A DNA stretch of 64,000 nt from Metarhizium brunneum (Eukaryota; Ascomycota; Sordariomycetes; Hypocreales; Clavicipitaceae). A model generated the notes under the pieces. That model worked only from the letters and a program-made list of their open reading frames with translations. It made no database searches and was not told where the DNA came from. Positions 1-64,000 of the stretch are shown piece by piece. Position numbers and translations under genes: made by a program. The stretch's first letter is position 1; every line of letters starts with the position of its first letter. The stretch is taken from positions 124,001 through 188,000 of the forward strand of contig NC_089424.1 in assembly GCF_013426205.1 (NCBI RefSeq), in the 5' to 3' direction.

Positions 1-1152
1 GACGGCGTCGCGACAAGTTCAAGGTAGAGTTATATTTGAGGGATCGAGTGTTGTTGATTCATTGCTACATGTGTTGGCAATATAGAACCCTCGTAATATT
101 ATGGCTCTACTCGATATCTGAACAAGAATATTGATATATATCTTCCTGGCTCGGCTAAGATTGTTCATGAATGAATGATCTGTACCTAAGAGGGCTAAAA
201 CGAGACAATTCGAAATAACTTACAAGCAGACCTTGAACTCTACATCATTGTTGATCTTGGACTAATGTAGTCTTGGGTGCAAACACTGTGAGAAGTGGCT
301 TACAAGCGGGGATGCTGATGTAGCTGCTAAAGAGGCGGTAACGGACAGGGCCGAAGTGGATACGTTTGAGACGTTTTTCAATGTAAAAATTTGCAGTAGA
401 GGTTAGATCTCGTCGTACAAGGAAGGGCAGATTCATGGAGTACTATGTGCCCCGTTTTTGGAGCTTCTAGAGCTTCTAAATGCACGTACCGTTCATAACG
501 CTCTCGAAAATCTGTTCTCATTTGCCACATGACAGCCTATCCTTACAGTTCTCAGCATTACCCCGCGGTCGAGAGTCAGACAGGCGCGGATGTGTTCGTT
601 GACTTTGCTTCTGAATCGGAGGTCGCCGACTGCCCGTAACCAACTCGCAATCTGGCGGGCCGTTTGTCTATTAAACTCTCCGAGCCTCTCCCATGCAGCT
701 CTTTTGTTTCGGCAAATTAAAGACAGAGTGGTATCCTACCCGTCAGGTCTGCAATCGCTTACGCAGAATAGTACATACAGGCCGGGGCCAAGCTAGGCTT
801 GACAGTTAGGCGGCTGGCCACCTGACTACGTTGTGTAACATTTGCGAAATATCCACAATCTAGGCGTAGCAGTACTACGTTCCAAAAGTTGTGTGGAGAC
901 TCATGTAACTCGCAGAGCCGGGAATATGCCGCTTGGACGCCATAATAAGCAATCAGAGCGCTATGTAGAGGAGTGGCCAGGCAAAAGAGCTAGATATTAC
1001 CCATTCTTATGGGGGTTAATTCAGATAGAAGTCTTTCATAGACTCCGCCAGTAAGGAGATCCGGCCTATGCTCCCCAAGCGATCAGATCTTGGTCTTTAG
1101 TGGCTACAGCTTATCAAGGCTCTCAACTTTCACCCGCGCAGGTCATCTTGCC
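1..1152. other. No gene recognised (left edge)
   Basis: Only short open frames occur here and none resembles a known protein. The sequence has no clear coding bias. The string TTGTGTAACATTTGC near 831 resembles the inner part of the small elements at 38.3 and 49.1 kb, so a decayed copy may lie here, but I could not delimit it. Confidence 0.5.
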
Positions 1153-2122
1153 ATGGATCACTCTAGCAGCGAACATTTGCTCACAGATACGAACAAAGGT
1201 GGCATTAGTGAGAGTCAAAGCGTTACCATCAGTGACCATGGATGTCCAAGGAGCCGAAATATGAGTATTGTTCTTGTTTTGTCTTTGGTCTTAAACGTAC
1301 TGATGCTTTCCCTTTTGTCTCTCCTCTTACTTGGAGTTTCCAGTCAAGATTGCCCGTCCTCAATCATCAACGACCATGGGGGTGCTTCACTGAATAGCGG
1401 CCCAAGAGGAGCGGCCTCATTTTGTAAGCCTTCGTCATGAGAAAACATCGCACGGCTCTAATCATGGCTCCATAGCACCTTTTTTCGACCTTGTCAATCT
1501 TACGACACACTCCCAAAAGATCAATGGCAGGATACACGACAACACTACAATCTTCCGACACGACCCATCTCCCGCAGTTGATGAAGCATGGGACCATCTC
1601 TCTACCGAGGGATACGAGGTTATTCTCGTGGATGAGACGACGGTTATAAAATCAGGGAAGTCGCCACATCTGAGCGTTAAAGCACCTTTGAGTTGGGGCT
1701 TCGGCGATGGCAAGTATCTCGCACAGATCGACGTGTTCCATCAAATCCACTGTCTGAATGAACTCCGCAAGGAGATTCACTTCGACTATTACTATGGCGC
1801 GAATTGGGACAAGACATCGATACCGCCTGAGCATGCTGCGCATAAAAAGCACTGCATTCATATACTGTTGCAGAATATAATGTGCCACGCTGACGTGGAC
1901 ATCATTACGCACAACTGGGTGCATTATGAGAACATGGACAACCGCGACAGGCCTTACGCGGAGCCGTTGGCAGACTTCAACTTGATCAAAAGCTGCCGTG
2001 ACTTTGATGCTTTGCTGGACTGGGCATTTGAGAAGGCGGTGGATAATTTGACGGCGAAGTGGGCGAAGTGGGAAATGCCAAAAGACGCAACATTAGTTCA
2101 TGGTGATGGATACTTGTCATGA
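1153..2122 (+). CDS. UstY-family (DUF3328) oxidase-like protein, orphan copy
   Basis: Two exons, 1153-1423 and 1476-2122, give 305 residues. The 52-base intron has a GTAAGC donor, a CTAAT branch site and a TAG acceptor, and joining it restores the frame exactly. The N-terminus is cytosolic and polar, followed by one hydrophobic membrane span (about residues 39-63). The two family-defining motifs are present: HQIHC at about 179 and HKKHC at about 213, the latter followed by the usual IxxxLMCxAD-type stretch. UstY proteins catalyse oxidation or cyclisation in fungal RiPP and cyclic-peptide pathways. No precursor gene or other pathway gene is visible beside this copy, so its substrate is unknown. 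It may be a remnant of a second peptide cluster. The start is the ATG in a good context (GCCATGG); no other ATG upstream is credible. Confidence 0.85.
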
Positions 2123-2844
2123 TTTTAGGTGCTCTGAGAGTCATTGCGAGAATTGGCTAAAGATGCTCCAAATATTCTCTATAATTCATTCCCCGAGTTA
2201 TCATGACATGCCAGGACGCCAGAATCCCTTTCGCATACACTGAGAAATGCGACAGCAATGTTGCCTTGTCTTGGTCCAAGGTACGGGAATCCTCGGCCCC
2301 ATTCTATGCGCCATCCTATGCCTTTATTTCTTAAAGAGTTGGTCCGCGTGAATTAAAGTTACCCTTTTTATTGTACTAGAGACGGAAGTAACTAGTTTTT
2401 TTTTGACACATGGCTGAACCACTTGCGGTGTCAACAGCCCGCGTTACATGGCCCCTTGAGGAAAATCTCACCCCCATCCCCTGGCATGTGAGCATTGGTA
2501 CTATTGTACTTGACGCGACGAAGTTTGACTGCATGCTGCAAAGACTACCTGCCTAAGCCTGATATGCAAACACGGCTCGAAAACGCATGTTGGTTGAAAC
2601 TACCTGCCAATCCCAGAGCACACTACTGTTGGTTGCTGCCACACAGGTGCAGTCTGTCGACTTGATTGAACTGCTGTGGATGGCATCAGTTGACCTCCCG
2701 AAGCCCCCTTGACTCATTGAGCGAAGCCTTTTCTATTGGTACATTACAGAACACGACTACACCTGACCTCACGATGCTCTGCGAGTCCTCCTGTAGCACC
2801 TCCGTGGACTCGGTCGTCGCTTGTTGAGTAGTCGATACCGCTCC
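2123..2844. other. Intergenic, no gene recognised
   Basis: No supported coding region is present. This stretch separates the UstY-like gene from the aldo/keto reductase remnant. A short T run lies near 2395. Confidence 0.5.
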
Positions 2845-3090
2845 TTGGGTGACCTCGTCTTTGACGATAGTCGACGTACTCTGCAGCGGTTTCAAGAGCA
2901 AAGTCTTCACAAAAATCTGAGACTTATTGACAGGCTCTCTGGGGTTGCCCCGCGGAAAGGGTGCACTCCATCTCAGTTAATACTGGCTTGGTTAATCCGC
3001 CAAAGCGAGAACATCTTCGTCATCCCTGGCACCAAAAGCATAAAATATTTGGAGGAGAACTTTGCTGCAGCGGGACTTACAGTGACAACT
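2845..3090 (+). pseudogene. Aldo/keto reductase, C-terminal remnant
   Basis: The translated stretch matches the C-terminal part of an aldo/keto reductase of the AKR13/YakC type. It has an RRTLxRFQ-like segment, then LIDRLSGVAPRKGCTPSQL, an LAWL segment, the IPGTKSIKYLEEN cofactor-binding motif and an AAGL tail. These residues contact the adenosine phosphate of NADP in the family. About two thirds of the protein (the barrel with the catalytic Tyr and Lys) is missing upstream, and no intron arrangement recovers it. The right end runs straight into a copy of the small repeat element found at 33.65 kb. The gene therefore looks cut at its 3' end by that element and lost at its 5' end. It is non-functional. 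Confidence 0.7.
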
Positions 3091-3226
3091 GTATATACAT
3101 AGAGGTAACGTTTATGCCTAGGGCTCTTGCTCGGGCACATGTTTGATCTGTGTAAACAACAGGCACTATGTCGGCGAAGCCCCTTTTGTTGGGCCTCACG
3201 ATCTGTTGGGTCTTCTCCGTGTAAGG
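3085..3226. mobile_element. Truncated MITE-like element (family copy E)
   Basis: The sequence from about 3085 (GTATATACATAGAGG) to CCGTGTAAGG near 3226 aligns by eye with the right half of the 251-base element at 33653-33903. Both contain a CCTAGGGCTCTT block and a CACGATCTGTTGGG block near the right end. The left half is missing and the terminal TGTAACA has decayed to TGTAAGG. Confidence 0.6.
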
Positions 3227-3310
3227 CGTGTAGAATCTAAAACCATCTCAAGCAACTGTTTCAGGACTAAAGCTAACAATATTTATGCTGGAAAGGCGAC
3301 TTTTTCTATC

Positions 3311-5114
3311 CTACTCCCGGCAAACAAAACTATTTGCCTTTGTCGAGTCTCCACCATTGAAATGTGCTTGCTGAGGATACGGGCATAGCAGCCTATGAAA
3401 CTCCTTGCCTTGGGCGTTTTTAAACTGAATTTCCACTGTCTCTGGAGCCTTACCCTGCTCAACCCATGCGCGGAGCTGGGAAAATCCCGTCATTGGCGCG
3501 GCATGGTTCCCTCCAGCGCAGTGCCCATATCCTGGAATGTGAAAGTAGCGATAAAAGTCGCGGGCATCTGGTGCATGTCTTAACACTGAGTCATAATATT
3601 GGTCAGTGCCCTTGTACGGGATTAATTGATCGTTCTGCTCTTGTGTCAGTGATTATAGAAATTGGGAATACCTTGTAGAAACTTGTCTTACCAAACCGTG
3701 GAAGCTGAGAATCTTGCCGCCTCTGTTACGAAAGGCAGACAGGTCCGGATCCCTAGTGCCTAAAACAGTCGAGTATTCTAACACTGAAGTGTGAAATAGT
3801 CTCTCAAAATCCGTTCGCGTTACCTCCTTGACGTCAAAGGCCGGATTCTTCTCCACGAACAACTGCAACCACTGCGTTCCTAGCAATGATGGAACACCCA
3901 CGCACTTTCCTTGGCTACATTGAGTCGTTGCAACGCCCGCACCGAAAGCCTCTTGAAAACTCGATCCATAACCAATACCATACCAAAGGAAGTTGCCGTC
4001 AGATCCTCGCGGGCCAGACCAAGTCGCATTAGCTACGACTGCAGCGGCTTGGCTGAGCTTGATGGAGCGTCCCAGTTCAGAACACTCGAGCTCTGTACCT
4101 ACGTAGCTAAACGAGTCAAAGGAGGCTTCGCATTTGTCCATGTGTGATATGACTCCGTCGACGACACCATCAAGACCGTCACAAGCCCCCACAGCGGCTT
4201 CTGCTAGATAGCTCAACTCACATGGAGCTGGATACTCCCCCAGCTCGTTCATAATTACCTGTGGCCAGAAGAAACCAGGCACCAGCTCCCCCCAGTTGAG
4301 AGCTGGGGCCGTGGCAACAATACCATCATAAGCGCTGGGATATCTCTGGGCAAGCATGAGGCCTTGTCTTCCTCCTTGCGAGCAGCCACTCCAGTATGAA
4401 TACTCTGGTGATTTTCCATAAAACTTCTTAATAACAGACTTGGCAATAATCGACTGAGCACATAGGTCAACGCTTGGCCCCTCCTTTTCTTTTGCTTCAA
4501 CTTGCGCGAATGGGAAACCCCAACGTACCTCATCATAAAGAGACCGAGAGGCGAGATTATGAAGCTTGTATAGATTCACGTTTCCAGGGCTTAATAGTGC
4601 CCAATCATGTGCCAAAACTGATTCTCCTAGGCCCGCGTCCGTAGTGACAGTCGCAAATCCTTGGCCCAGTGCTGCGACCATAGCCAGTTCAGAGTATACG
4701 AATCGGCCCGCGGCGTATCCGCCTCCGCCCACGGCAAGGAGGCGCTGGTTCCAGTCGCCGACTGGAAGCCATGTTTCGACATTGATAACATCTCCTTGCC
4801 CAGGATGCGTATAAGTCACCGTAACATTGCAGAATGTTGCGTTCTTCACCTCAATGGTTGGATGGTGGACCGTCTCTCGGTGTGGTGCCGTTTTCGTATA
4901 GTTGGTGACGATGTTAGCAGCGATGGAGATGACCTGCGAGCCGAATAGATCAATGTGTGTGAATGTTGACGGGCTACACGACTGTAATGCGCCGATACCT
5001 CCGTCTAACCGTGAATGAGTCAGAAGTGGTCTCTCCTACACCTCACTTAACAGAATGGGAGAGTCCAGACAACCAACCATGCAACCAATTGCTAATAACA
5101 GCAGGAAACTCCAT
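3311..5114 (-). CDS. Tannase / feruloyl esterase family protein
   Basis: Three exons: 5114-5052 (tentative), 4981-3692 and 3637-3311, giving 559 residues. The 54-base intron 3638-3691 (GTAAG donor) is well supported because it joins a HGL-type segment to the QNDQLIPYKGT segment in frame. The nucleophile motif CSQGGRQG places the catalytic Ser at about residue 222. The conserved GYGHC near the C-terminus holds the His, and the DQLIP stretch holds the Asp, completing the tannase-type triad. Paired cysteines beginning at SCSPS fit a secreted disulphide-rich enzyme. The family hydrolyses gallate or hydroxycinnamate esters of plant material. The first exon (21 residues from an ATG at 5114, intron 4982-5051) fits in phase but is only weakly hydrophobic. 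The signal peptide is thus uncertain. The gene is intact in a zone of decay. Confidence 0.8.
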
Positions 5115-5580
5115 AATCACGGACCGTCAATGCGTTTACTCTTATGGATGTCCAGGGCCGTTCGCGAGTACGGTAGTCGCGCGCCACGCATGAAACAAGC
5201 CCGGCAAGCCTCTATCCAAAGGAACCTCTGGCAAATATAAGTGCACGTGTGGTGGTTCAAGTTTATCAGGAGCTCCCGACCCGACAGGGTTGCGAGAGGC
5301 GATTCAAAGATCGGATTGCGGGGCCTTTGATGATGGAGGAGGATCGGTTCGAGGACCTTGCCTTTATACGTTAGCTCCGCCAAGAACCGAAGCCGGGAGC
5401 TAGTACAGTAGTTGCCTCGGGCGGGGTAAGGTGGATCCTCATGTCTCGTCTCTTGATTGGTGCAACGGACTGCAGAACAGGCAAAAGACCTCATTTAGAA
5501 CCTCACCTTTTTTCATTAAGCTTCATTAAATAAATAGCAGCCTGCCCTTACCAATTGTTTTTTTTTGTAACAGCTTTCCT
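5115..5580. other. Intergenic, no gene recognised
   Basis: The region upstream of the tannase-type gene holds no supported coding sequence. The tannase promoter should lie here. Confidence 0.5.
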
Positions 5581-6340
5581 CTACTGGGCACGCCCGAAAC
5601 CTTTCCTGTGATACCGGCCTCCAAGACATCTATGCCTTTGCATTCCACGCACGCCTTTGCGCAGCTGAGTATATCTGACATAACAGAAAATGAAGCAATT
5701 AGCAAACACCATGACACCACCGAAAATCTGCAGAGGAATCAAGTTTATATGCTTAATAAGTTCTCCAGCGATCGGGTTCACAGTTAAAAGTCCAACACTT
5801 GAGATGCCAAAATTCATTCCTATCCAAGTGCGCCCTTTACTGACATGGGGTGCGATACCCGCGACCATCGCACCAAGCAAAGTCACATAGGCACTAGACA
5901 AAAACCCGTAAAGTACGCAAAAAATAACGATTCCAGCGGTACTATTAACGCTTATCCGTGAAAACTGAAGGAGGCCGGTGCCAGATGCCTCAGGAATCAT
6001 CAGATTAAGAGCACCTACTCTATCAGCAATAGGGCCGACTATCGCCCTTTCCAGGATGCTCGCTGCATTCAAGATGGACAACAGATAAGAAAGATAGTTG
6101 TCCATTGATGCCTAGTTCCTTCTGGCTATACAAAGTCACGTAAAAAACGGGCACATATAGCCCCATCAGGTGGAGTAACATGGCAAGAGTGATACCATGG
6201 GTCGCGAAATGCCAACATGCCGACAGTAGCTCTAGCTCGTGCTGCTGGGGGAACGCGGGACCTGATAAGGATGAGGCAGTCTGGTCTGATGTCTCCGCCA
6301 CGGGCTCAGTTAGCTGCCAGTGATCGAATGAGGGATTCAA
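5581..6340 (-). pseudogene. MFS transporter (monocarboxylate-type), broken
   Basis: Two overlapping frames together encode the middle and C-terminal half of a major facilitator transporter of the fungal monocarboxylate (MCH-like) type. The first frame ends in YSQKELGING. The second resumes with the family segment LSYLLSILNAASILERA, then IADRVGALN and five hydrophobic helices. The frames shift by one near 6,080-6,100 with no usable splice sites between them. The first six membrane helices are absent upstream. I read this as a 5'-truncated, frameshifted pseudogene. It sits beside NRPS remnants in opposite orientation and may have been that cluster's exporter, which is inference only. Confidence 0.7.
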
Positions 6341-6859
6341 TGTTGAGGCCTGGGGTTATAGCGGAATTGGCCACGATCTTGTGAGTTGAGGATGTGAGTC
6401 ACTCCCAATACGGGACCCAGAGGGGTGGCCAAATAAACACATACTCTCATGTTCCTTGAATTATTCATCTCCAAGGAGCCTGCGTTGCTGGGTCGTGCCA
6501 AATGTGGTACAGGGTAAGCATTCTAAAAATGAATGCGAGTAAGCAACAGAAAAGGAATTACTACACCAGCTTGTTGCATATTTGATATCGTCACCAAAGG
6601 GCCATGGACTGCTTGCTACGTCTGCCATGGAGCTTCCCAGCTTGTAATCGTGGTCTTGGCTAATGAGCTTGCGAAAGCGAAAAAGATGGACGGATAGATT
6701 GTCGCTTGTAATGCACGGGTCTTGTAAATAATCCCCTCCCTTTACCTCCGTATTGTGCGATTGAGTTGAACTCTGACCCGAGAACTACATCTTACCTGTT
6801 CATCATGTCCCAGTGCGATTAAACAGTACGCAAAAGGTCATCGATTTCTTACAGCAGGT
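6341..6859. other. Intergenic, no gene recognised
   Basis: No supported gene lies between the broken transporter and the NRPS remnant. Any upstream part of the NRPS condensation domain is decayed beyond recognition. Confidence 0.45.
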
Positions 6860-9800
6860 CCAGAATCAAGCAGACGGCATGCTTCCATACCAGCACGCTG
6901 GTTTGTAAGCTTTGCGGGAACTGGGTTCCGATGTGCAAGCCGCTTTGAGTCTGAAAAGCCCTTTTTTAGTCCAGAATTCTTTGCAAAACTTGATATGGAT
7001 TTTTTTCTCGATGAGGTAGAGGGATTTGGCGACTTGATGACAGGGTATTTTGACTACCCCCTGGTGATGGAGTGCATCCTCATTTCTACGACGGAAGGGC
7101 CTGGTCAAAATGACATCCAGATCACCATGGATGCAAGATTTGATGCAGTTGTCATCTCAAAGAAGCAGATACTGGGACTTTGCAGACAATTTCGGCACGT
7201 TGTTGAACAACTTGACAATATTGACCAACTGGACACATTAGACGACATACGCCTCGCAAGTCGTGACGATGTTGATCAGGTAATTTCCTGGAACGCCTCG
7301 CAACCTTGGGAGGGCGTAGAAAAGACTTTCCATGATATCATTTCCGATCAGGTTCACCTGACTCCCAATGCTGTTGCCATCACGGGTTGGGATGGTCAGA
7401 TGTCATACCTCGAGTTAGATGAGCACTCAACATGGGTTGCCAAGATTTTGGTGTCAAAGTCCATTGGCCATGAAACTGTTTTCCCCCTGTGCTTTGAAAA
7501 GTCTAAATGGGCTGTTGTCGCGGAGCTCGCTGTCCTGAAGGCCGGAGGTGTCGTCACTCAGCTGGGTGCATACATCCTTTAAGTCGCAAGAAGGAAATTC
7601 TCGAAGACACGAGAGCAAGGCTTGTGCTGGTACCGTCGACCGAGATCGATGACGATTTTACTGGCATAGTCCCAACAATGGTCATCGATCGGCAATGCAC
7701 AGCCCAGCTGCCCAAATTTAATACACCCCTTCCAGAAATCGGGCCCAGCAACGCGGCATACATGTTATTCACTTCGGGAAGCACTGAGCGGCCAAAGGGC
7801 ATTGTAGTTGAACACCAGAATCTTGCATCCAGTTCGTTCTCCCAAGGTGGGCAATTCAAGATCAACCAGAGTACAAGAGTGTTGCAATTCGCAGCTTACA
7901 CTTTCGACATAAGCTGCGCCGATATATTTATAACACTCCAGCGCGGCACTACAATCTGCATACCGTCCGAATATGAGTGTATAAACGACCTGACCAGCGC
8001 TGCTACAAAGTACCGGGCAGACTGGATGTCTATCATGCCCACGGTCGCCCAGCCAATTGATCCGGAATCGGTACCTTCTTTGCGCACTCTCGTGTTGGGT
8101 GGCGAAGCTCCGACGGCCGAGAACGTCACGACGTGGGCTAACCGGCTGGATCTTATCTTCATCTAGGGACCTGCAGAGACTACTATCTACACTTCAGCTT
8201 ATCGCAGTCCTGGCCCTGTCCAATATTTCTGGACGAGGCGTCCCTGAGCATGAACAACTGAAGCCACTGCGAGGAAAGGACAATCAGGCAGCTAGTGATC
8301 AGATTGCAACCATAAGACAGTTGCTGGAAGAACGTCTCCCTGATTATATGATCCCCACGGTCTGGATTTGTGTTGAGACGATGACTCTGACTAGATATGG
8401 CAAGATGGATGGGACGGCAGTTGCCAAATGGGCTGAAAATTTTGACCATGAGGCTTATCAAGACCTGCTACTAGACTCCAACGAGTATGATACGAAAGTA
8501 GAGTCTGCGGTAGCTGTGTCGGGTCAGGCCACAGTTATTCCAACTCTGGCCAGCCAAGTCCTCGGCATTCCAGTCATTCCCATGAACCGCTGCTTCTTTG
8601 GACTCGGTGGCGATTCCATTACTGCGATGCAGCTCCGAATCAAGGCAAGAGCAGCAGGTATCGACTTGAGCGTTAGAGATATATTAAAGGCAAAAACCCT
8701 GTTTGGCATGGCCGAGGCTGCAACACCTCTCAACTCCATTTCTCCATTCCCGATTGCGGAGATTGATGTCCCTTGAGCTGAAGTATTGGATACACCATTC
8801 GGGCTGTCACCTATTCAAAAACTGTTCTTTGATAGGGCTGGACCCCCTCGAGGCTCTTCTACATCGCACTTTAATCAAACCATACTGCTCAAAGTCAACC
8901 GACATATGGAGGCCCTGAGAATCCACAAAGCCATTCATGCCATTGTCAGTCGTCACTCAATGCTCCGTGCGAGATTCTCCCGCGGGAATCAGGGTGATTG
9001 GACGCAGAGTGTGAGTGATAAGGTGGAGGAATCATTTACCTTTCAGGTTGAGAGGATAGAGGACCGAAGCAATCTGTACAAGATTCTGGCAGAGCGAAAC
9101 TCTGCTTTCGATATAAGCCAAGGCCCTATATTCGCCGCCCACCTGTTTAACATCAATAATGGGAGCCAGGAACAGCTTCCCCTTCTCTCAGGCCATCACC
9201 TCGTAATTGACGTCGTTTCCTGGCTTGTAATTCTTGGTGACATGGCAGAATTCCTGATCAGGTCCAAGCCCGGCCTACCGTCTTTGGAGAAACCCCTCTC
9301 CTTCCAAACCTGGCTGTGTTCACAACAAGAGCAGCCCCAAGAAAATCTGGTGCAGGCTAACGGGCTCGATTCCTCCCTGAATAGCATGCAAGCACTTGAT
9401 CTCACCTATTGGGGCATGACCGACCAGGCCAATAAGTACGGTAGCGATGTAGAACTATCCTTCTCATTAGACGAGGGAGAAACTGCAAGGCTGTTAAGTG
9501 GATATGGTAATAGGTCGACACCTGCTGCGGCCGAGTCTGTTGACATTATGGTAGCAACTCTGCTGCAAGCATTTTCAGCTGTGTTCACCGACCACTCAAT
9601 ACTCCCTACCGTGTTCTCTGAAGGCCATGGCCGCGAGTCTGCAGATAAGGATGTCGATCCTTCGGGAACAGTTGGCTGGTTCACCACTCTGACACCTCTG
9701 CACGTAGTGTCGGTCGATGATAATATTGTGAACACGATACGGGAGGTGCAGAAGGCCCGGTTACAGATGAAGCTCCTCGGGGCCACGTCTCAGTGTTGGT

Positions 9801-11534
9801 AGAGATGATTTCGGCACACACTCAACCCAGATAGAGATTCTTTTCAACTTCCTTGGCAGCTTCCAACAACTCGAGTCAAAAGAGGGTCTCTTTTCAAATG
9901 CTCCGCTATTAGAGAATGAGATTATCATTGACAACGGCCCTGAGCTGAACCGCCTTGCTCTATTTGATGTTTCCGCCATCGTCACGGGTGGGAGACTCAA
10001 GATGACAGTCAAGTACAACAGGAGGATGCAACACCAGAATAAAATTCATGAATGGGTTATGACTATGCACTCCTTACTAAAGGTCGCGGATGAAAGCTTG
10101 AGCAGCTTGAACGCATCTGAATTGGAAACCCTATTCGCCAAGTCTGGCAGCGAAACGAAGAAGGAGACATTATCTTCAAAAGAACAGATGCTTAATAATT
10201 TGGGAGTTGATATGGCAAATGTACAAGAGATTGTACCATGCGCGGCTTTGCAGCAACACATGGTATCACTGATGGCTCAGCAGAGTGGACTGGGCATTTA
10301 CGAGGTCGAGCTCGCCTTTCACATCACAGGAGACAATGTCAATACAGCAAAGCTCGAATCAGCGTAGCAGCAGGTAATCGACAGACACTCAATACTGCGT
10401 ACGATTTTTGTACCTAGTGATTTACGGGCAGGCTTCCATGAACAGGTAGTGCTCGCACATTATACGGCCAATGTGCCCGTCATCACCTGTGTCGACAAGC
10501 ATGACCTTGTCGCACAAGCGCAAGCCTACAGATCCGTTGACTACCGAAGTTTCAATCGTCCGCATCATCAGCTTACCATCTTCACAAGTAATGATGGGGC
10601 TCACAAAGCATGCAAATTGGAGATGAGCCACGCTCTGAATGATGGCGTCTCTACAGCTCTCATACTTCGTGATGTGCAACAAGCGTACCAAGGACAGCTG
10701 AAAGAAGGCCCGGGACCTGCATTCAGCAGCTTTGTCTTTTGGCAAAACGCGCAAATAAAAGCCAAGTCATCCGATTACTGGCAAAAGTTTGCGCGCGGAA
10801 TACAGGCGTCTCCAATACCAGCCAAAGAGCAGCTGCGACAAGACACAAAGTATTTGATGTAGATATATGCGTCAACACTGTGGAAAGGAATCGAAATACT
10901 TGCCTCGAACACGGTGTCACCATGGCTACCTTTTTTCAGGTGGTCTGGGGCCTTGTCTTGTCTGCGCATACAGGACAGGACGATGCACTGTTTGTGTGAC
11001 AAGGGCTCAGAAAGAGGGCTTGGAGCAATAGCTCAATTCAACTAATAACAGTCTTTGGTATCAAAGGTCCTTGGTTTTCCTTAAGGCCTTGAGGGACCAA
11101 AGCCGTCTATTTATACAAGAAGTCCGTGAGGGACTTTGCCCTAGGTCTCGTGACCGTAGCCCTTGTGTAACCAGCCATTTCCGTGTAACAGTTTGGATAT
11201 ATGACGGCAAATCGCGACGTCCCCATCGAGTGTGTAGGCGATATAGTTGGTTCCCTCGCGAACATGATACTATGCCGAATCGACAGAAGCAAAGGCAGCC
11301 TCGCTGACTTATTGTCAGGAGCACAAGATGATTTTTTGGAATCGCTTACACACCAGCATGGTTTGATTGGATCAGTTCTACCGGTATGGAGCTCGGTTAT
11401 GAGCCTTCAATATCTTGATTCGCGAGTGGCACGAGTACGCAATGAAAACAGATTAAGGGATGGCGGGATTCAGTTCGAGCAATTCTGGGGACATGATCCT
11501 AACGAGTGGGACATTACTCTCGCGTCCAAATAAT
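6860..11534 (+). pseudogene. Non-ribosomal peptide synthetase, multiply broken (C-A-T-E-C)
   Basis: Pieces of one NRPS lie in order across at least five frames. They are the end of a condensation domain (about 6995-7230) and an adenylation domain with FTSGSTERPKG (7770-7800) and a GGEAP segment (about 8100). A YGPAE-type core follows next to a stop at 8164, then a jump to the C-terminal A10-like region. That jump implies loss of roughly 200 codons. Next are a thiolation domain with FFGLGGDSITAMQL (8598-8640) and an epimerisation domain with HHLVIDVVSW (9194) and EGHGRE (9621). A second condensation domain (10230-11530) carries a degenerate SHALNDGVS. Stops and frameshifts occur at 7580, 8164, 8774, 9800, 10365 and 10860. 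A 197-base mobile element sits inside the last domain. The epimerisation domain shows that the ancestor put a D-residue in its peptide. It is not functional. Confidence 0.85.
10995..11191. mobile_element. MITE-like element, copy A, inside the NRPS remnant
   Basis: A 197-base element starts TGTGACAAGGGCTC and ends TTTCCGTGTAACA, imperfect inverted ends. It is flanked by a 5-base duplication, GTTTG at 10990-10994 and GTTTG at 11192-11196. It has no coding capacity. The same ends and inner blocks recur at 33653, 38332 and 49066. The insertion splits the second condensation domain; coding similarity resumes at about 11200. Confidence 0.8.
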
Positions 11535-12277
11535 CTCTGGATCGAGTGGCCATGATGTAATCCACTCCTTTATTAGATATTGGTCCGATAGTATGAGCGA
11601 GGAGGAAGCCCCGAAATGAGACAGAGCTTTGGGGAAGTAATGGAGAAATTCATCACTGGGACCTGGTAGCTACTAGGTAATACGTGAAAAGGATGGCGTT
11701 ATTCTTTAATTTAAAGCAAGAACATAGCTTTAACAACATAAGCAGCTAGCGTAAAAGGTACAAGTTTTTTTATATCTAGTTGCCATGGTCGCCGAGCTCC
11801 TCATCATGCAAGCGCTCGTCTTGGTGACAGGCTTCGGTTAGTGGGATAGGGATATGCGTACGCAATCTTGCAGCCATCCATGTCTGCATCGGTCTGCAGG
11901 TCTGTCAACATAAAGGCAGCCAGTCCAGCCGCCAAATCACCGATAGCACTCGCGGTGGTGATGCATAGCTCGGGTTGAGTAGGGTATAGAGCTGCCACGC
12001 CGGTGCATATAACAACAAGATAGCCTGTTATCCTTGCAAGTCCGCAAGGAACCTCGACTCTGGTGGCAGAATTAGCAGGTGATTGATCCTGCTCTAGGCA
12101 AGCATAGGCACACGACCTCTCAATTACCCGTGTCCCATATTCTGAACTTGCCACAAAGACAAACGGGTGCCTGTCGAGGCCGTCTTGGACTTCATGGCAA
12201 TTCTGGATAAATGCCCTCATAGTAGTGCGTATCTCAAATACAACTACAGAAAAAGGTATTGAATACACATGTCAAGA
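11535..12277. other. Intergenic; one unrecognised open frame
   Basis: A 154-codon frame on the minus strand (12268-11804) has no recognisable motif, no good start context and no intron evidence. I treat it as unproven. The P450 terminator should lie at the right end of this stretch. Confidence 0.4.
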
Positions 12278-13885
12278 CTAGCCCAGCGCCGGTCGTGATA
12301 TCAACATGCGACAATCGCGATCTGGCTTGGACGGAAACGACGCAATAAAGCACTTTGCCGGCAACAAGTGCGGAACACCATTCTCATCCACATTGTCTGG
12401 CCCGTACCTGCTGTCCGGCGTCAAGGCAAGGTCATAATCTTTGAAAATATTCGCCGTAATGGTCAGCATTTCCACCCACGCCAGATTTCTTCCGATGCAG
12501 TTACGAGGACCATAGGAGAAGGTGAAGAGGTTTTTCTTGGCCGCGTCGCAGTTGACGAATCGATCGGGCCTGAAGCGCTGCGGCTCGTGCCAAAACTCGT
12601 CATCCATATTGACGGACCGCAGATTCACATAGAGCTCCGTGCCAGGTGGGATGTAATAGCCCCCGTGCAGCACGATGCCTCGTTTGTGCGACACTCTGGG
12701 TGTCAGACCGGCGGTCGTGGGCGACACGCGCAGTGACTCGTACACGCAGGCCTCAAAGAAGGGCAATTTTGTCAAGACGTCCTTGTGGGAAATCAAGTGA
12801 CGGGGTCCAAAGGCACTGCGGATCTCCTCGGTCACGCGCTTCAGCATGTCCGGGTGCAGAAGCAATAAATGAATGGTCCACATGATGGCGGACGATGTCG
12901 TCTCGCTGCCGGCGAGCATCATCATGATGCACTCGGCCTGGATCTCGGAGGGGGTCATTTTGATCTTGGAATCCGGGTCCTCGGCTTCGATAAAGGCTTG
13001 AAGCATGTCGGCCGGGGGCTCGCCGCCGTTGGCGAGGTGCTCCTTGCGCATCTGGGCAGAAGTCTTGCTGTAGGCGGCAAGCTCACGGTACATGGTCTTC
13101 CATGGTCGCATGATGAGAGAGAAGGGCAACAGGGACAGCAGACCCAGCACGAGCGAGTAGTCGAGAATGTCCATGATGACAGCCGCCGACTCGCTGATGG
13201 AGGATGAGCCCTTGGATATGGAATCGGGATCTCTGCCAAAGGCCAGCGCGCTCATGATGTCAAAGGTGGCCAGCTGCGTGTCGTGGCGGTAGTTGACCTC
13301 GACTGGCTCGTCTTTGTCCGTCTTGGTCTCCATGATACGGCGATCCCACTTGGAGCGGATGGCCAGATAGCCATGGCGTTGAATGACGGGCTCCATACGG
13401 GTGAGATATGCATAGTTGAGAAAAGGTCCAATCTGCCGCCTGCGCATGCGAGCCAAGGCCGGGTCTCGCTGCGACACGATATTCTGGACTCTGCCATCGT
13501 TGAAAATGTCGAAGAACTCGGCCTTGCAGAAGTCGTCGGACCCCAGAACGGCACGAACATCGTCCGGGTGCGAAATGCAGACAGCATTGGGTTTGAAAAC
13601 ATATACGGGACCGTATCGGGCCGTGTCTTTCTGGGCCTGCAGCGCAACAGCACCGGAGAAGTTATTGATGTCGCCGCGATTGGAAGTGAGGCGTGCCAAA
13701 AAAGGACCCGGTACTTTTCGCAACGGAGACAGTAGCAGAGCCCAGGCTAGACGCCAGGCGAGCCAGGTGATGGCGAGGCCGGCCACCAAAGACGATGCCA
13801 CGAGAAGGGGCTGCTCGTTGCAGGTACCCTGGAGCCTCAGTAAAAGAACCTCAAGGCCCATGGATGTACCAAGACGCGATGACAT
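12278..13885 (-). CDS. helB2: Cytochrome P450 of the helvolic acid cluster (HelB2-type by position)
   Basis: A single exon encodes 535 residues. It has an N-terminal membrane anchor (about 27-53), a proline hinge (KVPGPF), and an I-helix AGSETTS. The ExxR is in ESLR, and the haem loop FSYGPRNCIGR has the ligand Cys at about 463. These mark an ER-bound class II monooxygenase. It lies at one end of the nine-gene fusidane cluster beside another P450 and the cyclase. I assign the number by gene order, not sequence: the block P450-P450-cyclase reads as the reverse of the helA-helB1-helB2 order I recall from Aspergillus fumigatus. In that pathway the P450s other than HelB1 oxidise ring and side-chain positions (C-16, C-21, C-6/C-7). 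I do not claim which position this enzyme attacks. It is intact and intronless like its neighbours. Confidence 0.85.
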   Translation of the reverse strand: MSSRLGTSMGLEVLLLRLQGTCNEQPLLVASSLVAGLAITWLAWRLAWALLLSPLRKVPGPFLARLTSNRGDINNFSGAVALQAQKDTARYGPVYVFKPNAVCISHPDDVRAVLGSDDFCKAEFFDIFNDGRVQNIVSQRDPALARMRRRQIGPFLNYAYLTRMEPVIQRHGYLAIRSKWDRRIMETKTDKDEPVEVNYRHDTQLATFDIMSALAFGRDPDSISKGSSSISESAAVIMDILDYSLVLGLLSLLPFSLIMRPWKTMYRELAAYSKTSAQMRKEHLANGGEPPADMLQAFIEAEDPDSKIKMTPSEIQAECIMMMLAGSETTSSAIMWTIHLLLLHPDMLKRVTEEIRSAFGPRHLISHKDVLTKLPFFEACVYESLRVSPTTAGLTPRVSHKRGIVLHGGYYIPPGTELYVNLRSVNMDDEFWHEPQRFRPDRFVNCDAAKKNLFTFSYGPRNCIGRNLAWVEMLTITANIFKDYDLALTPDSRYGPDNVDENGVPHLLPAKCFIASFPSKPDRDCRMLISRPALG

Positions 13886-14729
13886 GTTGTGAGCTCAACT
13901 CGTCTCTCCCTCTTTTTCCTGTTCTGCCAGCTCTGAGATGATTAGATGGCGCAAAGATAAAAAAACAAAACGAGAGCGTCACAAGAAGAGAAGAAAGGAA
14001 GACGCCAAACTCAAAAGGGAAATGCCGTCCAAGAGGGTTCTCATAGGGCCAAATGGTATGGTGCTTTTATTTTCATCTTGGACTTGTATGTTCACACACC
14101 CTACACACACCCCATTGCATGGGTGAGCAAAGTTCTGGTTCACATGCCGATACATAATTTCGCCGCCGGGGTTCAAGTTTGGCCGGCATTCCCACAATAT
14201 TACTTGACCTGTTCAATGTTGCCCCAGGTGCCCTCATCAGACGCACGGACCATGCGGGGTCCTTATCGGCCGCAGGTGCCCCCCCGGGTGCCCTCAAGTG
14301 CTCTCTTAGCCGAAACCCCTGCTTGGCGGCAAGCTCTCGGCAGGGGAAGGAGAAGATGGTGGGCGCCAAACGCTCAGCTTGGCCGAAAAGCGGCCATTCA
14401 TATTCCGGCGATTCGATTTGATGCAAGCTGACTTGACTTGACCTCACCGGCCGAGTAAGCTTGATAATGCAGACTGACAATTGCGTACTCGGTGCCAAGG
14501 ATGCAAGGACAACAAACTAGTACTGTAGTGGCTATAATTATTTGACCTCCTCCTTGTACCGCGAGACCGGCTAGCCTAATTAGGATATTTTAATGCAACA
14601 CAATGCCATAAAAGGGTTAGGGTTCAGGGATACATGTTTAGATGTATATGTTAAAGGGTCTGGTCTGGTTGAATATTTACGACTCTCTACTGTACAACTT
14701 GGCATCAACACAACATCAGACTCTTCTGC
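13886..14729. promoter_or_regulatory. Upstream region of the first cluster P450, with a CTTGACTTGACC motif
   Basis: No gene is seen in this stretch, which contains the promoter of the P450 starting at 13885. At 14432-14443 it carries CTTGACTTGACC, a tandem TTGAC motif. The identical 12-mer recurs at 20711 and 27971 in two other promoters of the same cluster. A GGGTTAGGGTT string at 14614 is too short to be telomeric. Confidence 0.5.
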
Positions 14730-16346
14730 CTACGCATTCCGTGCTGGTGCCCTGCCAACTACAATTCTGCAATCCCTCTCCGGGTACTTGGGCGTAGTAA
14801 AAAGGGTACTCCTCGTAGGCATTATGCGCGGACGTCCAAACTCATCGACATTATGCGGCCCGCACACGCTGTCCTCTGGCAGCGTCAAATCGTAGTCCTT
14901 GAGCAGATTGGCCAGAATGACCATCATTTCCACCCACGCCAAGTTCCTGCCGATGCAGTTTCGATGCCCGTAGGAAAATGCAAACACGTTGCGCTTAGCC
15001 TCGTCATTGTCGAGAAACCGCGTCGGGTCGTACGCGTACGGCCGGTCCCAGACGTCCTTGTGCACATGGGCCCCGTGCAGATTGATGGCGACCTCGGTAC
15101 CGGCCGGGATGTAGTGGCCTTGGATGGTCACGCCGTTGACCGGGTTGACGCGCGGCATGAAGCCAGACGTGATGGGCGAGTAGCGCAGTGTCTCGTAGAT
15201 GCAGGCCTCGAGAAAGGGGAGGCGTTTCCGGCACTCGTCGAACCCTACCATGTGCGATGCCGGGAACTGGCTTCGGACCTCGTCCACGGCGCGCTTCATG
15301 TACGCCGGATACAGCGTTAGGAGGTGAATCACCCACGATGTGACGAAGGATGTCGACTCGCTTCCGGCCAGCTGCATGGCGATGCTCTCCGTGCTGACCT
15401 CGTTGGGCGTCATGCGCACCTTTGTTTCCGCCTCTGGGTCCTCGGCATCCATCAGCGCCTGTAGCAGATCAACTGGCTTTTCCTTGTCGTGGTGGCTGCT
15501 GCTGCTGCTGCTGCTGTTTAATTGCTGCCGTCTCTGGAGCACCGACTCCTTGCTGTACTGCACAAAACTCTCAAACATGTCCTTCTTCTTCTGAATCAGC
15601 TTGTCCAACGGCCAGAACAGAAGAAATGGAAAGTTTTTCGTCATGCCGAGATAGAACCCAGTGGCTTCGATCCATCGGATAATAGTCGCGTCGTCCGTCT
15701 CCAGAGCCTTGAACTCGCGCCCAAACGCCAGCGCACCAATCGTGTCAAACGTGGCATACTGTGTGTCGTTGCGAAAGTTGACCGTGACCGAGGATGCGGC
15801 GCCTCCAATCTTGGTGTTTTTCGCCTCAGCTTCGTCAAGGAGACGATCCCATTTCTGCTTGATGGCCATGATGCTATATTTGAGAATCAAGGGTTCCATG
15901 CGGCTGAGATAGGTGTGATTGAGATAAGGCCCGATTTGACGTCGACGCTGGCTGGCCTGTTTGGGGTCGCGATTGGTAAAGATGCTCGGCTGGTCGTGGA
16001 TATCCAGCATCTGGTAGATGTCGGTTTTGCGAAACTCGTACGTCGTGAGCACTATCTTGATGTCCTTTGGGTTGCTGATGCTCACGCCATTGGGCTTGTT
16101 GACGTAAATGTCGCCATACGCCTCGTAGTCATCTCGCACCGATTTCGCTCCCTGCGCTACAACCCTCTTGACCACCGAGTAAGAACTGAAGATGCGCGAT
16201 AGAGGAGACCCGGGGATTGTGCGCAGCGGTGACAGGAACAGCCGGTACGTGACTTTGCAAAGGAAGGTGACTATGGCCCAAAGGCACAGCAGCCGGATCC
16301 AGCCGAGCTCTGCCAGAGATGGGGGTAAGAAGAAGGTGCCAGACAT
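14730..16346 (-). CDS. helB1: Cytochrome P450 of the helvolic acid cluster (HelB1-type by position)
   Basis: A single exon encodes 538 residues. It shows an N-terminal anchor (about 11-34), a TIPGSP hinge, an I-helix AGSESTS, an ExxR in ETLR and a haem loop [11 protein letters not shown] with Cys at about 464. It lies directly downstream of the cyclase gene on the same strand. This adjacency to helA is the reason for calling it HelB1-type. In A. fumigatus HelB1 oxidises a C-4 methyl of protostadienol so that HelC can complete demethylation. A run of GCT repeats (15497-15520 on the plus strand) encodes a serine tract, NSSSSSS, followed by SHHDKEK before the I-helix. This low-complexity insert is absent from the three sister P450s and probably forms a flexible loop. 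The numbering is an inference from order. Confidence 0.85.
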
Positions 16347-17589
16347 TTTTTTTTCCTTTTTGTCTTTCTTTCTCTCTTTTTCTTTTTTTTTCTAGGTTCC
16401 TTTACGTTGATTGACAATGCCAACAAGTTAAGGAAAGAAACTTTCCTGGTCTTGTATGGTAGTCGAGTGTCAAGCTGCCACGGCTGTCAACTGGCTGTGA
16501 CGGAAATTTGGTGTTTGCCAAATAGCTCACTGTAAAGTTGACCGAGTCCAATTTTGCATCTGCCTTGTATCTTGTCTTCAAACTGGTTGGGGAAATTGAA
16601 AGAGTTAGATGGCAGCCACATGAGACGATGTGCATAAACTCCCTGCGATGTGTCTCCCGTAGACTGACGCAACGGCAACAGCAACAGCCCATGACGAACA
16701 ATATTAGCTTGTGGAGACTTAACATTGTAGTCCGCTGCAAGCCACAATCAAGAAATCCTTAGCGCGTATCTACCTGCCTTATTCATGCAGGGTCACATCA
16801 ATTGATCTCTTGGCCCGGTAGTTCGTCGCTCAAGTGCGGCTGATTGCTTCATGTTCCAATGGTGGGGGTGGGGTGGATGTGGATGTGGAGGAGGGGGTGA
16901 TGGGGGGTGTGGTGTTATATTGACCACATGCAGTTTCAATGCAATGTTGCTAGTTGACATGTAAAGACAAAAAAACAATGGCTTATCGTCAAACGACAGC
17001 CACTGACAAGGCTGAGAATAAGCAACGGTCCCGCTCGGCCGAATGATAAACCCGTCGCTTATTGTCCAACGGGCAGCCAGACTTGAGCATCGGGGACCTT
17101 GGCCCTGGACTAGAATTCCGAGGCTATTTGTCGTAGCTGGCATCGGCTTGACGGCACAACTCGTGCAGTAGTGCCAGCCATGGCAGACAAAACAAGGCTA
17201 GACTAGCTGCATGAGCTCATTATATTGCATCGAATCGATGTGTCGAGACGCTCCGCGGCTATCACCAGCGCTGGTGATGACCGATTCTGGCAACGTACCA
17301 GCTCGATCCAGGGGTGTCACTACAACCATGGATTTGGACCATTCCATACTCAACAGAGAGACGTACAAGCACAATCATGACGCTGGTCTTATATTGGGGC
17401 TGATAAGGGAAAGCAAACGCGCAGAACACGGGTAACCATGCACAACTGAAAACTCTAGCAGCATGTAGGCCAACGAAACCATGCCGCATCATAACTATTT
17501 GCTCATTGAAGCAATTCCCATGGCGGAGCCAGCCAACGGGCCCGAATCTTGAACATGGCAAAAAAGTCGTCCTCCCAGGACCGTTGATT
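16347..17589. other. Intergenic between cyclase and P450, with a G-rich tract
   Basis: No gene is recognised. The stretch holds the P450 promoter and the 3' end of the cyclase. The plus strand at 16861-16920 is a G-rich, pyrimidine-poor tract of GGGGGT/GGATGT units that could form G-quadruplex-like structure. A T-rich run (16347-16395) lies just upstream of the P450 start. Confidence 0.5.
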
Positions 17590-19845
17590 CTACTGTTTCT
17601 GCAATTCGCAGCTCTCATCGCCATACAAATCAATGTACTTGCCCAGAGCTCCCAGGGTGAAGTGAAACTTGTAGTTGGGATATCTCATACCACCGGGACT
17701 GGCAAAGATGCCCTCGAGCGCCGTCTGCGTCCACTCACCTGTGTCCTTCTGCTGTCTGACTAGCCACGCTATGCCCTTCTTAATAGCGTCCCTGTTTGAG
17801 CACCGGGCGGCAATGAGTCCTGTGACGGCGTAGGCCGTACACGTCACCTGGCTCCCTGTTGCGTCTTGGACGTACCGCTTGAGCCTGATGCTCTCGAGGT
17901 CCTCGCCCCAGCCGCCGTCGGGATTCTGATGAGCGAGCAGGAACTCGCAGCCGCGCAGGCAAGCTTGGTGATTGCCCTCGCTCAGCCCGGCGCTCTCGAG
18001 GCCCTGCAGGGCAAACATGGTGGCATAGGTGAAGCAGATGCCCCAGGAGCCGATCCAGCCGCCCTCTGGGAACTGCGATACAAGGAGATACTTGACGCAG
18101 CCGCGCATGCATCTCTGCACGTCGAGCGGTCTGTACTCGGCGTACGCCTTTTGGACCGTCTGCAGACACATGAGCACCGAGGCAGAGCACTCTGGAAACA
18201 GGTTGTCCGTCATGACGTTTTCGTAGAGCTCCGTGATGTTGAGGCGCTCGAGGGCCTTGGGCGCCCGGATGGGCTCAAAGGCCGAGTAGCCGCCGCCCCT
18301 GTTCTGCATGCCCAGAATCAAGTCGACGGCTTCGAATATCCTGTCGTCCGAGACGAGGCGCGGCGCGGCACCAGATTGCTGCAGCTGGATGACGCAGCGG
18401 ACCGTCTCGGCCGTCGTGTCCGACACGGCGTAGGCTTGGTCGCGCGTGCTAAAGGGCCACGAACCCTTGGTCGGCTGGCGATAGCTGTGCGCCGCCCCCA
18501 TAGGGTTCTCTCGGATCTGCGAGGCTTCGATGAACTCGAGCGCCCTGGTCATGATATCGCGGTTCTCGGGCCGTTGGGCCAGACCGCTGTCAAGCGCCGC
18601 CTGCACCGTGAAGACGGTGTCCCAGAGAGAGGTGCCGTTGGTGCCGGACGCGGCCATGCCCTCTCTGCACATCCACATGGGGTCGATGATGCGCTGGCTC
18701 ATGCCTGATATCCAGTGGCTGTCGCGCCCGTGGGCGTGGAACAGCACCAGCATGTTGGAGGCGAAGCTTACGGGAGCAATGCACAGGTAGTTTGTGTTGT
18801 GCACCTCGGCCTCGACCTGGAACAAGGCCTCGTTGAGCGCGATTCTCCGCATCAGCGGAATCTTGCAGTACTCGTAGGCGCACAGCGCCTTGGACAGCCC
18901 CTTTTGCAGCAGAGTCTCCGGAGCCAGGCGGTCGTGGGGGCTGACGTTGGCCCTTTGCGCAAACCAGTCTATGCTCTCGTAGGGAACGTCGTACAGCTCA
19001 TGGCGCAGCTCCTCAGACAAGGCTGTGGGCTGCATCCTGAAGCGATGGCCAAAGAGATAGCTCATGCTCACGTAGACGTTGCGTACATGCACCCACCAGT
19101 TTCCGGGGTTGAGGGGGAGGAAACTCGGGGCCAGAAGCGGCTCTGGGATCAGCGGCAGCATGCCATCCCACTCGTACACCCCGAGAGCGCACATCCAGAA
19201 CTTGCCCCAGGTTGGGAGGGCTTTGGCAGTTCCCATACGGTGCAGTGCGGCACGGGCATTCTGAAGTACTGGGTGGTGTGGTGACAGGCCGAGGATTCGA
19301 AGCATCACGTAGTTCATGGCCGTGCCGAAGACGGTCGATGGACTATTGATCCAAAGGCCCCAGCCGCCTTCGCTGTTGGCAAAGTTTAAAAGGTAGCGGA
19401 TCATCTCGTGCTTCATGGGCTCCGGGAAGGGGATGCCAATGATGTATGAAGAGATGACGATGCCGCTGGTGACAAAGAGCGGTCCGTCATCATTGCATCC
19501 CCAATGTCCATCCTCTGTCTGCAGCCGCTTGAAAAATTCCCAGCCGTTGTCTAGGGCCTCGCTTGGCCTCGCTGGCCTTGGCATCTTGGGAAGCGAGTAC
19601 TCCCGGCCCAGCCAGTACTGCTCAAGGAAGCTCTGCGGACGGCTACTTTTCTTGTTGTGCAAGGCATTGCCATGGTGTGTATTGCTGTCGTCGTCTTGGT
19701 CATCCGCCACGTACTCCCACATGTGGCGACCCAGTTCAACATTGAGCCGCCACCTTGACAAGTCTGTTTTGTATTCTGCAGCGGCCTTGGTGTCTCTGCG
19801 GTCGGACAACCCGACAACACTGTTGCTGGGCGTCGTCGACGGCAT
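17590..19845 (-). CDS. helA: Oxidosqualene cyclase, protostadienol synthase
   Basis: This enzyme cyclises 2,3-oxidosqualene to protosta-17(20),24-dien-3-beta-ol, the first step to helvolic acid. It is a single exon of 751 residues, the normal size for the family. Several QW repeats are visible, such as NPDGGWGED and FPEGGWIGSWG. The catalytic acid motif reads SDTTAE, with Asp at about 476, where most lanosterol synthases have DCTAE. Near the C-terminus ASPGGMR (about 715-721) precedes YPNYKFHF. A PGGMR element there is, from memory, the signature of protostadienol synthases, while lanosterol synthases carry an NKSCAIS-type sequence. The cluster context (P450s, SDR, two acyltransferases, steroid dehydrogenase) agrees. 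It shares an upstream region of about 1 kb with the divergently transcribed SDR gene. The protein is expected on ER or lipid-droplet membranes. Confidence 0.93.
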   Translation of the reverse strand: MPSTTPSNSVVGLSDRRDTKAAAEYKTDLSRWRLNVELGRHMWEYVADDQDDDSNTHHGNALHNKKSSRPQSFLEQYWLGREYSLPKMPRPARPSEALDNGWEFFKRLQTEDGHWGCNDDGPLFVTSGIVISSYIIGIPFPEPMKHEMIRYLLNFANSEGGWGLWINSPSTVFGTAMNYVMLRILGLSPHHPVLQNARAALHRMGTAKALPTWGKFWMCALGVYEWDGMLPLIPEPLLAPSFLPLNPGNWWVHVRNVYVSMSYLFGHRFRMQPTALSEELRHELYDVPYESIDWFAQRANVSPHDRLAPETLLQKGLSKALCAYEYCKIPLMRRIALNEALFQVEAEVHNTNYLCIAPVSFASNMLVLFHAHGRDSHWISGMSQRIIDPMWMCREGMAASGTNGTSLWDTVFTVQAALDSGLAQRPENRDIMTRALEFIEASQIRENPMGAAHSYRQPTKGSWPFSTRDQAYAVSDTTAETVRCVIQLQQSGAAPRLVSDDRIFEAVDLILGMQNRGGGYSAFEPIRAPKALERLNITELYENVMTDNLFPECSASVLMCLQTVQKAYAEYRPLDVQRCMRGCVKYLLVSQFPEGGWIGSWGICFTYATMFALQGLESAGLSEGNHQACLRGCEFLLAHQNPDGGWGEDLESIRLKRYVQDATGSQVTCTAYAVTGLIAARCSNRDAIKKGIAWLVRQQKDTGEWTQTALEGIFASPGGMRYPNYKFHFTLGALGKYIDLYGDESCELQKQ

Positions 19846-20838
19846 CGTTGAGGCAGATGTGGGGGATGTGGTTTTGTTGTTGTTGCTTCAAGTGATGTCC
19901 GTTCCTCTCAAGATTATTGGGTATTGCGAAAATAAGTGACAATGTTGACTCCCAACAAGACTGAGAAAATCAGGCCTCGGATACGCCTTTGCAACGAGAC
20001 CAGTACGTTATCCAGCCTCCAGGGGAAGCATACGGCTGAATAAAAGAGGACGAGCGTAAAAAGGGAATGGGCGAGAAAATTGGGCATATAACATGTCATG
20101 GCGTGGATCGTGGGCTCCGGGCCTTGTCTCTGTCGTTGAGCAACACGGACTGCAATAGAACAAACACTCCATCCCGCCCTTGTCGCCTGTCCATGCCGTC
20201 GGCACCGTTTATCTCGGTCTTCAAATTGGCGTCCTTGAGCACCGGGCAATGAGAAAGGCCACCACCACACCAAAAATGTGTGCTACGTGCACGCCCATGA
20301 CGAGCTTCCCAATGCAGACACTGGGGGGCTTTTGCGTCGGCGGCCCCACTATTGCATCTGGGCCGGCTCCTGGCCCTGGGTCGAACTGCCCCACCTTCCC
20401 CACACATATGCATGGTCAGCGTAGCATTCATCTCGAGCATGTTTCTAACTTTGCCGATGGACTAACGAAAAGTGGACAGCTGGACATCTGGACGTCACCT
20501 CGTATGGTGCATGCTGCTATTACGCCTTGCACGGGGAAATACAACAACACCAGACCGGGCTTTGCCCCACGATAAGGAACGAGCTGCCGGCTTGGACATC
20601 AAGTGATGGCGGCCGGGGCTCAGTATATCGGCGCCATTGGACCCTTGTAGACACCAGGCCTTCCATGTCTGGTCACCGCGGCACATGTGCAGTCTGGTCA
20701 ATAGCACTTGCTTGACTTGACCTTTGAAGCATTGCGTCAATCCTCTGTTTCGCCTTCTGGAGCTTCTTTGTCTTCTGTCTTTTTGAGTTTGGGACTTTTT
20801 GCTCTAGAACCACCACGTCCACTGTCGCACACGGTATA
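19846..20838. promoter_or_regulatory. Shared divergent promoter region, helA / helC
   Basis: A gene-free stretch lies between two divergent cluster genes. It contains CTTGACTTGACC at 20711-20722, about 120 bases before the helC start. The spacing to helA is about 870 bases. No other gene is supported here. Confidence 0.55.
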
Positions 20839-21648
20839 ATGACAGCATCCATGTCCTCATCGCCTCAAGTCGCGGTAGTCACTGGCGCCGCCCAGGGCGT
20901 CGGCCTCGCCGTGGCCAAGCTCCTCGCGGCGCGCAATTACCAAGTTGTCCTGAGCGACATTGACGTCGCCGCGGGCGAGCAGGCCGTCGTCGACATCAAC
21001 GCCTCGCTCGGCAAGCAAGTCGCCCACTTCATCCCCTGCGATCTCGCCAAAACCGACGACATCGACCGCCTCTTCCAGCTCACCACGGACAAGTTCTCGG
21101 GCTTCTCTGTCCTCGTCAACAACGCGGGCTTCCTGCGCGCGCCATTTCTGGCCATCGACGCCCAGCAAATCAGCGACACCATCGCCATCAACCTGACGGC
21201 CACCGTCTACGCGACGCACCAGGCCATCCGCTTCTGGGAGAGCCACGCAGACACGATCCAGGACGCCAACGTCGTCAACATTACTTCTTCGTCGTCTTTC
21301 AAGACGTATGCGAGCATCGCTGCCTATGGCGCTGCGAAGGCGGGAGCCGCACAATTCACGTTTGCTTGCCGCTCGTTTGGCCCCCGGATCCGCGTCAATG
21401 CCGTTGCGCCCACGGCCATCGCGACCGCCTTTGACAAGAACACCATGATGCGCGTGCCGACGGACAAGTCTGGGCCCGGGTACACGCCCGAAGAGGAGAT
21501 GCGCGCCATGGGCTTGGCGAGGCTGCAGCCGGAGCAGGTAGCCGAGGCGGCGCTGCAGTGCATAGATGACCGTGATAGGTTCGGAAAGGTTGTCTACTTG
21601 GACGCTACCGAGGGACAAAGGATCCATGCTGGCTTTCTGCCAGAGTAA
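20839..21648 (+). CDS. helC: Short-chain dehydrogenase/reductase, C-4 demethylation enzyme HelC
   Basis: A single exon encodes 269 residues, the size of a classical SDR. The cofactor motif TGAAQGVG is at about 15-22 and an NNAG-type motif at about 95. The catalytic Tyr and Lys are in YGAAK at about 163-167, preceded by a serine-rich ITSSSS segment that supplies the catalytic Ser. In the A. fumigatus pathway HelC works with P450 HelB1. After oxidation of the C-4 methyl, HelC dehydrogenates the 3-hydroxyl and promotes decarboxylation, a route that differs from sterol demethylation. This is the only SDR in the cluster, so the assignment does not rest on order. Codon use is strongly GC-rich at third positions compared with flanking DNA. 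The ATG at 20839 is the only sensible start. Confidence 0.9.
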   Translation: MTASMSSSPQVAVVTGAAQGVGLAVAKLLAARNYQVVLSDIDVAAGEQAVVDINASLGKQVAHFIPCDLAKTDDIDRLFQLTTDKFSGFSVLVNNAGFLRAPFLAIDAQQISDTIAINLTATVYATHQAIRFWESHADTIQDANVVNITSSSSFKTYASIAAYGAAKAGAAQFTFACRSFGPRIRVNAVAPTAIATAFDKNTMMRVPTDKSGPGYTPEEEMRAMGLARLQPEQVAEAALQCIDDRDRFGKVVYLDATEGQRIHAGFLPE

Positions 21649-21843
21649 CAGGGGTCCAAGTCGTGAGGGAAAGTGACAGCCAGCTATTTTAAAAAAAAAA
21701 TTAAAAAATTAAAAAATTCACCTGATTAAAACAGAGCTATAGTGAATAGTGTCACCAAGGAGCATATGTGGATAGCAATTCAAACACGGTTCTATCATTA
21801 TTCATGCAATACGACGTTCCGCTTTTATATCAGCAGTCTGACC

Positions 21844-23430
21844 TCATGCTTTCCTCGGCGTCGGTCTCCTCGACACCAGCAACCTGCAATCCCTGTCCGG
21901 CCGCTGCGGCGCAAACACAATGTGACAATGCGAGGGCATCATGACGGGCGTACCGTTTCCATCCACATTGTGCGGACCGTACATGGCATCCTCTGGTAGG
22001 CGGATATCAAACGTATTCAGCACGTTGGCGAGAATCGTCATAATTTCCATCCAGGCCAAGTTCCTTCCAATACAGCTCCTCGGCCCGTACGAAAAGGCAA
22101 AAATATTCCGCTTGGCATCTTCGTTTCCCAAAAATCGCTCGGGCCAGAAACGATCCGGCTGATCCCACACGTCTGGGTGGTTGTTCATGGCCATGAGGTT
22201 GAAGGCGATGTGCGTTCCCGCCGGCACACGGTAGCCCTGGAAGGACATGTCCTTGCTGCACATGCGAGGCATGAAACCCGACGTGATGGGCGCAAAACGA
22301 AACGTCTCGTACACAAGAGCCTCGAGATACGGCAAGTGCTGTTTGCAATCGGTATACGATATGAGGTGGTCGGCGCCGAACCGCGAGCGCACTTGGCCGA
22401 CGGCTCGGTCGAGCACGTCTGGATACAGCGTGAGGAGATGGAACACCCACGTCAGCGACGCCGACGTTGTCTCGCTCCCGGCCAGCTGCATTCCCACGCT
22501 TTCGGCCTGGACCTCGAGCGGGCTCATTTTAATCTTCGAGTCCGGGTCCTCGGCGTCGATGAAGGCCTGGAGCATGTCGGCAGGCGTCTTGTCGTCTGGG
22601 TTCTCGTCGAGCAGCTCTTTGCGCTGCCGCACCGACTCGCGCGCGTATCCGACAAAGTCGTCGTATTTGCGCAGCCACGGCCGCACCAGCAGGGATAGTG
22701 GAAAGCGCAGCAGGATCCGGAAGTTGATGCTGATGCCAATGTACACGGCCGTGGCGGCGATCCAGTCAACCACGGTGCTGCTGTCCGAGGTGGCTTTGTC
22801 GACGCGCCCAAACGCCAGGGCGCTCATGATGTTGAAGGTCGCCAGCTGCGTGTCATTGCGGTAATTCAATTCTATTGTCCTCGTATCCTTGTCCCTATCT
22901 TTGTCGCCTGACGCTGCTGAGTCTAGCTGCTCATTCCACTTGTGCATCATCGAGACGGCGCCGTACTGTAGGACTACTTGCTCCATTCTCGCGAGGTAGC
23001 TGGGACTGTTGAGGTAGGGGCCAATCTGCCTGCGGCGCTGGCTGGCCAGACGAGGCTCGCTGAACGTGACAAGATTTTTCATCACGGGGTCGCTGAGGCT
23101 CTTGTAGATGTCCATCTTGCGAGAGTCCAGGGCGCCAAGGACAGCGCGAGCATGGGCTGGATTGCTGAGGGTGATGGTGTCGGGCTTGGAAATGTAAATG
23201 TCCCCGTAGGTGTGAAAGTCGTCGAGGGCATAGCGGATGACATTTTTGGGCAACCGATTGCGAATGGCCCTCAAGGCCGTGATTCTCGCGACTTTTGGCC
23301 CAGGAATAGATCGGAGGGGCGATAGAGTAAATGCGTACAGGAGCTTGGCTAGAATCCACAGAAAGCTGAGCGTAAGGATCAAGCGGAAGCCATCATCTTG
23401 AACCAGGCGAAGCTTGTCTTGCAGAGGCAT
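21844..23430 (-). CDS. helB3: Cytochrome P450 of the helvolic acid cluster (HelB3-type by position)
   Basis: A single exon encodes 528 residues from the ATG at 23430. The frame stays open eight more codons upstream but has no ATG. It contains an anchor (about 15-34), SIPGPK hinge, I-helix AGSETTS, ExxR in ETFR and haem loop FSYGPRSCIGR with Cys at about 453. It lies between the SDR and an acyltransferase, the same trio and order (SDR, P450, acyltransferase) that I recall for helC-helB3-helD1 in A. fumigatus, hence the name. The gene ends about 200 bases from the convergent helC gene, and it shares an upstream region with the acyltransferase gene starting at 24300. Its exact oxidation position cannot be read from sequence. 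Confidence 0.85.
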   Translation of the reverse strand: MPLQDKLRLVQDDGFRLILTLSFLWILAKLLYAFTLSPLRSIPGPKVARITALRAIRNRLPKNVIRYALDDFHTYGDIYISKPDTITLSNPAHARAVLGALDSRKMDIYKSLSDPVMKNLVTFSEPRLASQRRRQIGPYLNSPSYLARMEQVVLQYGAVSMMHKWNEQLDSAASGDKDRDKDTRTIELNYRNDTQLATFNIMSALAFGRVDKATSDSSTVVDWIAATAVYIGISINFRILLRFPLSLLVRPWLRKYDDFVGYARESVRQRKELLDENPDDKTPADMLQAFIDAEDPDSKIKMSPLEVQAESVGMQLAGSETTSASLTWVFHLLTLYPDVLDRAVGQVRSRFGADHLISYTDCKQHLPYLEALVYETFRFAPITSGFMPRMCSKDMSFQGYRVPAGTHIAFNLMAMNNHPDVWDQPDRFWPERFLGNEDAKRNIFAFSYGPRSCIGRNLAWMEIMTILANVLNTFDIRLPEDAMYGPHNVDGNGTPVMMPSHCHIVFAPQRPDRDCRLLVSRRPTPRKA

Positions 23431-24299
23431 GATGGATGCTCTTCTCTTCACCACACGAACTCAGAGCGCGGGTTGGCGTGTTGGACTCGAGGCTGGTCGG
23501 TCACCCCATCAATGACTTGAGCAAGCTGTGTGTCTGGCGGTCCCCGAATCACGGCATGGGACTGTGTTCAATGCTGCTGCTGGTGCTCAACTCGTCTGGT
23601 CAAGTTGCATTGATTCGACTGCCTTGACTCTTCCCCGTCGTTACTCCAAATGTTGCACGCACGCCCTGGCGTGAGACTACGAGGTATCAAGCTCTCGGGT
23701 AGTCGCGGTATCATGGCCGGAGAAATTGAACATGGCTCACCGTATCTAGTTTCCATGACCAACAGCAATGCGACGCTTCAATCTGCGATTGTGCAACACA
23801 ACACCAGACACTTGACCAGTCAATTGTTGCCAATGCTTTTTACGATTCACGAGGCTGGCCCCGCGGCATCGCGCCCCCACCCAGCTGAATCTCGTGCGGC
23901 AAAGCACGCCCCAAGCCACTTGCAAGGGTCAAGGGGTCAATGTGTCTTGTTCTTCGGCCGTTGGACGTAAGACGGCACTCTTCATTCGGCCGGTAGCAAA
24001 ACTGGAGAGCGAAGCTTCTTGTTCCAATTGACATGAGCTTGCGCCTAGAGGAGCGGTCAGGAACTTTTGGTCGATACCCCGCCTGGTCCCTTACACATTG
24101 CTCTCAAGCTTGGAGAAGCACCAGACGTCTCTCCCATGATCTGGCGTTGTTGACAAGGAGGGGGCAAAAATTAAAAAAAAAAGAAGATTCTCAGAGGTCT
24201 GAAAAATACCGTGGCAGCAATTGTACACCAAGAAACAGTCCCGTAATCGGCCGTGGCATGGGCAAACCTTGCATTCCCAATACGGCTCCATCCTTCATC
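23431..24299. promoter_or_regulatory. Shared divergent promoter region, P450 / acyltransferase
   Basis: An 870-base gene-free stretch lies between divergent cluster genes. It holds a single CTTGACC half-site at 23813 and a GGTCAAG (reverse orientation) at 23598. These match half of the tandem motif seen in the other cluster promoters. An A-rich run lies at 24171-24182. Confidence 0.45.
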
Positions 24300-25760
24300 A
24301 TGGAACAGGCCTGGTCGAATATCGAAAGCGCCCATTTTGATTTGTCGCCTCTGGACATCATCAGTAGCCACTTGTACATTTCCAACGTGTTTTTCTTTGA
24401 GAATACGCAATCCGCGCGCGACTGGCTGCCAGAAGAACTGCTGAAGCAGAGCCTCTACGATGCGTTGCGCGGCTTTCCCATGCTGTTGGGCAGACTGCAA
24501 CGCGGTTGGGGAAACACCATGAAGGTCGTTGTCGACAAGGACGCCCTCAACCCTCCAAGCTGGGAGGTATCCGAGACTGCTGCCCTGAGCTTCCGCACCT
24601 TGAAGGCAGAGGGTTTTCATCGACGTCTTTGGCCCAAGGGCATACGAATTGCGGAACCGCAAATTGCACGCACCGCAGGCGATGCATCCAAGCTTGTGCG
24701 CGTTCATGTCGCTCGCTTGGCTGACAACAGCGGCGTCGCCATCGTCCTTCGCATCGCGCACGCTGTTGTCGATGCCAAGGGCGCCGTCGCCTTCATGAGG
24801 CATTGGGCAGATTGCTTCCGCCGACGCAATAATGTAGTAGTTTCCGCCACCGCTTCGCCGTCTCCTCCGCCGCAGACGTCTGCCGCACTTGTCTGTCGCC
24901 GAAGTGTCATGTATGAGAAGCTCTCGCAAGACGCTCGCCCACGTCCACTGCCGTGGTACATGTGGCCTCTGTCGATGCTGTTGGTGGCAGTCGTTTCGCT
25001 GCTGGGTCTCATCCTCAAAAGAAACCTCACCGCGGGACGCACAAGAAGCCACCTGTTCCGAGTACGTCGTGACAAGCTCGATGCGGTCAAAAGTCTGGCG
25101 ACAACAGGGGCAAAGCCGTCTAACGGCATATCCTACAACGACGTGCTCGTTGCCATCTTCACAATAGCATACGCGCAGTGCACGATGCAAGAAAAGTCAG
25201 CCTCGTCACCGTCATCCAGGGGTGGCATTTTCCGGCGAAAACCACCACAGGCCCGCGCCATTGTGCCTTGTGACTTTCGACATCGCCTCGGCGTACCCGA
25301 GGGCTATACGGGAAACTGCGCCGTGGGCTTGTTTGTCACGGCACCGTCGGAGACGCTGCTGCGGCCCATGACGGAGACGAGCGTCATGGAGGTGGCGCGC
25401 TTCTCGAGAAGCACCACGTCGGCGGCCGATGGGGCGACGATTGAAAAACTGATACAGCGCGCAATGAGGTCGATTCAGCTTTTGGGCGACAAGGTTCGCA
25501 TCCTTTACTCGTTGATGATCTGCCAGGCCTTTTCGAACCAGAGCCGTTTGCCGTTTTACGAGGTGGATTTTGGCGTTGGGAGGCCGGTATTTGTGAGTCC
25601 CATGGCATATCCGAGAACTGTGGCCGTTATTGTGCCACCGCCGCCGTCCCTGGCCATGGGCCACGACGTGTTTTTTGTGTATTTGACGCTGGAAGAGTGC
25701 CAGATGAGCAGGGTGCTTGGCAATGGGGGATTCCAGTCTTTTGCTGAAGTGATTTATTAG
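24300..25760 (+). CDS. helD1: Fusidane O-acyltransferase (HelD1-type by position)
   Basis: A single exon encodes 486 residues from the ATG at 24300, which opens the conserved N-terminal region. The open frame continues upstream without similarity. It belongs to the BAHD-like fungal transferase family related to trichothecene 3-O-acetyltransferase. The catalytic motif HAVVD is at about 154-158 and the structural DFGVG motif at about 423. It transfers an acyl group from CoA to a hydroxyl on the fusidane nucleus. In A. fumigatus one HelD acts on the C-16 hydroxyl and the other on the C-6 hydroxyl. I assign number 1 from its place after the SDR and P450. A hydrophobic stretch (about 222-240) is unusual for soluble transferases and could give loose membrane contact. 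It is intact, intronless, and converges with the dehydrogenase gene. Confidence 0.85.
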   Translation: MEQAWSNIESAHFDLSPLDIISSHLYISNVFFFENTQSARDWLPEELLKQSLYDALRGFPMLLGRLQRGWGNTMKVVVDKDALNPPSWEVSETAALSFRTLKAEGFHRRLWPKGIRIAEPQIARTAGDASKLVRVHVARLADNSGVAIVLRIAHAVVDAKGAVAFMRHWADCFRRRNNVVVSATASPSPPPQTSAALVCRRSVMYEKLSQDARPRPLPWYMWPLSMLLVAVVSLLGLILKRNLTAGRTRSHLFRVRRDKLDAVKSLATTGAKPSNGISYNDVLVAIFTIAYAQCTMQEKSASSPSSRGGIFRRKPPQARAIVPCDFRHRLGVPEGYTGNCAVGLFVTAPSETLLRPMTETSVMEVARFSRSTTSAADGATIEKLIQRAMRSIQLLGDKVRILYSLMICQAFSNQSRLPFYEVDFGVGRPVFVSPMAYPRTVAVIVPPPPSLAMGHDVFFVYLTLEECQMSRVLGNGGFQSFAEVIY

Positions 25761-26020
25761 TAAAAAAGGCGTCTGGTATCCTGTATATATCTTCCACCAT
25801 GGCCTCAGAAATAACCCACTACGATTACTAGAATTCATTGGCCGCTATTGACCGGTGGCTATTGTGAAACTAACAAGTCTGGTGCAACACTTCTAAACCA
25901 CGCTGTGCTTGGACAAAGTATCTTGCAGCTTGCCAGGTTGGACACGAAATATTGTGGCGTAAAATATAGAGCGCTTGAATGATGTGAAATAAGAGTTCAA
26001 AGGTCTTTACACTACGAACG

Positions 26021-27763
26021 CTACACGGCTATAGAACCAGCCATGTGATTTACGGCAATGTAAGCAAATGTCAACGCGGGACCTAACGTCGCTCCAGCCC
26101 CGGGATATGTCCTGCCCATAATACTCGCCGTGGTATTTCCAGTCGCATATAAGCCCTTGATCACAGACCCATCGCTTCGTAAGACCCGGGCATGTTCGTC
26201 CGTCACAAGTCCGCCTTTGGTACCTAAATCGCCGGGCACAATAGGAACCGCGTAAAATGGCGGCGCACTAATGGGTCCTAGGTTAGGATTGGGCTGAACC
26301 TTTGGATCTCCAAAGTAGTTATCGAAAACGTTGCCACCCCGGCCAAAATCCGCATCCACGCCATCTTTCGCCATGCCGTTAAACCGAGCCACGGTCGATT
26401 CGAGCGCCGACGGTTTAATGTCGATCTGGGAGGCTAACTCGGCTAGGGTATCAGCGCGGTAAATATATCCGTTTTCTAAGCCGACTTTGGCTTCCTGTCG
26501 AGGCATAAGAGACCCAAGCGAGTACTTCTTGCGGTGGTTTGTATCAAGGATCAGCCAGCCTGGAATAGCCTTGACCTCCTGGTTGCGCCTGTATTGGTTA
26601 TGCCCACAGTCTACGTATGGCGCGGACTCGTTCATGAACCGTGACCCAGTCGAGTCGATGATAATACTATAGGGACGCGCACGTTCCTGAAGAGCAAAGA
26701 AATATCTCCCTAGAACAGGGTCAAGAATTGTTGGACCCCACCAGGCCTCGTCCATGAGGGCCGTCGCCGCCCCCAGCTTTATACCGGCTTGGATCGCGTC
26801 GCCCGTGTCTCCCTCGGGCACGCTCGTCCATTCGGTGCTTGCTGGCGCCGGGCCATATCTGTCCCTCAGTTCCTTGTTATGCGCGAAGCCACCCGCGCAG
26901 AGCAATACGCCGCGCCGGGCATGAATCCTGCGGAGTTCACGATGCCCACCGTCGCTGCTTGTCTGCTGCACGCTTGCGCCAACCACTGTCCCATCCGGCG
27001 CTTGTATAATGTCCACCAGGCGCGCGTTTCGCCAGATGGGCACCTGTGATTGTTGTCCCAGGTAGAGAAGCTGTCCGACGAGCGACTGTCCCATAGTCGC
27101 GGGTGCCTGGCCTCGCAGCTTGAGCCATATGCCGCGACACATGACGCTCATGGCCTTGCCAAAGTCTCTGAAGGACGATCCCAGCCTCGTGACACTGCTT
27201 GCCTCGTCTGTGAAGAGGGGCGGTGGCTGTCGCGGGCGCGCCCGTAGCAGCGACTGCCACTTGTCGATGCGATTCAGGTCAAAGACGCCTGGTTCGATGG
27301 TCCTGCCAAAGTGCGGCATCGCACCCGGTGACGTGGGATAGTAGTCTGGGCAGCCGCGGCTCAGGCGCCAGTTGAAGCCCAGCGTCTGCAAGAAGCGAAC
27401 CATGTGCGGGCCTTGGTCGAGGTAGGCGAGCTTCCGACTTGCTGACGAGGCTGGGCCGGCATCATGACCTATGACAGCCTCCATGTATTTCAAGGCATCT
27501 TGCTTGTTGTCACGAATGCCTGCAGCCTCGGCAAGAGGGTTTTGCGGTATCCATAGCCCGGCACCCGAGTAGGCAGAGCTGCCGCCGAGCTTGTCGTTCT
27601 TGTCGACGAGGAGCGGTTGCAGGCTGTGGAAGCGCGTGCGCAGCGCAGCGGTCAGGCCGGCAGCTCCAGCGCCGACGATGAGGACGTCGACTTCTTCATC
27701 ATAGGGTCCTTGTCCCGAGTCGACGGCCTTGGAAGACGTGAATTTCGACAACATGTTCATCAT
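26021..27763 (-). CDS. helE: 3-ketosteroid 1-dehydrogenase, HelE
   Basis: A single exon encodes 580 residues. The FAD-binding motif VGAGAAGL is near residue 31 and is followed by a [10 protein letters not shown] segment typical of 3-ketosteroid delta-1-dehydrogenases. Near the C-terminus [11 protein letters not shown] and a [13 protein letters not shown] segment complete the FAD_binding_2 fold. A Tyr in the PYSIIID region and the C-terminal YPGAG are expected in the active site. In helvolic acid biosynthesis HelE inserts the C-1/C-2 double bond in ring A. Bacterial relatives act on steroids; fungal copies are rare outside fusidane clusters, so its presence strongly supports the cluster call. 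It shares an upstream region with the second acyltransferase gene, with which it is divergent. Confidence 0.92.
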
Positions 27764-28635
27764 GGACTTTGCTGTTGCGGCATGAAGTGGAGGGTCATGG
27801 ATGAAAGAGGTCTCCTTTTTGCGAATAGCGTCATGAGACGGGCTGGAATAGGGTCAACTGGTGTTCATGTTGCATGGCATGCCGCGGCAAGAATCGGCAG
27901 GTGCATACACCACAGACGTGCCAATTGGACCTTGTACTCGACGCCTGTGAGCTTGGCACGCATTATGCAACTTGACTTGACCAAACTAGACACGGCTCCA
28001 CGCCAAGAGGAGAGTTCTGCTTATCCGAGCACGGAGGAATTCTTGGTCAAAAACCGTTGACGCTTGCATGTGACAAGGTACGGAGTCGGCACATGCAGGG
28101 GTTTCGGAATACTAGCCCGAATATCGCCAAGACGGCACCTTGGGGGTCCACACCTGCGTTTTCGGGAAAAGCTAAGCTTTCAGCTGCCCGGAAATGTGGG
28201 TCACTGTCCATCTCCGCAGATCCGCGCCCAGCCCCATCTACCCTATCTGCCCTTCAGCTGGCGGCATTCTTGTCATCTCCGGCAACGGCGGGGTGAGCAC
28301 AACAAGCACGGGTGTCTTAGCTGGCTTGCGATGCCCGCTGATGTATCCGCGCATTATTCCGCGTCATTTCACGTCTGGCGGAGGAAAGGAAAGAAGAGAA
28401 AAGAAAAGGAACGCACATACTGACACCAGACCGTGCTAGCATCTCATCCCACTATCCAGTCTGGTCCAACCAACGCGTGCATGTGCGCCCAGCAACCTGG
28501 CCGCAGCCTCTCGAGTGACCAGCAAAGGCTAAAGCCGCCATTTGGATGAAGCATCTAGGAACCCCTTTTGTAACCACCATGGAGTGAGCTCGATAATTAG
28601 CCCAACACTCGAGCATCTCTTGACGTACATGCACC
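27764..28635. promoter_or_regulatory. Shared divergent promoter region, helE / acyltransferase
   Basis: An 870-base gene-free stretch lies between divergent cluster genes, almost the same length as the other divergent cluster promoter at 23.4-24.3 kb. CTTGACTTGACC lies at 27971-27982, about 210 bases from the helE start. A purine-rich run lies at 28378-28413. Confidence 0.55.
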
Positions 28636-30108
28636 ATGGAAGATTTTATCAAGCAGCCCTTGCGGGCTCAAACGTTCGCCCTGTCCGCTTTCGATATGCA
28701 GGGATCATTTTCCAACATCCCATATGCGTTCTTCTACGGGAACAGGGGCCAAGATGGGAAGCAAAAGGAATTCATGCCCACTACCCTCCTGAAACAGTCA
28801 CTGGCACAAACACTCGAGTCCTTTCCGATCCTTCTTGGCCATATCAAGGCTACCGCAAGATGCAAGCTGCAAATCGACCTTGATCCATCGCACATCAACT
28901 GTCCAGACTTCCGCGAAACCATCCTGCCAAACGACAGCAACGTTTCTTTTGCGACTCTTGAAGCCGCAAACTTCTCGTGGAAGTCATGGCCCGAGGGCGT
29001 CGCGACCGTAAAGCCGTTTGCCATGCCGCACGACACCACCGGCGACATCAAGCTGCTCAACGTTCACGTGGTGCGTCTCCGCGACAACACGGGCCTCATC
29101 CTCTTCGTCAATTGTCCGCACTACGTCTTTGACGGCGCGGGCTACTTTGCCTTTATCAAAGAATGGGCTTCCAAAATGCGCTGCGCTGCTTCCCAGTCGT
29201 TGCCAAAGCCCGGCACCGAGTACTGCCACGACCGGACCTGCATCCAAGAGTACCTGACGGCGCGTAAAAGACCTCTCGACCCCGTATCCAACGCCATCTA
29301 CGCGACGGCCAATTTCCTCTGCGACGCCATGACTTGGCTCTCGCCCGTCCACCTGGGACGTCTGCTCGGCAAGCTGGGCAGTCTGTCGCCCCCCGGTCAA
29401 GCCCACCTCTTCCACATTACCCAGCAGGCTCTCGACAGCCTGCAGAAATCGTCCCAGGAGCATCTGCCAGAGCACGTCGCTCGCCTGAGCACCAACGACC
29501 TTCTCGTCGCCCTAGTGGGCAGAACCTATGTCCAGAGCCAAAAGCAGCCGGTTCCGAGGGCGGGCTGGTTCAGCCCTGCGCCTCCCCCCGAGACACACTT
29601 CTCCGTTCGGATACCCTGTGATGCGCGGCCCCGGCTAGGAATGAAGCACAACTTCACGGGGAATCTTCTCGTGCCCGTTCTGATGAGGGACACCATGGAG
29701 GACTATGGCCAAAAGACCACGGCGGCGTCCTTGGCCAGATCGGCACTCCAGGTGAGGAGGTGCGTTGGCGATGTCGACGCCGCCCTCGTGAGCGGATACC
29801 ACGACGTCTTGGGCGAGCACCCGACGAGTTACATGCGGCCGCTGGCGTTTGCGGCCTCTCACACGACCACGTCCATGGTGGCGACGAGCCAGGTCAGGTT
29901 CGGGCTGTACGATGCGGATTTCGGCTTCGGCAAGCCTGCCTTTGTGTCGCTCACGCCCTTGTTCGAGGGCGCGTATACCATGGCGGCGTTTTTGCCGCCG
30001 CCCCCGGGCAAGGATGGCGTGTATATTCTGCTGACAACGAATAAGGACGCCATGGCTGGTGTGGTTGAAAATGACTTTTGGCGGCAGACTTGCGAGTTAG
30101 TTTGGTAG
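28636..30108 (+). CDS. helD2: Fusidane O-acyltransferase (HelD2-type by position)
   Basis: A single exon encodes 490 residues. It is the second BAHD-like acyltransferase of the cluster, with HYVFD at about 162-166 in place of the textbook HxxxD spacing HHAVxD, and DFGFG at about 428. It is clearly homologous to the enzyme at 24300 in length and motif order but well diverged, so the pair is not a recent duplication. It acylates another fusidane hydroxyl; HelD2 in A. fumigatus acetylates C-16. The number is assigned from its position between the dehydrogenase and the last P450, the mirror of the helB4-helD2-helE order I recall. It converges with the P450 gene, leaving a 211-base interval containing a CT-rich tract. 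Confidence 0.85.
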   Translation: MEDFIKQPLRAQTFALSAFDMQGSFSNIPYAFFYGNRGQDGKQKEFMPTTLLKQSLAQTLESFPILLGHIKATARCKLQIDLDPSHINCPDFRETILPNDSNVSFATLEAANFSWKSWPEGVATVKPFAMPHDTTGDIKLLNVHVVRLRDNTGLILFVNCPHYVFDGAGYFAFIKEWASKMRCAASQSLPKPGTEYCHDRTCIQEYLTARKRPLDPVSNAIYATANFLCDAMTWLSPVHLGRLLGKLGSLSPPGQAHLFHITQQALDSLQKSSQEHLPEHVARLSTNDLLVALVGRTYVQSQKQPVPRAGWFSPAPPPETHFSVRIPCDARPRLGMKHNFTGNLLVPVLMRDTMEDYGQKTTAASLARSALQVRRCVGDVDAALVSGYHDVLGEHPTSYMRPLAFAASHTTTSMVATSQVRFGLYDADFGFGKPAFVSLTPLFEGAYTMAAFLPPPPGKDGVYILLTTNKDAMAGVVENDFWRQTCELVW

Positions 30109-30319
30109 CAAGTAGTGCAAAGTACAAAATTGACATGTTGCAGAGTATTCATCGTCATGCTATGTTGTGAACTAAGTTCTCTTGTTACTATGCTGCTCTT
30201 TTTTTTATGTAAAGTGATTCGAACTGGTCTAACTCGCCTCTCCCTCCGTCTGTCTCTCTCTCTCCATCTCCCTCCATCTCTCTTTCTCTTTTTTTTGCCT
30301 CTTCTCGGGGATCCTCCAT
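30109..30319. repeat. Pyrimidine-rich tract between convergent genes
   Basis: The plus strand from about 30236 to 30300 is almost wholly C and T (TCTC and CCCTCC runs ending in a T8 run). It lies between the convergent 3' ends of two cluster genes, where both transcripts should terminate. Confidence 0.5.
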
Positions 30320-31951
30320 CTAGGCACTCGCTCTCTTCTTAATCACCATGCGACAGTCCCTGTCTGGATTGGCCGGCATCGTAGCCACACCCAGCTTTGT
30401 AGGCATGATCTTGGGACGACCATCCGCATCTACATTCTCCGGTCGGAAGATGCTATCGTCCGGAATAGAAATGTCGTACGTATTAAACAAGTTGGCCAGC
30501 GTGACCATCATGACCACCCAGGCGAGATTCTTGCCAATGCAAACTCTGGTGCCGTACGCAAAGGAGAGCATGTTGCGCTTGGCCTCGGCGCTGTCGTTGT
30601 TGCCGCCGATGAAGCGATCAGGCTTGAAATCAAAGGGGTCCTCCCAGGTCTCGCGATGCACATGGGCTGCGCACTTGTTGGTCACGATTTCCGTCCCGGG
30701 GGGGATGTAATGGCCCTTGACAGTGATGCCCCGTTGATGGGAGATGCGTGGGAAGGATGTGCTTGCGGTCGGTATGCAGCGCAGCGTCTCGTAGATGCAT
30801 GCCTCGAGGAAGGGCAGTTTTGCGCGACTCTCGGCCTGCGTAATAACGTGGTCCGGGGGGAACTCACTGCGGACCTCGTTGACGACTCTGGTGAAGTAGT
30901 TGGGGTACAGCAGTAGAAAGTGAATGACCCATGAAATGACGGACGATGTGGACTCGGATCCTCCCACGAGCATGCTGATGCTCTCCGTCTGCACCTCGCG
31001 ACTTGTCATGCGGATTTTAGAGTCGGGCTCTACCGAGTCTAACAAGGCTTGCAGCAAGTCGACGGGCTTCTTGTCGCCTCTGTCGAGAAGTTGCTTGCGT
31101 ATGGTAATCGAGTCCCGACTAAACCGGGCGAGATCGTCGTACGACTTCTTCAGGCGCCGGGTGAGGCCGGAAAAGGGCCAGCGCTTCAGGACCGGGAAGT
31201 AGTGGTTCAGCAGCATGTAGGTGAGCGTATTGTTTACCCAGCTTGTGTAGTCCAGATTTGTGTCACGCAACGCGTGAAAGTCTCTCCCGAAGACGAGCAC
31301 GCCGGTGATGTCAAACATGGCCAGCTGCGTGTCGATGCGATAATTGACGACGGTGGTGTCGGCATGGCCTGCCTCGGCTGCGGCCTTGTCTATGGCCTTG
31401 TTCCATCGCTCCCTGAGTGCCAGAAACCCCTTTTCGAGAATCTTGTGCTCCACCTTGGCCAAATATCCGTAGTTGAAAAACGGATGAAGCTGGCGGCGTC
31501 TACGGTTCGCCTCGACGGGATCCGTGAATGTCGACACGTTGGGCACCCCCTCGTACTCAAAGATGCGATACATGTCTGTTTTCCGAAACTCGCCCACCGA
31601 CAGGACGTTGCGGGCATCTTCCGGGTCGCAGAGGAAGACGGCGTTTGGCTTGGCCACGTATACATCGCCATACGCGTTGTAGTCGGCCAAGGCAATGTCT
31701 GAAGCTTTGCCCGTGATAACGGCCCAGGTTCCCCTCTTGGACGTAAGTCGCGAGGCCATGGGGCCCGGAATATGTCTCAATGGAGATAGGAGCCGTGCAT
31801 AGGCGATTTTCCACGTCGCGTAGGCCACGACTAGACAGAGCAGCCAAGCAGTGTAATTGGCCTGTTCGATCCATGACGGCCTGTGACGTGTCTTTTCCTC
31901 CAATATGTGGTATAGGCGAAAATACACGCCTTGGGTCGACAGAGAAGTCAT
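30320..31951 (-). CDS. helB4: Cytochrome P450 of the helvolic acid cluster (HelB4-type by position)
   Basis: A single exon encodes 543 residues. It has an N-terminal anchor (about 31-54), HIPGPM hinge, I-helix GGSESTS, ExxR in ETLR and haem loop FAYGTRVCIGK with Cys at about 471. The haem loop (VCIGK rather than R/NCIGR) sets it apart from the other three P450s, so it is the most diverged member of the cluster set. It marks the right edge of the cluster. The number comes from position next to the HelD2-type gene. A HelB4-type enzyme would act on the side chain, but that assignment is not readable from the sequence. Confidence 0.85.
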   Translation of the reverse strand: MTSLSTQGVYFRLYHILEEKTRHRPSWIEQANYTAWLLCLVVAYATWKIAYARLLSPLRHIPGPMASRLTSKRGTWAVITGKASDIALADYNAYGDVYVAKPNAVFLCDPEDARNVLSVGEFRKTDMYRIFEYEGVPNVSTFTDPVEANRRRRQLHPFFNYGYLAKVEHKILEKGFLALRERWNKAIDKAAAEAGHADTTVVNYRIDTQLAMFDITGVLVFGRDFHALRDTNLDYTSWVNNTLTYMLLNHYFPVLKRWPFSGLTRRLKKSYDDLARFSRDSITIRKQLLDRGDKKPVDLLQALLDSVEPDSKIRMTSREVQTESISMLVGGSESTSSVISWVIHFLLLYPNYFTRVVNEVRSEFPPDHVITQAESRAKLPFLEACIYETLRCIPTASTSFPRISHQRGITVKGHYIPPGTEIVTNKCAAHVHRETWEDPFDFKPDRFIGGNNDSAEAKRNMLSFAYGTRVCIGKNLAWVVMMVTLANLFNTYDISIPDDSIFRPENVDADGRPKIMPTKLGVATMPANPDRDCRMVIKKRASA

Positions 31952-33652
31952 TTTGCGTTGCCAAAATCAGACCGAGACGGAGAGAAACATGGAACAGAGT
32001 GGCTCAATTGACAAGCTGCCGTTCCTTTTCCGCCAAGGACGGCAGAATGAAGGAAATAGAATGTGTGTAGGGAGCTGACTTCAAGGTTGGAGGTGCGGCT
32101 GACTTGCACTAAGCGTCGTAGTTACATTAAATCTTCTCCTTATTATTTTGGCGGTAGAAACGAAACTTGACCTTGAACCAGAAATGTAGTCAATGTATTT
32201 CCCCGATCACACCCAACCCTGGGGTGTGTGTAGTGAGAGGGGTAAGCGGGGGAAGATTTAGAAATTTCGCTACATTGTACAAATCTAGCGCCTTTCCATT
32301 TCAAGTAACTGATGGATATATCCAGTCAACTGGCCTCTTCATGCAAGGTACTCGCGCCTCGTAAAACACCATCTGCCCCAGCTCACAATATACCAAGCTA
32401 GTTAGGCCCACGTGAATGCATGTAACAGGCTTAGCGACCAAGACTTGGACCAGTTGAGCTTATTCGCTTTCCCTTGTGATTGTACCGAGGCCTCGTACTC
32501 CCTTATTTCGCATATTAACTTGGTGTTCGGCTATTCTCTTGACTCCTGTGGGTCTATAAGGGTCCTTCAACCGCTGGTATCCGCCTCTTCATTCCCTCGA
32601 TGTCCCCATGCTTGTTTACATGATGGTCCTCGACAACATCCTCCATGGCATTCTTGTCAAAGGGCGTGGCTTCTGGCGTGCTCCAGTATTTACGACTCCC
32701 TGCAGGGGAAACTATGTCACCAACACCCACAATATGTCATTTAGGCAACGTTCAGGGTTTAGAAGTTGTTGGAGAAGGTATCTAAATGTACCTTATAGTT
32801 CCACGGCACGCCATCCACTACTTGGATGGTACAGATTTGCCCCTCGGGGCTCTTACTACTAGACTTGACTCTATAAATTCATATCCAAAATACCACTTGA
32901 ATCTTCTCAACCCCATCCAATGTAGTGTGGTGTTCTGCACACTCGCTCTTTGGAGTTGTAGTTGTACAAGTCCCATCGACGCCTATCTCCCTCAGTAGCG
33001 ATCTCGGGGGGCATCGAGTAGCGGGCCTGAATCGAGGTGAAAATTGGCGATTTGCAATGAAACCACGGGGGCCGGGATAATATTGCCAGGAGAATAAAGT
33101 GTCTTCTCTCGCACCACCCCGTCGCTCCATCTCTCAGAATACCGTCGGCCTTGATCGAGTCTGCAAGAAACAACATTTTCCCTTGCCAGTAGCACCAACG
33201 AGATGCGATACCGGCAGCTTGAATTTTGGCGTGGTAGCGCGCTGAAGACAGCTTTCTAGCCCACGTCCGTCTCAAACGTTATGATAAAAGTCGAGCTGAA
33301 CGTTTCGAGGGTTCGACATCATCAAAGGTGTACCGACTCATGTCTGCCTTTGGTGATTCCAAGTAGTTCAAGTATGGGTTACACACGGAAGTAGGCCTGA
33401 CAAGACCCTTGGAGATTGAAGCATCATATGCAGACACAAGCTCCACCGTACCAACAGAGCCAAAGACATAGTCTCCTCGTGATCGAGATAGACACGGCTA
33501 ATATCGTATGGGACATTGGGGATTTGGTCCTGGACGAGGTAAAACTCGATGGGTCAACTCAGGATGCCAGTATTCACACAAATGCTCTCCGCCGTCCTGG
33601 CAGCCGCGGGCCATGCGCCACGCTTGCCACGACGAGAGGTCATCGAACCTTG
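31952..33652. other. Intergenic right of the helvolic cluster
   Basis: No gene is supported over 1.7 kb. The left end holds the last P450 promoter. There, 32166-32172 reads CTTGACC followed directly by CTTGAACC, a near-copy of the cluster motif. Open frames here are short and lack recognisable motifs. The mobile element copy at 33653 bounds the stretch. Confidence 0.5.
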
Positions 33653-33903
33653 TGTGACAAGGGCTCGTTATGAGGGCTTGGAGTAAAAATGGGCTCAAAT
33701 TAATAATAATCTCGTAGGATATTAAAGCTCCTTAGTTGCTAAGATAAAGAAAGGGAATAGTAACTACTCTATATACATAAAAGGAACGCCCAGGCCTAGG
33801 GCTCTTACCCGGGCACGTGTTTAAGCCGTGTAACCAACAAGTCCCGTATCGGTGAAGCCCCTTTATTGGACTTCACGATCTGTTGGGCCTTTTCCGTGTA
33901 ACA
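33653..33903. mobile_element. MITE-like element, copy B
   Basis: A 251-base element starts TGTGACAAGGGCTC and ends TTTTCCGTGTAACA. It has a perfect 5-base flanking duplication, CCTTG at 33648-33652 and CCTTG at 33904-33908. It is the longest intact copy in the window and has no coding capacity. Copy A shares its left 30 bases and right 12 bases; copy E shares its right half. Confidence 0.8.
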
Positions 33904-34356
33904 CCTTGGGAAGAGGCGATATATACAACGAAGACTCGAGAGAGCTCTAGTGCAAGAAACAACACTACGTAGGAGCATACTGTCTCCCATGGCGACCGCA
34001 CTAATATGTAACATTTAGTAAAAGAACTGCGCTTCTGCTCACGGAAGTCGGCAAGCTTCTCGAAGACTGCAACACTGTTATCGACGAACTCGAGGCCCCG
34101 GATCATCAAACTTGCCGGCAAATCTTGATAGACATTGAGGGAGGTCGGCCGGTGGTGGGTATGGCGGTACCCGACGAAGACATTCACCCATACCTTGAAC
34201 AATCCGCAAATCGTCTTCGGCCTCTGAATGCTACCTTGCGCAGTTTATTGACATCTCCCAGTCACCGTTTGGCTGGCAAAGAACAACCTCAAGTAGCGAC
34301 GTCAGATGTCACATGAGATGGCAGGGGCACACGAATGATTGCTAGTGTTTGACCCA
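33904..34356. other. Intergenic, no gene recognised
   Basis: The stretch between the mobile element and the next gene holds no supported coding sequence. Confidence 0.45.
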
Positions 34357-35408
34357 ATGTTCACCCGAGCCATATTATTAATATGCCCATCCCCAGTGCC
34401 AGCGAAACCACCCTCACGTCACGACCAAGCACAGCCGCCTTCGCTAGAGACCCATGGAAACGAGGTATGGTATCCCAAGACCTGGAGTAATATACAGTTT
34501 ATATTGGAAGGGGCAGAAAAACCCGGCTTCCATGTGGCCGAGTTCGACAACGAGCCGCCTCTAATATTTCCTGATTTCGACACAATCACCGAGGATCAAT
34601 ATCTTCATGGCCATGCGACATCCGCGCAACGTGTCCCCTACCGATTACCACGCCTTTCCGCGAATCTTGGACCTGGCGTCGCAACGGAAGACCGAGACTT
34701 GGAGGATCAGGAATATATTGCGGAGGCTGGTAGCAGCTACAAGCTTATTCACATCGCGTCTGCATTTCTTGCCCCCAAACTCTCCGCAATCGACAAGACG
34801 CTTCTCACCTCGCGTCTGTTTGACCTTTCTTTCCCAATTTGGCCGGGCCCAGAAACGCGTGGCACCAAAGTCATCAATTCACCCACGAGCCCAGGGTCAA
34901 AAATGCCACCCTCATCATCATCCAAGTGTCTAGCTAAGCACAGTCGGACCCATGGGAGACCTTACAAGCATTTTAATTCACTTGGGGTACTAAGTGCTGG
35001 CATTGCCACTGCAACCATCGTTTACCTTCACCGTGCAAGTATGTTCGCGGACACCTTGAACCAGAATGGCTCAGGACGCATACTCCCCGATACTAACTGT
35101 CTTCATTTGTAGGGACTACGTATCAACAGAAACCAAGTCAGAGGGATGCAGTTCCAGTGGTACGTGTTTTCAGCACCCAGACTGCCATCCTGTATACCCT
35201 ATCCATAATCATTTACTGCACGGTCGGGATGACAGATGTCCTGCAAGGACAGCAATACTGGTCACGCTGTGGCTTCGTGACAATTCTTGTCACGTTGTGC
35301 GTCGGCGGTTTCCTGGGCCAGGAGAGCATACTCGACGCTCTGGTCGATGGGGGGGTATGCGAGCCTCATCTCAGCCAAGTCACTCGCTTGGTTCATGGAC
35401 TACACTAG
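34357..35408 (+). CDS. Unknown protein with C-terminal membrane segments
   Basis: Two exons, 34357-35038 and 35113-35408, give 325 residues. The 74-base intron has a GTATGT donor, a perfect TACTAAC branch site and a TTTGTAG acceptor, and joining it keeps the frame, so this is very probably a real transcript. I do not recognise the family. The first two thirds are soluble and polar, with an acidic stretch and a Pro/Ser-rich stretch. The last third has one short hydrophobic segment (LGVLSAGIATATIVYL) and, after the intron, two more (TAILYTLSIIIYCTVG and CGFVTILVTLCVGGFLG). The end might therefore be a three-helix membrane domain. The N-terminal part of exon 1 is less certain than the region around the intron. 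It lies between the helvolic cluster and a monooxygenase gene, and no functional link is shown. Confidence 0.5.
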
Positions 35409-36258
35409 TCGGTAAATTATGGTCTCTGGGAGGGTCAAGACTGTTTGTTTAAACGCCCTCAATACTCTATACTACCACAGAGGATTCGAGAAGCTGATCG
35501 CTATAATGCTGAGACAATCAGAAATGCGGCTACTTGTTTTGAGCTGCGGCATCGTTGTGTTACAAACTGGTTAGTAATAGATAGGATAGGATTACAAAGA
35601 CGTCTGGTGGAAAATACGCAATGACCCGCCGTACTAATGCCTAAAAACAAAGCCGGCCTACCGAACAAGCCGCATGCCATGTCCCTGGTTGGAAATTTTA
35701 TGCTGCAGGGGGTTGTAGAATGCGAACCGTCTTATGACCCGTTTAAGTCCGGGTCGGGGAGGCAACTAGCGTCAGTTCGGTGTATTCCCTCTTTGAGGGT
35801 AAGTGCCGAGCCCAGTTAGAGTTGTCCGACGTTGACGTTTATGGCAGTTGAGGCTCCAGTTTATTAGCTACTGCCAGACCCGTTCGCAACCAAGGGGCTC
35901 CGAAAGACTAAAGGGTGCGAGAGTCTGGTGTAGTTACATGTAGTCATTGCTCCTGTGACACTAAGTTAGAGGTGCACGTCTAATCCTTGGCGGTGCTATT
36001 TGGATGGCGAGTGTCGGATTTAAGAATAGTAGCCCGACGGCAAATTCTTAAAGCGAATAGATTTCCCTTCTATTCTTTGTGAACTCGGTCGGACGACCGA
36101 GATCCGGTAACTGAGCTCCGGCAGTGTATACAGTTCAAGCATGGTATTTAAACTCGGCCAAAGTTACTACTTGGTCACAGCGAATAGTGCAACAATCGTA
36201 TCATTACTACTATTTTCAAGGAAAACCGAGAATTATTCATCAACTTTTCTACATCACC
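35409..36258. other. Intergenic, promoter of the monooxygenase gene
   Basis: No gene is recognised. An open frame in phase with the monooxygenase reaches back to 36124 but has no methionine that fits the family before 36259. Confidence 0.5.
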
Positions 36259-37875
36259 ATGGCATCCATTCCAGAACAACAATTTGACGTTCTAATCGTC
36301 GGCGCCGGTTTCGGTGGGATATGCCAGGCGTACAGCCTGCGGAACATGGGCCTGTCTATCAAGCTTATTGACTCCCTCCCGGATGTGGGAGGTACTTGGC
36401 TGACCAACATCTATCCTGGAGCCTTGAGCGACACGGAGAGCTTTGTATATCGTTTCTTTTGGGATCAGGAAGACCACAAATCTCATCCGTGGAATCGGCG
36501 ATATCTTCGGCAACCTGAGATCTTGGCCTATCTCAATCGCATCGTCGCCAAACACGATCTACGCAAGTACATGCAATTTAACACGGAAATGTTGTCAGCT
36601 AGGTGGGATCAGGCCACTAGCACTTGGGAGATCAGGACAAACACCAACGAAATGTTTCGGGTTCGCTATTTCATTCCTGCCTTGGGGGTCTTGTCCAAAG
36701 TCTACCTGCCTGATATCCCAGGGGTTTCAACCTTTAAGGGGTGTTTTACGCACTCGTCCAGTTGGCCGAAGGATCTGGACGTGAAAAATAAACGTATTGG
36801 AGTAATTGGTTGTGGTGCGAGCGGAGTCCAGATTATTACCAATACTGCTCCTGTTGTTCGATCTTTGACAGCGTTTATTCGGCACCCGCAGTTTACGGTG
36901 CCCAACAATGACAGACAACTTTCGCCAACTCACATGAAATGGCTGGATGAGAACTACGACCGTATCCGGGAACAGGTCAACAGCTCCTTTTCCGGATTCG
37001 GTTTTGTCGAGTCCAACCGGCCTTTCTTTTCCCTCCCTCCTGAACGGCGTCAGGAACTACTGGAAGATCAGTGGAACCATGGTAACGGGATGCATTTTCT
37101 CATGGAGAGCTTTAATGACGTTGTGACGAACGAAAAAGCCAACGAAGAGGTCTGCGATTTCCTCCGCAATAAGATTCGTCACATTGTCAAAGACCCGGAG
37201 AAGGCGCGTAAACTTGTTCCTGATGAGCTCTTTGCGCGTCGACCCGTGTCGAACGACGGATACTATGAGACCTTTAACCGCAAGAATGTGTCTATTGTAG
37301 ACCTAAAAGAGCACCCCATCAAGGCGATCACTCCTGACGGTATCCTGACTGCAGACGGCATGGTTCACGAATTGGACGTTGTAGTTTTCGCCACTGGGTT
37401 TGATGCCGTTGAAGGCAATATTATGCGCGTCAACATCACCGGTCGCGATGCCACGGTCCTCAAAGACGAATGGGCTACAGGGCCCAAGGCGTATCTGGGC
37501 ACTTTCGTCCCTGGCTTTCCAAACATGTTTATTGTCAACGGCCCGCAGTCGGCTTTTGGGAATGTTCCGCAAACGATTCAAGCTAGTGTCGACCTTAACA
37601 CCAGTGCTATTCAGCGTGCAGAAGCTGCCAGGCGTGATTCTGGTTCCAAAGGTATTGTTGAGGCTACTCCTGCCGCACAGGACGCATGGGACCGCCTCTG
37701 CCTGCATCACGCTGAAGGGAGCCTTTTCAGTAAATCCAAGTATTCCTGGTTTAACGGAGGCAATATTCCCGGTAAGCCAAACAGCGTCCGGGCTTATCTC
37801 AACGGGCTCGGGAGTTTTAGAGCCGTGTGGAACAGGGCCGTGAACGAGACATGGGAAGGCTTTAACCCGCTTTGA
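36259..37875 (+). CDS. FAD-dependent Baeyer-Villiger monooxygenase
   Basis: A single exon encodes 538 residues starting at the ATG in ATCACCATGG. The N-terminal FAD site is VGAGFGG (about residue 15), followed by GGTWLTNIYPGA. The Baeyer-Villiger fingerprint FxGxxxHxxxW appears as FKGCFTHSSSW at about 159-169. A second Rossmann motif for NADPH, GVIGCGASG, and the ATGF segment complete the fold. The protein belongs to the cyclohexanone/phenylacetone monooxygenase group, which inserts oxygen next to a ketone using NADPH and O2. No helvolic acid step needs such an enzyme and it lies 4.3 kb outside that cluster, so I regard it as a separate accessory gene. It could act in detoxification or in a lost pathway. 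It is fully intact. Confidence 0.9.
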   Translation: MASIPEQQFDVLIVGAGFGGICQAYSLRNMGLSIKLIDSLPDVGGTWLTNIYPGALSDTESFVYRFFWDQEDHKSHPWNRRYLRQPEILAYLNRIVAKHDLRKYMQFNTEMLSARWDQATSTWEIRTNTNEMFRVRYFIPALGVLSKVYLPDIPGVSTFKGCFTHSSSWPKDLDVKNKRIGVIGCGASGVQIITNTAPVVRSLTAFIRHPQFTVPNNDRQLSPTHMKWLDENYDRIREQVNSSFSGFGFVESNRPFFSLPPERRQELLEDQWNHGNGMHFLMESFNDVVTNEKANEEVCDFLRNKIRHIVKDPEKARKLVPDELFARRPVSNDGYYETFNRKNVSIVDLKEHPIKAITPDGILTADGMVHELDVVVFATGFDAVEGNIMRVNITGRDATVLKDEWATGPKAYLGTFVPGFPNMFIVNGPQSAFGNVPQTIQASVDLNTSAIQRAEAARRDSGSKGIVEATPAAQDAWDRLCLHHAEGSLFSKSKYSWFNGGNIPGKPNSVRAYLNGLGSFRAVWNRAVNETWEGFNPL

Positions 37876-38331
37876 TAAGTGACACGGAGACCTTGTGCTT
37901 AATAGGCGGGACTCTAATAAGACCTATATAGTATCAAGATCAAGTCTCTCATCTGAGGTAACGCCTCTTACCATACTATTACCTGACAGGTAATAATATT
38001 ACAAGTACTTAGTTTCATATTACTCCACTCTTTAAATAGAAAATCTAGAGTCTTTTGCTTTATTTACGCTAGCCTAAATAATCGTGGTTTATAATAGTTA
38101 CAAGCCCGGCTTATACGACCAATTCAATTTAGTCACAAGCTTCCACTAGACTCAACATCGCCGATTACGATGGCAGCTGACAGCCTCGAACCATCTTCAA
38201 GGGTCATCCTTGAATGATCCGATAACTGGGGCGTGTGGATCAGTTTAACCTGGAAGTTCGCCGAGTAGGACTACATCAACTTGTACAGAAGCCGAGTTTA
38301 ACACCTCCAGTCGAACCAACTCCTGGGCAAG
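37876..38331. other. AT-rich intergenic stretch
   Basis: No gene is recognised. 37900-38110 is AT-rich with GGTAATAATATTAC-like strings, resembling the AT-rich tracts at 42.96, 50.1 and 63.5 kb. Confidence 0.5.
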
Positions 38332-38593
38332 CGTGATAAGAGCTAAAGCCTTGGAATACCATGACTCAACTCGTTTAATCATAGTCTTTAGTATTAAAGG
38401 TCCTTGGTTTCTTGAGGCATAAACGGACCAAAGAGCACTTTAAACGAGACTCTTTCAATACGATAAATCATGAGTCCTAGGGGCCTGGGGCAGCTCTCGC
38501 CTAGGTCCGACGCCGGCCTCTCGTGATACCTTGCTATGTTGTTGTGTAACCTTTGCAGCCCGATACCTTTGTCCAGATCTTGGCCGTGTGACA
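38332..38593. mobile_element. MITE-like element, decayed copy D
   Basis: The left end CGTGATAAGAGCT and right end GGCCGTGTGACA are degenerate versions of the ends of copies A and B. An inner block, GTATTAAAGGTCCTTGGTTT, matches copy A (11058-11078) closely. No clear target duplication remains. Boundaries are approximate. Confidence 0.5.
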
Positions 38594-38621
38594 ATCTCTG
38601 CGTACACCAACTTAGTCGCAA

Positions 38622-39100
38622 TCAGTGCCAGACTTCCCTAATATCTCTTCCTGTAGCCTCAACCAGAGGATGAGTCCGTATCAAGGCTCCTGTTGCCGCA
38701 TCCACGGAGCGCTGGAATCCAGAAGGTTCATTAGATGTATACAGAACTGGACGGGTGTCCGGGACAGCCCACAGTGGCCGACTATTATACCACTGACGAA
38801 TATCACATTTAAAGTCGGCAAGAGCAAGCACGCCTTGATAACGCCTGAAACCTTGTGTAAGAAGCCGATGGAGTGCATCGCGAAGTGAAATTCCGCGATT
38901 TCTCGGTATTACCCAGCAGTCCACGTTACAATTCTCATTATCGGGATGATCTTTGCGCGTAGCGCAGAATTGGAGCAGGAAAGCTTCCCCATGGAAACAA
39001 AACATCTGCGGGCATTCGTATTTGTGGACGTAACTATTATACTGTCCGTCAACTATGTCGAATGGTGGCGCAGGCACGATACAGGCATACCCTCGAAGTT
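38622..39100 (-). pseudogene. Unrecognised fungal protein fragment
   Basis: A continuous coding-like frame of about 155 codons has no ATG at its start. The open frame continues to about 39100, so it appears truncated at its 5' end. It contains a Cys-rich segment (YECPQMFCFHG) and a later DCWVIPR segment. Both look protein-like, and I have an impression of similar uncharacterised proteins in ascomycete genomes, but I cannot name a family. It abuts mobile element copy D on its 3' side. I do not claim a function. Confidence 0.35.
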
Positions 39101-39777
39101 CTTGGGACAGCTTCTTCTGGGACCCCGATATCAGCTGTCCTCTTTGCCACTGCGCAACGTTGATCTATGTGATGAAAGAAGTGTATATAATGCTCTGCCA
39201 AAGACATAAAACATGGAGGAGATGAGCAAAAGTTTTATTATTGAAATGATAAATCGAACCAAACGCGTTCGGTTGGGTCTAGGCAGGAATATTGTTCTCA
39301 CATACCGTCAACATGTAGGGTAGTGCCTTTGTGAAGGTAACTAGGCCGGTCGTGAATTCACTGACCATGTTATCAAGACGCTTTGAACATGACAACATGG
39401 CTATGCACGGCCAGCCGTCCTTGCCGTGGATGATATATTACCTTGGCGCGCATTTTTATGACAATTGCGCCGGACTGTTCGATCAATTGGTGCTGAAAAG
39501 CTGCCTGTGCATGGTAGGCAGCTAGGCTCCAGTATATATGTATGCAGGCCGAGCCTCAATGGTATGGGAATTGATGGATTATATCTGGTCAAGTACATAT
39601 GTAGCCAATGGGGAAAAGAGGTTAAGTCGCCAGACCCCACCGCATGTGCCAACGTAAAAGGCGACCACGACGTCAACAACTTTAACCTCCAAGGACTCCA
39701 CTGTACAGAAACTCATCATTACTGACCATACGTTGTCGCGACTACACTGAGAGTTTTCATTGCGTCTTACATTGTGA
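39101..39777. other. Intergenic, no gene recognised
   Basis: No supported coding sequence is present. The right part should hold the promoter of the kinase-like gene. Confidence 0.45.
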
Positions 39778-40624
39778 ATGTCTTCCTTTGACATTGGAGA
39801 GTCAAGTGCGGTCGAGCAGTCGCCTAATCCTCGCTCGCCCTTGGACCAAGCGATGCCTCGCTGGGCTCAGGGGCGACGTTCGAAGGGCCGATTTAGAGTT
39901 GTCTCAACTTCGAGAGTGCTTCCCGCGGAGCCCATTGTATGCTGGAACACTTCAATTACTCGAGGTTGAGTTTTGTATCTGACTTTAACAGGCGTTCCGG
40001 TTCAGAACTCGACTAATTCGCGCGAAAGCGACAAAGATAGACAAGGAGATGCCCAATGTTTTTCTTCTTCAGGTCATCCTGTCCAGGACAGATCAACGAA
40101 TTAGCGTCGCTGTTGGCCTCCTCCCACCGCTATTGCGCGGCTGGTTCGAGCGCTGCTTTCCTGAATGGGGTTTACCAAACCGCCTCGTGCTAAAGGCGTG
40201 CAAGGACGGATGGGATCAAGAGTTCCAAATTGAGAAATCAGCGTACGCAAAATGGAAGAGCCTTCAAGGAATAAGGATTCCCAGGTATTTTGGCGAGTTG
40301 ACGTACAGAGGTATCAAAGCCATTCTTCTTTCAGACATTGGGGGTGCTCGTGTCGGCGAGCCTGCAGGAGCCCTTCTGGACAAGGAAGAATTCCGTCGAT
40401 TGATAAAGGACACATTAGGCGACCTGGCTCAATTTGGCGCCTTGCCTGATGATACTAGATCAGAAAACTTCCATATTGTTGGCGATACGATCATGGCTGT
40501 CGATTTTGAGATGGTCGATGAGGTCGCTTCCGCCAGCCAAATACAAGATTTGACTGATTGGCTAGCTGAACTCTATGGCAACCGCCAGCAAGATTTGTTG
40601 AACTCTGGGAAAATTGAGGAGTAG
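39778..40624 (+). CDS. Protein-kinase-like fold protein (fungal accessory family)
   Basis: Two exons, 39778-39936 and 39992-40624, give 263 residues. The 55-base intron has a GTATGC donor, CTGAC branch site and AACAG acceptor and joins in phase. Exon 2 contains the small-lobe segment ending in a Lys-rich strand and an IPRYFGELTY segment. An LLSDIGG segment, a helical DTLGDLAQFGAL and then the catalytic-loop analogue with DDTRSENFHIVG and VDFE follow. In the family of small fungal kinase-like proteins this loop normally reads xHxDxxxxNxxx with VDFE in place of DFG. Here the loop begins LPDD where many relatives have a His. It may therefore be a weak kinase or a pseudokinase. The N-terminal 53 residues are polar and unrecognised. 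Confidence 0.65.
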
Positions 40625-41548
40625 ATTTTTTCTGTTATTCTGCAAATATCAATGGTTGCTTGGTTAGATCGTCACGATGTTAATCCCGTACTCGGAGTCG
40701 CCGTGCGTTATTCCTGGTCCAGAAACTGAAGATTTGCGTGTGAATGAGCGTCACGTAGTCGCCTATACATGCCTTTCCTCAAAGTCAACCATGTCAGTCT
40801 CAGCTCTCACTGTAAGATAGTGAGCAGTCTGATATAAGCGCCAGGATTGCCTCCTGCGACCCGGAGCACGTACGCGTCGTCACAGGCGCGAATGTCATAT
40901 CCTGGAATTCGTTGACCGAGAAAAGCGTGGCGCCCTGTGTTGCTTGACAGCCGCCTCAGGTATGCCCTCTTAACGGCTGAATGGTGGGACGATATTGTGT
41001 ACCAAATGTGCTGCATTAAGGCTGGGCAGAGAAGACGTGACCATGAATTGCGAACATGCTTATTCATAACGTTGAGCGTTCGTGTAGCGGCGATTCTTGA
41101 TGCGCTTGAGAGCTTGAACATACTGTATACACATTACAGAAGCTCTTCTAAATGTAGTTTATGTCAGCGTAACCACTATGCAATTAAAGTCGTTCCTCTT
41201 GTAGTTTAAGAGATTTCTGCTGTTGCTTCTTGTGCTGATTCATGTCCGCTACTTTGAGCTCCCGACGCGAGTGCTCACACTGTAGCACCCGTCGATTGTT
41301 ACAGCGACTTGGAGGTAAAGAGATGATTGTCAGTGAAAAAACAAAATCAAAATAGCCGCAAGTTATTTACTATCAAGAAACGATGTGTGAGTATAGCCTG
41401 ACAAAACCGTCTTTTTATTTTAGTCTATCTAACCCCAAGAACCCCACCATTCTTAAACCGTTACAGCACCATGTAGCACCAGACTATTTAAACCGTCTGC
41501 CTGACGGGCCGAAATTCCTGTACGGTTCAACACGCCCTAGGGGCTCAA
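40625..41548. other. Intergenic, no gene recognised
   Basis: Open frames of about 100 codons occur on both strands at 40.8-41.2 kb but neither shows motifs or splice support. I see nothing firm here. Confidence 0.45.
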
Positions 41549-42577
41549 CTACAGATCAATCTCAATAGGCTGAGGGGTTCCGCCTGCTAGCATTTCCTTG
41601 GCATAGGTCTTCATAAATCTAATCTGTTCGGGATTGAACTCATTCTTGCATGTACTGTACAATGTTAGGAGGGTATGGCTTCGGTTTAGTGGTGGTTAGG
41701 TGGCCCAACTCACTCGGAGGCATAGCTCATGTAGTTGAGGCACTCGACCTGGGTATCGCAGGGGCCACTGCTTTTTGTTAGCATTTCTAGCCATGGCAAA
41801 AACGGGCGGACAGCAAGGAATAACGCCATACTCTAATTTGAGACACGCCGCTCTTGCCTTGCTGAAGTCTTCTGCGGTCCCCCACGAAGGTTTCACTTTA
41901 TAGACGTCGACAAGCCCGAGCCAATGGCCGACCTCGTGGACGGTAGTTAAGCCCATGTTGAAGGAAGGTTCAGTTCCACCGGGAACGGTTCTCGCATTCA
42001 CGAATACAAAACGTTTCAAATAAAAAAAGTTTTGGCTTATACCCCCATGGCCGTTGGTCCCATTTAGGAAATAGAGGTTTAGTGTAGTATTGTCGCCCTT
42101 ATCGTCGCCCTTGTATATGCCTTCAAGCTCTTTGTTGTATAGAATGTTTGAGAAGGGGTTTTCATAGGGGGCCAAAGTACTAATCGCCGTCCAGTCCACG
42201 CCTGCAAGCTTGAACGAGATGCCAACTGGTTTAAAGCTCCTGTTGAGCACCTCCATCTGACTCTTCACATCGTCGCGCTAAAATTGATAAGCCAGCTTGT
42301 GGAGTTATTCGAGTCGTCGGACATGGCTTACCGTGAGAAGAAACTCAGTCTGATTGGCCTTTGTTTCCTCAGGCCTGCCAACAACGTGCACGTAAACGTC
42401 GAAGCCAACCTCTTCGGTCCCGTCGGGCTGTTGGCGAGGAACAACAGTGCCACTGACGGGGCGAGGATCGTTTGAAATAGGTCGAGTATCACCAAATTTG
42501 GCGACATGTTCTTCAGCTGCTAGGCTTTTTGGGGCTGCCGCCGCGGTCAATGCCAGTGCCAAGAAGTAGAGACGCAT
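41549..42577 (-). CDS. Secreted M43 (pappalysin-type) metalloprotease
   Basis: Four exons, 42577-42332, 42277-41832, 41767-41714 and 41654-41549, give 283 residues. Introns of 54, 64 and 59 bases all have good signals (GTAAGC, GTATGG with CTAAC, GTGAGT) and the coding sum is a multiple of three. An N-terminal signal peptide (MRLYFLALALTAAAA) marks it as secreted. The zinc motif HEVGHWLGLVD is at about 196-206, and the Met-turn NYMSYASD is built across exons 3 and 4, as in fungal MEP1-like enzymes. Exon 3 is only 54 bases. Such proteases are secreted by insect- and animal-associated fungi and degrade host proteins. The third zinc-ligand region carries VDV instead of the common HTF, so one usual ligand (the third His) seems replaced by Asp. 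Activity is therefore likely but not certain. Confidence 0.85.
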
Positions 42578-43569
42578 TTTAGAGTAATGTTTAAGCAAAA
42601 CGAGAACGAGCTACTCGGTTCAGAAGGCGAATACTATACTGGTATTGTCGGCTGATAGTCCAGGAGCAGGCCCAAAATCAAAGGAAGCAACTGTCCTTAA
42701 GTATTCACAAATCGTTGTGGCTCCGAGCAAGTATGTACTCGGTAGTATAAGTTTCTTCCCGCTCGTTATCCTGGAAATATCGTGATTCATGACGCCGACT
42801 TGCCATTGGTGTCTTGACGACGTGGATGGCTGAACCAGGGGTAAATGCTCGCATACGGTCCCTCTCTTAAATTATTCTTTATGCGTGACTCGCCGGGGCC
42901 TCATAAATACGTAATAAAAAAGTTTTTCACAATCTCACGAGGCTTGCGAAGCCTTGTGGAGTGTTAGTTCCGGGGTTGAACAATTAATCGGATAATAATG
43001 GTTAGATTACTACTTTATTTACTCGGAAATTAGCAGGTAATAATTATACAAGTAACCCTATCAAGCATAAAGAGCTGTATTATATTATTACCCCGTCGAT
43101 TTATCTTCTTGGCCCGCCTTTTTAAAGGCGGCTGTGCGTGTTTATGCAATGCTGACTGATTCTTTATGGAAACATGACTCGGCTATAAAGGAGGGGAATG
43201 GCGTGACTAGTGAGGCCAGCCTACTAATATGAGGCCAGTATAACTACAATAACGTCTGGTTCAACCGGCGTCAACCGGTGTCAAGTCGTTGTCGAATGCT
43301 GGGCAGCCATGGGCCCCGAGAACCTCATGCCATAGACGCGTCAGCTGAACCATGGTTGCAGTAAGCATGTGATTTCCTGTACCTTTTTCATCAGCTTGAG
43401 ACGCATCACAGTGGCTTTTGATGACCTTCACGGTCGGCCTGGGAGCGGTTGCTGAGGGGCATTTGATGAAGAAGGATGGCAGCAGCAGGCACCATGTACC
43501 GGGGGCTTGGGAGGTTCCGAGGAAGGGATTCCAGAACGACTTGATTGTCTAAACTACCGGCTGCACCAG
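42578..43569. other. AT-rich intergenic stretch
   Basis: No gene is recognised. 42900-43090 is AT-rich with GTAATAATTATAC-type strings, consistent with old repeat DNA degraded by C-to-T mutation. I could not identify the parent repeat. Confidence 0.5.
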
Positions 43570-43589
43570 CGTAATTTACATCAGAGTGT

Positions 43590-43870
43590 GACTACACAGG
43601 AGCAAATACGACATGGGCGACGAGAAAAGCGCCGTCGCCTTGCCCGGCTTGTCGCAATGGAGCGCCGGAGGCCGCGATGATGTTGCTTTCCATGTCGCTT
43701 AACTCAATTCGAATGCCCCAAATCTTGATTTGCGTGTCGCTTCCTATGCGAGAGTGGAACACCATGGCTCCGTCGTCTCTCAAGTGGCCGACATCACCCG
43801 ATACATGAGTCTCCAGCCGGCAGCTACGTGCTGGGGTGACACGAAAGGATTCGGTATCAAGTGCTCCATA
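43590..43870 (-). pseudogene. PKS-NRPS adenylation domain remnant
   Basis: The frame reads [19 protein letters not shown] and then [18 protein letters not shown]. This is the A7-A8 region of an adenylation domain of the type found in fungal PKS-NRPS hybrids (GD, then GR-D-Q-K-RG-RIEL). Only about 90 codons remain, with a stop at the downstream end and nothing recognisable on either side. It has the same orientation as the ketosynthase remnant at 50.3-50.9 kb. They could derive from one ancestral hybrid gene, but the intact genes between them make that uncertain. Confidence 0.65.
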
Positions 43871-44186
43871 GTGAGTCGAGTCTTATTGAGATAGTCTAGA
43901 GACACGCCAGCACTCATCCTCGGTATGAACTACTACAAAGCCGCTGGGCAGCTTTGCCAAGGTCAAGTATTGCCTGTCTCACCTCTATTGTTGCGGGCGC
44001 GATCTTTCCCGACTTGCCACAGCCTTTCCATGTCGACCGACCCCCGACCCAGCCTTTATAGACCTCCGCTTCTTGTTTTCCACAATGCAGCAGACACGGG
44101 CAAGGATCGGTGCAGCATCTCCCATGCTTTGCACAGTATGCCGTGCGAGACCACGTCTGCGGCCTGTTCGAGTTCCTAGGTGCTTG
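43871..44186. other. Intergenic, no gene recognised
   Basis: No supported coding sequence is present between the adenylation remnant and the enterotoxin-like gene remnant. Confidence 0.45.
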
Positions 44187-46850
44187 CTAGTTATCAACAG
44201 GAGTAGTACCATTTTCGGCCTGCATTTCCATCGCGCGCTGCAGCATGGCGTCTATAAGCGCCGGCTCTTTAAATAAAGCAATGTATGTTTTATATCGTGG
44301 GTCTTTGGGTAGATTGTTAATAACCTCTTCGCCAAGTCCAAGAATAAGACTACGATATGGGGCGCTTTGCAGTTCATCTAAAATACCCTTGGCATGGGGA
44401 AGACTTGGGCGGCTATTGAATTCATCTTCATCTTTCTGAGGCTTCTTCATTTTCACCTCCTCAAATACCTTTCGGAATTTCATAGCAATAAGAATTTGAA
44501 GCGGTCTAAGATTGGCTGTATTTCCAGATGACGGCCAGTAACTGTCAAGTTCATCTTCAGTTTTCTCGCCATACAATAACCTTGAGACCTCTAGTGTATG
44601 GAACAGGAGCAAGGGGTCGCGTCCAGATTCCGGTAGGTTTGGCTCTTGAGTCTTTAGAAAATCTCGCAGGGTTGGGATAAGCGGATCCATTCCTTGGAGG
44701 CCTTTTGACTGCCCAATAACATAGGCAACATCAAAGCGGTTAGGCATATGTAGTGGTGAGCTATTCAAACGCTCAGCCATCCTTTTCAGTGTAGATTGAA
44801 CTTGGGTAAAATTGTTAGTCGGAGGAATGATGGGCTCTCCAACGCTGAGATAACGCCCTTGAGTAAATTGAGTGTATTTGAGCGCCGTATAATCGGATAT
44901 CAACTCGGCAGTAAATTCCGTTTTAAATTGCTCAGCTAAGGTTTTAGCATAAGGCTCCGCGCTTGTCAGAAGTTGATCTGGTAGACGCAGCAGAAAATCG
45001 CGCTGGCCGTGAATCGTCTCATTTGAAATACCCTCTCGGATATTATCAGCAGCTGATGGAGATATACTCTGGGTTTTGGACTTGTCCGTATCAGAAGTGC
45101 TGGCCTGCATGGCGCTCAACACATCTGGATTTGCCAGGCCAATACCCAGTGCGGCTTCGGATAGAACGGCCAGTTCCGTGAAAAGCAAAGCATCTTTCAA
45201 GCGCTCTTGGAAGCTGTTATCTGAATAAAGTTGCGTGTATATTTTCTCGTTGAGAATGCTCGTCCATGCACTATCATGAACCCCACGCATGTGCTCGGAT
45301 TTAGGCAGTGGCTCAGGTTGTGCCAATTTGCGAAAAATTCGATAAATATGAAGCAAGATTCCAAGCAGAGCGACGGGAGTCAATGTCAAAGCATCAGCCG
45401 TTGCGCATAATACCGTGTCAACCCAGTCAGACTCCCCCTTGTCCGCGTCAGCCTTTGCACCAAGGCCACAGCCAAGAAAGGGGATAATACTTCCCGCGGC
45501 GGCGGCTTTATCCCAGTCGGTCGCCGTGTCCGAAGTGAAGGCTTCAGTCATTCCGGCGATCCACAAGCCAAGGCCAAGGGCATTAAATCCGCCTTTGGCC
45601 GCCTTCTTTAATTTCGCAAGTGCCTGAGCACCAGATTTTATAGACTAATCGCTTCGCGCGGAACTTGTGTAAATCCACAGGCCACCACTTCTTGACAAGG
45701 TCAACAAGCCCGCGCTTGTCCACGAGCTCTGAGAACCCCTTTTCCAACGCGGTCTCAACCAACTCTGCTACTTTAGCTTCATCCATTATTGTCACTTCCT
45801 TTCCATTATAAATGGTTGGCTGGTCTTCCTTTGGAAGCTTGCCCTCTTCCTTTAGACTTTCTGGTGTCTTTCGCCAGGAGTAGTTGACACTTGTTCTTGC
45901 TTGGCTAACTGCTTATCCTTCTTAATTTGTTGGTTTGCTGTCTCACGAGCTTTATCACAATCCCCATCAGCACGGGTTCGAAGGAAATGGCCGTCCTCGA
46001 TTGAGCGCCCAGCTTCCATGTTCGGTGGTGCTGATAGAGTGGCAAGAAGCGCAGGGCAGTTGAGACCCTCATAATCACCTCGAGTCAGTGGTGGCAACTG
46101 GTCGTCATATACTACCTCCATGAGCTCGTCCTGGCTGCCACCGGGCAGGTTCAGATTGGCTTCGTCAGTTTCCATTAGACTGATTGCTGCTAGCTGTTTC
46201 TTGACGAATTCACCCTCAGAAGCCTTCTTATCAAGATAAAAGTAGCCATAGATTAGTGACTTGCGGACTTCTCCTGTTACATCTATTCCTTTGGGGTTTG
46301 TCTGGTAGTCAATGTACCGCCTGTATGGTGTTCCTGGGTTTCTGCGATTTAAAGCGTTAGGCTCGTTTATTGACGCTGACCGGAACTTTATATTTACTTA
46401 CGTGCAAACAGCAATGTGTCCACCTCCGTTATCGGGGCGTTCATATGCAACCCCGGCAACGCGAGGCGAATTTCTGGGTGGCAGTGCCAGCGCCTCTACA
46501 CGGCCAATCGAATCGGGCTTCGATTTGTACGTCCATGTACGATAACGCAGGCCAAGCTTCTCAAATACTTGAATCATGGTTTTAAGCTCAACACCATCGG
46601 GAACACCATCGGGACCACGATCGCCTGGTCGTTTTGGTCAATGTAGGCACGTCAACGCCAGTGTGCTTTGAGAGATCTTCGACGGATACGCCCGTTCGGT
46701 GTGCAGTCGTAATAAAGAAGCAGTCATGGGGAGTGACGGCTCTTGTCAACATCTTTGCAAAGCTATCAATGCCTTCGACTTGGGCCGACAACGAATCCTT
46801 TGGCGTATCAGCCCGTAGTATGACTTTGTTATTGAATTTAGTATTCAAGG
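44187..46850 (-). pseudogene. Fungal enterotoxin-like gene, frame-broken and 5' truncated
   Basis: A long minus-strand coding region is spread over different frames. One normal intron is visible near 46,330-46,405 (GTAAGT donor, CCTAAC branch, CGCAG acceptor). Three further frame changes lack splice signals, near 46,630, 45,880 and 45,650, and there is no start codon or signal peptide at the upstream end. The 459-codon C-terminal part has a Gly/Ala-rich hydrophobic pair of helices (near 45,350-45,530) followed by a long helical region. This resembles the C-terminal half of the heat-labile-enterotoxin-like proteins common in insect-pathogenic Hypocreales. I see no convincing ADP-ribosyltransferase active site in what remains of the N-terminus. 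It appears non-functional. Sequencing errors at homopolymers could explain some breaks but not the missing start. The family call is moderate. Confidence 0.45.
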
Positions 46851-47740
46851 TAACTATTAGACTCTATTAGTACCCGTGTTTACTGTAACAGAACGTTAAT
46901 CTAGACGCACTGCATCGCCGATTTTAGCCATGCCAGCTCAGCTTCCCGAGTCCTCACTGAGCCCTCCATGAGCGTGCCTGAGCGTGCATGGGCTTCTTCC
47001 TACTTTTCCTATTTTAGGACAAAAGTGTACGCACGCAGAGATGCTGGCAGGGCGACACGGGACTTTGATACCTTGTTTGAATCCGATATTGACTTGCATT
47101 TTGTGTATTCAAGACGTAAGGGGCAGAGTTATGACATGATCGGTTTTCGCACTCCGGAAACAGTTGGGCCAATTGGCACTTTCTGAATGAAGCTCATTGT
47201 ATGTACAGAGATGAGTTGGGGTATAGACGTTGCGGGTAAAGTGATACAGCAAATTCTGGCCTTGTAGCTCCAAATTACTGGTCCTACATTTATTGGCACC
47301 ATGTGTTTCTATTGACTGTCATTTAATATAGAGCTTCTTGGTGGACAGGATACTTACCACACCTTCACCGTTCAGTCATGAAAAAGAAAAAGTGAAAGCA
47401 AGCACTGCGTAACATGCTGCATCGAGGCCTAATTTCGCAAAGTATGCAAAACACACCCAATGAGTATGCTCTGAGCGGCGAATCTAGCCAAATACCAAAA
47501 TCACCCAAAATGCCAGGGATACAAGACCAAGGCGACAGACAGATCCATAGGCCAATGGGCACTTGACTGTCGCATTCAAGTTAGACGACCAACCCAAGTT
47601 CTAAGCCAGTCATGGGAGTTGACGGCCTCCTCCTAGGCTTGAACGCACCACTGGTGTCGTGATGGGAGTATCTATCTTCCCGACCAAAGGCAATCGTCTT
47701 GACCTGTCTGCCATGATGCTTCTCCCATGGACCATCGATT
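46851..47740. other. Intergenic, no gene recognised
   Basis: No supported gene is present. The string GTGTTTACTGTAACA near 46877 is nearly identical to ATGTTTACTGTAACA at 49058, the left edge of mobile element copy C. It may be an element end. Confidence 0.45.
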
Positions 47741-49042
47741 TTACGTTCCTACTACCCTTGTGAACCTCGTAGAAGGTGCAGCGTTGGGTTCAAAATCTTC
47801 CATGTTTAAATCTGGAAACACCTTCTGCATCTTACGCGCCAAATATTGTGACCAAAGCCCTTGAACTGAACGGAACGTGGTCCCAGCCCAGCGCTGTTTC
47901 GCGGACACAATCTCCTCCTCCGACAGCGGGGTCAAGTGATGTAGCGGTAAACGCACCATCTTAGCATTCCATGCAAAGTCGAAAAAAAGGGGGAAAGAAA
48001 AGCGCGGCGCGTTGCCGGGTCCGGGCCGGCAGACACGGTGGGGTCGGGATCGATATCGGCCATGTGTGAGTTGATCAAACATGTCGCCAACTAGAAGCGA
48101 GTCAGATTTGCGTTGGTAGAATGGTATGTATGGTACAGGTGGAAAATTGCCGCTTGGGCTTACTGTTCACGATGAAAGAGTCCTCAAGAACTGGAACATC
48201 TACCCACTTATCCGAGGGCGATAGGATCTAGACCAAGGGTTAGATAGAGTTGTCATGTCATGTTGGAGCATGTCATGCTCGCTCACCTGGAGGCCGGGTG
48301 AGTCCACTTTCAGAATGGTGAGGAAACCAAAGTCTATAGCTATAATGAGCGCGTCCCGAGTGTACTTGAGTCGTGAGACCGCCTTACCAGTATGTTCGCC
48401 GATACCGAAACTCTGCTCACCAGTCCCATCCCTTGACTTCTCCCTGTCTCCTACGCCAACAATCTTGTCCTGAAAAAGCTGCCCCTCCACCGCCTGATAT
48501 TTGAAACACCGGAATAGCACAACGGGCTCCGGCTCTAGAAGTGTCTGGCGCAACTCGGCGCGACTCAACCCCAACGCCAACGAGAACATGTCTGTCAGCG
48601 TCTTGCCCAGCTCCGTAACTTGATCCACGTATTTCAGCACAGTGGGCCTCATCTCGGGGAGATCAAAGTCAGGAAATTGGTTACGTCCGTGCAGTGGGAG
48701 GCCGGCGAGTGGGTGGTCATCGGCGTGCTCAGGGCCTACGTAGAGACCTTCCTTCCAGTCGAGACGTCCGTGTGTATGCTCGCCGCCGAGAGGCATGTAG
48801 CCACGCCAGGCAACGCCACCACTATGAACATCGAGTGCCATCTTGGATTCGAGTGGTAGGTCGAAGAAGGTACGTGACATGGAGACAAGTGATGACTGGA
48901 CCCGGGGGGACACCCTCGTCTTCGTGATGAGAAAGAAGCCCCATGTCGACGCCGCATCGTGGATAGCACGAATGGCTTCCTGCGCAGGCAGTCCGCCGTT
49001 GTAGTAAGCCGTGAGGTCGATGATCGGAACTTGTTCGGTCAT
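47741..49042 (-). CDS. Fe(II)/2-oxoglutarate-dependent oxygenase (isopenicillin-N-synthase-like)
   Basis: Four exons, 49042-48388, 48333-48287, 48227-48164 and 48090-47741, give 371 residues. Introns of 54, 59 and 73 bases have GTAAGG, GTGAGC and GTAAGC donors. The N-terminal DIOX_N region begins VPIIDL and includes WGFFLITK and FFDLP. The iron ligands are His217 and Asp219 in GEHTDFG and His273 in RPHRV, and an Arg follows nearby for 2-oxoglutarate. The Asp codon is split by intron 1. These enzymes hydroxylate, desaturate or cyclise small molecules and often tailor secondary metabolites. The gene is intact although surrounded by remnants, and lies 2.5 kb from the peptide cluster starting at 51.5 kb. 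It may belong to that cluster or be a survivor of a lost one. A small mobile element begins 24 bases upstream of its start codon. Confidence 0.88.
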
Positions 49043-49065
49043 ATTTGTCTCGTGGTAATGTTTAC

Positions 49066-49253
49066 TGTAACAAAGGCTCGTCTTGGGAGCATGTCCAAGG
49101 TCCTTGGTTCGTGGAAGAGCAGAAGGGAAGGGACAGGTAACCGATATATATACAAGATAGAAACAGAGATGCCTCAGGCCTTAAGTGAGGCGCGTGATCC
49201 TGTTGTGTAACCGTTAGGTACCTGTGCTCTTTGTGACTTGTTCCGTGTAACAA
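49066..49253. mobile_element. MITE-like element, copy C, in the oxygenase promoter
   Basis: A 188-base element starts TGTAACAAAGGCTCG and ends GTTCCGTGTAACA; the ends are inverted copies at the outer TGTWACA. The inner block AAGGTCCTTGGTT matches copies A and D. No perfect target duplication is seen (ATGT on both sides at best). It occupies the immediate upstream region of the oxygenase gene, so that gene's transcription start is either inside the element or in the 23 bases between. Confidence 0.7.
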
Positions 49254-50294
49254 TGTGGCACATGCGTTCGGGCCGGTTATAATGCGCGCACTTGTCAAAT
49301 CAATGTAGAAGTACAGTAAACCAGGCCTATAACGATCCTATACCCTTTGCGGTCAAAGGCATCGTGCAAGGATTCTACGGCGCCTCCCAAGCGGCGCGAC
49401 GAGGACGAACAAGGTGGAGCAGCGGGTTATCAACGCCAGAGCGGAGACAACACCAACAAGTTGGAAGTAATGAAAAGAATTTGGACAAGGCCTGGGACTT
49501 GCACAAGTTTCGATCCTAGCTCTTAGAATCTCATGACATCAAACAAGATGATATTTTCAGCCTAATTCCAGGCAGTCATCAGAATGGCCGAGGGCGCTGG
49601 CATCTTTCAGGTAATAGGATGACTTGTAAGCAAATCATTGCATGATTGCTGGCTCAGTATCTCCTGTGAAGCGGGTCAAAAGGGACGTGTACATGAAGGC
49701 CACGTAATCCCTTTGGAGTATTGGAGGCATTTAGTGATATTTTTCTTGCTTACACGCTCAGGACAACTCAGGGAGCTGCTCAGGTATGCTCAGGTTAGAT
49801 CAGGTGATACTCAGGAAGGCTCACTGAGGCTCAGGAAGCGCTCAGGTTAAAGCAGCCACAGCTTAGGAACTCTTTTGAGAAAGGAAATTGGGTCCGTCTT
49901 GATTAATATTCTGTTCTATACTGTAACAGAAAATACATATGTAACTTATATACTTTTCACGAGAGTATTTGGTTGGCGAGGACGCTTGAAGTTGTAAGGT
50001 AAAGCACTACATGTATTTTCGGAACGAGCGGGAACTATTCTCGCAGCTACCTCTTGGAGGCATAATATCGCGCTAAGCGCAAAAATAAAGCGTTTTTGCA
50101 TTTTGTCTGCCTCACTTAAGGTTTTATATATAAGTAAATGAAGATTTACTAGAATACTATTATAATTAATATTATAGTAATCGGGTCGGACTAGGGGAAT
50201 ATATACGATTTGGTCTTACTAGGCACCTTTTATTTATTTCCACTAAATCAAGTCGTATAATAATAAAATTAATAGAATAAAGGCATGGGCGAGA
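49254..50294. repeat. Intergenic with CTCAGG-rich tract and AT-rich DNA
   Basis: No gene is recognised. Between 49757 and 49846 the hexamer CTCAGG occurs seven times in irregular spacing. From 50090 to 50290 the sequence is AT-rich with ATTATAATTAATATTATAG-like strings. This looks like degraded repeat DNA. Confidence 0.55.
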
Positions 50295-50880
50295 CCGCTT
50301 GAATGGCCATCTTGGTTGACGCCTCTCTGGCGAATTAACACTCAATGTGGTCTCCGTCGGCAATGGCATCACCGAGTCTCTTCATCACGACAGCCGCCAC
50401 ACCTCACCTTGACGAGCATACCCACCCGCATCCGCATCCCACATGCGTCATCGGCGCGTGGGGGAGACCATATTCAACTTGCTCTCATATACAAGTACTC
50501 TAGGTCTCAAAATACCCTGCGGCCGGCACGCCACTGTGACTTGCGACTCGCCTGCTCTCGGAGCCTGCACCGCACGATGGACCGCGATTAGGGACGATGA
50601 GCAGGCGGTATCAACTGTCATGCTCGGGTCGTGCCAGTCAAAAAGTACGGCATTCAATTTGGCATGATGGAAACGCTCGTCCCGGTGCCGAAATCCATGA
50701 GTAGAGAGTTTAGATTCTGTAGAAATGGTCAGCATATTCGACACCCATGACGCCCCCCTAGATGATCGTATCCGATCCGCAAAGCCCCAGTGCCTCCTAC
50801 TGTGTGCCCAACAGGCAAATGCCGTGCTGCACCAAAAACAACTAACATGTGTAGCTGGTACACTGGAGACCATGTTCGAA
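50295..50880 (-). pseudogene. Polyketide synthase ketosynthase remnant
   Basis: Fragments of a type I ketosynthase domain are recognisable in order on the minus strand. They are a GVMGVEYADHF segment (about 50,710-50,745) and the active-site region SMTVDTACSSSLIAVH with the nucleophilic Cys (about 50,590-50,640). An ESKLNMVSPT segment (about 50,460) and a VVMKRLGDAIADGDHIE segment (about 50,340-50,390) follow. Stops and frame changes separate the pieces. It belongs to a fungal highly reducing PKS or PKS-NRPS and is long dead. The rest of the synthase is missing. Confidence 0.75.
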
Positions 50881-51519
50881 TCGTCCTCGACAATAGTGCT
50901 CAGATATCATTTAAAGATTTCTTGGGGGCCATTGTCAGCGACTTGGTTGGGTTATTCTAGAATCTAGATTAGTCGCTCACTGTCCAAATACGACGAAACA
51001 TGCATGGTCGGTTCGTGTATGACGAACAACAAGTCGCTATATGACGGTATTCCGTGTTGATGAAAGCTCCTACTGCCGCACCACATGCTGAACCAACGCC
51101 AGCCCATGTGCCACGATCCATCGTTAGCTATGTAGGCTTTGATTTACTAGTTGGCCCTGCTTGGCGATGAAGACTTCTCGAAGGGCGGCGCAGTTTTACG
51201 TGCCCATTTGCATGATGGAGCCGCCTGCGAGGGAGTAGTTAGGGTAGATGTCGTCTTTGGATGCGCCCCAGGCGGGGATCATGGAGAAGGCATAGGCGTA
51301 GTCAACATTCGTAGGGCTTATGAGGGCTAAAGTGCTGTTCTTTCATCAACTCTGGCAAGAGGCAAGTCATAATAATTGTCTGATTAAAGCTACATAGGAG
51401 AGAGAAGCTAAGGTCTGGAGTCAACCAGTATTCAATAGAAGCAAGTGTAATCGCAACAACACCAGCGTCCCAACCGGCTCTGACGAAGCCAATTGTTCTG
51501 GAAGACATCGCCTAATAGT
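50881..51519. other. Intergenic, no gene recognised
   Basis: No supported coding sequence is present. The left part may contain further decayed PKS DNA that I cannot align. Confidence 0.45.
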
Positions 51520-52476
51520 TCAGGGAATTGAGGTCGGCTTAATTTTCTCATCCCAGCCTGTGATGTCGTGTTCTGGCCGCCCAGCCCACTCCAGCAGCGC
51601 TTCATAGTCTCTACAGGTGTGTTGCACATCCAAATGCCCCAAAGCCTTTTTCCTCTCTTCTACCCATTTATATGGCATCGGCGCAACGTCACCACCACAC
51701 ATGAGCGTCTGCCGGAGTGAGTCAAAGCAATGGTCAATATGTTCCGGTGCAAGAATCGCCTCATTAATCACTGGGTTCTGATCGAATCCTTTAGTGTGAC
51801 CAAAGTAGATGTGGCGGATTGAATCCAGGCAGTGCATCTCGTGAAAGACGCTAATTAGAACCGGAAAGTGGTCTTCGTCGCCATTCAGTGGAATCGTCTG
51901 GTTGACGAGCTGATCTGCCGAAGACTTGGGAATGCGTACTACCGTGCGTGGGTAGAGCGTCTTCCAGGCATCATCCGCAGCAGTCGAGTTTCCCATGTAC
52001 TTGGTTTTCTGGCTACCGAATCCGCTGGTGAATAGCACTGTCTTGTACCGGATTGCTTCTTGGAGCGGTGCTAAATTGTTGGTGTGTGTTGTCAGTATAA
52101 AGGCCGATAATTCCCATTTCTCAAAATAAGAGGAAATAACCAACGTACAGTATAGAGATTCTGGAAATATAGGATTGGATGGGCCCCGAAGAGAATACAT
52201 GGAAATCAGAAAACCCAACAAACACACGTTTAGAACGACGGAGCAAATGAGGACAGCGGTCCGGATAAGCCCGTACTTGGATGGTGCATCATGTCTTGAC
52301 CGGTGGGTTTTCTGGTCAAGGAAGCTCCCATTTTCACACAACAGGTGGTCTTCATCAGATGAAGAAGCCTTTTCGTATGAGTGATGGTTGCGAGAGGCAA
52401 AGATTTCATCGGCCGTAGACTTCATGGTCCTGAGAGTAAAACGCGACCAGAAGGGGTAATGGCCGTTAGAGCCCAT
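51520..52476 (-). CDS. UstY-family (DUF3328) oxidase of the RiPP locus, gene 1
   Basis: Two exons, 52476-52149 and 52070-51520, give 292 residues. The intron 52071-52148 (GTACGT donor, CTGAC branch, TTTAG acceptor) is 78 bases and happens to keep the frame open if retained, which would add 26 residues. The predicted order is a polar N-terminus, one membrane span (about 72-94), a conserved APLQEAIRY-like segment just after the intron, then HEMHC at about 186 and HIDHC at about 220 with LMCGGDV. These two HxxHC motifs define the family and are thought to bind the metal. UstY proteins oxidise precursor peptides (cyclisation, hydroxylation) in ustiloxin, phomopsin, asperipin and cyclochlorotine pathways. 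It is transcribed divergently from the precursor gene 570 bases away. Confidence 0.88.
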   Translation of the reverse strand: MGSNGHYPFWSRFTLRTMKSTADEIFASRNHHSYEKASSSDEDHLLCENGSFLDQKTHRSRHDAPSKYGLIRTAVLICSVVLNVCLLGFLISMYSLRGPSNPIFPESLYCTLVISSYFEKWELSAFILTTHTNNLAPLQEAIRYKTVLFTSGFGSQKTKYMGNSTAADDAWKTLYPRTVVRIPKSSADQLVNQTIPLNGDEDHFPVLISVFHEMHCLDSIRHIYFGHTKGFDQNPVINEAILAPEHIDHCFDSLRQTLMCGGDVAPMPYKWVEERKKALGHLDVQHTCRDYEALLEWAGRPEHDITGWDEKIKPTSIP

Positions 52477-53045
52477 ATTTTCTAATGAAATGTGTACGTG
52501 GTTCTAAGCCAGAATCATGAAACATGGAGAAATATGGAGTGAAGAGAAACAAATCGAATGGAAACTGACCACTTCTAGTCCACGGCTGGTCAACAGCTAG
52601 CACCTGACCATGTGCTTGAAACATGTTATCTATCACGAATGTGCTTGATTCTTAATGGAGAAAACTCTGCATCTGTATGCTTACTTGTGTGTCTTAAATC
52701 TGCGCAATAATCATGCATAGTATTATTACGCCACCTCGTTGCTCGGCAGGATGAGTGAGACATTGTGGCATCAGGGGAGGGGGTCTATACAGTGTGACTT
52801 TAGCTATTGTAGGTCCTGCTTTGACTACTATCCCATGTGAAATATTAATACAGCTCCATGTGGATTCCTGGAATTCAAAATTTCGCAAACCCACTACCAC
52901 TCCTAGTTATTATATTCTGCTATTCGTGCCGCGATAACCTTTTTGGAAGAAAAAAATCGAAATCAACACGGCTTTTACCTTGATACGGCATGCCTCACCT
53001 CTCCATATTATATCTCTCTTTGCTAATATATAATCTTTAGAAACA
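52477..53045. promoter_or_regulatory. Shared divergent promoter region, UstY gene 1 / precursor
   Basis: A gene-free stretch lies between the oxidase gene and the peptide precursor, consistent with co-regulation. TATATAATC-like AT boxes lie at about 53005-53036, immediately before the precursor ATG. No specific regulator site is recognised. Confidence 0.5.
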
Positions 53046-53457
53046 ATGAAGCTCTTGGCTCAGGTTATTGCTGTCACAACCCTGGCAACATCAGCTCTAG
53101 GAGCCCCTGTCGTGGGAGCGGATAAATCCAACCTTGAGGTAGAATATTTCCCATGGAATGAGTCGGTCTAATATTAACTCACCAATCTAGGCTCGCAACC
53201 CACAAGGCTCTTTTATCTGGGATTGGGCTAAGAGCGAGGCGCACAAGAATGAAAAGCGAACACCCCAGGGCTCGTTTATCTGGGACTGGGCCAAGAGCGA
53301 GGGGCACGAGAATGAAAAGAGAGCACCTCAAGGCTCGTTTATCTGGGACTGGGCCAAGAGCGAGGCGCATAAGAATGAAAAAAGAACACCCCAGGGCTCC
53401 TTCATCTGGGACTGGGCTGACGGGACGAGCGCTGACCATAAAAGCACTGAGGAATAG
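53046..53457 (+). CDS. Secreted RiPP precursor with four PQGSFIWDW core repeats
   Basis: Two exons, 53046-53138 and 53191-53457, give 119 residues. The 52-base intron (GTAGAA donor, CTAAT/TTAAC branch, TCTAG acceptor) joins in phase. Residues 1-19 are a signal peptide (MKLLAQVIAVTTLATSALG), followed by a short leader. Four near-identical repeats then follow, each containing PQGSFIWDWA. Repeats 1-3 continue with KSE, a H/N-rich spacer and NEKR. A Lys-Arg pair closes repeats 1, 2 and 3, as expected for Golgi Kex2 cleavage. Repeat 4 ends in a different acidic tail without KR. Period is 21 residues. Spacer residues vary (A/G, K/E) while the core does not, which shows selection on the core. With three UstY genes around it, this fits a dikaritin-type RiPP precursor. 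Known dikaritin cores contain Tyr; this one has Phe and two Trp. I do not recognise the product. Confidence 0.9.
53197..53426 (+). repeat. Four tandem 63-base coding repeats in the precursor
   Basis: The unit CCACAAGGCTCTTTTATCTG and its continuation recurs at about 63-base intervals, starting near 53200, 53263, 53326 and 53389. Synonymous changes are present (CAA/CAG, TTT/TTC, GAT/GAC), so the units are not a very recent duplication and have been kept alike at protein level. Confidence 0.85.
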
Positions 53458-54937
53458 GCCGCCGCAGAGCGTGAGGCAGGTGGACTTTTTGTGTGGTGAC
53501 TGCAGATGACCAATAAAGATTGCCAGGCGGATGTTGCTATTTGTTGAAGAATACAGGGGCCAAAACAGAAATGATGCTGACAATCGTAAGGGACATCACA
53601 CGGGCTTCTTTTAACTTTCAACCGTAAAATGAGTGGGAGACTGTCGATTACGGAAGATTTTTTACAGATTTTATCCAAGGCTCTTATACTCTCGTTAAAT
53701 AGTTTATAGCTGCTCTTTAGTACAAATATCACTCATTACCAGGGTTCCAAACTACCTACTGCTATACACTAGAAGCTACTTTACGCTCTACACGTTTAAA
53801 AAATTCATCATGGGAACGGCCGAAGCAGAACATAGCAAATACGAATCAATAATATTTGCTCCCATATATCGTTCCAGGATCCGGGGATCTACAAGACAGT
53901 ATTTAGGGATTGAAATGGATTTTCTTGCCAGTTATCAGTTGACTTTAGCCTTTCGATACTCCTAATGCAACGACATCATCCCTTGAGAAAGTAGCCCAAG
54001 AGTTGATGATTGCATCTTCTTTGCTCTAACCCCTCACATGGGACTACTGGCTAATGTGATACTGCGGCTACGAATATTACATGACAGTTGCAGATTATGT
54101 ATAATACCCGAGTTTGGTTGCTAAACATTTACCAGTTACCCGGTAACATGACCGCGCCGTTGGACTGAGGCGCATATTGCTCCGGCGTCGTCTACAAACC
54201 GGGGCTAGTAGTAGCCGCCAAGCTAGTTGTCAATACAGTCAGCTTGGACCGTTACAGTCTTGCTTATGCTGATCTTATTATTACTCATTTCATGCCGGCA
54301 CTTGCTTTTTGAGAATAGCCGATGCATGATTACGGGCAAGTTTTCAGTGTGTCATGGATGGTACAAACAAATTGACGGCTTACACGTCGGTTTGCTTGGT
54401 GAGTCGCCTAAGACATCAATGGGCATTTCAATAGTGAAACACATTCAATGGCAGGGCGATCTCTATGCGTGTGCAGCATTTCCCTCTATAGTCCGAAGCG
54501 GCGCCTGAATGTGCAGCAATCAGCAACATTTACGGCTCAAGCTGACCAATCAATGCCGCTTTCATTAGATAATGCTGCGTTTAAAAACGTAATCGACTTT
54601 TCTTTTCTTTTCTTTGGTATCACTAGTGCGGAAGTCTCCCCAGATGTTGCAGTGGCGCTGCGTGAGATGTCATCATTCAAGAAAGCACGAGTACATGAGA
54701 TCGCTCAACTGTCAATGCTATGGACGGGGACCAGCATATGTCTCAGGGTGACCATGCTTTACACTAGTGCTGTCATCACTACTGAGTGCTAGATTTTGGC
54801 CGTCGCGTAGCATTCCGCTGTCACGCCCAGAGCAACCTGCTATCCTGGCGAATGGGGCAACGACCTTAATGTAGAGATCGAACCTTCAATAGCAGATCAT
54901 TCTCTTGGTTTATGATACTTTTTACTGTCTTGGTTAA
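53458..54937. other. Intergenic inside the RiPP locus
   Basis: 1.5 kb has no supported gene. Open frames of about 90-115 codons at 54.2-54.8 kb have no motif and no good start. A degraded gene is possible but not shown. Confidence 0.5.
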
Positions 54938-56028
54938 ATGCAGTCTTTTTCATACGCCATGTGGCATTTTCGTTTACGAGGCCATCAAACCATGGAACAG
55001 GATAGGGCGGATGAGGGTCTTCTTGAGGACGAGGGACTTGACCGAGGTTTCTCTTTGAAGAAATACCCTCTGGTGGACGAATATGGACGGAGATGTATTA
55101 GCCATACCTGGACGTGGATTATTCAGTCAGCCATGTTGGCGTGTTCTTTGACGCTTTTTATCCTTTCCTGGTCTGGCAGGCCATCAGATGAGACCTGTGT
55201 ACGAAAGTTATTTCCATATTGTGAGTCCAATAATTTTCTATTGAGCTGCAACTTGAATCCGCCACGCACCTATATACATGAATATATCTCTGACGGCATG
55301 TTTGACATGATAGCACCAGCATTGGAGGCTGTTGAGTATCATGACGAGACCCTGCCCGGCGCCTTTTTACAACCCTCGCCTTACCGCGGAACACCGACGC
55401 CCGACATCGACGCCCGTTGGGAGAAGCTCTGGGACTGGGGTGCGTTCAATGTACCCGAAGACAAAATTTCCCTCCTGAACAAATCAACGGACGATCCGTG
55501 GCATCACACGGACCCGGGTCATGGCGGCGGCGTGGCCGGACTCTTCTGGGGCTTTCATCAAATCCACTGCTTGGTAAGACATCCCGAAGGAGACGTAGAA
55601 TTGGCCCGGTTGAAACGCTAAGAATTACAAAATAAATGACAGGATCTCCTCCGTCAGATGTCCTATAAAGAGGAATACGAGAAATCTGGGCAGAGGCTAC
55701 CGTCTATTCTCCGCGACCCCGAGGCACTTCGCCGGACGCATTTAGGTCAGCCAGGCCCCTTGTGACACGCCATCTGTCGTCCATGATTCTAACCTGAGAC
55801 TGGCAACATATAGACCACTGCATCGAACTTATCCGTATGGACATGATGTGTCAAGCGGACGTGACGCCATATTTAGTCTTGGACCGCCCGGATGACTCGA
55901 TGGGTGCACTAAACATTGACTTTTCTGTCTTTAAAAGGTGTCGGGATTTTGGCAAGGTTGCAAATTGGATGAAGGACCACATTGCCATATCGAGCGTCAG
56001 GGACAGCGAAGGTCATCACTCGAGATAA
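54938..56028 (+). CDS. UstY-family (DUF3328) oxidase of the RiPP locus, gene 2
   Basis: Four exons, 54938-55220, 55314-55573, 55643-55745 and 55814-56028, give 286 residues (268 if translation starts at the better-placed ATG at 54992). Introns are 93, 69 and 68 bases with GTGAGT, GTAAGA and GTCAGC donors. There is an acidic N-terminus, a membrane span (about 67-86, ISHTWTWIIQSAMLACSLTL region), then the family segment SPALEAVEYHDET, and the two metal motifs HQIHC at about 176 and HLDHC at about 214. The second HxxHC is assembled across intron 3, with its His-Leu in exon 3 and Asp-His-Cys completed in exon 4. It is transcribed in the same direction as the precursor. The likely role is oxidation of the precursor in the secretory pathway. 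Confidence 0.87.
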
Positions 56029-56090
56029 AGTAGTTAAAATTGTATATCAAAGCTACTCTCATTGGTCTTGTTCAGTCTCGGCACCTAATT

Positions 56091-57033
56091 CTAGCTTGAA
56101 AAATTCCTCTGTGGGGGGAAAAACCGAGCCTTGCGAGTGTGTGCCCAGTCTTTAATAGCATCAAAGTTGCGGCACTGCTTTGTGATGTTGAACTGAGGCT
56201 TAAAAACATCCCATTCCGGGTGCCATGTCACCGTCATTACCCCAACATCGGCGTGGCACAGAAGTGTTTGGAACAGATAGCTGAAGCAATGATCTGCATG
56301 ATCCTCCGGATCCATGGTGCTGCCGCCTGGCTTGCCGTTGTCGCGGTCCATAAAGAACGAGGTTCGAAGATGATTCTGCCCTTGGAGTGATTAGCAAAGA
56401 CACCAATATCTCTTTCTTGGCACCGAAATGGGAAAACTTACGAGACAATGCAACTGATGGAAAACTTCAATCATGACAGCATAGCCGTCTTGAGGTCCGT
56501 ACGCCCTTGCAGTGCGTCGTCCACCTGGAAGATTCTGCATCTCCGCCTCACTTATTACACTGATGGTATTCTCAATCTTGCCCTCCCAGACGATATCCAC
56601 GTCCGGGTTATGGCGTGAGTAGGGGTCAATGCGGTCGCTATTTTTGTTTGTAGAGAAAGTCCCTGCGGTGTATCAGTATTCACGGTTTGTTGGTGAGCGG
56701 ACTGTCATATTTGCTGGCGTAGGGTACATACATTCCCCCCACGTTATTGGTGCCCCGAGAAGTTTTTCTACATAATGACAGTTAAATGCGGACGAAATGG
56801 CTAATGAAATCAGGATACTAATTAAACGAACCACTAAAGCATGGCGAGCAATTTTGTGCGTCCATAAAATACAAATTGAACAAGCCGACGGCATAGATGG
56901 CCATCACGAACATGTGGAACACCCAGGGGAGCCACGCTCGAGTTGAAGAGCTGGTGCTGCCCGTTTTGTCAAGGATTTCACTAGAATTCATGTCGACCTG
57001 GTCGACTTGGTGGTAAGCTTTTGAAAACAACAT
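56091..57033 (-). CDS. UstY-family (DUF3328) oxidase of the RiPP locus, gene 3
   Basis: Four exons, 57033-56835, 56767-56732, 56662-56442 and 56375-56091, give 246 residues. Exon 2 is only 36 bases. Donors are GTGGTT (weak), GTATGT and GTAAGT; the coding sum is a multiple of three. There is one membrane span (about 34-54). The conserved GAPITWGEW junction is created by intron 2, and the metal motifs HQLHC at about 147 and HADHC at about 178 are present. Translation could instead begin at an ATG 14 codons downstream (56991). It lies tail-to-tail with gene 2, 62 bases apart. It is the shortest of the three, and the three are clearly diverged from each other, suggesting separate steps on one peptide. 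Confidence 0.83.
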
Positions 57034-57825
57034 TGATGCGGCAAACCGTTGCACTCTCTCTGATGAGTTGATAGGGCTGGACAATATTGTGTTCCAATAA
57101 GCCAAGGCTCGACAACTCTTACGACTCAACCACCAAGATAGCAGATGGCTGGTGTCGCCGATCAGATTGGGGGGTCACCGTCGACCCAGGTTGGCTTGGA
57201 CCGCGGACCAAGATGGATGCCCAACTTCATCTCCCATTTCAGGTAAGCAGGTGACAGGGACTCGGTCCAAGACATGATCCTCCAGTCTGTCATTGATCGT
57301 CACGGGCATCTGCGTGATTACTTTGATTGGGACCCTGCTATCTGTACCGTTGCTACGAATGACGGTCCGGACGGTCCAGACATGTTGCTGCACAGTCCGC
57401 AGTGTCTTGGATGAAAGGTGTGTCAGGCATGCATCGGGCATTCAAGTTTTCCATGTTGCCCTTGGTCACCTCGGCGGTGGTCTGTGGATGCCCGTGACAT
57501 GTCACATGTGCGCTTACCTGTTGCCAGTTGACCGACCTCATTGCCAGTGCCATGATTCGGCCTCCTTTGCACTTCTGTGTCCAAGAAATCATGGTTCCGG
57601 CAATCATTTTGCAATACCAGAACAACATATGGAGTAGGCCAGCTGCCAAAGTCAGCGCGAACCAATCATCGACATCTCACGCACGCAGAGATCCAGGTTA
57701 GCATGCCCCTTTCGGTGCAAGGTCACGTACTAACTGACAGTTTCCACCAAAGGGCTTCAACATCTTGACCTGGGACCTGGCTACCTTGGTACTTGATGTT
57801 GTGATCGTCTGGTTATCCTGGCAGG
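57034..57825. other. Intergenic, right border of the RiPP locus
   Basis: No gene is supported; open frames on both strands lack motifs. The kinesin promoter should be in the right half. Confidence 0.5.
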
Positions 57826-59862
57826 ATGGAAAAGTTCTATCTTGAAAATGCCGACTTCTACCGAGCTCTGCTAAAATCACTCAACAAGACCTCGCCGGAG
57901 TCTCGCACGCCACAGCAGCTTGCTACCGAAACAAATAGTCCAGATGTCGTTGTTTGTGCTAGAATACGGCCTTTGCTTGAAGAAGATGTTGCCGCGGGCT
58001 TTCCATGTGCCGTCTTCCCGCGTGTGGCGCGACCTGGCATCATAGACATCCATGATCTCTATAATCATCCAAGGGGACGGCCCATTCTCAAGGTACGATG
58101 CCAAAGTTTCTGCTTGTGCCTTTGCGAGGAAATTGGATTGAATACTGATTGCGCCCTTGTTTCGTATGCCCCAGTCCTCCACGTATCAGGTAGATCGAAC
58201 CTTCACCTCGCAGGCAGACACGGGTGAGATTTATGACAGCCTGGTGGCTGACTTGGTTGCCTTTGCATCCAACGGGGGCGTTGGAACTCTATTTGCCTAC
58301 GGGCAAACCGGCTCCGGAAAGACCTTTACAATCAGTCAACTCGAGAAGCTTGTTGCCATGTCGTTGATGGAAGGAAACGACACAAGCCAGCGGCAAGTGC
58401 ACATGACAATTATTGACCTTGCCGGAAACTCAGCCCATGATTTGCTTAACTCGCGTGAGCCAATATCAATTCTTGAAGACTCGTTTGGAGCCACACAGCT
58501 AGCAGGTGCAGTCGAGCACCAGGTACGGTGCCGAGATGACATGATGGAGCTGATTGAACGAGCTGCATCCTTTCGACGCACAGCGCCCACTCTAAAAAAC
58601 GACTCATCGTCCCGGTCCCACGGCATTTGTCGAATACGTATTACAAACCCAGCAGCTGGCCCAGACTCAGCCGGGCTTCTGTATCTAATCGACCTAGCTG
58701 GCTCCGAGGCTGCGCGTGACGTTGCGACGCATGGCGCGGACCGCATGCGGGAAACCCGTGAGATCAACATGAGCTTATCAGTCTTGAAGGACTGTATCCG
58801 CAACAAGGCCGAGCTAGACGCTCTGGCATCCGCGGGTCGTGGTCGGAAATCGAAGCAAAGGAAACCACGGGTTCCCTTCCGACAGAGCGCATTGACCAAG
58901 GTCCTGAAACATGTTTTTGAGCCTTCAGTTGACCGAGCTTGTAGAATGGTCGTTATAGCCTGTATAAACCCGAGCATTGCTGATGTTGGCCCGAGTAAAA
59001 ATACCCTGCGATACGCGGAAATGTTGCGTGTTATGGTTCCGACCACTTCTGCAAAAGTGAACCAAAATCACATGGATCCAATGACTTGGACCGATGAGCA
59101 GTTGAAGGACTGGATTATCGACAAGGTGGGTTCCTGAGCAAAACCCGGCTCTGTCGAGTATTGTGTGCTGACGACGCAACCATCTCTTCCACGAGCTAGT
59201 CGGGTGCTTGTTCTGTTGGATCTGCTGGCGTGCCTTGGGCAAAGTCTTTGGCTCAACTCGTACGCTTGTCAAAAGAAGAGTTTGAAAACAAGTGCCCTGG
59301 CATGATTGGATTCAGCAGCGAGCAAGTGAATTCCATCAGATCAAAGTTGTGGCAGATGCACCTCGACTCCCAACACGGCAGCCCCGGGACCAGGCTCGAC
59401 GACCCTGCTGGCGTTGACGGTGCCAATTTACGTGGTCAGAGACCAACGAGCCGAATCTTGACTCGGGAGCTGAACAATCCCACTACCGTACCCCTCAGAA
59501 AACGCCTTCGTCCTGGCATGATTGTTAGTTGGAACCGGTCCCCCAGCTCTGATGTAGGTGCCAGTATATCGGGCGGATCTGGGATGGCTGTAATCCTTTG
59601 CCCTGTCCAGAATTTGGATGGCACCTTTATAGATGGCGCTGCAAATGTGGTGAACCCTACCCGGAGCGTAGAGACCGGCACACAGGCTCGAAACAGCCAT
59701 GGCCAGGGGCGGTACTTGTGCGGACAACTGACTCCGGGACAGGTGCCGGAGAGCTACGAGTTGAGTTTGTGGCACCAGATTGTTATTGATGTCGATGCCA
59801 TGGAGAAAGAGGTCATCATGGAGTATGATGCGCAAACTAGGTATTATTATGTCTCTTTGTAG
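57826..59862 (+). CDS. Kinesin-like motor protein with SAM-like C-terminal region
   Basis: Three exons, 57826-58092, 58175-59125 and 59200-59862, give 626 residues. Introns are 82 and 74 bases. The motor domain begins near residue 40 (VVVCARIRPL). It contains the P-loop GQTGSGKT at 132-139, switch I SSRSH and switch II LIDLAGSE, and ends in the CINPS/NTLRYAEMLR segment near 400. The pattern is closest to the kinesin-13/KIF24 type, which depolymerises microtubule ends rather than walking. After the motor come WTDEQLKDWI and LSKEEFENKCPGM segments resembling a SAM-type helical domain. Last is a 150-residue region with beta-rich character and no recognised fold. No coiled coil is apparent. It is shorter than canonical kinesin-13 proteins and has lost their long N-terminal extension, so it may be a fungal accessory kinesin. 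Confidence 0.85.
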
Positions 59863-60666
59863 AGCAAAAACAAAAAAAGAAAGCAATGCACGAGTCGACA
59901 CACTATCACGCAGTGCAATACGGGTAATGTTTGGGTTCCGCTGACTGGCAGTGAGCGTTGATGAGTTGGTGCCAAGATGTAGTCTGGTACTAATCCCTTC
60001 ATGGCTGCCAATCATACTGTGGTCTTGGTCTCAGTATCTAGGGGCTTGTAAGGGTTATCTAGCAGGCCGTCGGTTGAAAGAGTGGCGGTATATAGTCGGA
60101 CTGTATTGCTCAAGTCATGTGCGAGTCGTGGGTCTCGTCATTATTCCTGTGGTTTTCAGCGCCAAACTAGTAGCCCCTGTTGACCACGGAGATATCAATA
60201 GCTCACTGTACCTCTGCACTATTAGTCTCTGATCCGGGATAGGTGGGATTTGCCTTGTTGAAGAATGCTGCATCAGTTATGACATGGCTGTCCTTGGCGT
60301 TTGTGGGGGTTAGGGTTAGTGTCATTTGACAGAACTCAGTCACTTCACGTCAATAAATTAGAAGTAATCTCATACAGTGTTTCTCGGCCTTAGTGGCAAG
60401 TGACAGCATGTATTGTCTGCCTAGAGTCTCAAGATAAGATTCCATAAGCCCGCGCCTTGCGGGATGGCAAACTGCCACACTGCGGCCAGAAACGGCAGCG
60501 AGCAAGGCGTTTGGCGATGAACAGTGAGGCATTTTCTCCCGGTCGTAATAAACTTGACTCATCATTCATACAGCTGATCAAACACCAAATGGTATTTGTA
60601 TGGCTGCTGTAGTGGTGACCAAAACCGAGTACGAACAGAACCTGAACCTGAACTAGTCGGGGCTTC
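59863..60666. other. Intergenic, no gene recognised
   Basis: No supported gene is present. GGGTTAGGGTTAG at 60309 contains two TTAGGG units only, not a telomere. Confidence 0.5.
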
Positions 60667-63323
60667 TCACTGCATGTGGCAATCCTCTTCGGCTCCTCCT
60701 CTACCGGAACCCCTGCCGGCTTGACTCTCTCTTTTAAGCTTCTTCATCAGAGTATCCAGCCTCCACGAGTCCGAAAATCCTTCAAAATCCGCATCTTTCA
60801 GCTCCTCCGGCTCAACCTCCGTCTCAACTTGCTCCTTGACAACTCGTCCATGTCCGTCTTCCAAGAATTTGCGCATAACCTTTGCGGCGGCATCGATCCC
60901 GGCATCCACAGCCTCTCCCTTATCGTCGCTTGTCAGGCCTTTTTGGCCTGCAGCAGTGGAGAAGACGTAGCCGACCACGTAAGGCAGCTTGTCTTCTGTG
61001 GGTATGTACTGGAGGAATCGAGCCCCCCATAATCGGGTAAACTCTTCTTTCAACTCCGTGAGGAATCTCCACGCCGAGTGGTGCATGGTGAAGTAGTTGA
61101 AGCGAATGTCGGGGATCTCGGCGTGTATGTTGAGGGCAAGCCTGCGGATAAGAGCAGCAGGGGGGAGCGACACTGCGTCAATCTATTGTCAAGTGTCAGC
61201 AACAACTTTTTAGCATTGTAATTCACCCTTATTTAAAACTCACAGGCTCATCCTTGGCTTTTCCCTTGATCTCTGGCTGGATATGCCCTTTGCCGTCCAT
61301 GGTCTCATGGCGGCGACCCTCAATCAAGATGCCTTCAATCAAGTCAGACGACAAGGGGAGACGTTCGCCGGTCGGCGCGAGACGACGGTTAATCACCAAA
61401 GACACCCAACCATTGAACTTCATGTTGCGCCTGTTTGCGGTGTTGACATTGACTTTGCCCTTGCGCTTGGTTGGCGCCCAGTTACTGACTGACACGCCGA
61501 GGCAAAGACAGTAATTCTTGAAATAGCCTTCGCGGTTCTTGGGTGGATCACCGACAAAGAACGCCGAGTCACCCTGCATCTTCCAAAATGTTTCGACATC
61601 TTCCCATACCAACTGGTCCGAAAGCAGCTTCTCCTGGCGAAGAGCCTGGTACAGCTGCGTCGTACACATGACTGCTCCCGGGGTTGCGGCGTATGCTACG
61701 CCCGAGAGGTGTAGATTCACACGCATATTATGGATCAGGAGGCCGCAGTGAATCGGATTACGACGCAGAAACCTCCATGCCGGGGGCATGGTCCCAGACA
61801 ACTGCCCCAATTTGACCATTTGGTCGCGGCATGCCCGAATCGGATCCTTGTCCCACTTTGTTGCAGCTTTGAGGACCCGGCTGCGTTCCGGCGAGCTGGG
61901 GACGTTGAGCATTGCCTTCTTGATCTTGAGGCTTTCCTGTTTCATCTCGTCAAAGCCGCGGCCGCAGTTTGACCCGAGGGACTGTAGGACATCAAGATAA
62001 ATTTGCGCAGCGAAGGATAACCACAGGGGGGTAACCCCGTCGGGATCCCTCATGAGAGCACCAATGCCACGGATCAGCTCGTCTTCAACCGCTCCTGTTC
62101 CCATGTTCGAGGCGAGGAAATGCAGGTCGGGCAGGATCTCGAGCATTGCATTCTTATCCTGATCCCACTTTGCGCGGCTGGTCTTGCCCTTGGCACCAAG
62201 CTCTTCATTATACCAGCCGAACTTGCCGTTGTAGTAGTTGATGACGACGGTGGGCGAAGTGCCCGTTGCATAACTAGTGAGAAGAGTGTTGGTGGTTGCC
62301 AGACAGAGCTCGGCCAAATCGTAGGCTTGCAAGTTATAAGCATCACCTGGCTGCTTGTCACCTGGATCAATGCCATATAAATTGCACAATCCCATGAAGT
62401 ACGTGGTGGCAAGTTCACCTGCTTCGCCGTCGTGCTTGCGGATTATGGGTGCGATTTCGTCTTCCATGCTGCGAGCGAGCTCAAAAGCCATGTTGGTTGC
62501 AACAGCGGCGGCAGCCAGATCGAGACGATTTGCTTCGTAATCCGCCCACAGCGACTTGACCTCTTGCCTGAGGCGGCTATAGTCACCCAAAAGAGTGACA
62601 AGAGCAAAGATGGCGTCCTCCATGGACTCGTCCTGTTCGACAGTATACTCCAAAACGGTTGCGGACTTGGGAGCAACATCTGGAGCGTTCAAGAATGATT
62701 CGGATGGTGCGTACACTTGGAGAACGTCGAACATGTTCTTGAAAGCCTCTTGAGACTTCTCGCCAGCCTTTTCAGCTGCTTCGTCGGCGTTGAAGCTGCC
62801 CGTCTCCATGAGGGGTTTCAGACAGTTGCGCACTTTTCAAGTACGCCGACAAAGAAAGAGTGTCGTACATCTGAGCCGGGCTCGATTTCGGCTCCACTGT
62901 CAAGAAGCCGTTTCAAAAAGTTCTTGCGCACTGTCGACAGAAATATTAGTTTGCTGCATCCAAATGAGGGCCGTGACAGTCAATTCAAGTACCCCAAATA
63001 ACGCGCTCAAGGGCCACACTCAAGTCATGGGGAACCTTGACGGAATCTAACTTGGCGATATGGCTTGCCATGGGTTCAAAATCCCTGACCCTGATGATGC
63101 GAGAAGTCTTGTTGGCCAAGTTGCCTGGCTGAGGCTGGCCTGAAGCTTTAGCTTGTTTCCGAGCCTTGCCCTTCACTCTACCTGACTTGGCCAGTACATT
63201 GTTGGAGCTTGAAGCATTGTCTTGATAACCGTTGGCATTGGCCGTTTTGGCCAGCCAATTGGCTACAGAGTCTGTGTCAGCTTTGTACTGTTGATAAATA
63301 CTCTTCAGAGACGAGGGTAACAT
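60667..63323 (-). CDS. DUF6604-type fungal protein with a one-base frame break
   Basis: Exons are 63323-62993, 62930-61244 (with a frame break near 62833) and 61182-60667. Introns of 62 and 61 bases have good signals. The N-terminus (LPSSLKSIYQQYKADTDSVANWLA) is the hallmark of the DUF6604 family of large fungal proteins of unknown role. The remainder is a long helical region with an EKxRxCLKP-like segment. At about 62833 the frame changes by one base at GAAAAGTGCGC. A single missing G would restore the family segment VLEK-VRNCL. Everything downstream is open for more than 500 codons, so the break is either a very recent inactivation or a sequencing error. Total length without the break would be about 840 residues. 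The start at 63323 is the ATG immediately before the conserved N-terminus. Confidence 0.75.
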
Positions 63324-64000
63324 GTTGGGCGATGGTCGTGAATGGTGCGAGGGGTGAAGTGCTCGAAGCAATGTCGACTTTTGCTTGGGGCACGTTGACC
63401 CAAGGGACCCTTGAATTATATGTCAACTGGTTGTCAAAAAGATACCAGACTTGACTTGACATATATCCCCTCTGGTGTGTTAAGGCTCCAGTAAGGTATT
63501 TGTAGGGATGTGTATCCAATGAGAAGACTTAAAGGGTACATATATCTACTAGTAAATTAGGTGACAGTAAAGGTTACTATAACAGGCTTAATACAAATTA
63601 CTACTTTATAATATACAATTCAGACCCTGAAAGTTTAGCCATGTGTGACATCAGTCAGTGGGGCCAGCTGGCAGGTTATTTGCTAACAGCTGATAAAGTG
63701 GGGCCCTTTTTTTCCTTTGACAAAAATCGAGGAGCCTGCTCGGGCTGATAAGGCGATACAAGACAGATAAAAGAGATATTAATCCTAGTAAAAAGTACTA
63801 ATCTTGCTATAGATATTCTATAGGTTTTTTAGTACCTTTTACTCTACCTTAAGTACTATAAATTTTCTGGCAGACACCTTATTTGGCCTTTAGCCCTTGT
63901 AAGCTTTATCGGAAGTCACTGGTGGCTAAACTTACAGGGGTTAGATTGTAAATCCTAGTAAAAAATACTAATCCTTCCACTATAATACCATGCTTTATTT
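63324..64000. repeat. AT-rich edge with a short direct repeat
   Basis: No gene is recognised. CTTGACTTGAC occurs at 63450-63460. From 63520 the DNA is AT-rich. The string AATCCTAGTAAAAAGTACTAATC near 63781 recurs almost unchanged near 63952, a short direct repeat about 170 bases apart. This looks like the edge of a degraded transposon continuing beyond the window. Confidence 0.55.

What the first reader, a model, noticed from the sequence alone, without database searches (positions are those of the whole stretch)
51520..57033. Candidate undescribed fungal RiPP cluster: Trp-rich repeat precursor with three UstY oxidases
The sequence shows a secreted precursor with four invariant PQGSFIWDW cores divided by KR sites, and three diverged DUF3328/UstY genes within 5.5 kb, one sharing a promoter with the precursor. 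UstY plus Kex2-repeat precursor is the established dikaritin layout (ustiloxin, phomopsin, asperipin). I recognise neither the core nor a matching product. No tyrosinase, methyltransferase or transporter is visible in the locus, so it would be a minimal pathway.
Basis: partly seen in the sequence, partly recalled or inferred. Interest (0 to 1): 0.92.

Follow-up and report, generated by a model that had tools for sequence, protein, structure and literature searches.

The report
Fungal Trp-rich peptide RiPP cluster
An insect-killing Metarhizium fungus carries a compact four-gene set that probably makes a small secreted peptide whose tryptophan-rich core is oxidised by copper enzymes; the kind of pathway is known, but I found no described product for this core.

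Summary
At 51520-57033 lie a precursor (119 aa, one intron, leader, four exact PQGSFIWDW cores, three KR sites) and three open, mutually diverged UstYa (PF11807) genes, each with two HxxHC motifs. The genome is Metarhizium-like (7 contigs, 37.8 Mb). The core looks selected: at least seven substitutions among four copies, all synonymous. Two metagenomic precursors keep PQGSFIWEW after KR with other flanks; one appears to share a contig with a UstY-A orthologue. UstY-A and UstY-B orthologues lie on apparently the same contig in five other fungi from four classes. The same genome has a separate ustiloxin-type locus (EDYFIGADKR repeats, tyrosinase hit nearby); here no tyrosinase was hit on the contig and the precursor has no tyrosine. 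Best reading: a dikaritin-type (KEP + UstYa) RiPP pathway in which Kex2 frees about 19-mers whose core UstYs oxidise, perhaps cross-link. Product, expression and chemistry are untested. KEP+UstYa loci are common (1,758 in one survey), so this is a new member of a known kind; its distinction is the conserved Tyr-free Trp-acid-Trp core. Limits: no precursor was found in those five fungi, and UstY-C's orthologues were not searched.

The parts
53046..53457 (+). Precursor gene (KEP): exons 53046-53138 and 53191-53457, 119 aa, stop at 53455-53457
   Evidence: homologues P0001 (M. majus MAJ_09815), P0002, P0053
53046..53102 (+). Probable ER signal peptide MKLLAQVIAVTTLATSALG (by eye and hydropathy, no predictor run)
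   Evidence: leader of metagenomic P0053 shares 11 of 34 residues
53139..53190 (+). Intron (GTAGAA..CTAG) between leader exon and repeat exon
   Evidence: other splice choices were open; this one keeps the whole leader and all four cores
53200..53226 (+). Core copy 1 PQGSFIWDW
53254..53259 (+). KR, presumed Kex2 site 1
53263..53289 (+). Core copy 2 PQGSFIWDW
53317..53322 (+). KR, presumed Kex2 site 2
53326..53352 (+). Core copy 3 PQGSFIWDW
53380..53385 (+). KR, presumed Kex2 site 3
53389..53415 (+). Core copy 4 PQGSFIWDW, followed by a diverged C-terminal tail without KR
51520..52425 (-). UstY-A: exons 52425-52149 and 52070-51520, 275 aa; HEMHC and HIDHC
52426..53045 (.). Intergenic region between the divergent UstY-A and precursor start codons (possible shared promoter)
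   Evidence: inference from gene models; no 9-mer shared with the regions upstream of B and C
54959..56028 (+). UstY-B: exons 54959-55220, 55314-55573, 55643-55745, 55814-56028, 279 aa; HQIHC and HLDHC. Start uncertain: the M. robertsii record P0003 starts 11 residues later
   Evidence: first intron and start set by alignment to homologues
56091..57033 (-). UstY-C: exons 57033-56832, 56767-56732, 56662-56442, 56375-56091, about 247 aa; HQLHC and HADHC; first intron uncertain

Best explanation
A compact dikaritin-type RiPP pathway of Metarhizium. The precursor enters the secretory pathway, Kex2 cuts it after KR into peptides such as TPQGSFIWDWAKSEAHKNE, and the conserved PQGSFIW[D/E]W core is oxidised by the three UstYa enzymes. 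The modification I think most likely is a side-chain cross-link that uses Trp, with Phe, Ile or the other Trp as partner; flanks are then trimmed and the peptide is secreted. Shown: genes, repeats, KR sites, UstYa motifs, silent-only variation of the core, core conservation in relatives. Inferred: signal peptide function, Kex2 cutting, UstYs acting on this precursor. Conjecture: the cross-link and the residues it joins (about 50% for any cross-link, about 35% for one using Trp). The biological role is unknown; a bioactive or signalling secreted metabolite is the default guess.
For: Core: at least 7 substitutions among four copies, 0 non-synonymous (5e-6 of random trials, 3.5e-5 with transition bias), while the spacer over three repeats does change residues (pN 0.049). 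Metagenomic precursors P0002 (two cores) and P0053 (one core) keep (T/S)PQGSFIWEW after KR with other spacers; P0053 has a related leader. P0002's contig and the longest contig of UstY-A orthologue P0032 are both 4,682 bp, suggesting one contig. Orthologue groups of A (15 rows, 99/100) and B (9 rows, 100/99) are supported in a 32-row tree. A and B orthologues share the recorded contig length in 5 of 7 non-Metarhizium species of the B group: Bisporella, A. ibericus, Apiospora hydei (tags PG997_014140 and PG997_014142), Lophiotrema, Pyrenochaeta. All three UstYs carry two HxxHC motifs, suggested as a mark of RiPP-related DUF3328 proteins (PMC12048977, passages). UstYs are stated to use a dicopper site for oxidative cross-links (PMC12186524, passages). 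The genome has one Kex2-type P-domain locus (2 adjacent matches).
Against: No transcript, peptide or knockout evidence. No precursor was found in the 5 named species that share A and B; the only named precursor hit is M. majus. Monosporascus, A. tubingensis, A. niger, Knufia and Paraphaeosphaeria (5 of 10 named non-Metarhizium species of the A group) have no B partner among the 21 hits; Apiospora aurea and Kalmusia have B but no A hit. One search used a composite query, and both searches reach only relatives that share exact words. The core lacks the Tyr used in ustiloxin, phomopsin, asperipin and epichloecyclin. Trp is no commoner in KEPs near DUF3328 genes (20.5%) than in others (24.5%) (PMC7329392). 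UstY-C's orthologues were not searched (cap reached). Structure models are of moderate to low confidence (mean pLDDT 61.9 and 70.8).
Confidence: 0.78

Rival explanations
1. A KEP giving linear secreted peptides (pheromone, signalling or antimicrobial peptide); the UstYa genes are coincidental neighbours or act on another substrate.
For: 6,120 of 7,878 KEP genes lack DUF3328 neighbours, some verified KEP peptides are linear, and the yeast mating-factor profile has a WXW motif, as this core does (all PMC7329392).
Against: The genome has its own WC..PGQPCW repeats on contig C1 (3 matches), and this core lacks PGQP. In PMC7329392 3 of 216 pheromones and 0 of 227 mating factors had DUF3328 neighbours. 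UstY-A and UstY-B orthologues co-occur across four classes, and a metagenomic precursor appears to share a contig with a UstY-A orthologue.
Confidence: 0.11
2. The three UstYa genes tailor a non-ribosomal or polyketide product of this region, which holds NRPS and PKS pieces, and the precursor is unrelated.
For: Several UstY-B homologues are named 'Cyclochlorotine biosynthesis protein O'; cyclochlorotine is a non-ribosomal peptide (recalled). NRPS pieces at 6.8-9.8 kb and a ketosynthase fragment at 50.4-50.9 kb lie in the window.
Against: The ketosynthase piece is a short fragment, the NRPS pieces are over 40 kb away with a triterpene-type cluster between, and UstYs flank the precursor on both sides.
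Confidence: 0.04
3. A silent or decaying remnant: the locus once made a RiPP but no longer does in this fungus.
For: Position near a contig end (C3:175-181 kb of 4.77 Mb); a ketosynthase fragment lies beside it; copy number varies (4 cores here, 3 in M. majus P0001).
Against: All four genes read open with plausible introns; core variation is silent only; four other UstY-A records, three of them named Metarhizium, are 96-99% identical over the aligned part.
Confidence: 0.06

Closest known systems
Ustiloxin/phomopsin-type dikaritins (YxIx core); in this genome the EDYFIGADKR locus on contig C1 near 5.22-5.23 Mb
   Same: Kex2-repeat precursor beside UstYa gene(s)
   Different: Core PQGSFIW[D/E]W instead of YxIx; no Tyr; no tyrosinase hit on the contig, whereas the C1 locus has a tyrosinase hit about 4 kb from its UstYa hit
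Asperipin-2a
   Same: KEP-derived, UstYa-dependent; the passages seen name a tyrosinase requirement only for ustiloxins and phomopsins (PMC7329392)
   Different: Cross-links from Tyr side chains (PMC9233826) and one UstY gene; here no Tyr and three UstYs
Victorin
   Same: Multi-core precursor RiPP cyclised without Tyr, Phe to Leu (PMC9233826, passage)
   Different: Other core; victorin is chlorinated and has cluster-encoded peptidases, none of which I saw here
Umemura's Trp-containing KEPs with DUF3328 neighbours (e.g. type P-3)
   Same: Trp in the repeats, DUF3328 gene nearby
   Different: P-3 is listed for Fonsecaea, Cladophialophora, Galerina, Psilocybe and Coprinellus, not Metarhizium. Supplementary lists could not be opened, so this exact precursor may be in them

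Membership tests
Dikaritins (RiPPs from KEPs cyclised by UstYa homologues; definition in PMC10512285) | Secreted precursor with repeated cores separated by Kex2 sites | tested here: met
   Four cores, three KR sites; leader judged by eye and hydropathy only
Dikaritins (RiPPs from KEPs cyclised by UstYa homologues; definition in PMC10512285) | UstYa/DUF3328 homologue with two HxxHC motifs next to the precursor | tested here: met
   Three PF11807 genes, two HxxHC each
Dikaritins (RiPPs from KEPs cyclised by UstYa homologues; definition in PMC10512285) | Core peptide oxidatively cyclised by the UstYa protein | not testable with these tools
   Needs mass spectrometry and gene deletion
Ustiloxin/phomopsin subtype | YxIx core | tested here: not met
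   Core is PQGSFIWDW; no Tyr in the precursor
Ustiloxin/phomopsin subtype | Tyrosinase gene near the precursor | tested here: not met
   15 tyrosinase matches in the genome, none on contig C3
Ascomycete alpha-pheromone precursor | WC..PGQPCW-type repeat (motif recalled) | tested here: not met
   Not at this locus; 3 matches on C1 instead
UstYa enzymes of a solved fold | Fold shared with a solved structure | tested here: inconclusive

The most novel reading that the evidence does not exclude
The locus founds a Tyr-free class of UstYa RiPPs whose conserved FIW[D/E]W core is cross-linked through tryptophan by a co-inherited UstY-A/UstY-B pair (plus UstY-C in Metarhizium). This would be a UstY chemistry for which I found no characterised precedent in the searches, spread as a module over four ascomycete classes.
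Probability: 0.33. Interest if true: 0.75.

Novelty: new member of a known kind. Interest (0 to 1): 0.5.

Why it matters
One review counts five reported dikaritins by 2022 (PMC10512285, passage) against 1,758 candidate precursor genes with DUF3328 neighbours (PMC7329392). A small set (one precursor, three oxidases) with a conserved Tyr-free core is a clean test of whether UstY enzymes can act on tryptophan and how several UstYs divide the work. It also adds a testable peptide to the secondary metabolism of a biocontrol fungus.

Tried and rejected

Literature searches. Searches found no paper naming this core or the six locus tags tried. Nagano 2016, Ding 2016, Kessler 2020, Sogahata 2021 and two 2025 copper-UstY papers are known here only through other papers; the last two were looked up and are not held. 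PMC7341153, PMC13123250, PMC9602595 and PMC5088523 were seen as passages only.
Full report
WHERE. The window is C3:124001-188000 of an assembly of 7 contigs, 37,771,916 bases. The best-matching proteins of this locus are from Metarhizium. M. brunneum ARSEF 4556 has a chromosome-level assembly that was used as reference for seven pseudo-chromosomes of another strain (PMC11457142, passages); that the window is M. brunneum is my guess.

OBSERVATION. Confirmed, with refined gene models. The precursor reads MKLLAQVIAVTTLATSALGAPVVGADKSNLEARN-PQGSFIWDW-AKSEAHKNEKR-T-PQGSFIWDW-AKSEGHENEKR-A-PQGSFIWDW-AKSEAHKNEKR-T-PQGSFIWDW-ADGTSADHKSTEE. A genome search with it finds only its own two exons. The three UstYa genes are 26-32% identical to one another. 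UstY-B's first intron and start, and UstY-A's start, were set by homologues; for UstY-B the M. robertsii record starts 11 residues later. UstY-C's first intron is uncertain: three splice choices are open.

MORE THAN CHANCE. A degenerate core pattern occurs four times in the window, all in the array, and in none of 100 shuffles four times or more. Among the four cores five of nine codons vary, at least seven substitutions, all silent; random placement gives this in 5e-6 of trials, 3.5e-5 with a 2:1 transition bias. The spacer of the three full repeats does change residues. So the peptide, not just the DNA repeat, is conserved.

RELATIVES. A search for the precursor among 5.8 billion proteins gave 2 hits at E up to 10 among 393 candidates: M. 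majus MAJ_09815 (three cores; 97% identity over aligned residues, 76% in the local alignment of the search) and metagenomic P0002. A composite search added P0053, a 216-aa metagenomic reading with a related leader (11 of 34 residues) and one core. P0002 and P0053 carry (T/S)PQGSFIWEWYGDVADEK after KR, and by eye both include unspliced intron sequence. The conserved unit is PQGSFIW[D/E]W. In these relatives a Tyr follows the core directly; in Metarhizium it is Ala and the precursor has no Tyr at all.

THE UstY PAIR. UstY-B gave 21 hits of 1,938 candidates; the composite query gave 30 of 533, 29 of them UstYa proteins and one P0053. In a 32-row tree of chosen rows, UstY-A orthologues form a 15-row group (99/100) and UstY-B orthologues a 9-row group (100/99). 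Of 7 non-Metarhizium species in the B group, 5 have an A orthologue with the same recorded contig length: Bisporella sp. (Leotiomycetes), Aspergillus ibericus (Eurotiomycetes), Apiospora hydei (Sordariomycetes; tags two apart), Lophiotrema nucula and Pyrenochaeta sp. (Dothideomycetes) (classes). Apiospora aurea and Kalmusia had no A hit. Conversely 5 of 10 named non-Metarhizium species in the A group had no B hit. A. ibericus groups with Apiospora, apart from Metarhizium, in both parts of the tree (98/95 in B; 87/91, under the tree tool's star, in A), which hints at horizontal movement but is no test. UstY-C fell on a long branch (3.67), and its orthologues were not searched.

WHAT IS MISSING FROM THE LOCUS. 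Tyrosinase: 15 matches in the genome, none on C3. Of the 10 ORFs scanned, the 8 lying between 36 and 63 kb gave no methyltransferase or transporter family; other ORFs there were not scanned. The nearest features are a dioxygenase N-domain (48.2-49.2 kb) and a ketosynthase fragment (50.4-50.9 kb) on the left and a kinesin on the right. I saw no cluster peptidase, so trimming after Kex2 would need general peptidases. The Kex2-type P-domain matches lie on C1.

IN-GENOME COMPARISON. Around 13 UstYa loci, counting this one, KEP-like arrays were seen at 3: this one; an EDYFIGADKR array on C1 (ustiloxin/phomopsin type, with UstYa and tyrosinase hits nearby); and a QVDVDGVATRSGWGYIKARDEKR array at C3:123.5-124.0 kb just left of the window. 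The scan can miss arrays, so three is a minimum.

MECHANISM. By the dikaritin model (PMC9233826 and PMC10512285, passages) the leader sends the precursor to the Golgi, Kex2 and other peptidases free the cores and UstYa proteins cyclise them. UstYs are described as dicopper, oxygen-dependent enzymes that make cross-links such as Tyr-O to Phe-C-beta (PMC12186524, passages); phomopsin UstYs also desaturate residues (PMC10512285, passage). With no Tyr, Trp, Phe and Ile are the residues of the core I would expect to be oxidised. I therefore propose a Trp-using cross-link or a beta-oxidation at Phe/Ile; three UstYs may mean two or three successive oxidations. This step is conjecture.

STRUCTURE. Models of orthologues (UstY-B type P0003, mean pLDDT 61.9; UstY-A type P0024, 70.8) show one long N-terminal helix, presumably the membrane anchor, and both HxxHC motifs within helices. 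This agrees with, but does not prove, a membrane-anchored metal enzyme.

NOVELTY. In Umemura's survey 1,758 of 7,878 KEP genes lie near DUF3328 genes, with Trp in 20.5% of repeats, no more than in other KEPs (24.5%) (PMC7329392, section 7). Hence a Trp-bearing KEP beside UstYs is a known genome-mining object. This core was not found in print in the searches listed (and the topic searches), which cover open-licence papers only. I file it as a new member of a known kind, with a variant chemistry possible.

Noticed in passing
Left of window start: G000 C3:123547-123993 (L005 9547-9993), repeat tail in window 1-25; UstYa hits at C3:119915-120516, 121913-122411 and window 1430-2029: A second KEP-like precursor with two full repeats, QVDVDGVATRSGWGYIKARDEKR and QVDVDGVATRSGWSYIKARDEKR, beside UstYa hits that I merge to three genes: another candidate RiPP locus with Trp and Tyr in the repeat.
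   Followed up: partly
window 12278-31966: Triterpene cluster of helvolic-acid type by content (squalene-type cyclase, P450s, two transferase-family proteins, SDR, FAD protein). Helvolic acid is known from Metarhizium, where such a region was proposed as a supercluster (PMC5088523 and PMC9602595, passages). It lies between the two KEP loci.
   Followed up: partly
L012 8843-9088 (G000 C1:5227843-5228088), minus strand: EDYFIGADKR repeat array (six cores) near a UstYa hit and a tyrosinase hit: ustiloxin/phomopsin-type locus in the same genome.
   Followed up: partly
window 50448-50906 (-): Isolated ketosynthase fragment (PF00109), probably a PKS remnant, next to UstY-A.
   Followed up: no
window 6770-10862 (+): Pieces of an NRPS in several frames (AMP-binding and condensation matches); whether the gene is intact was not examined.
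   Followed up: no
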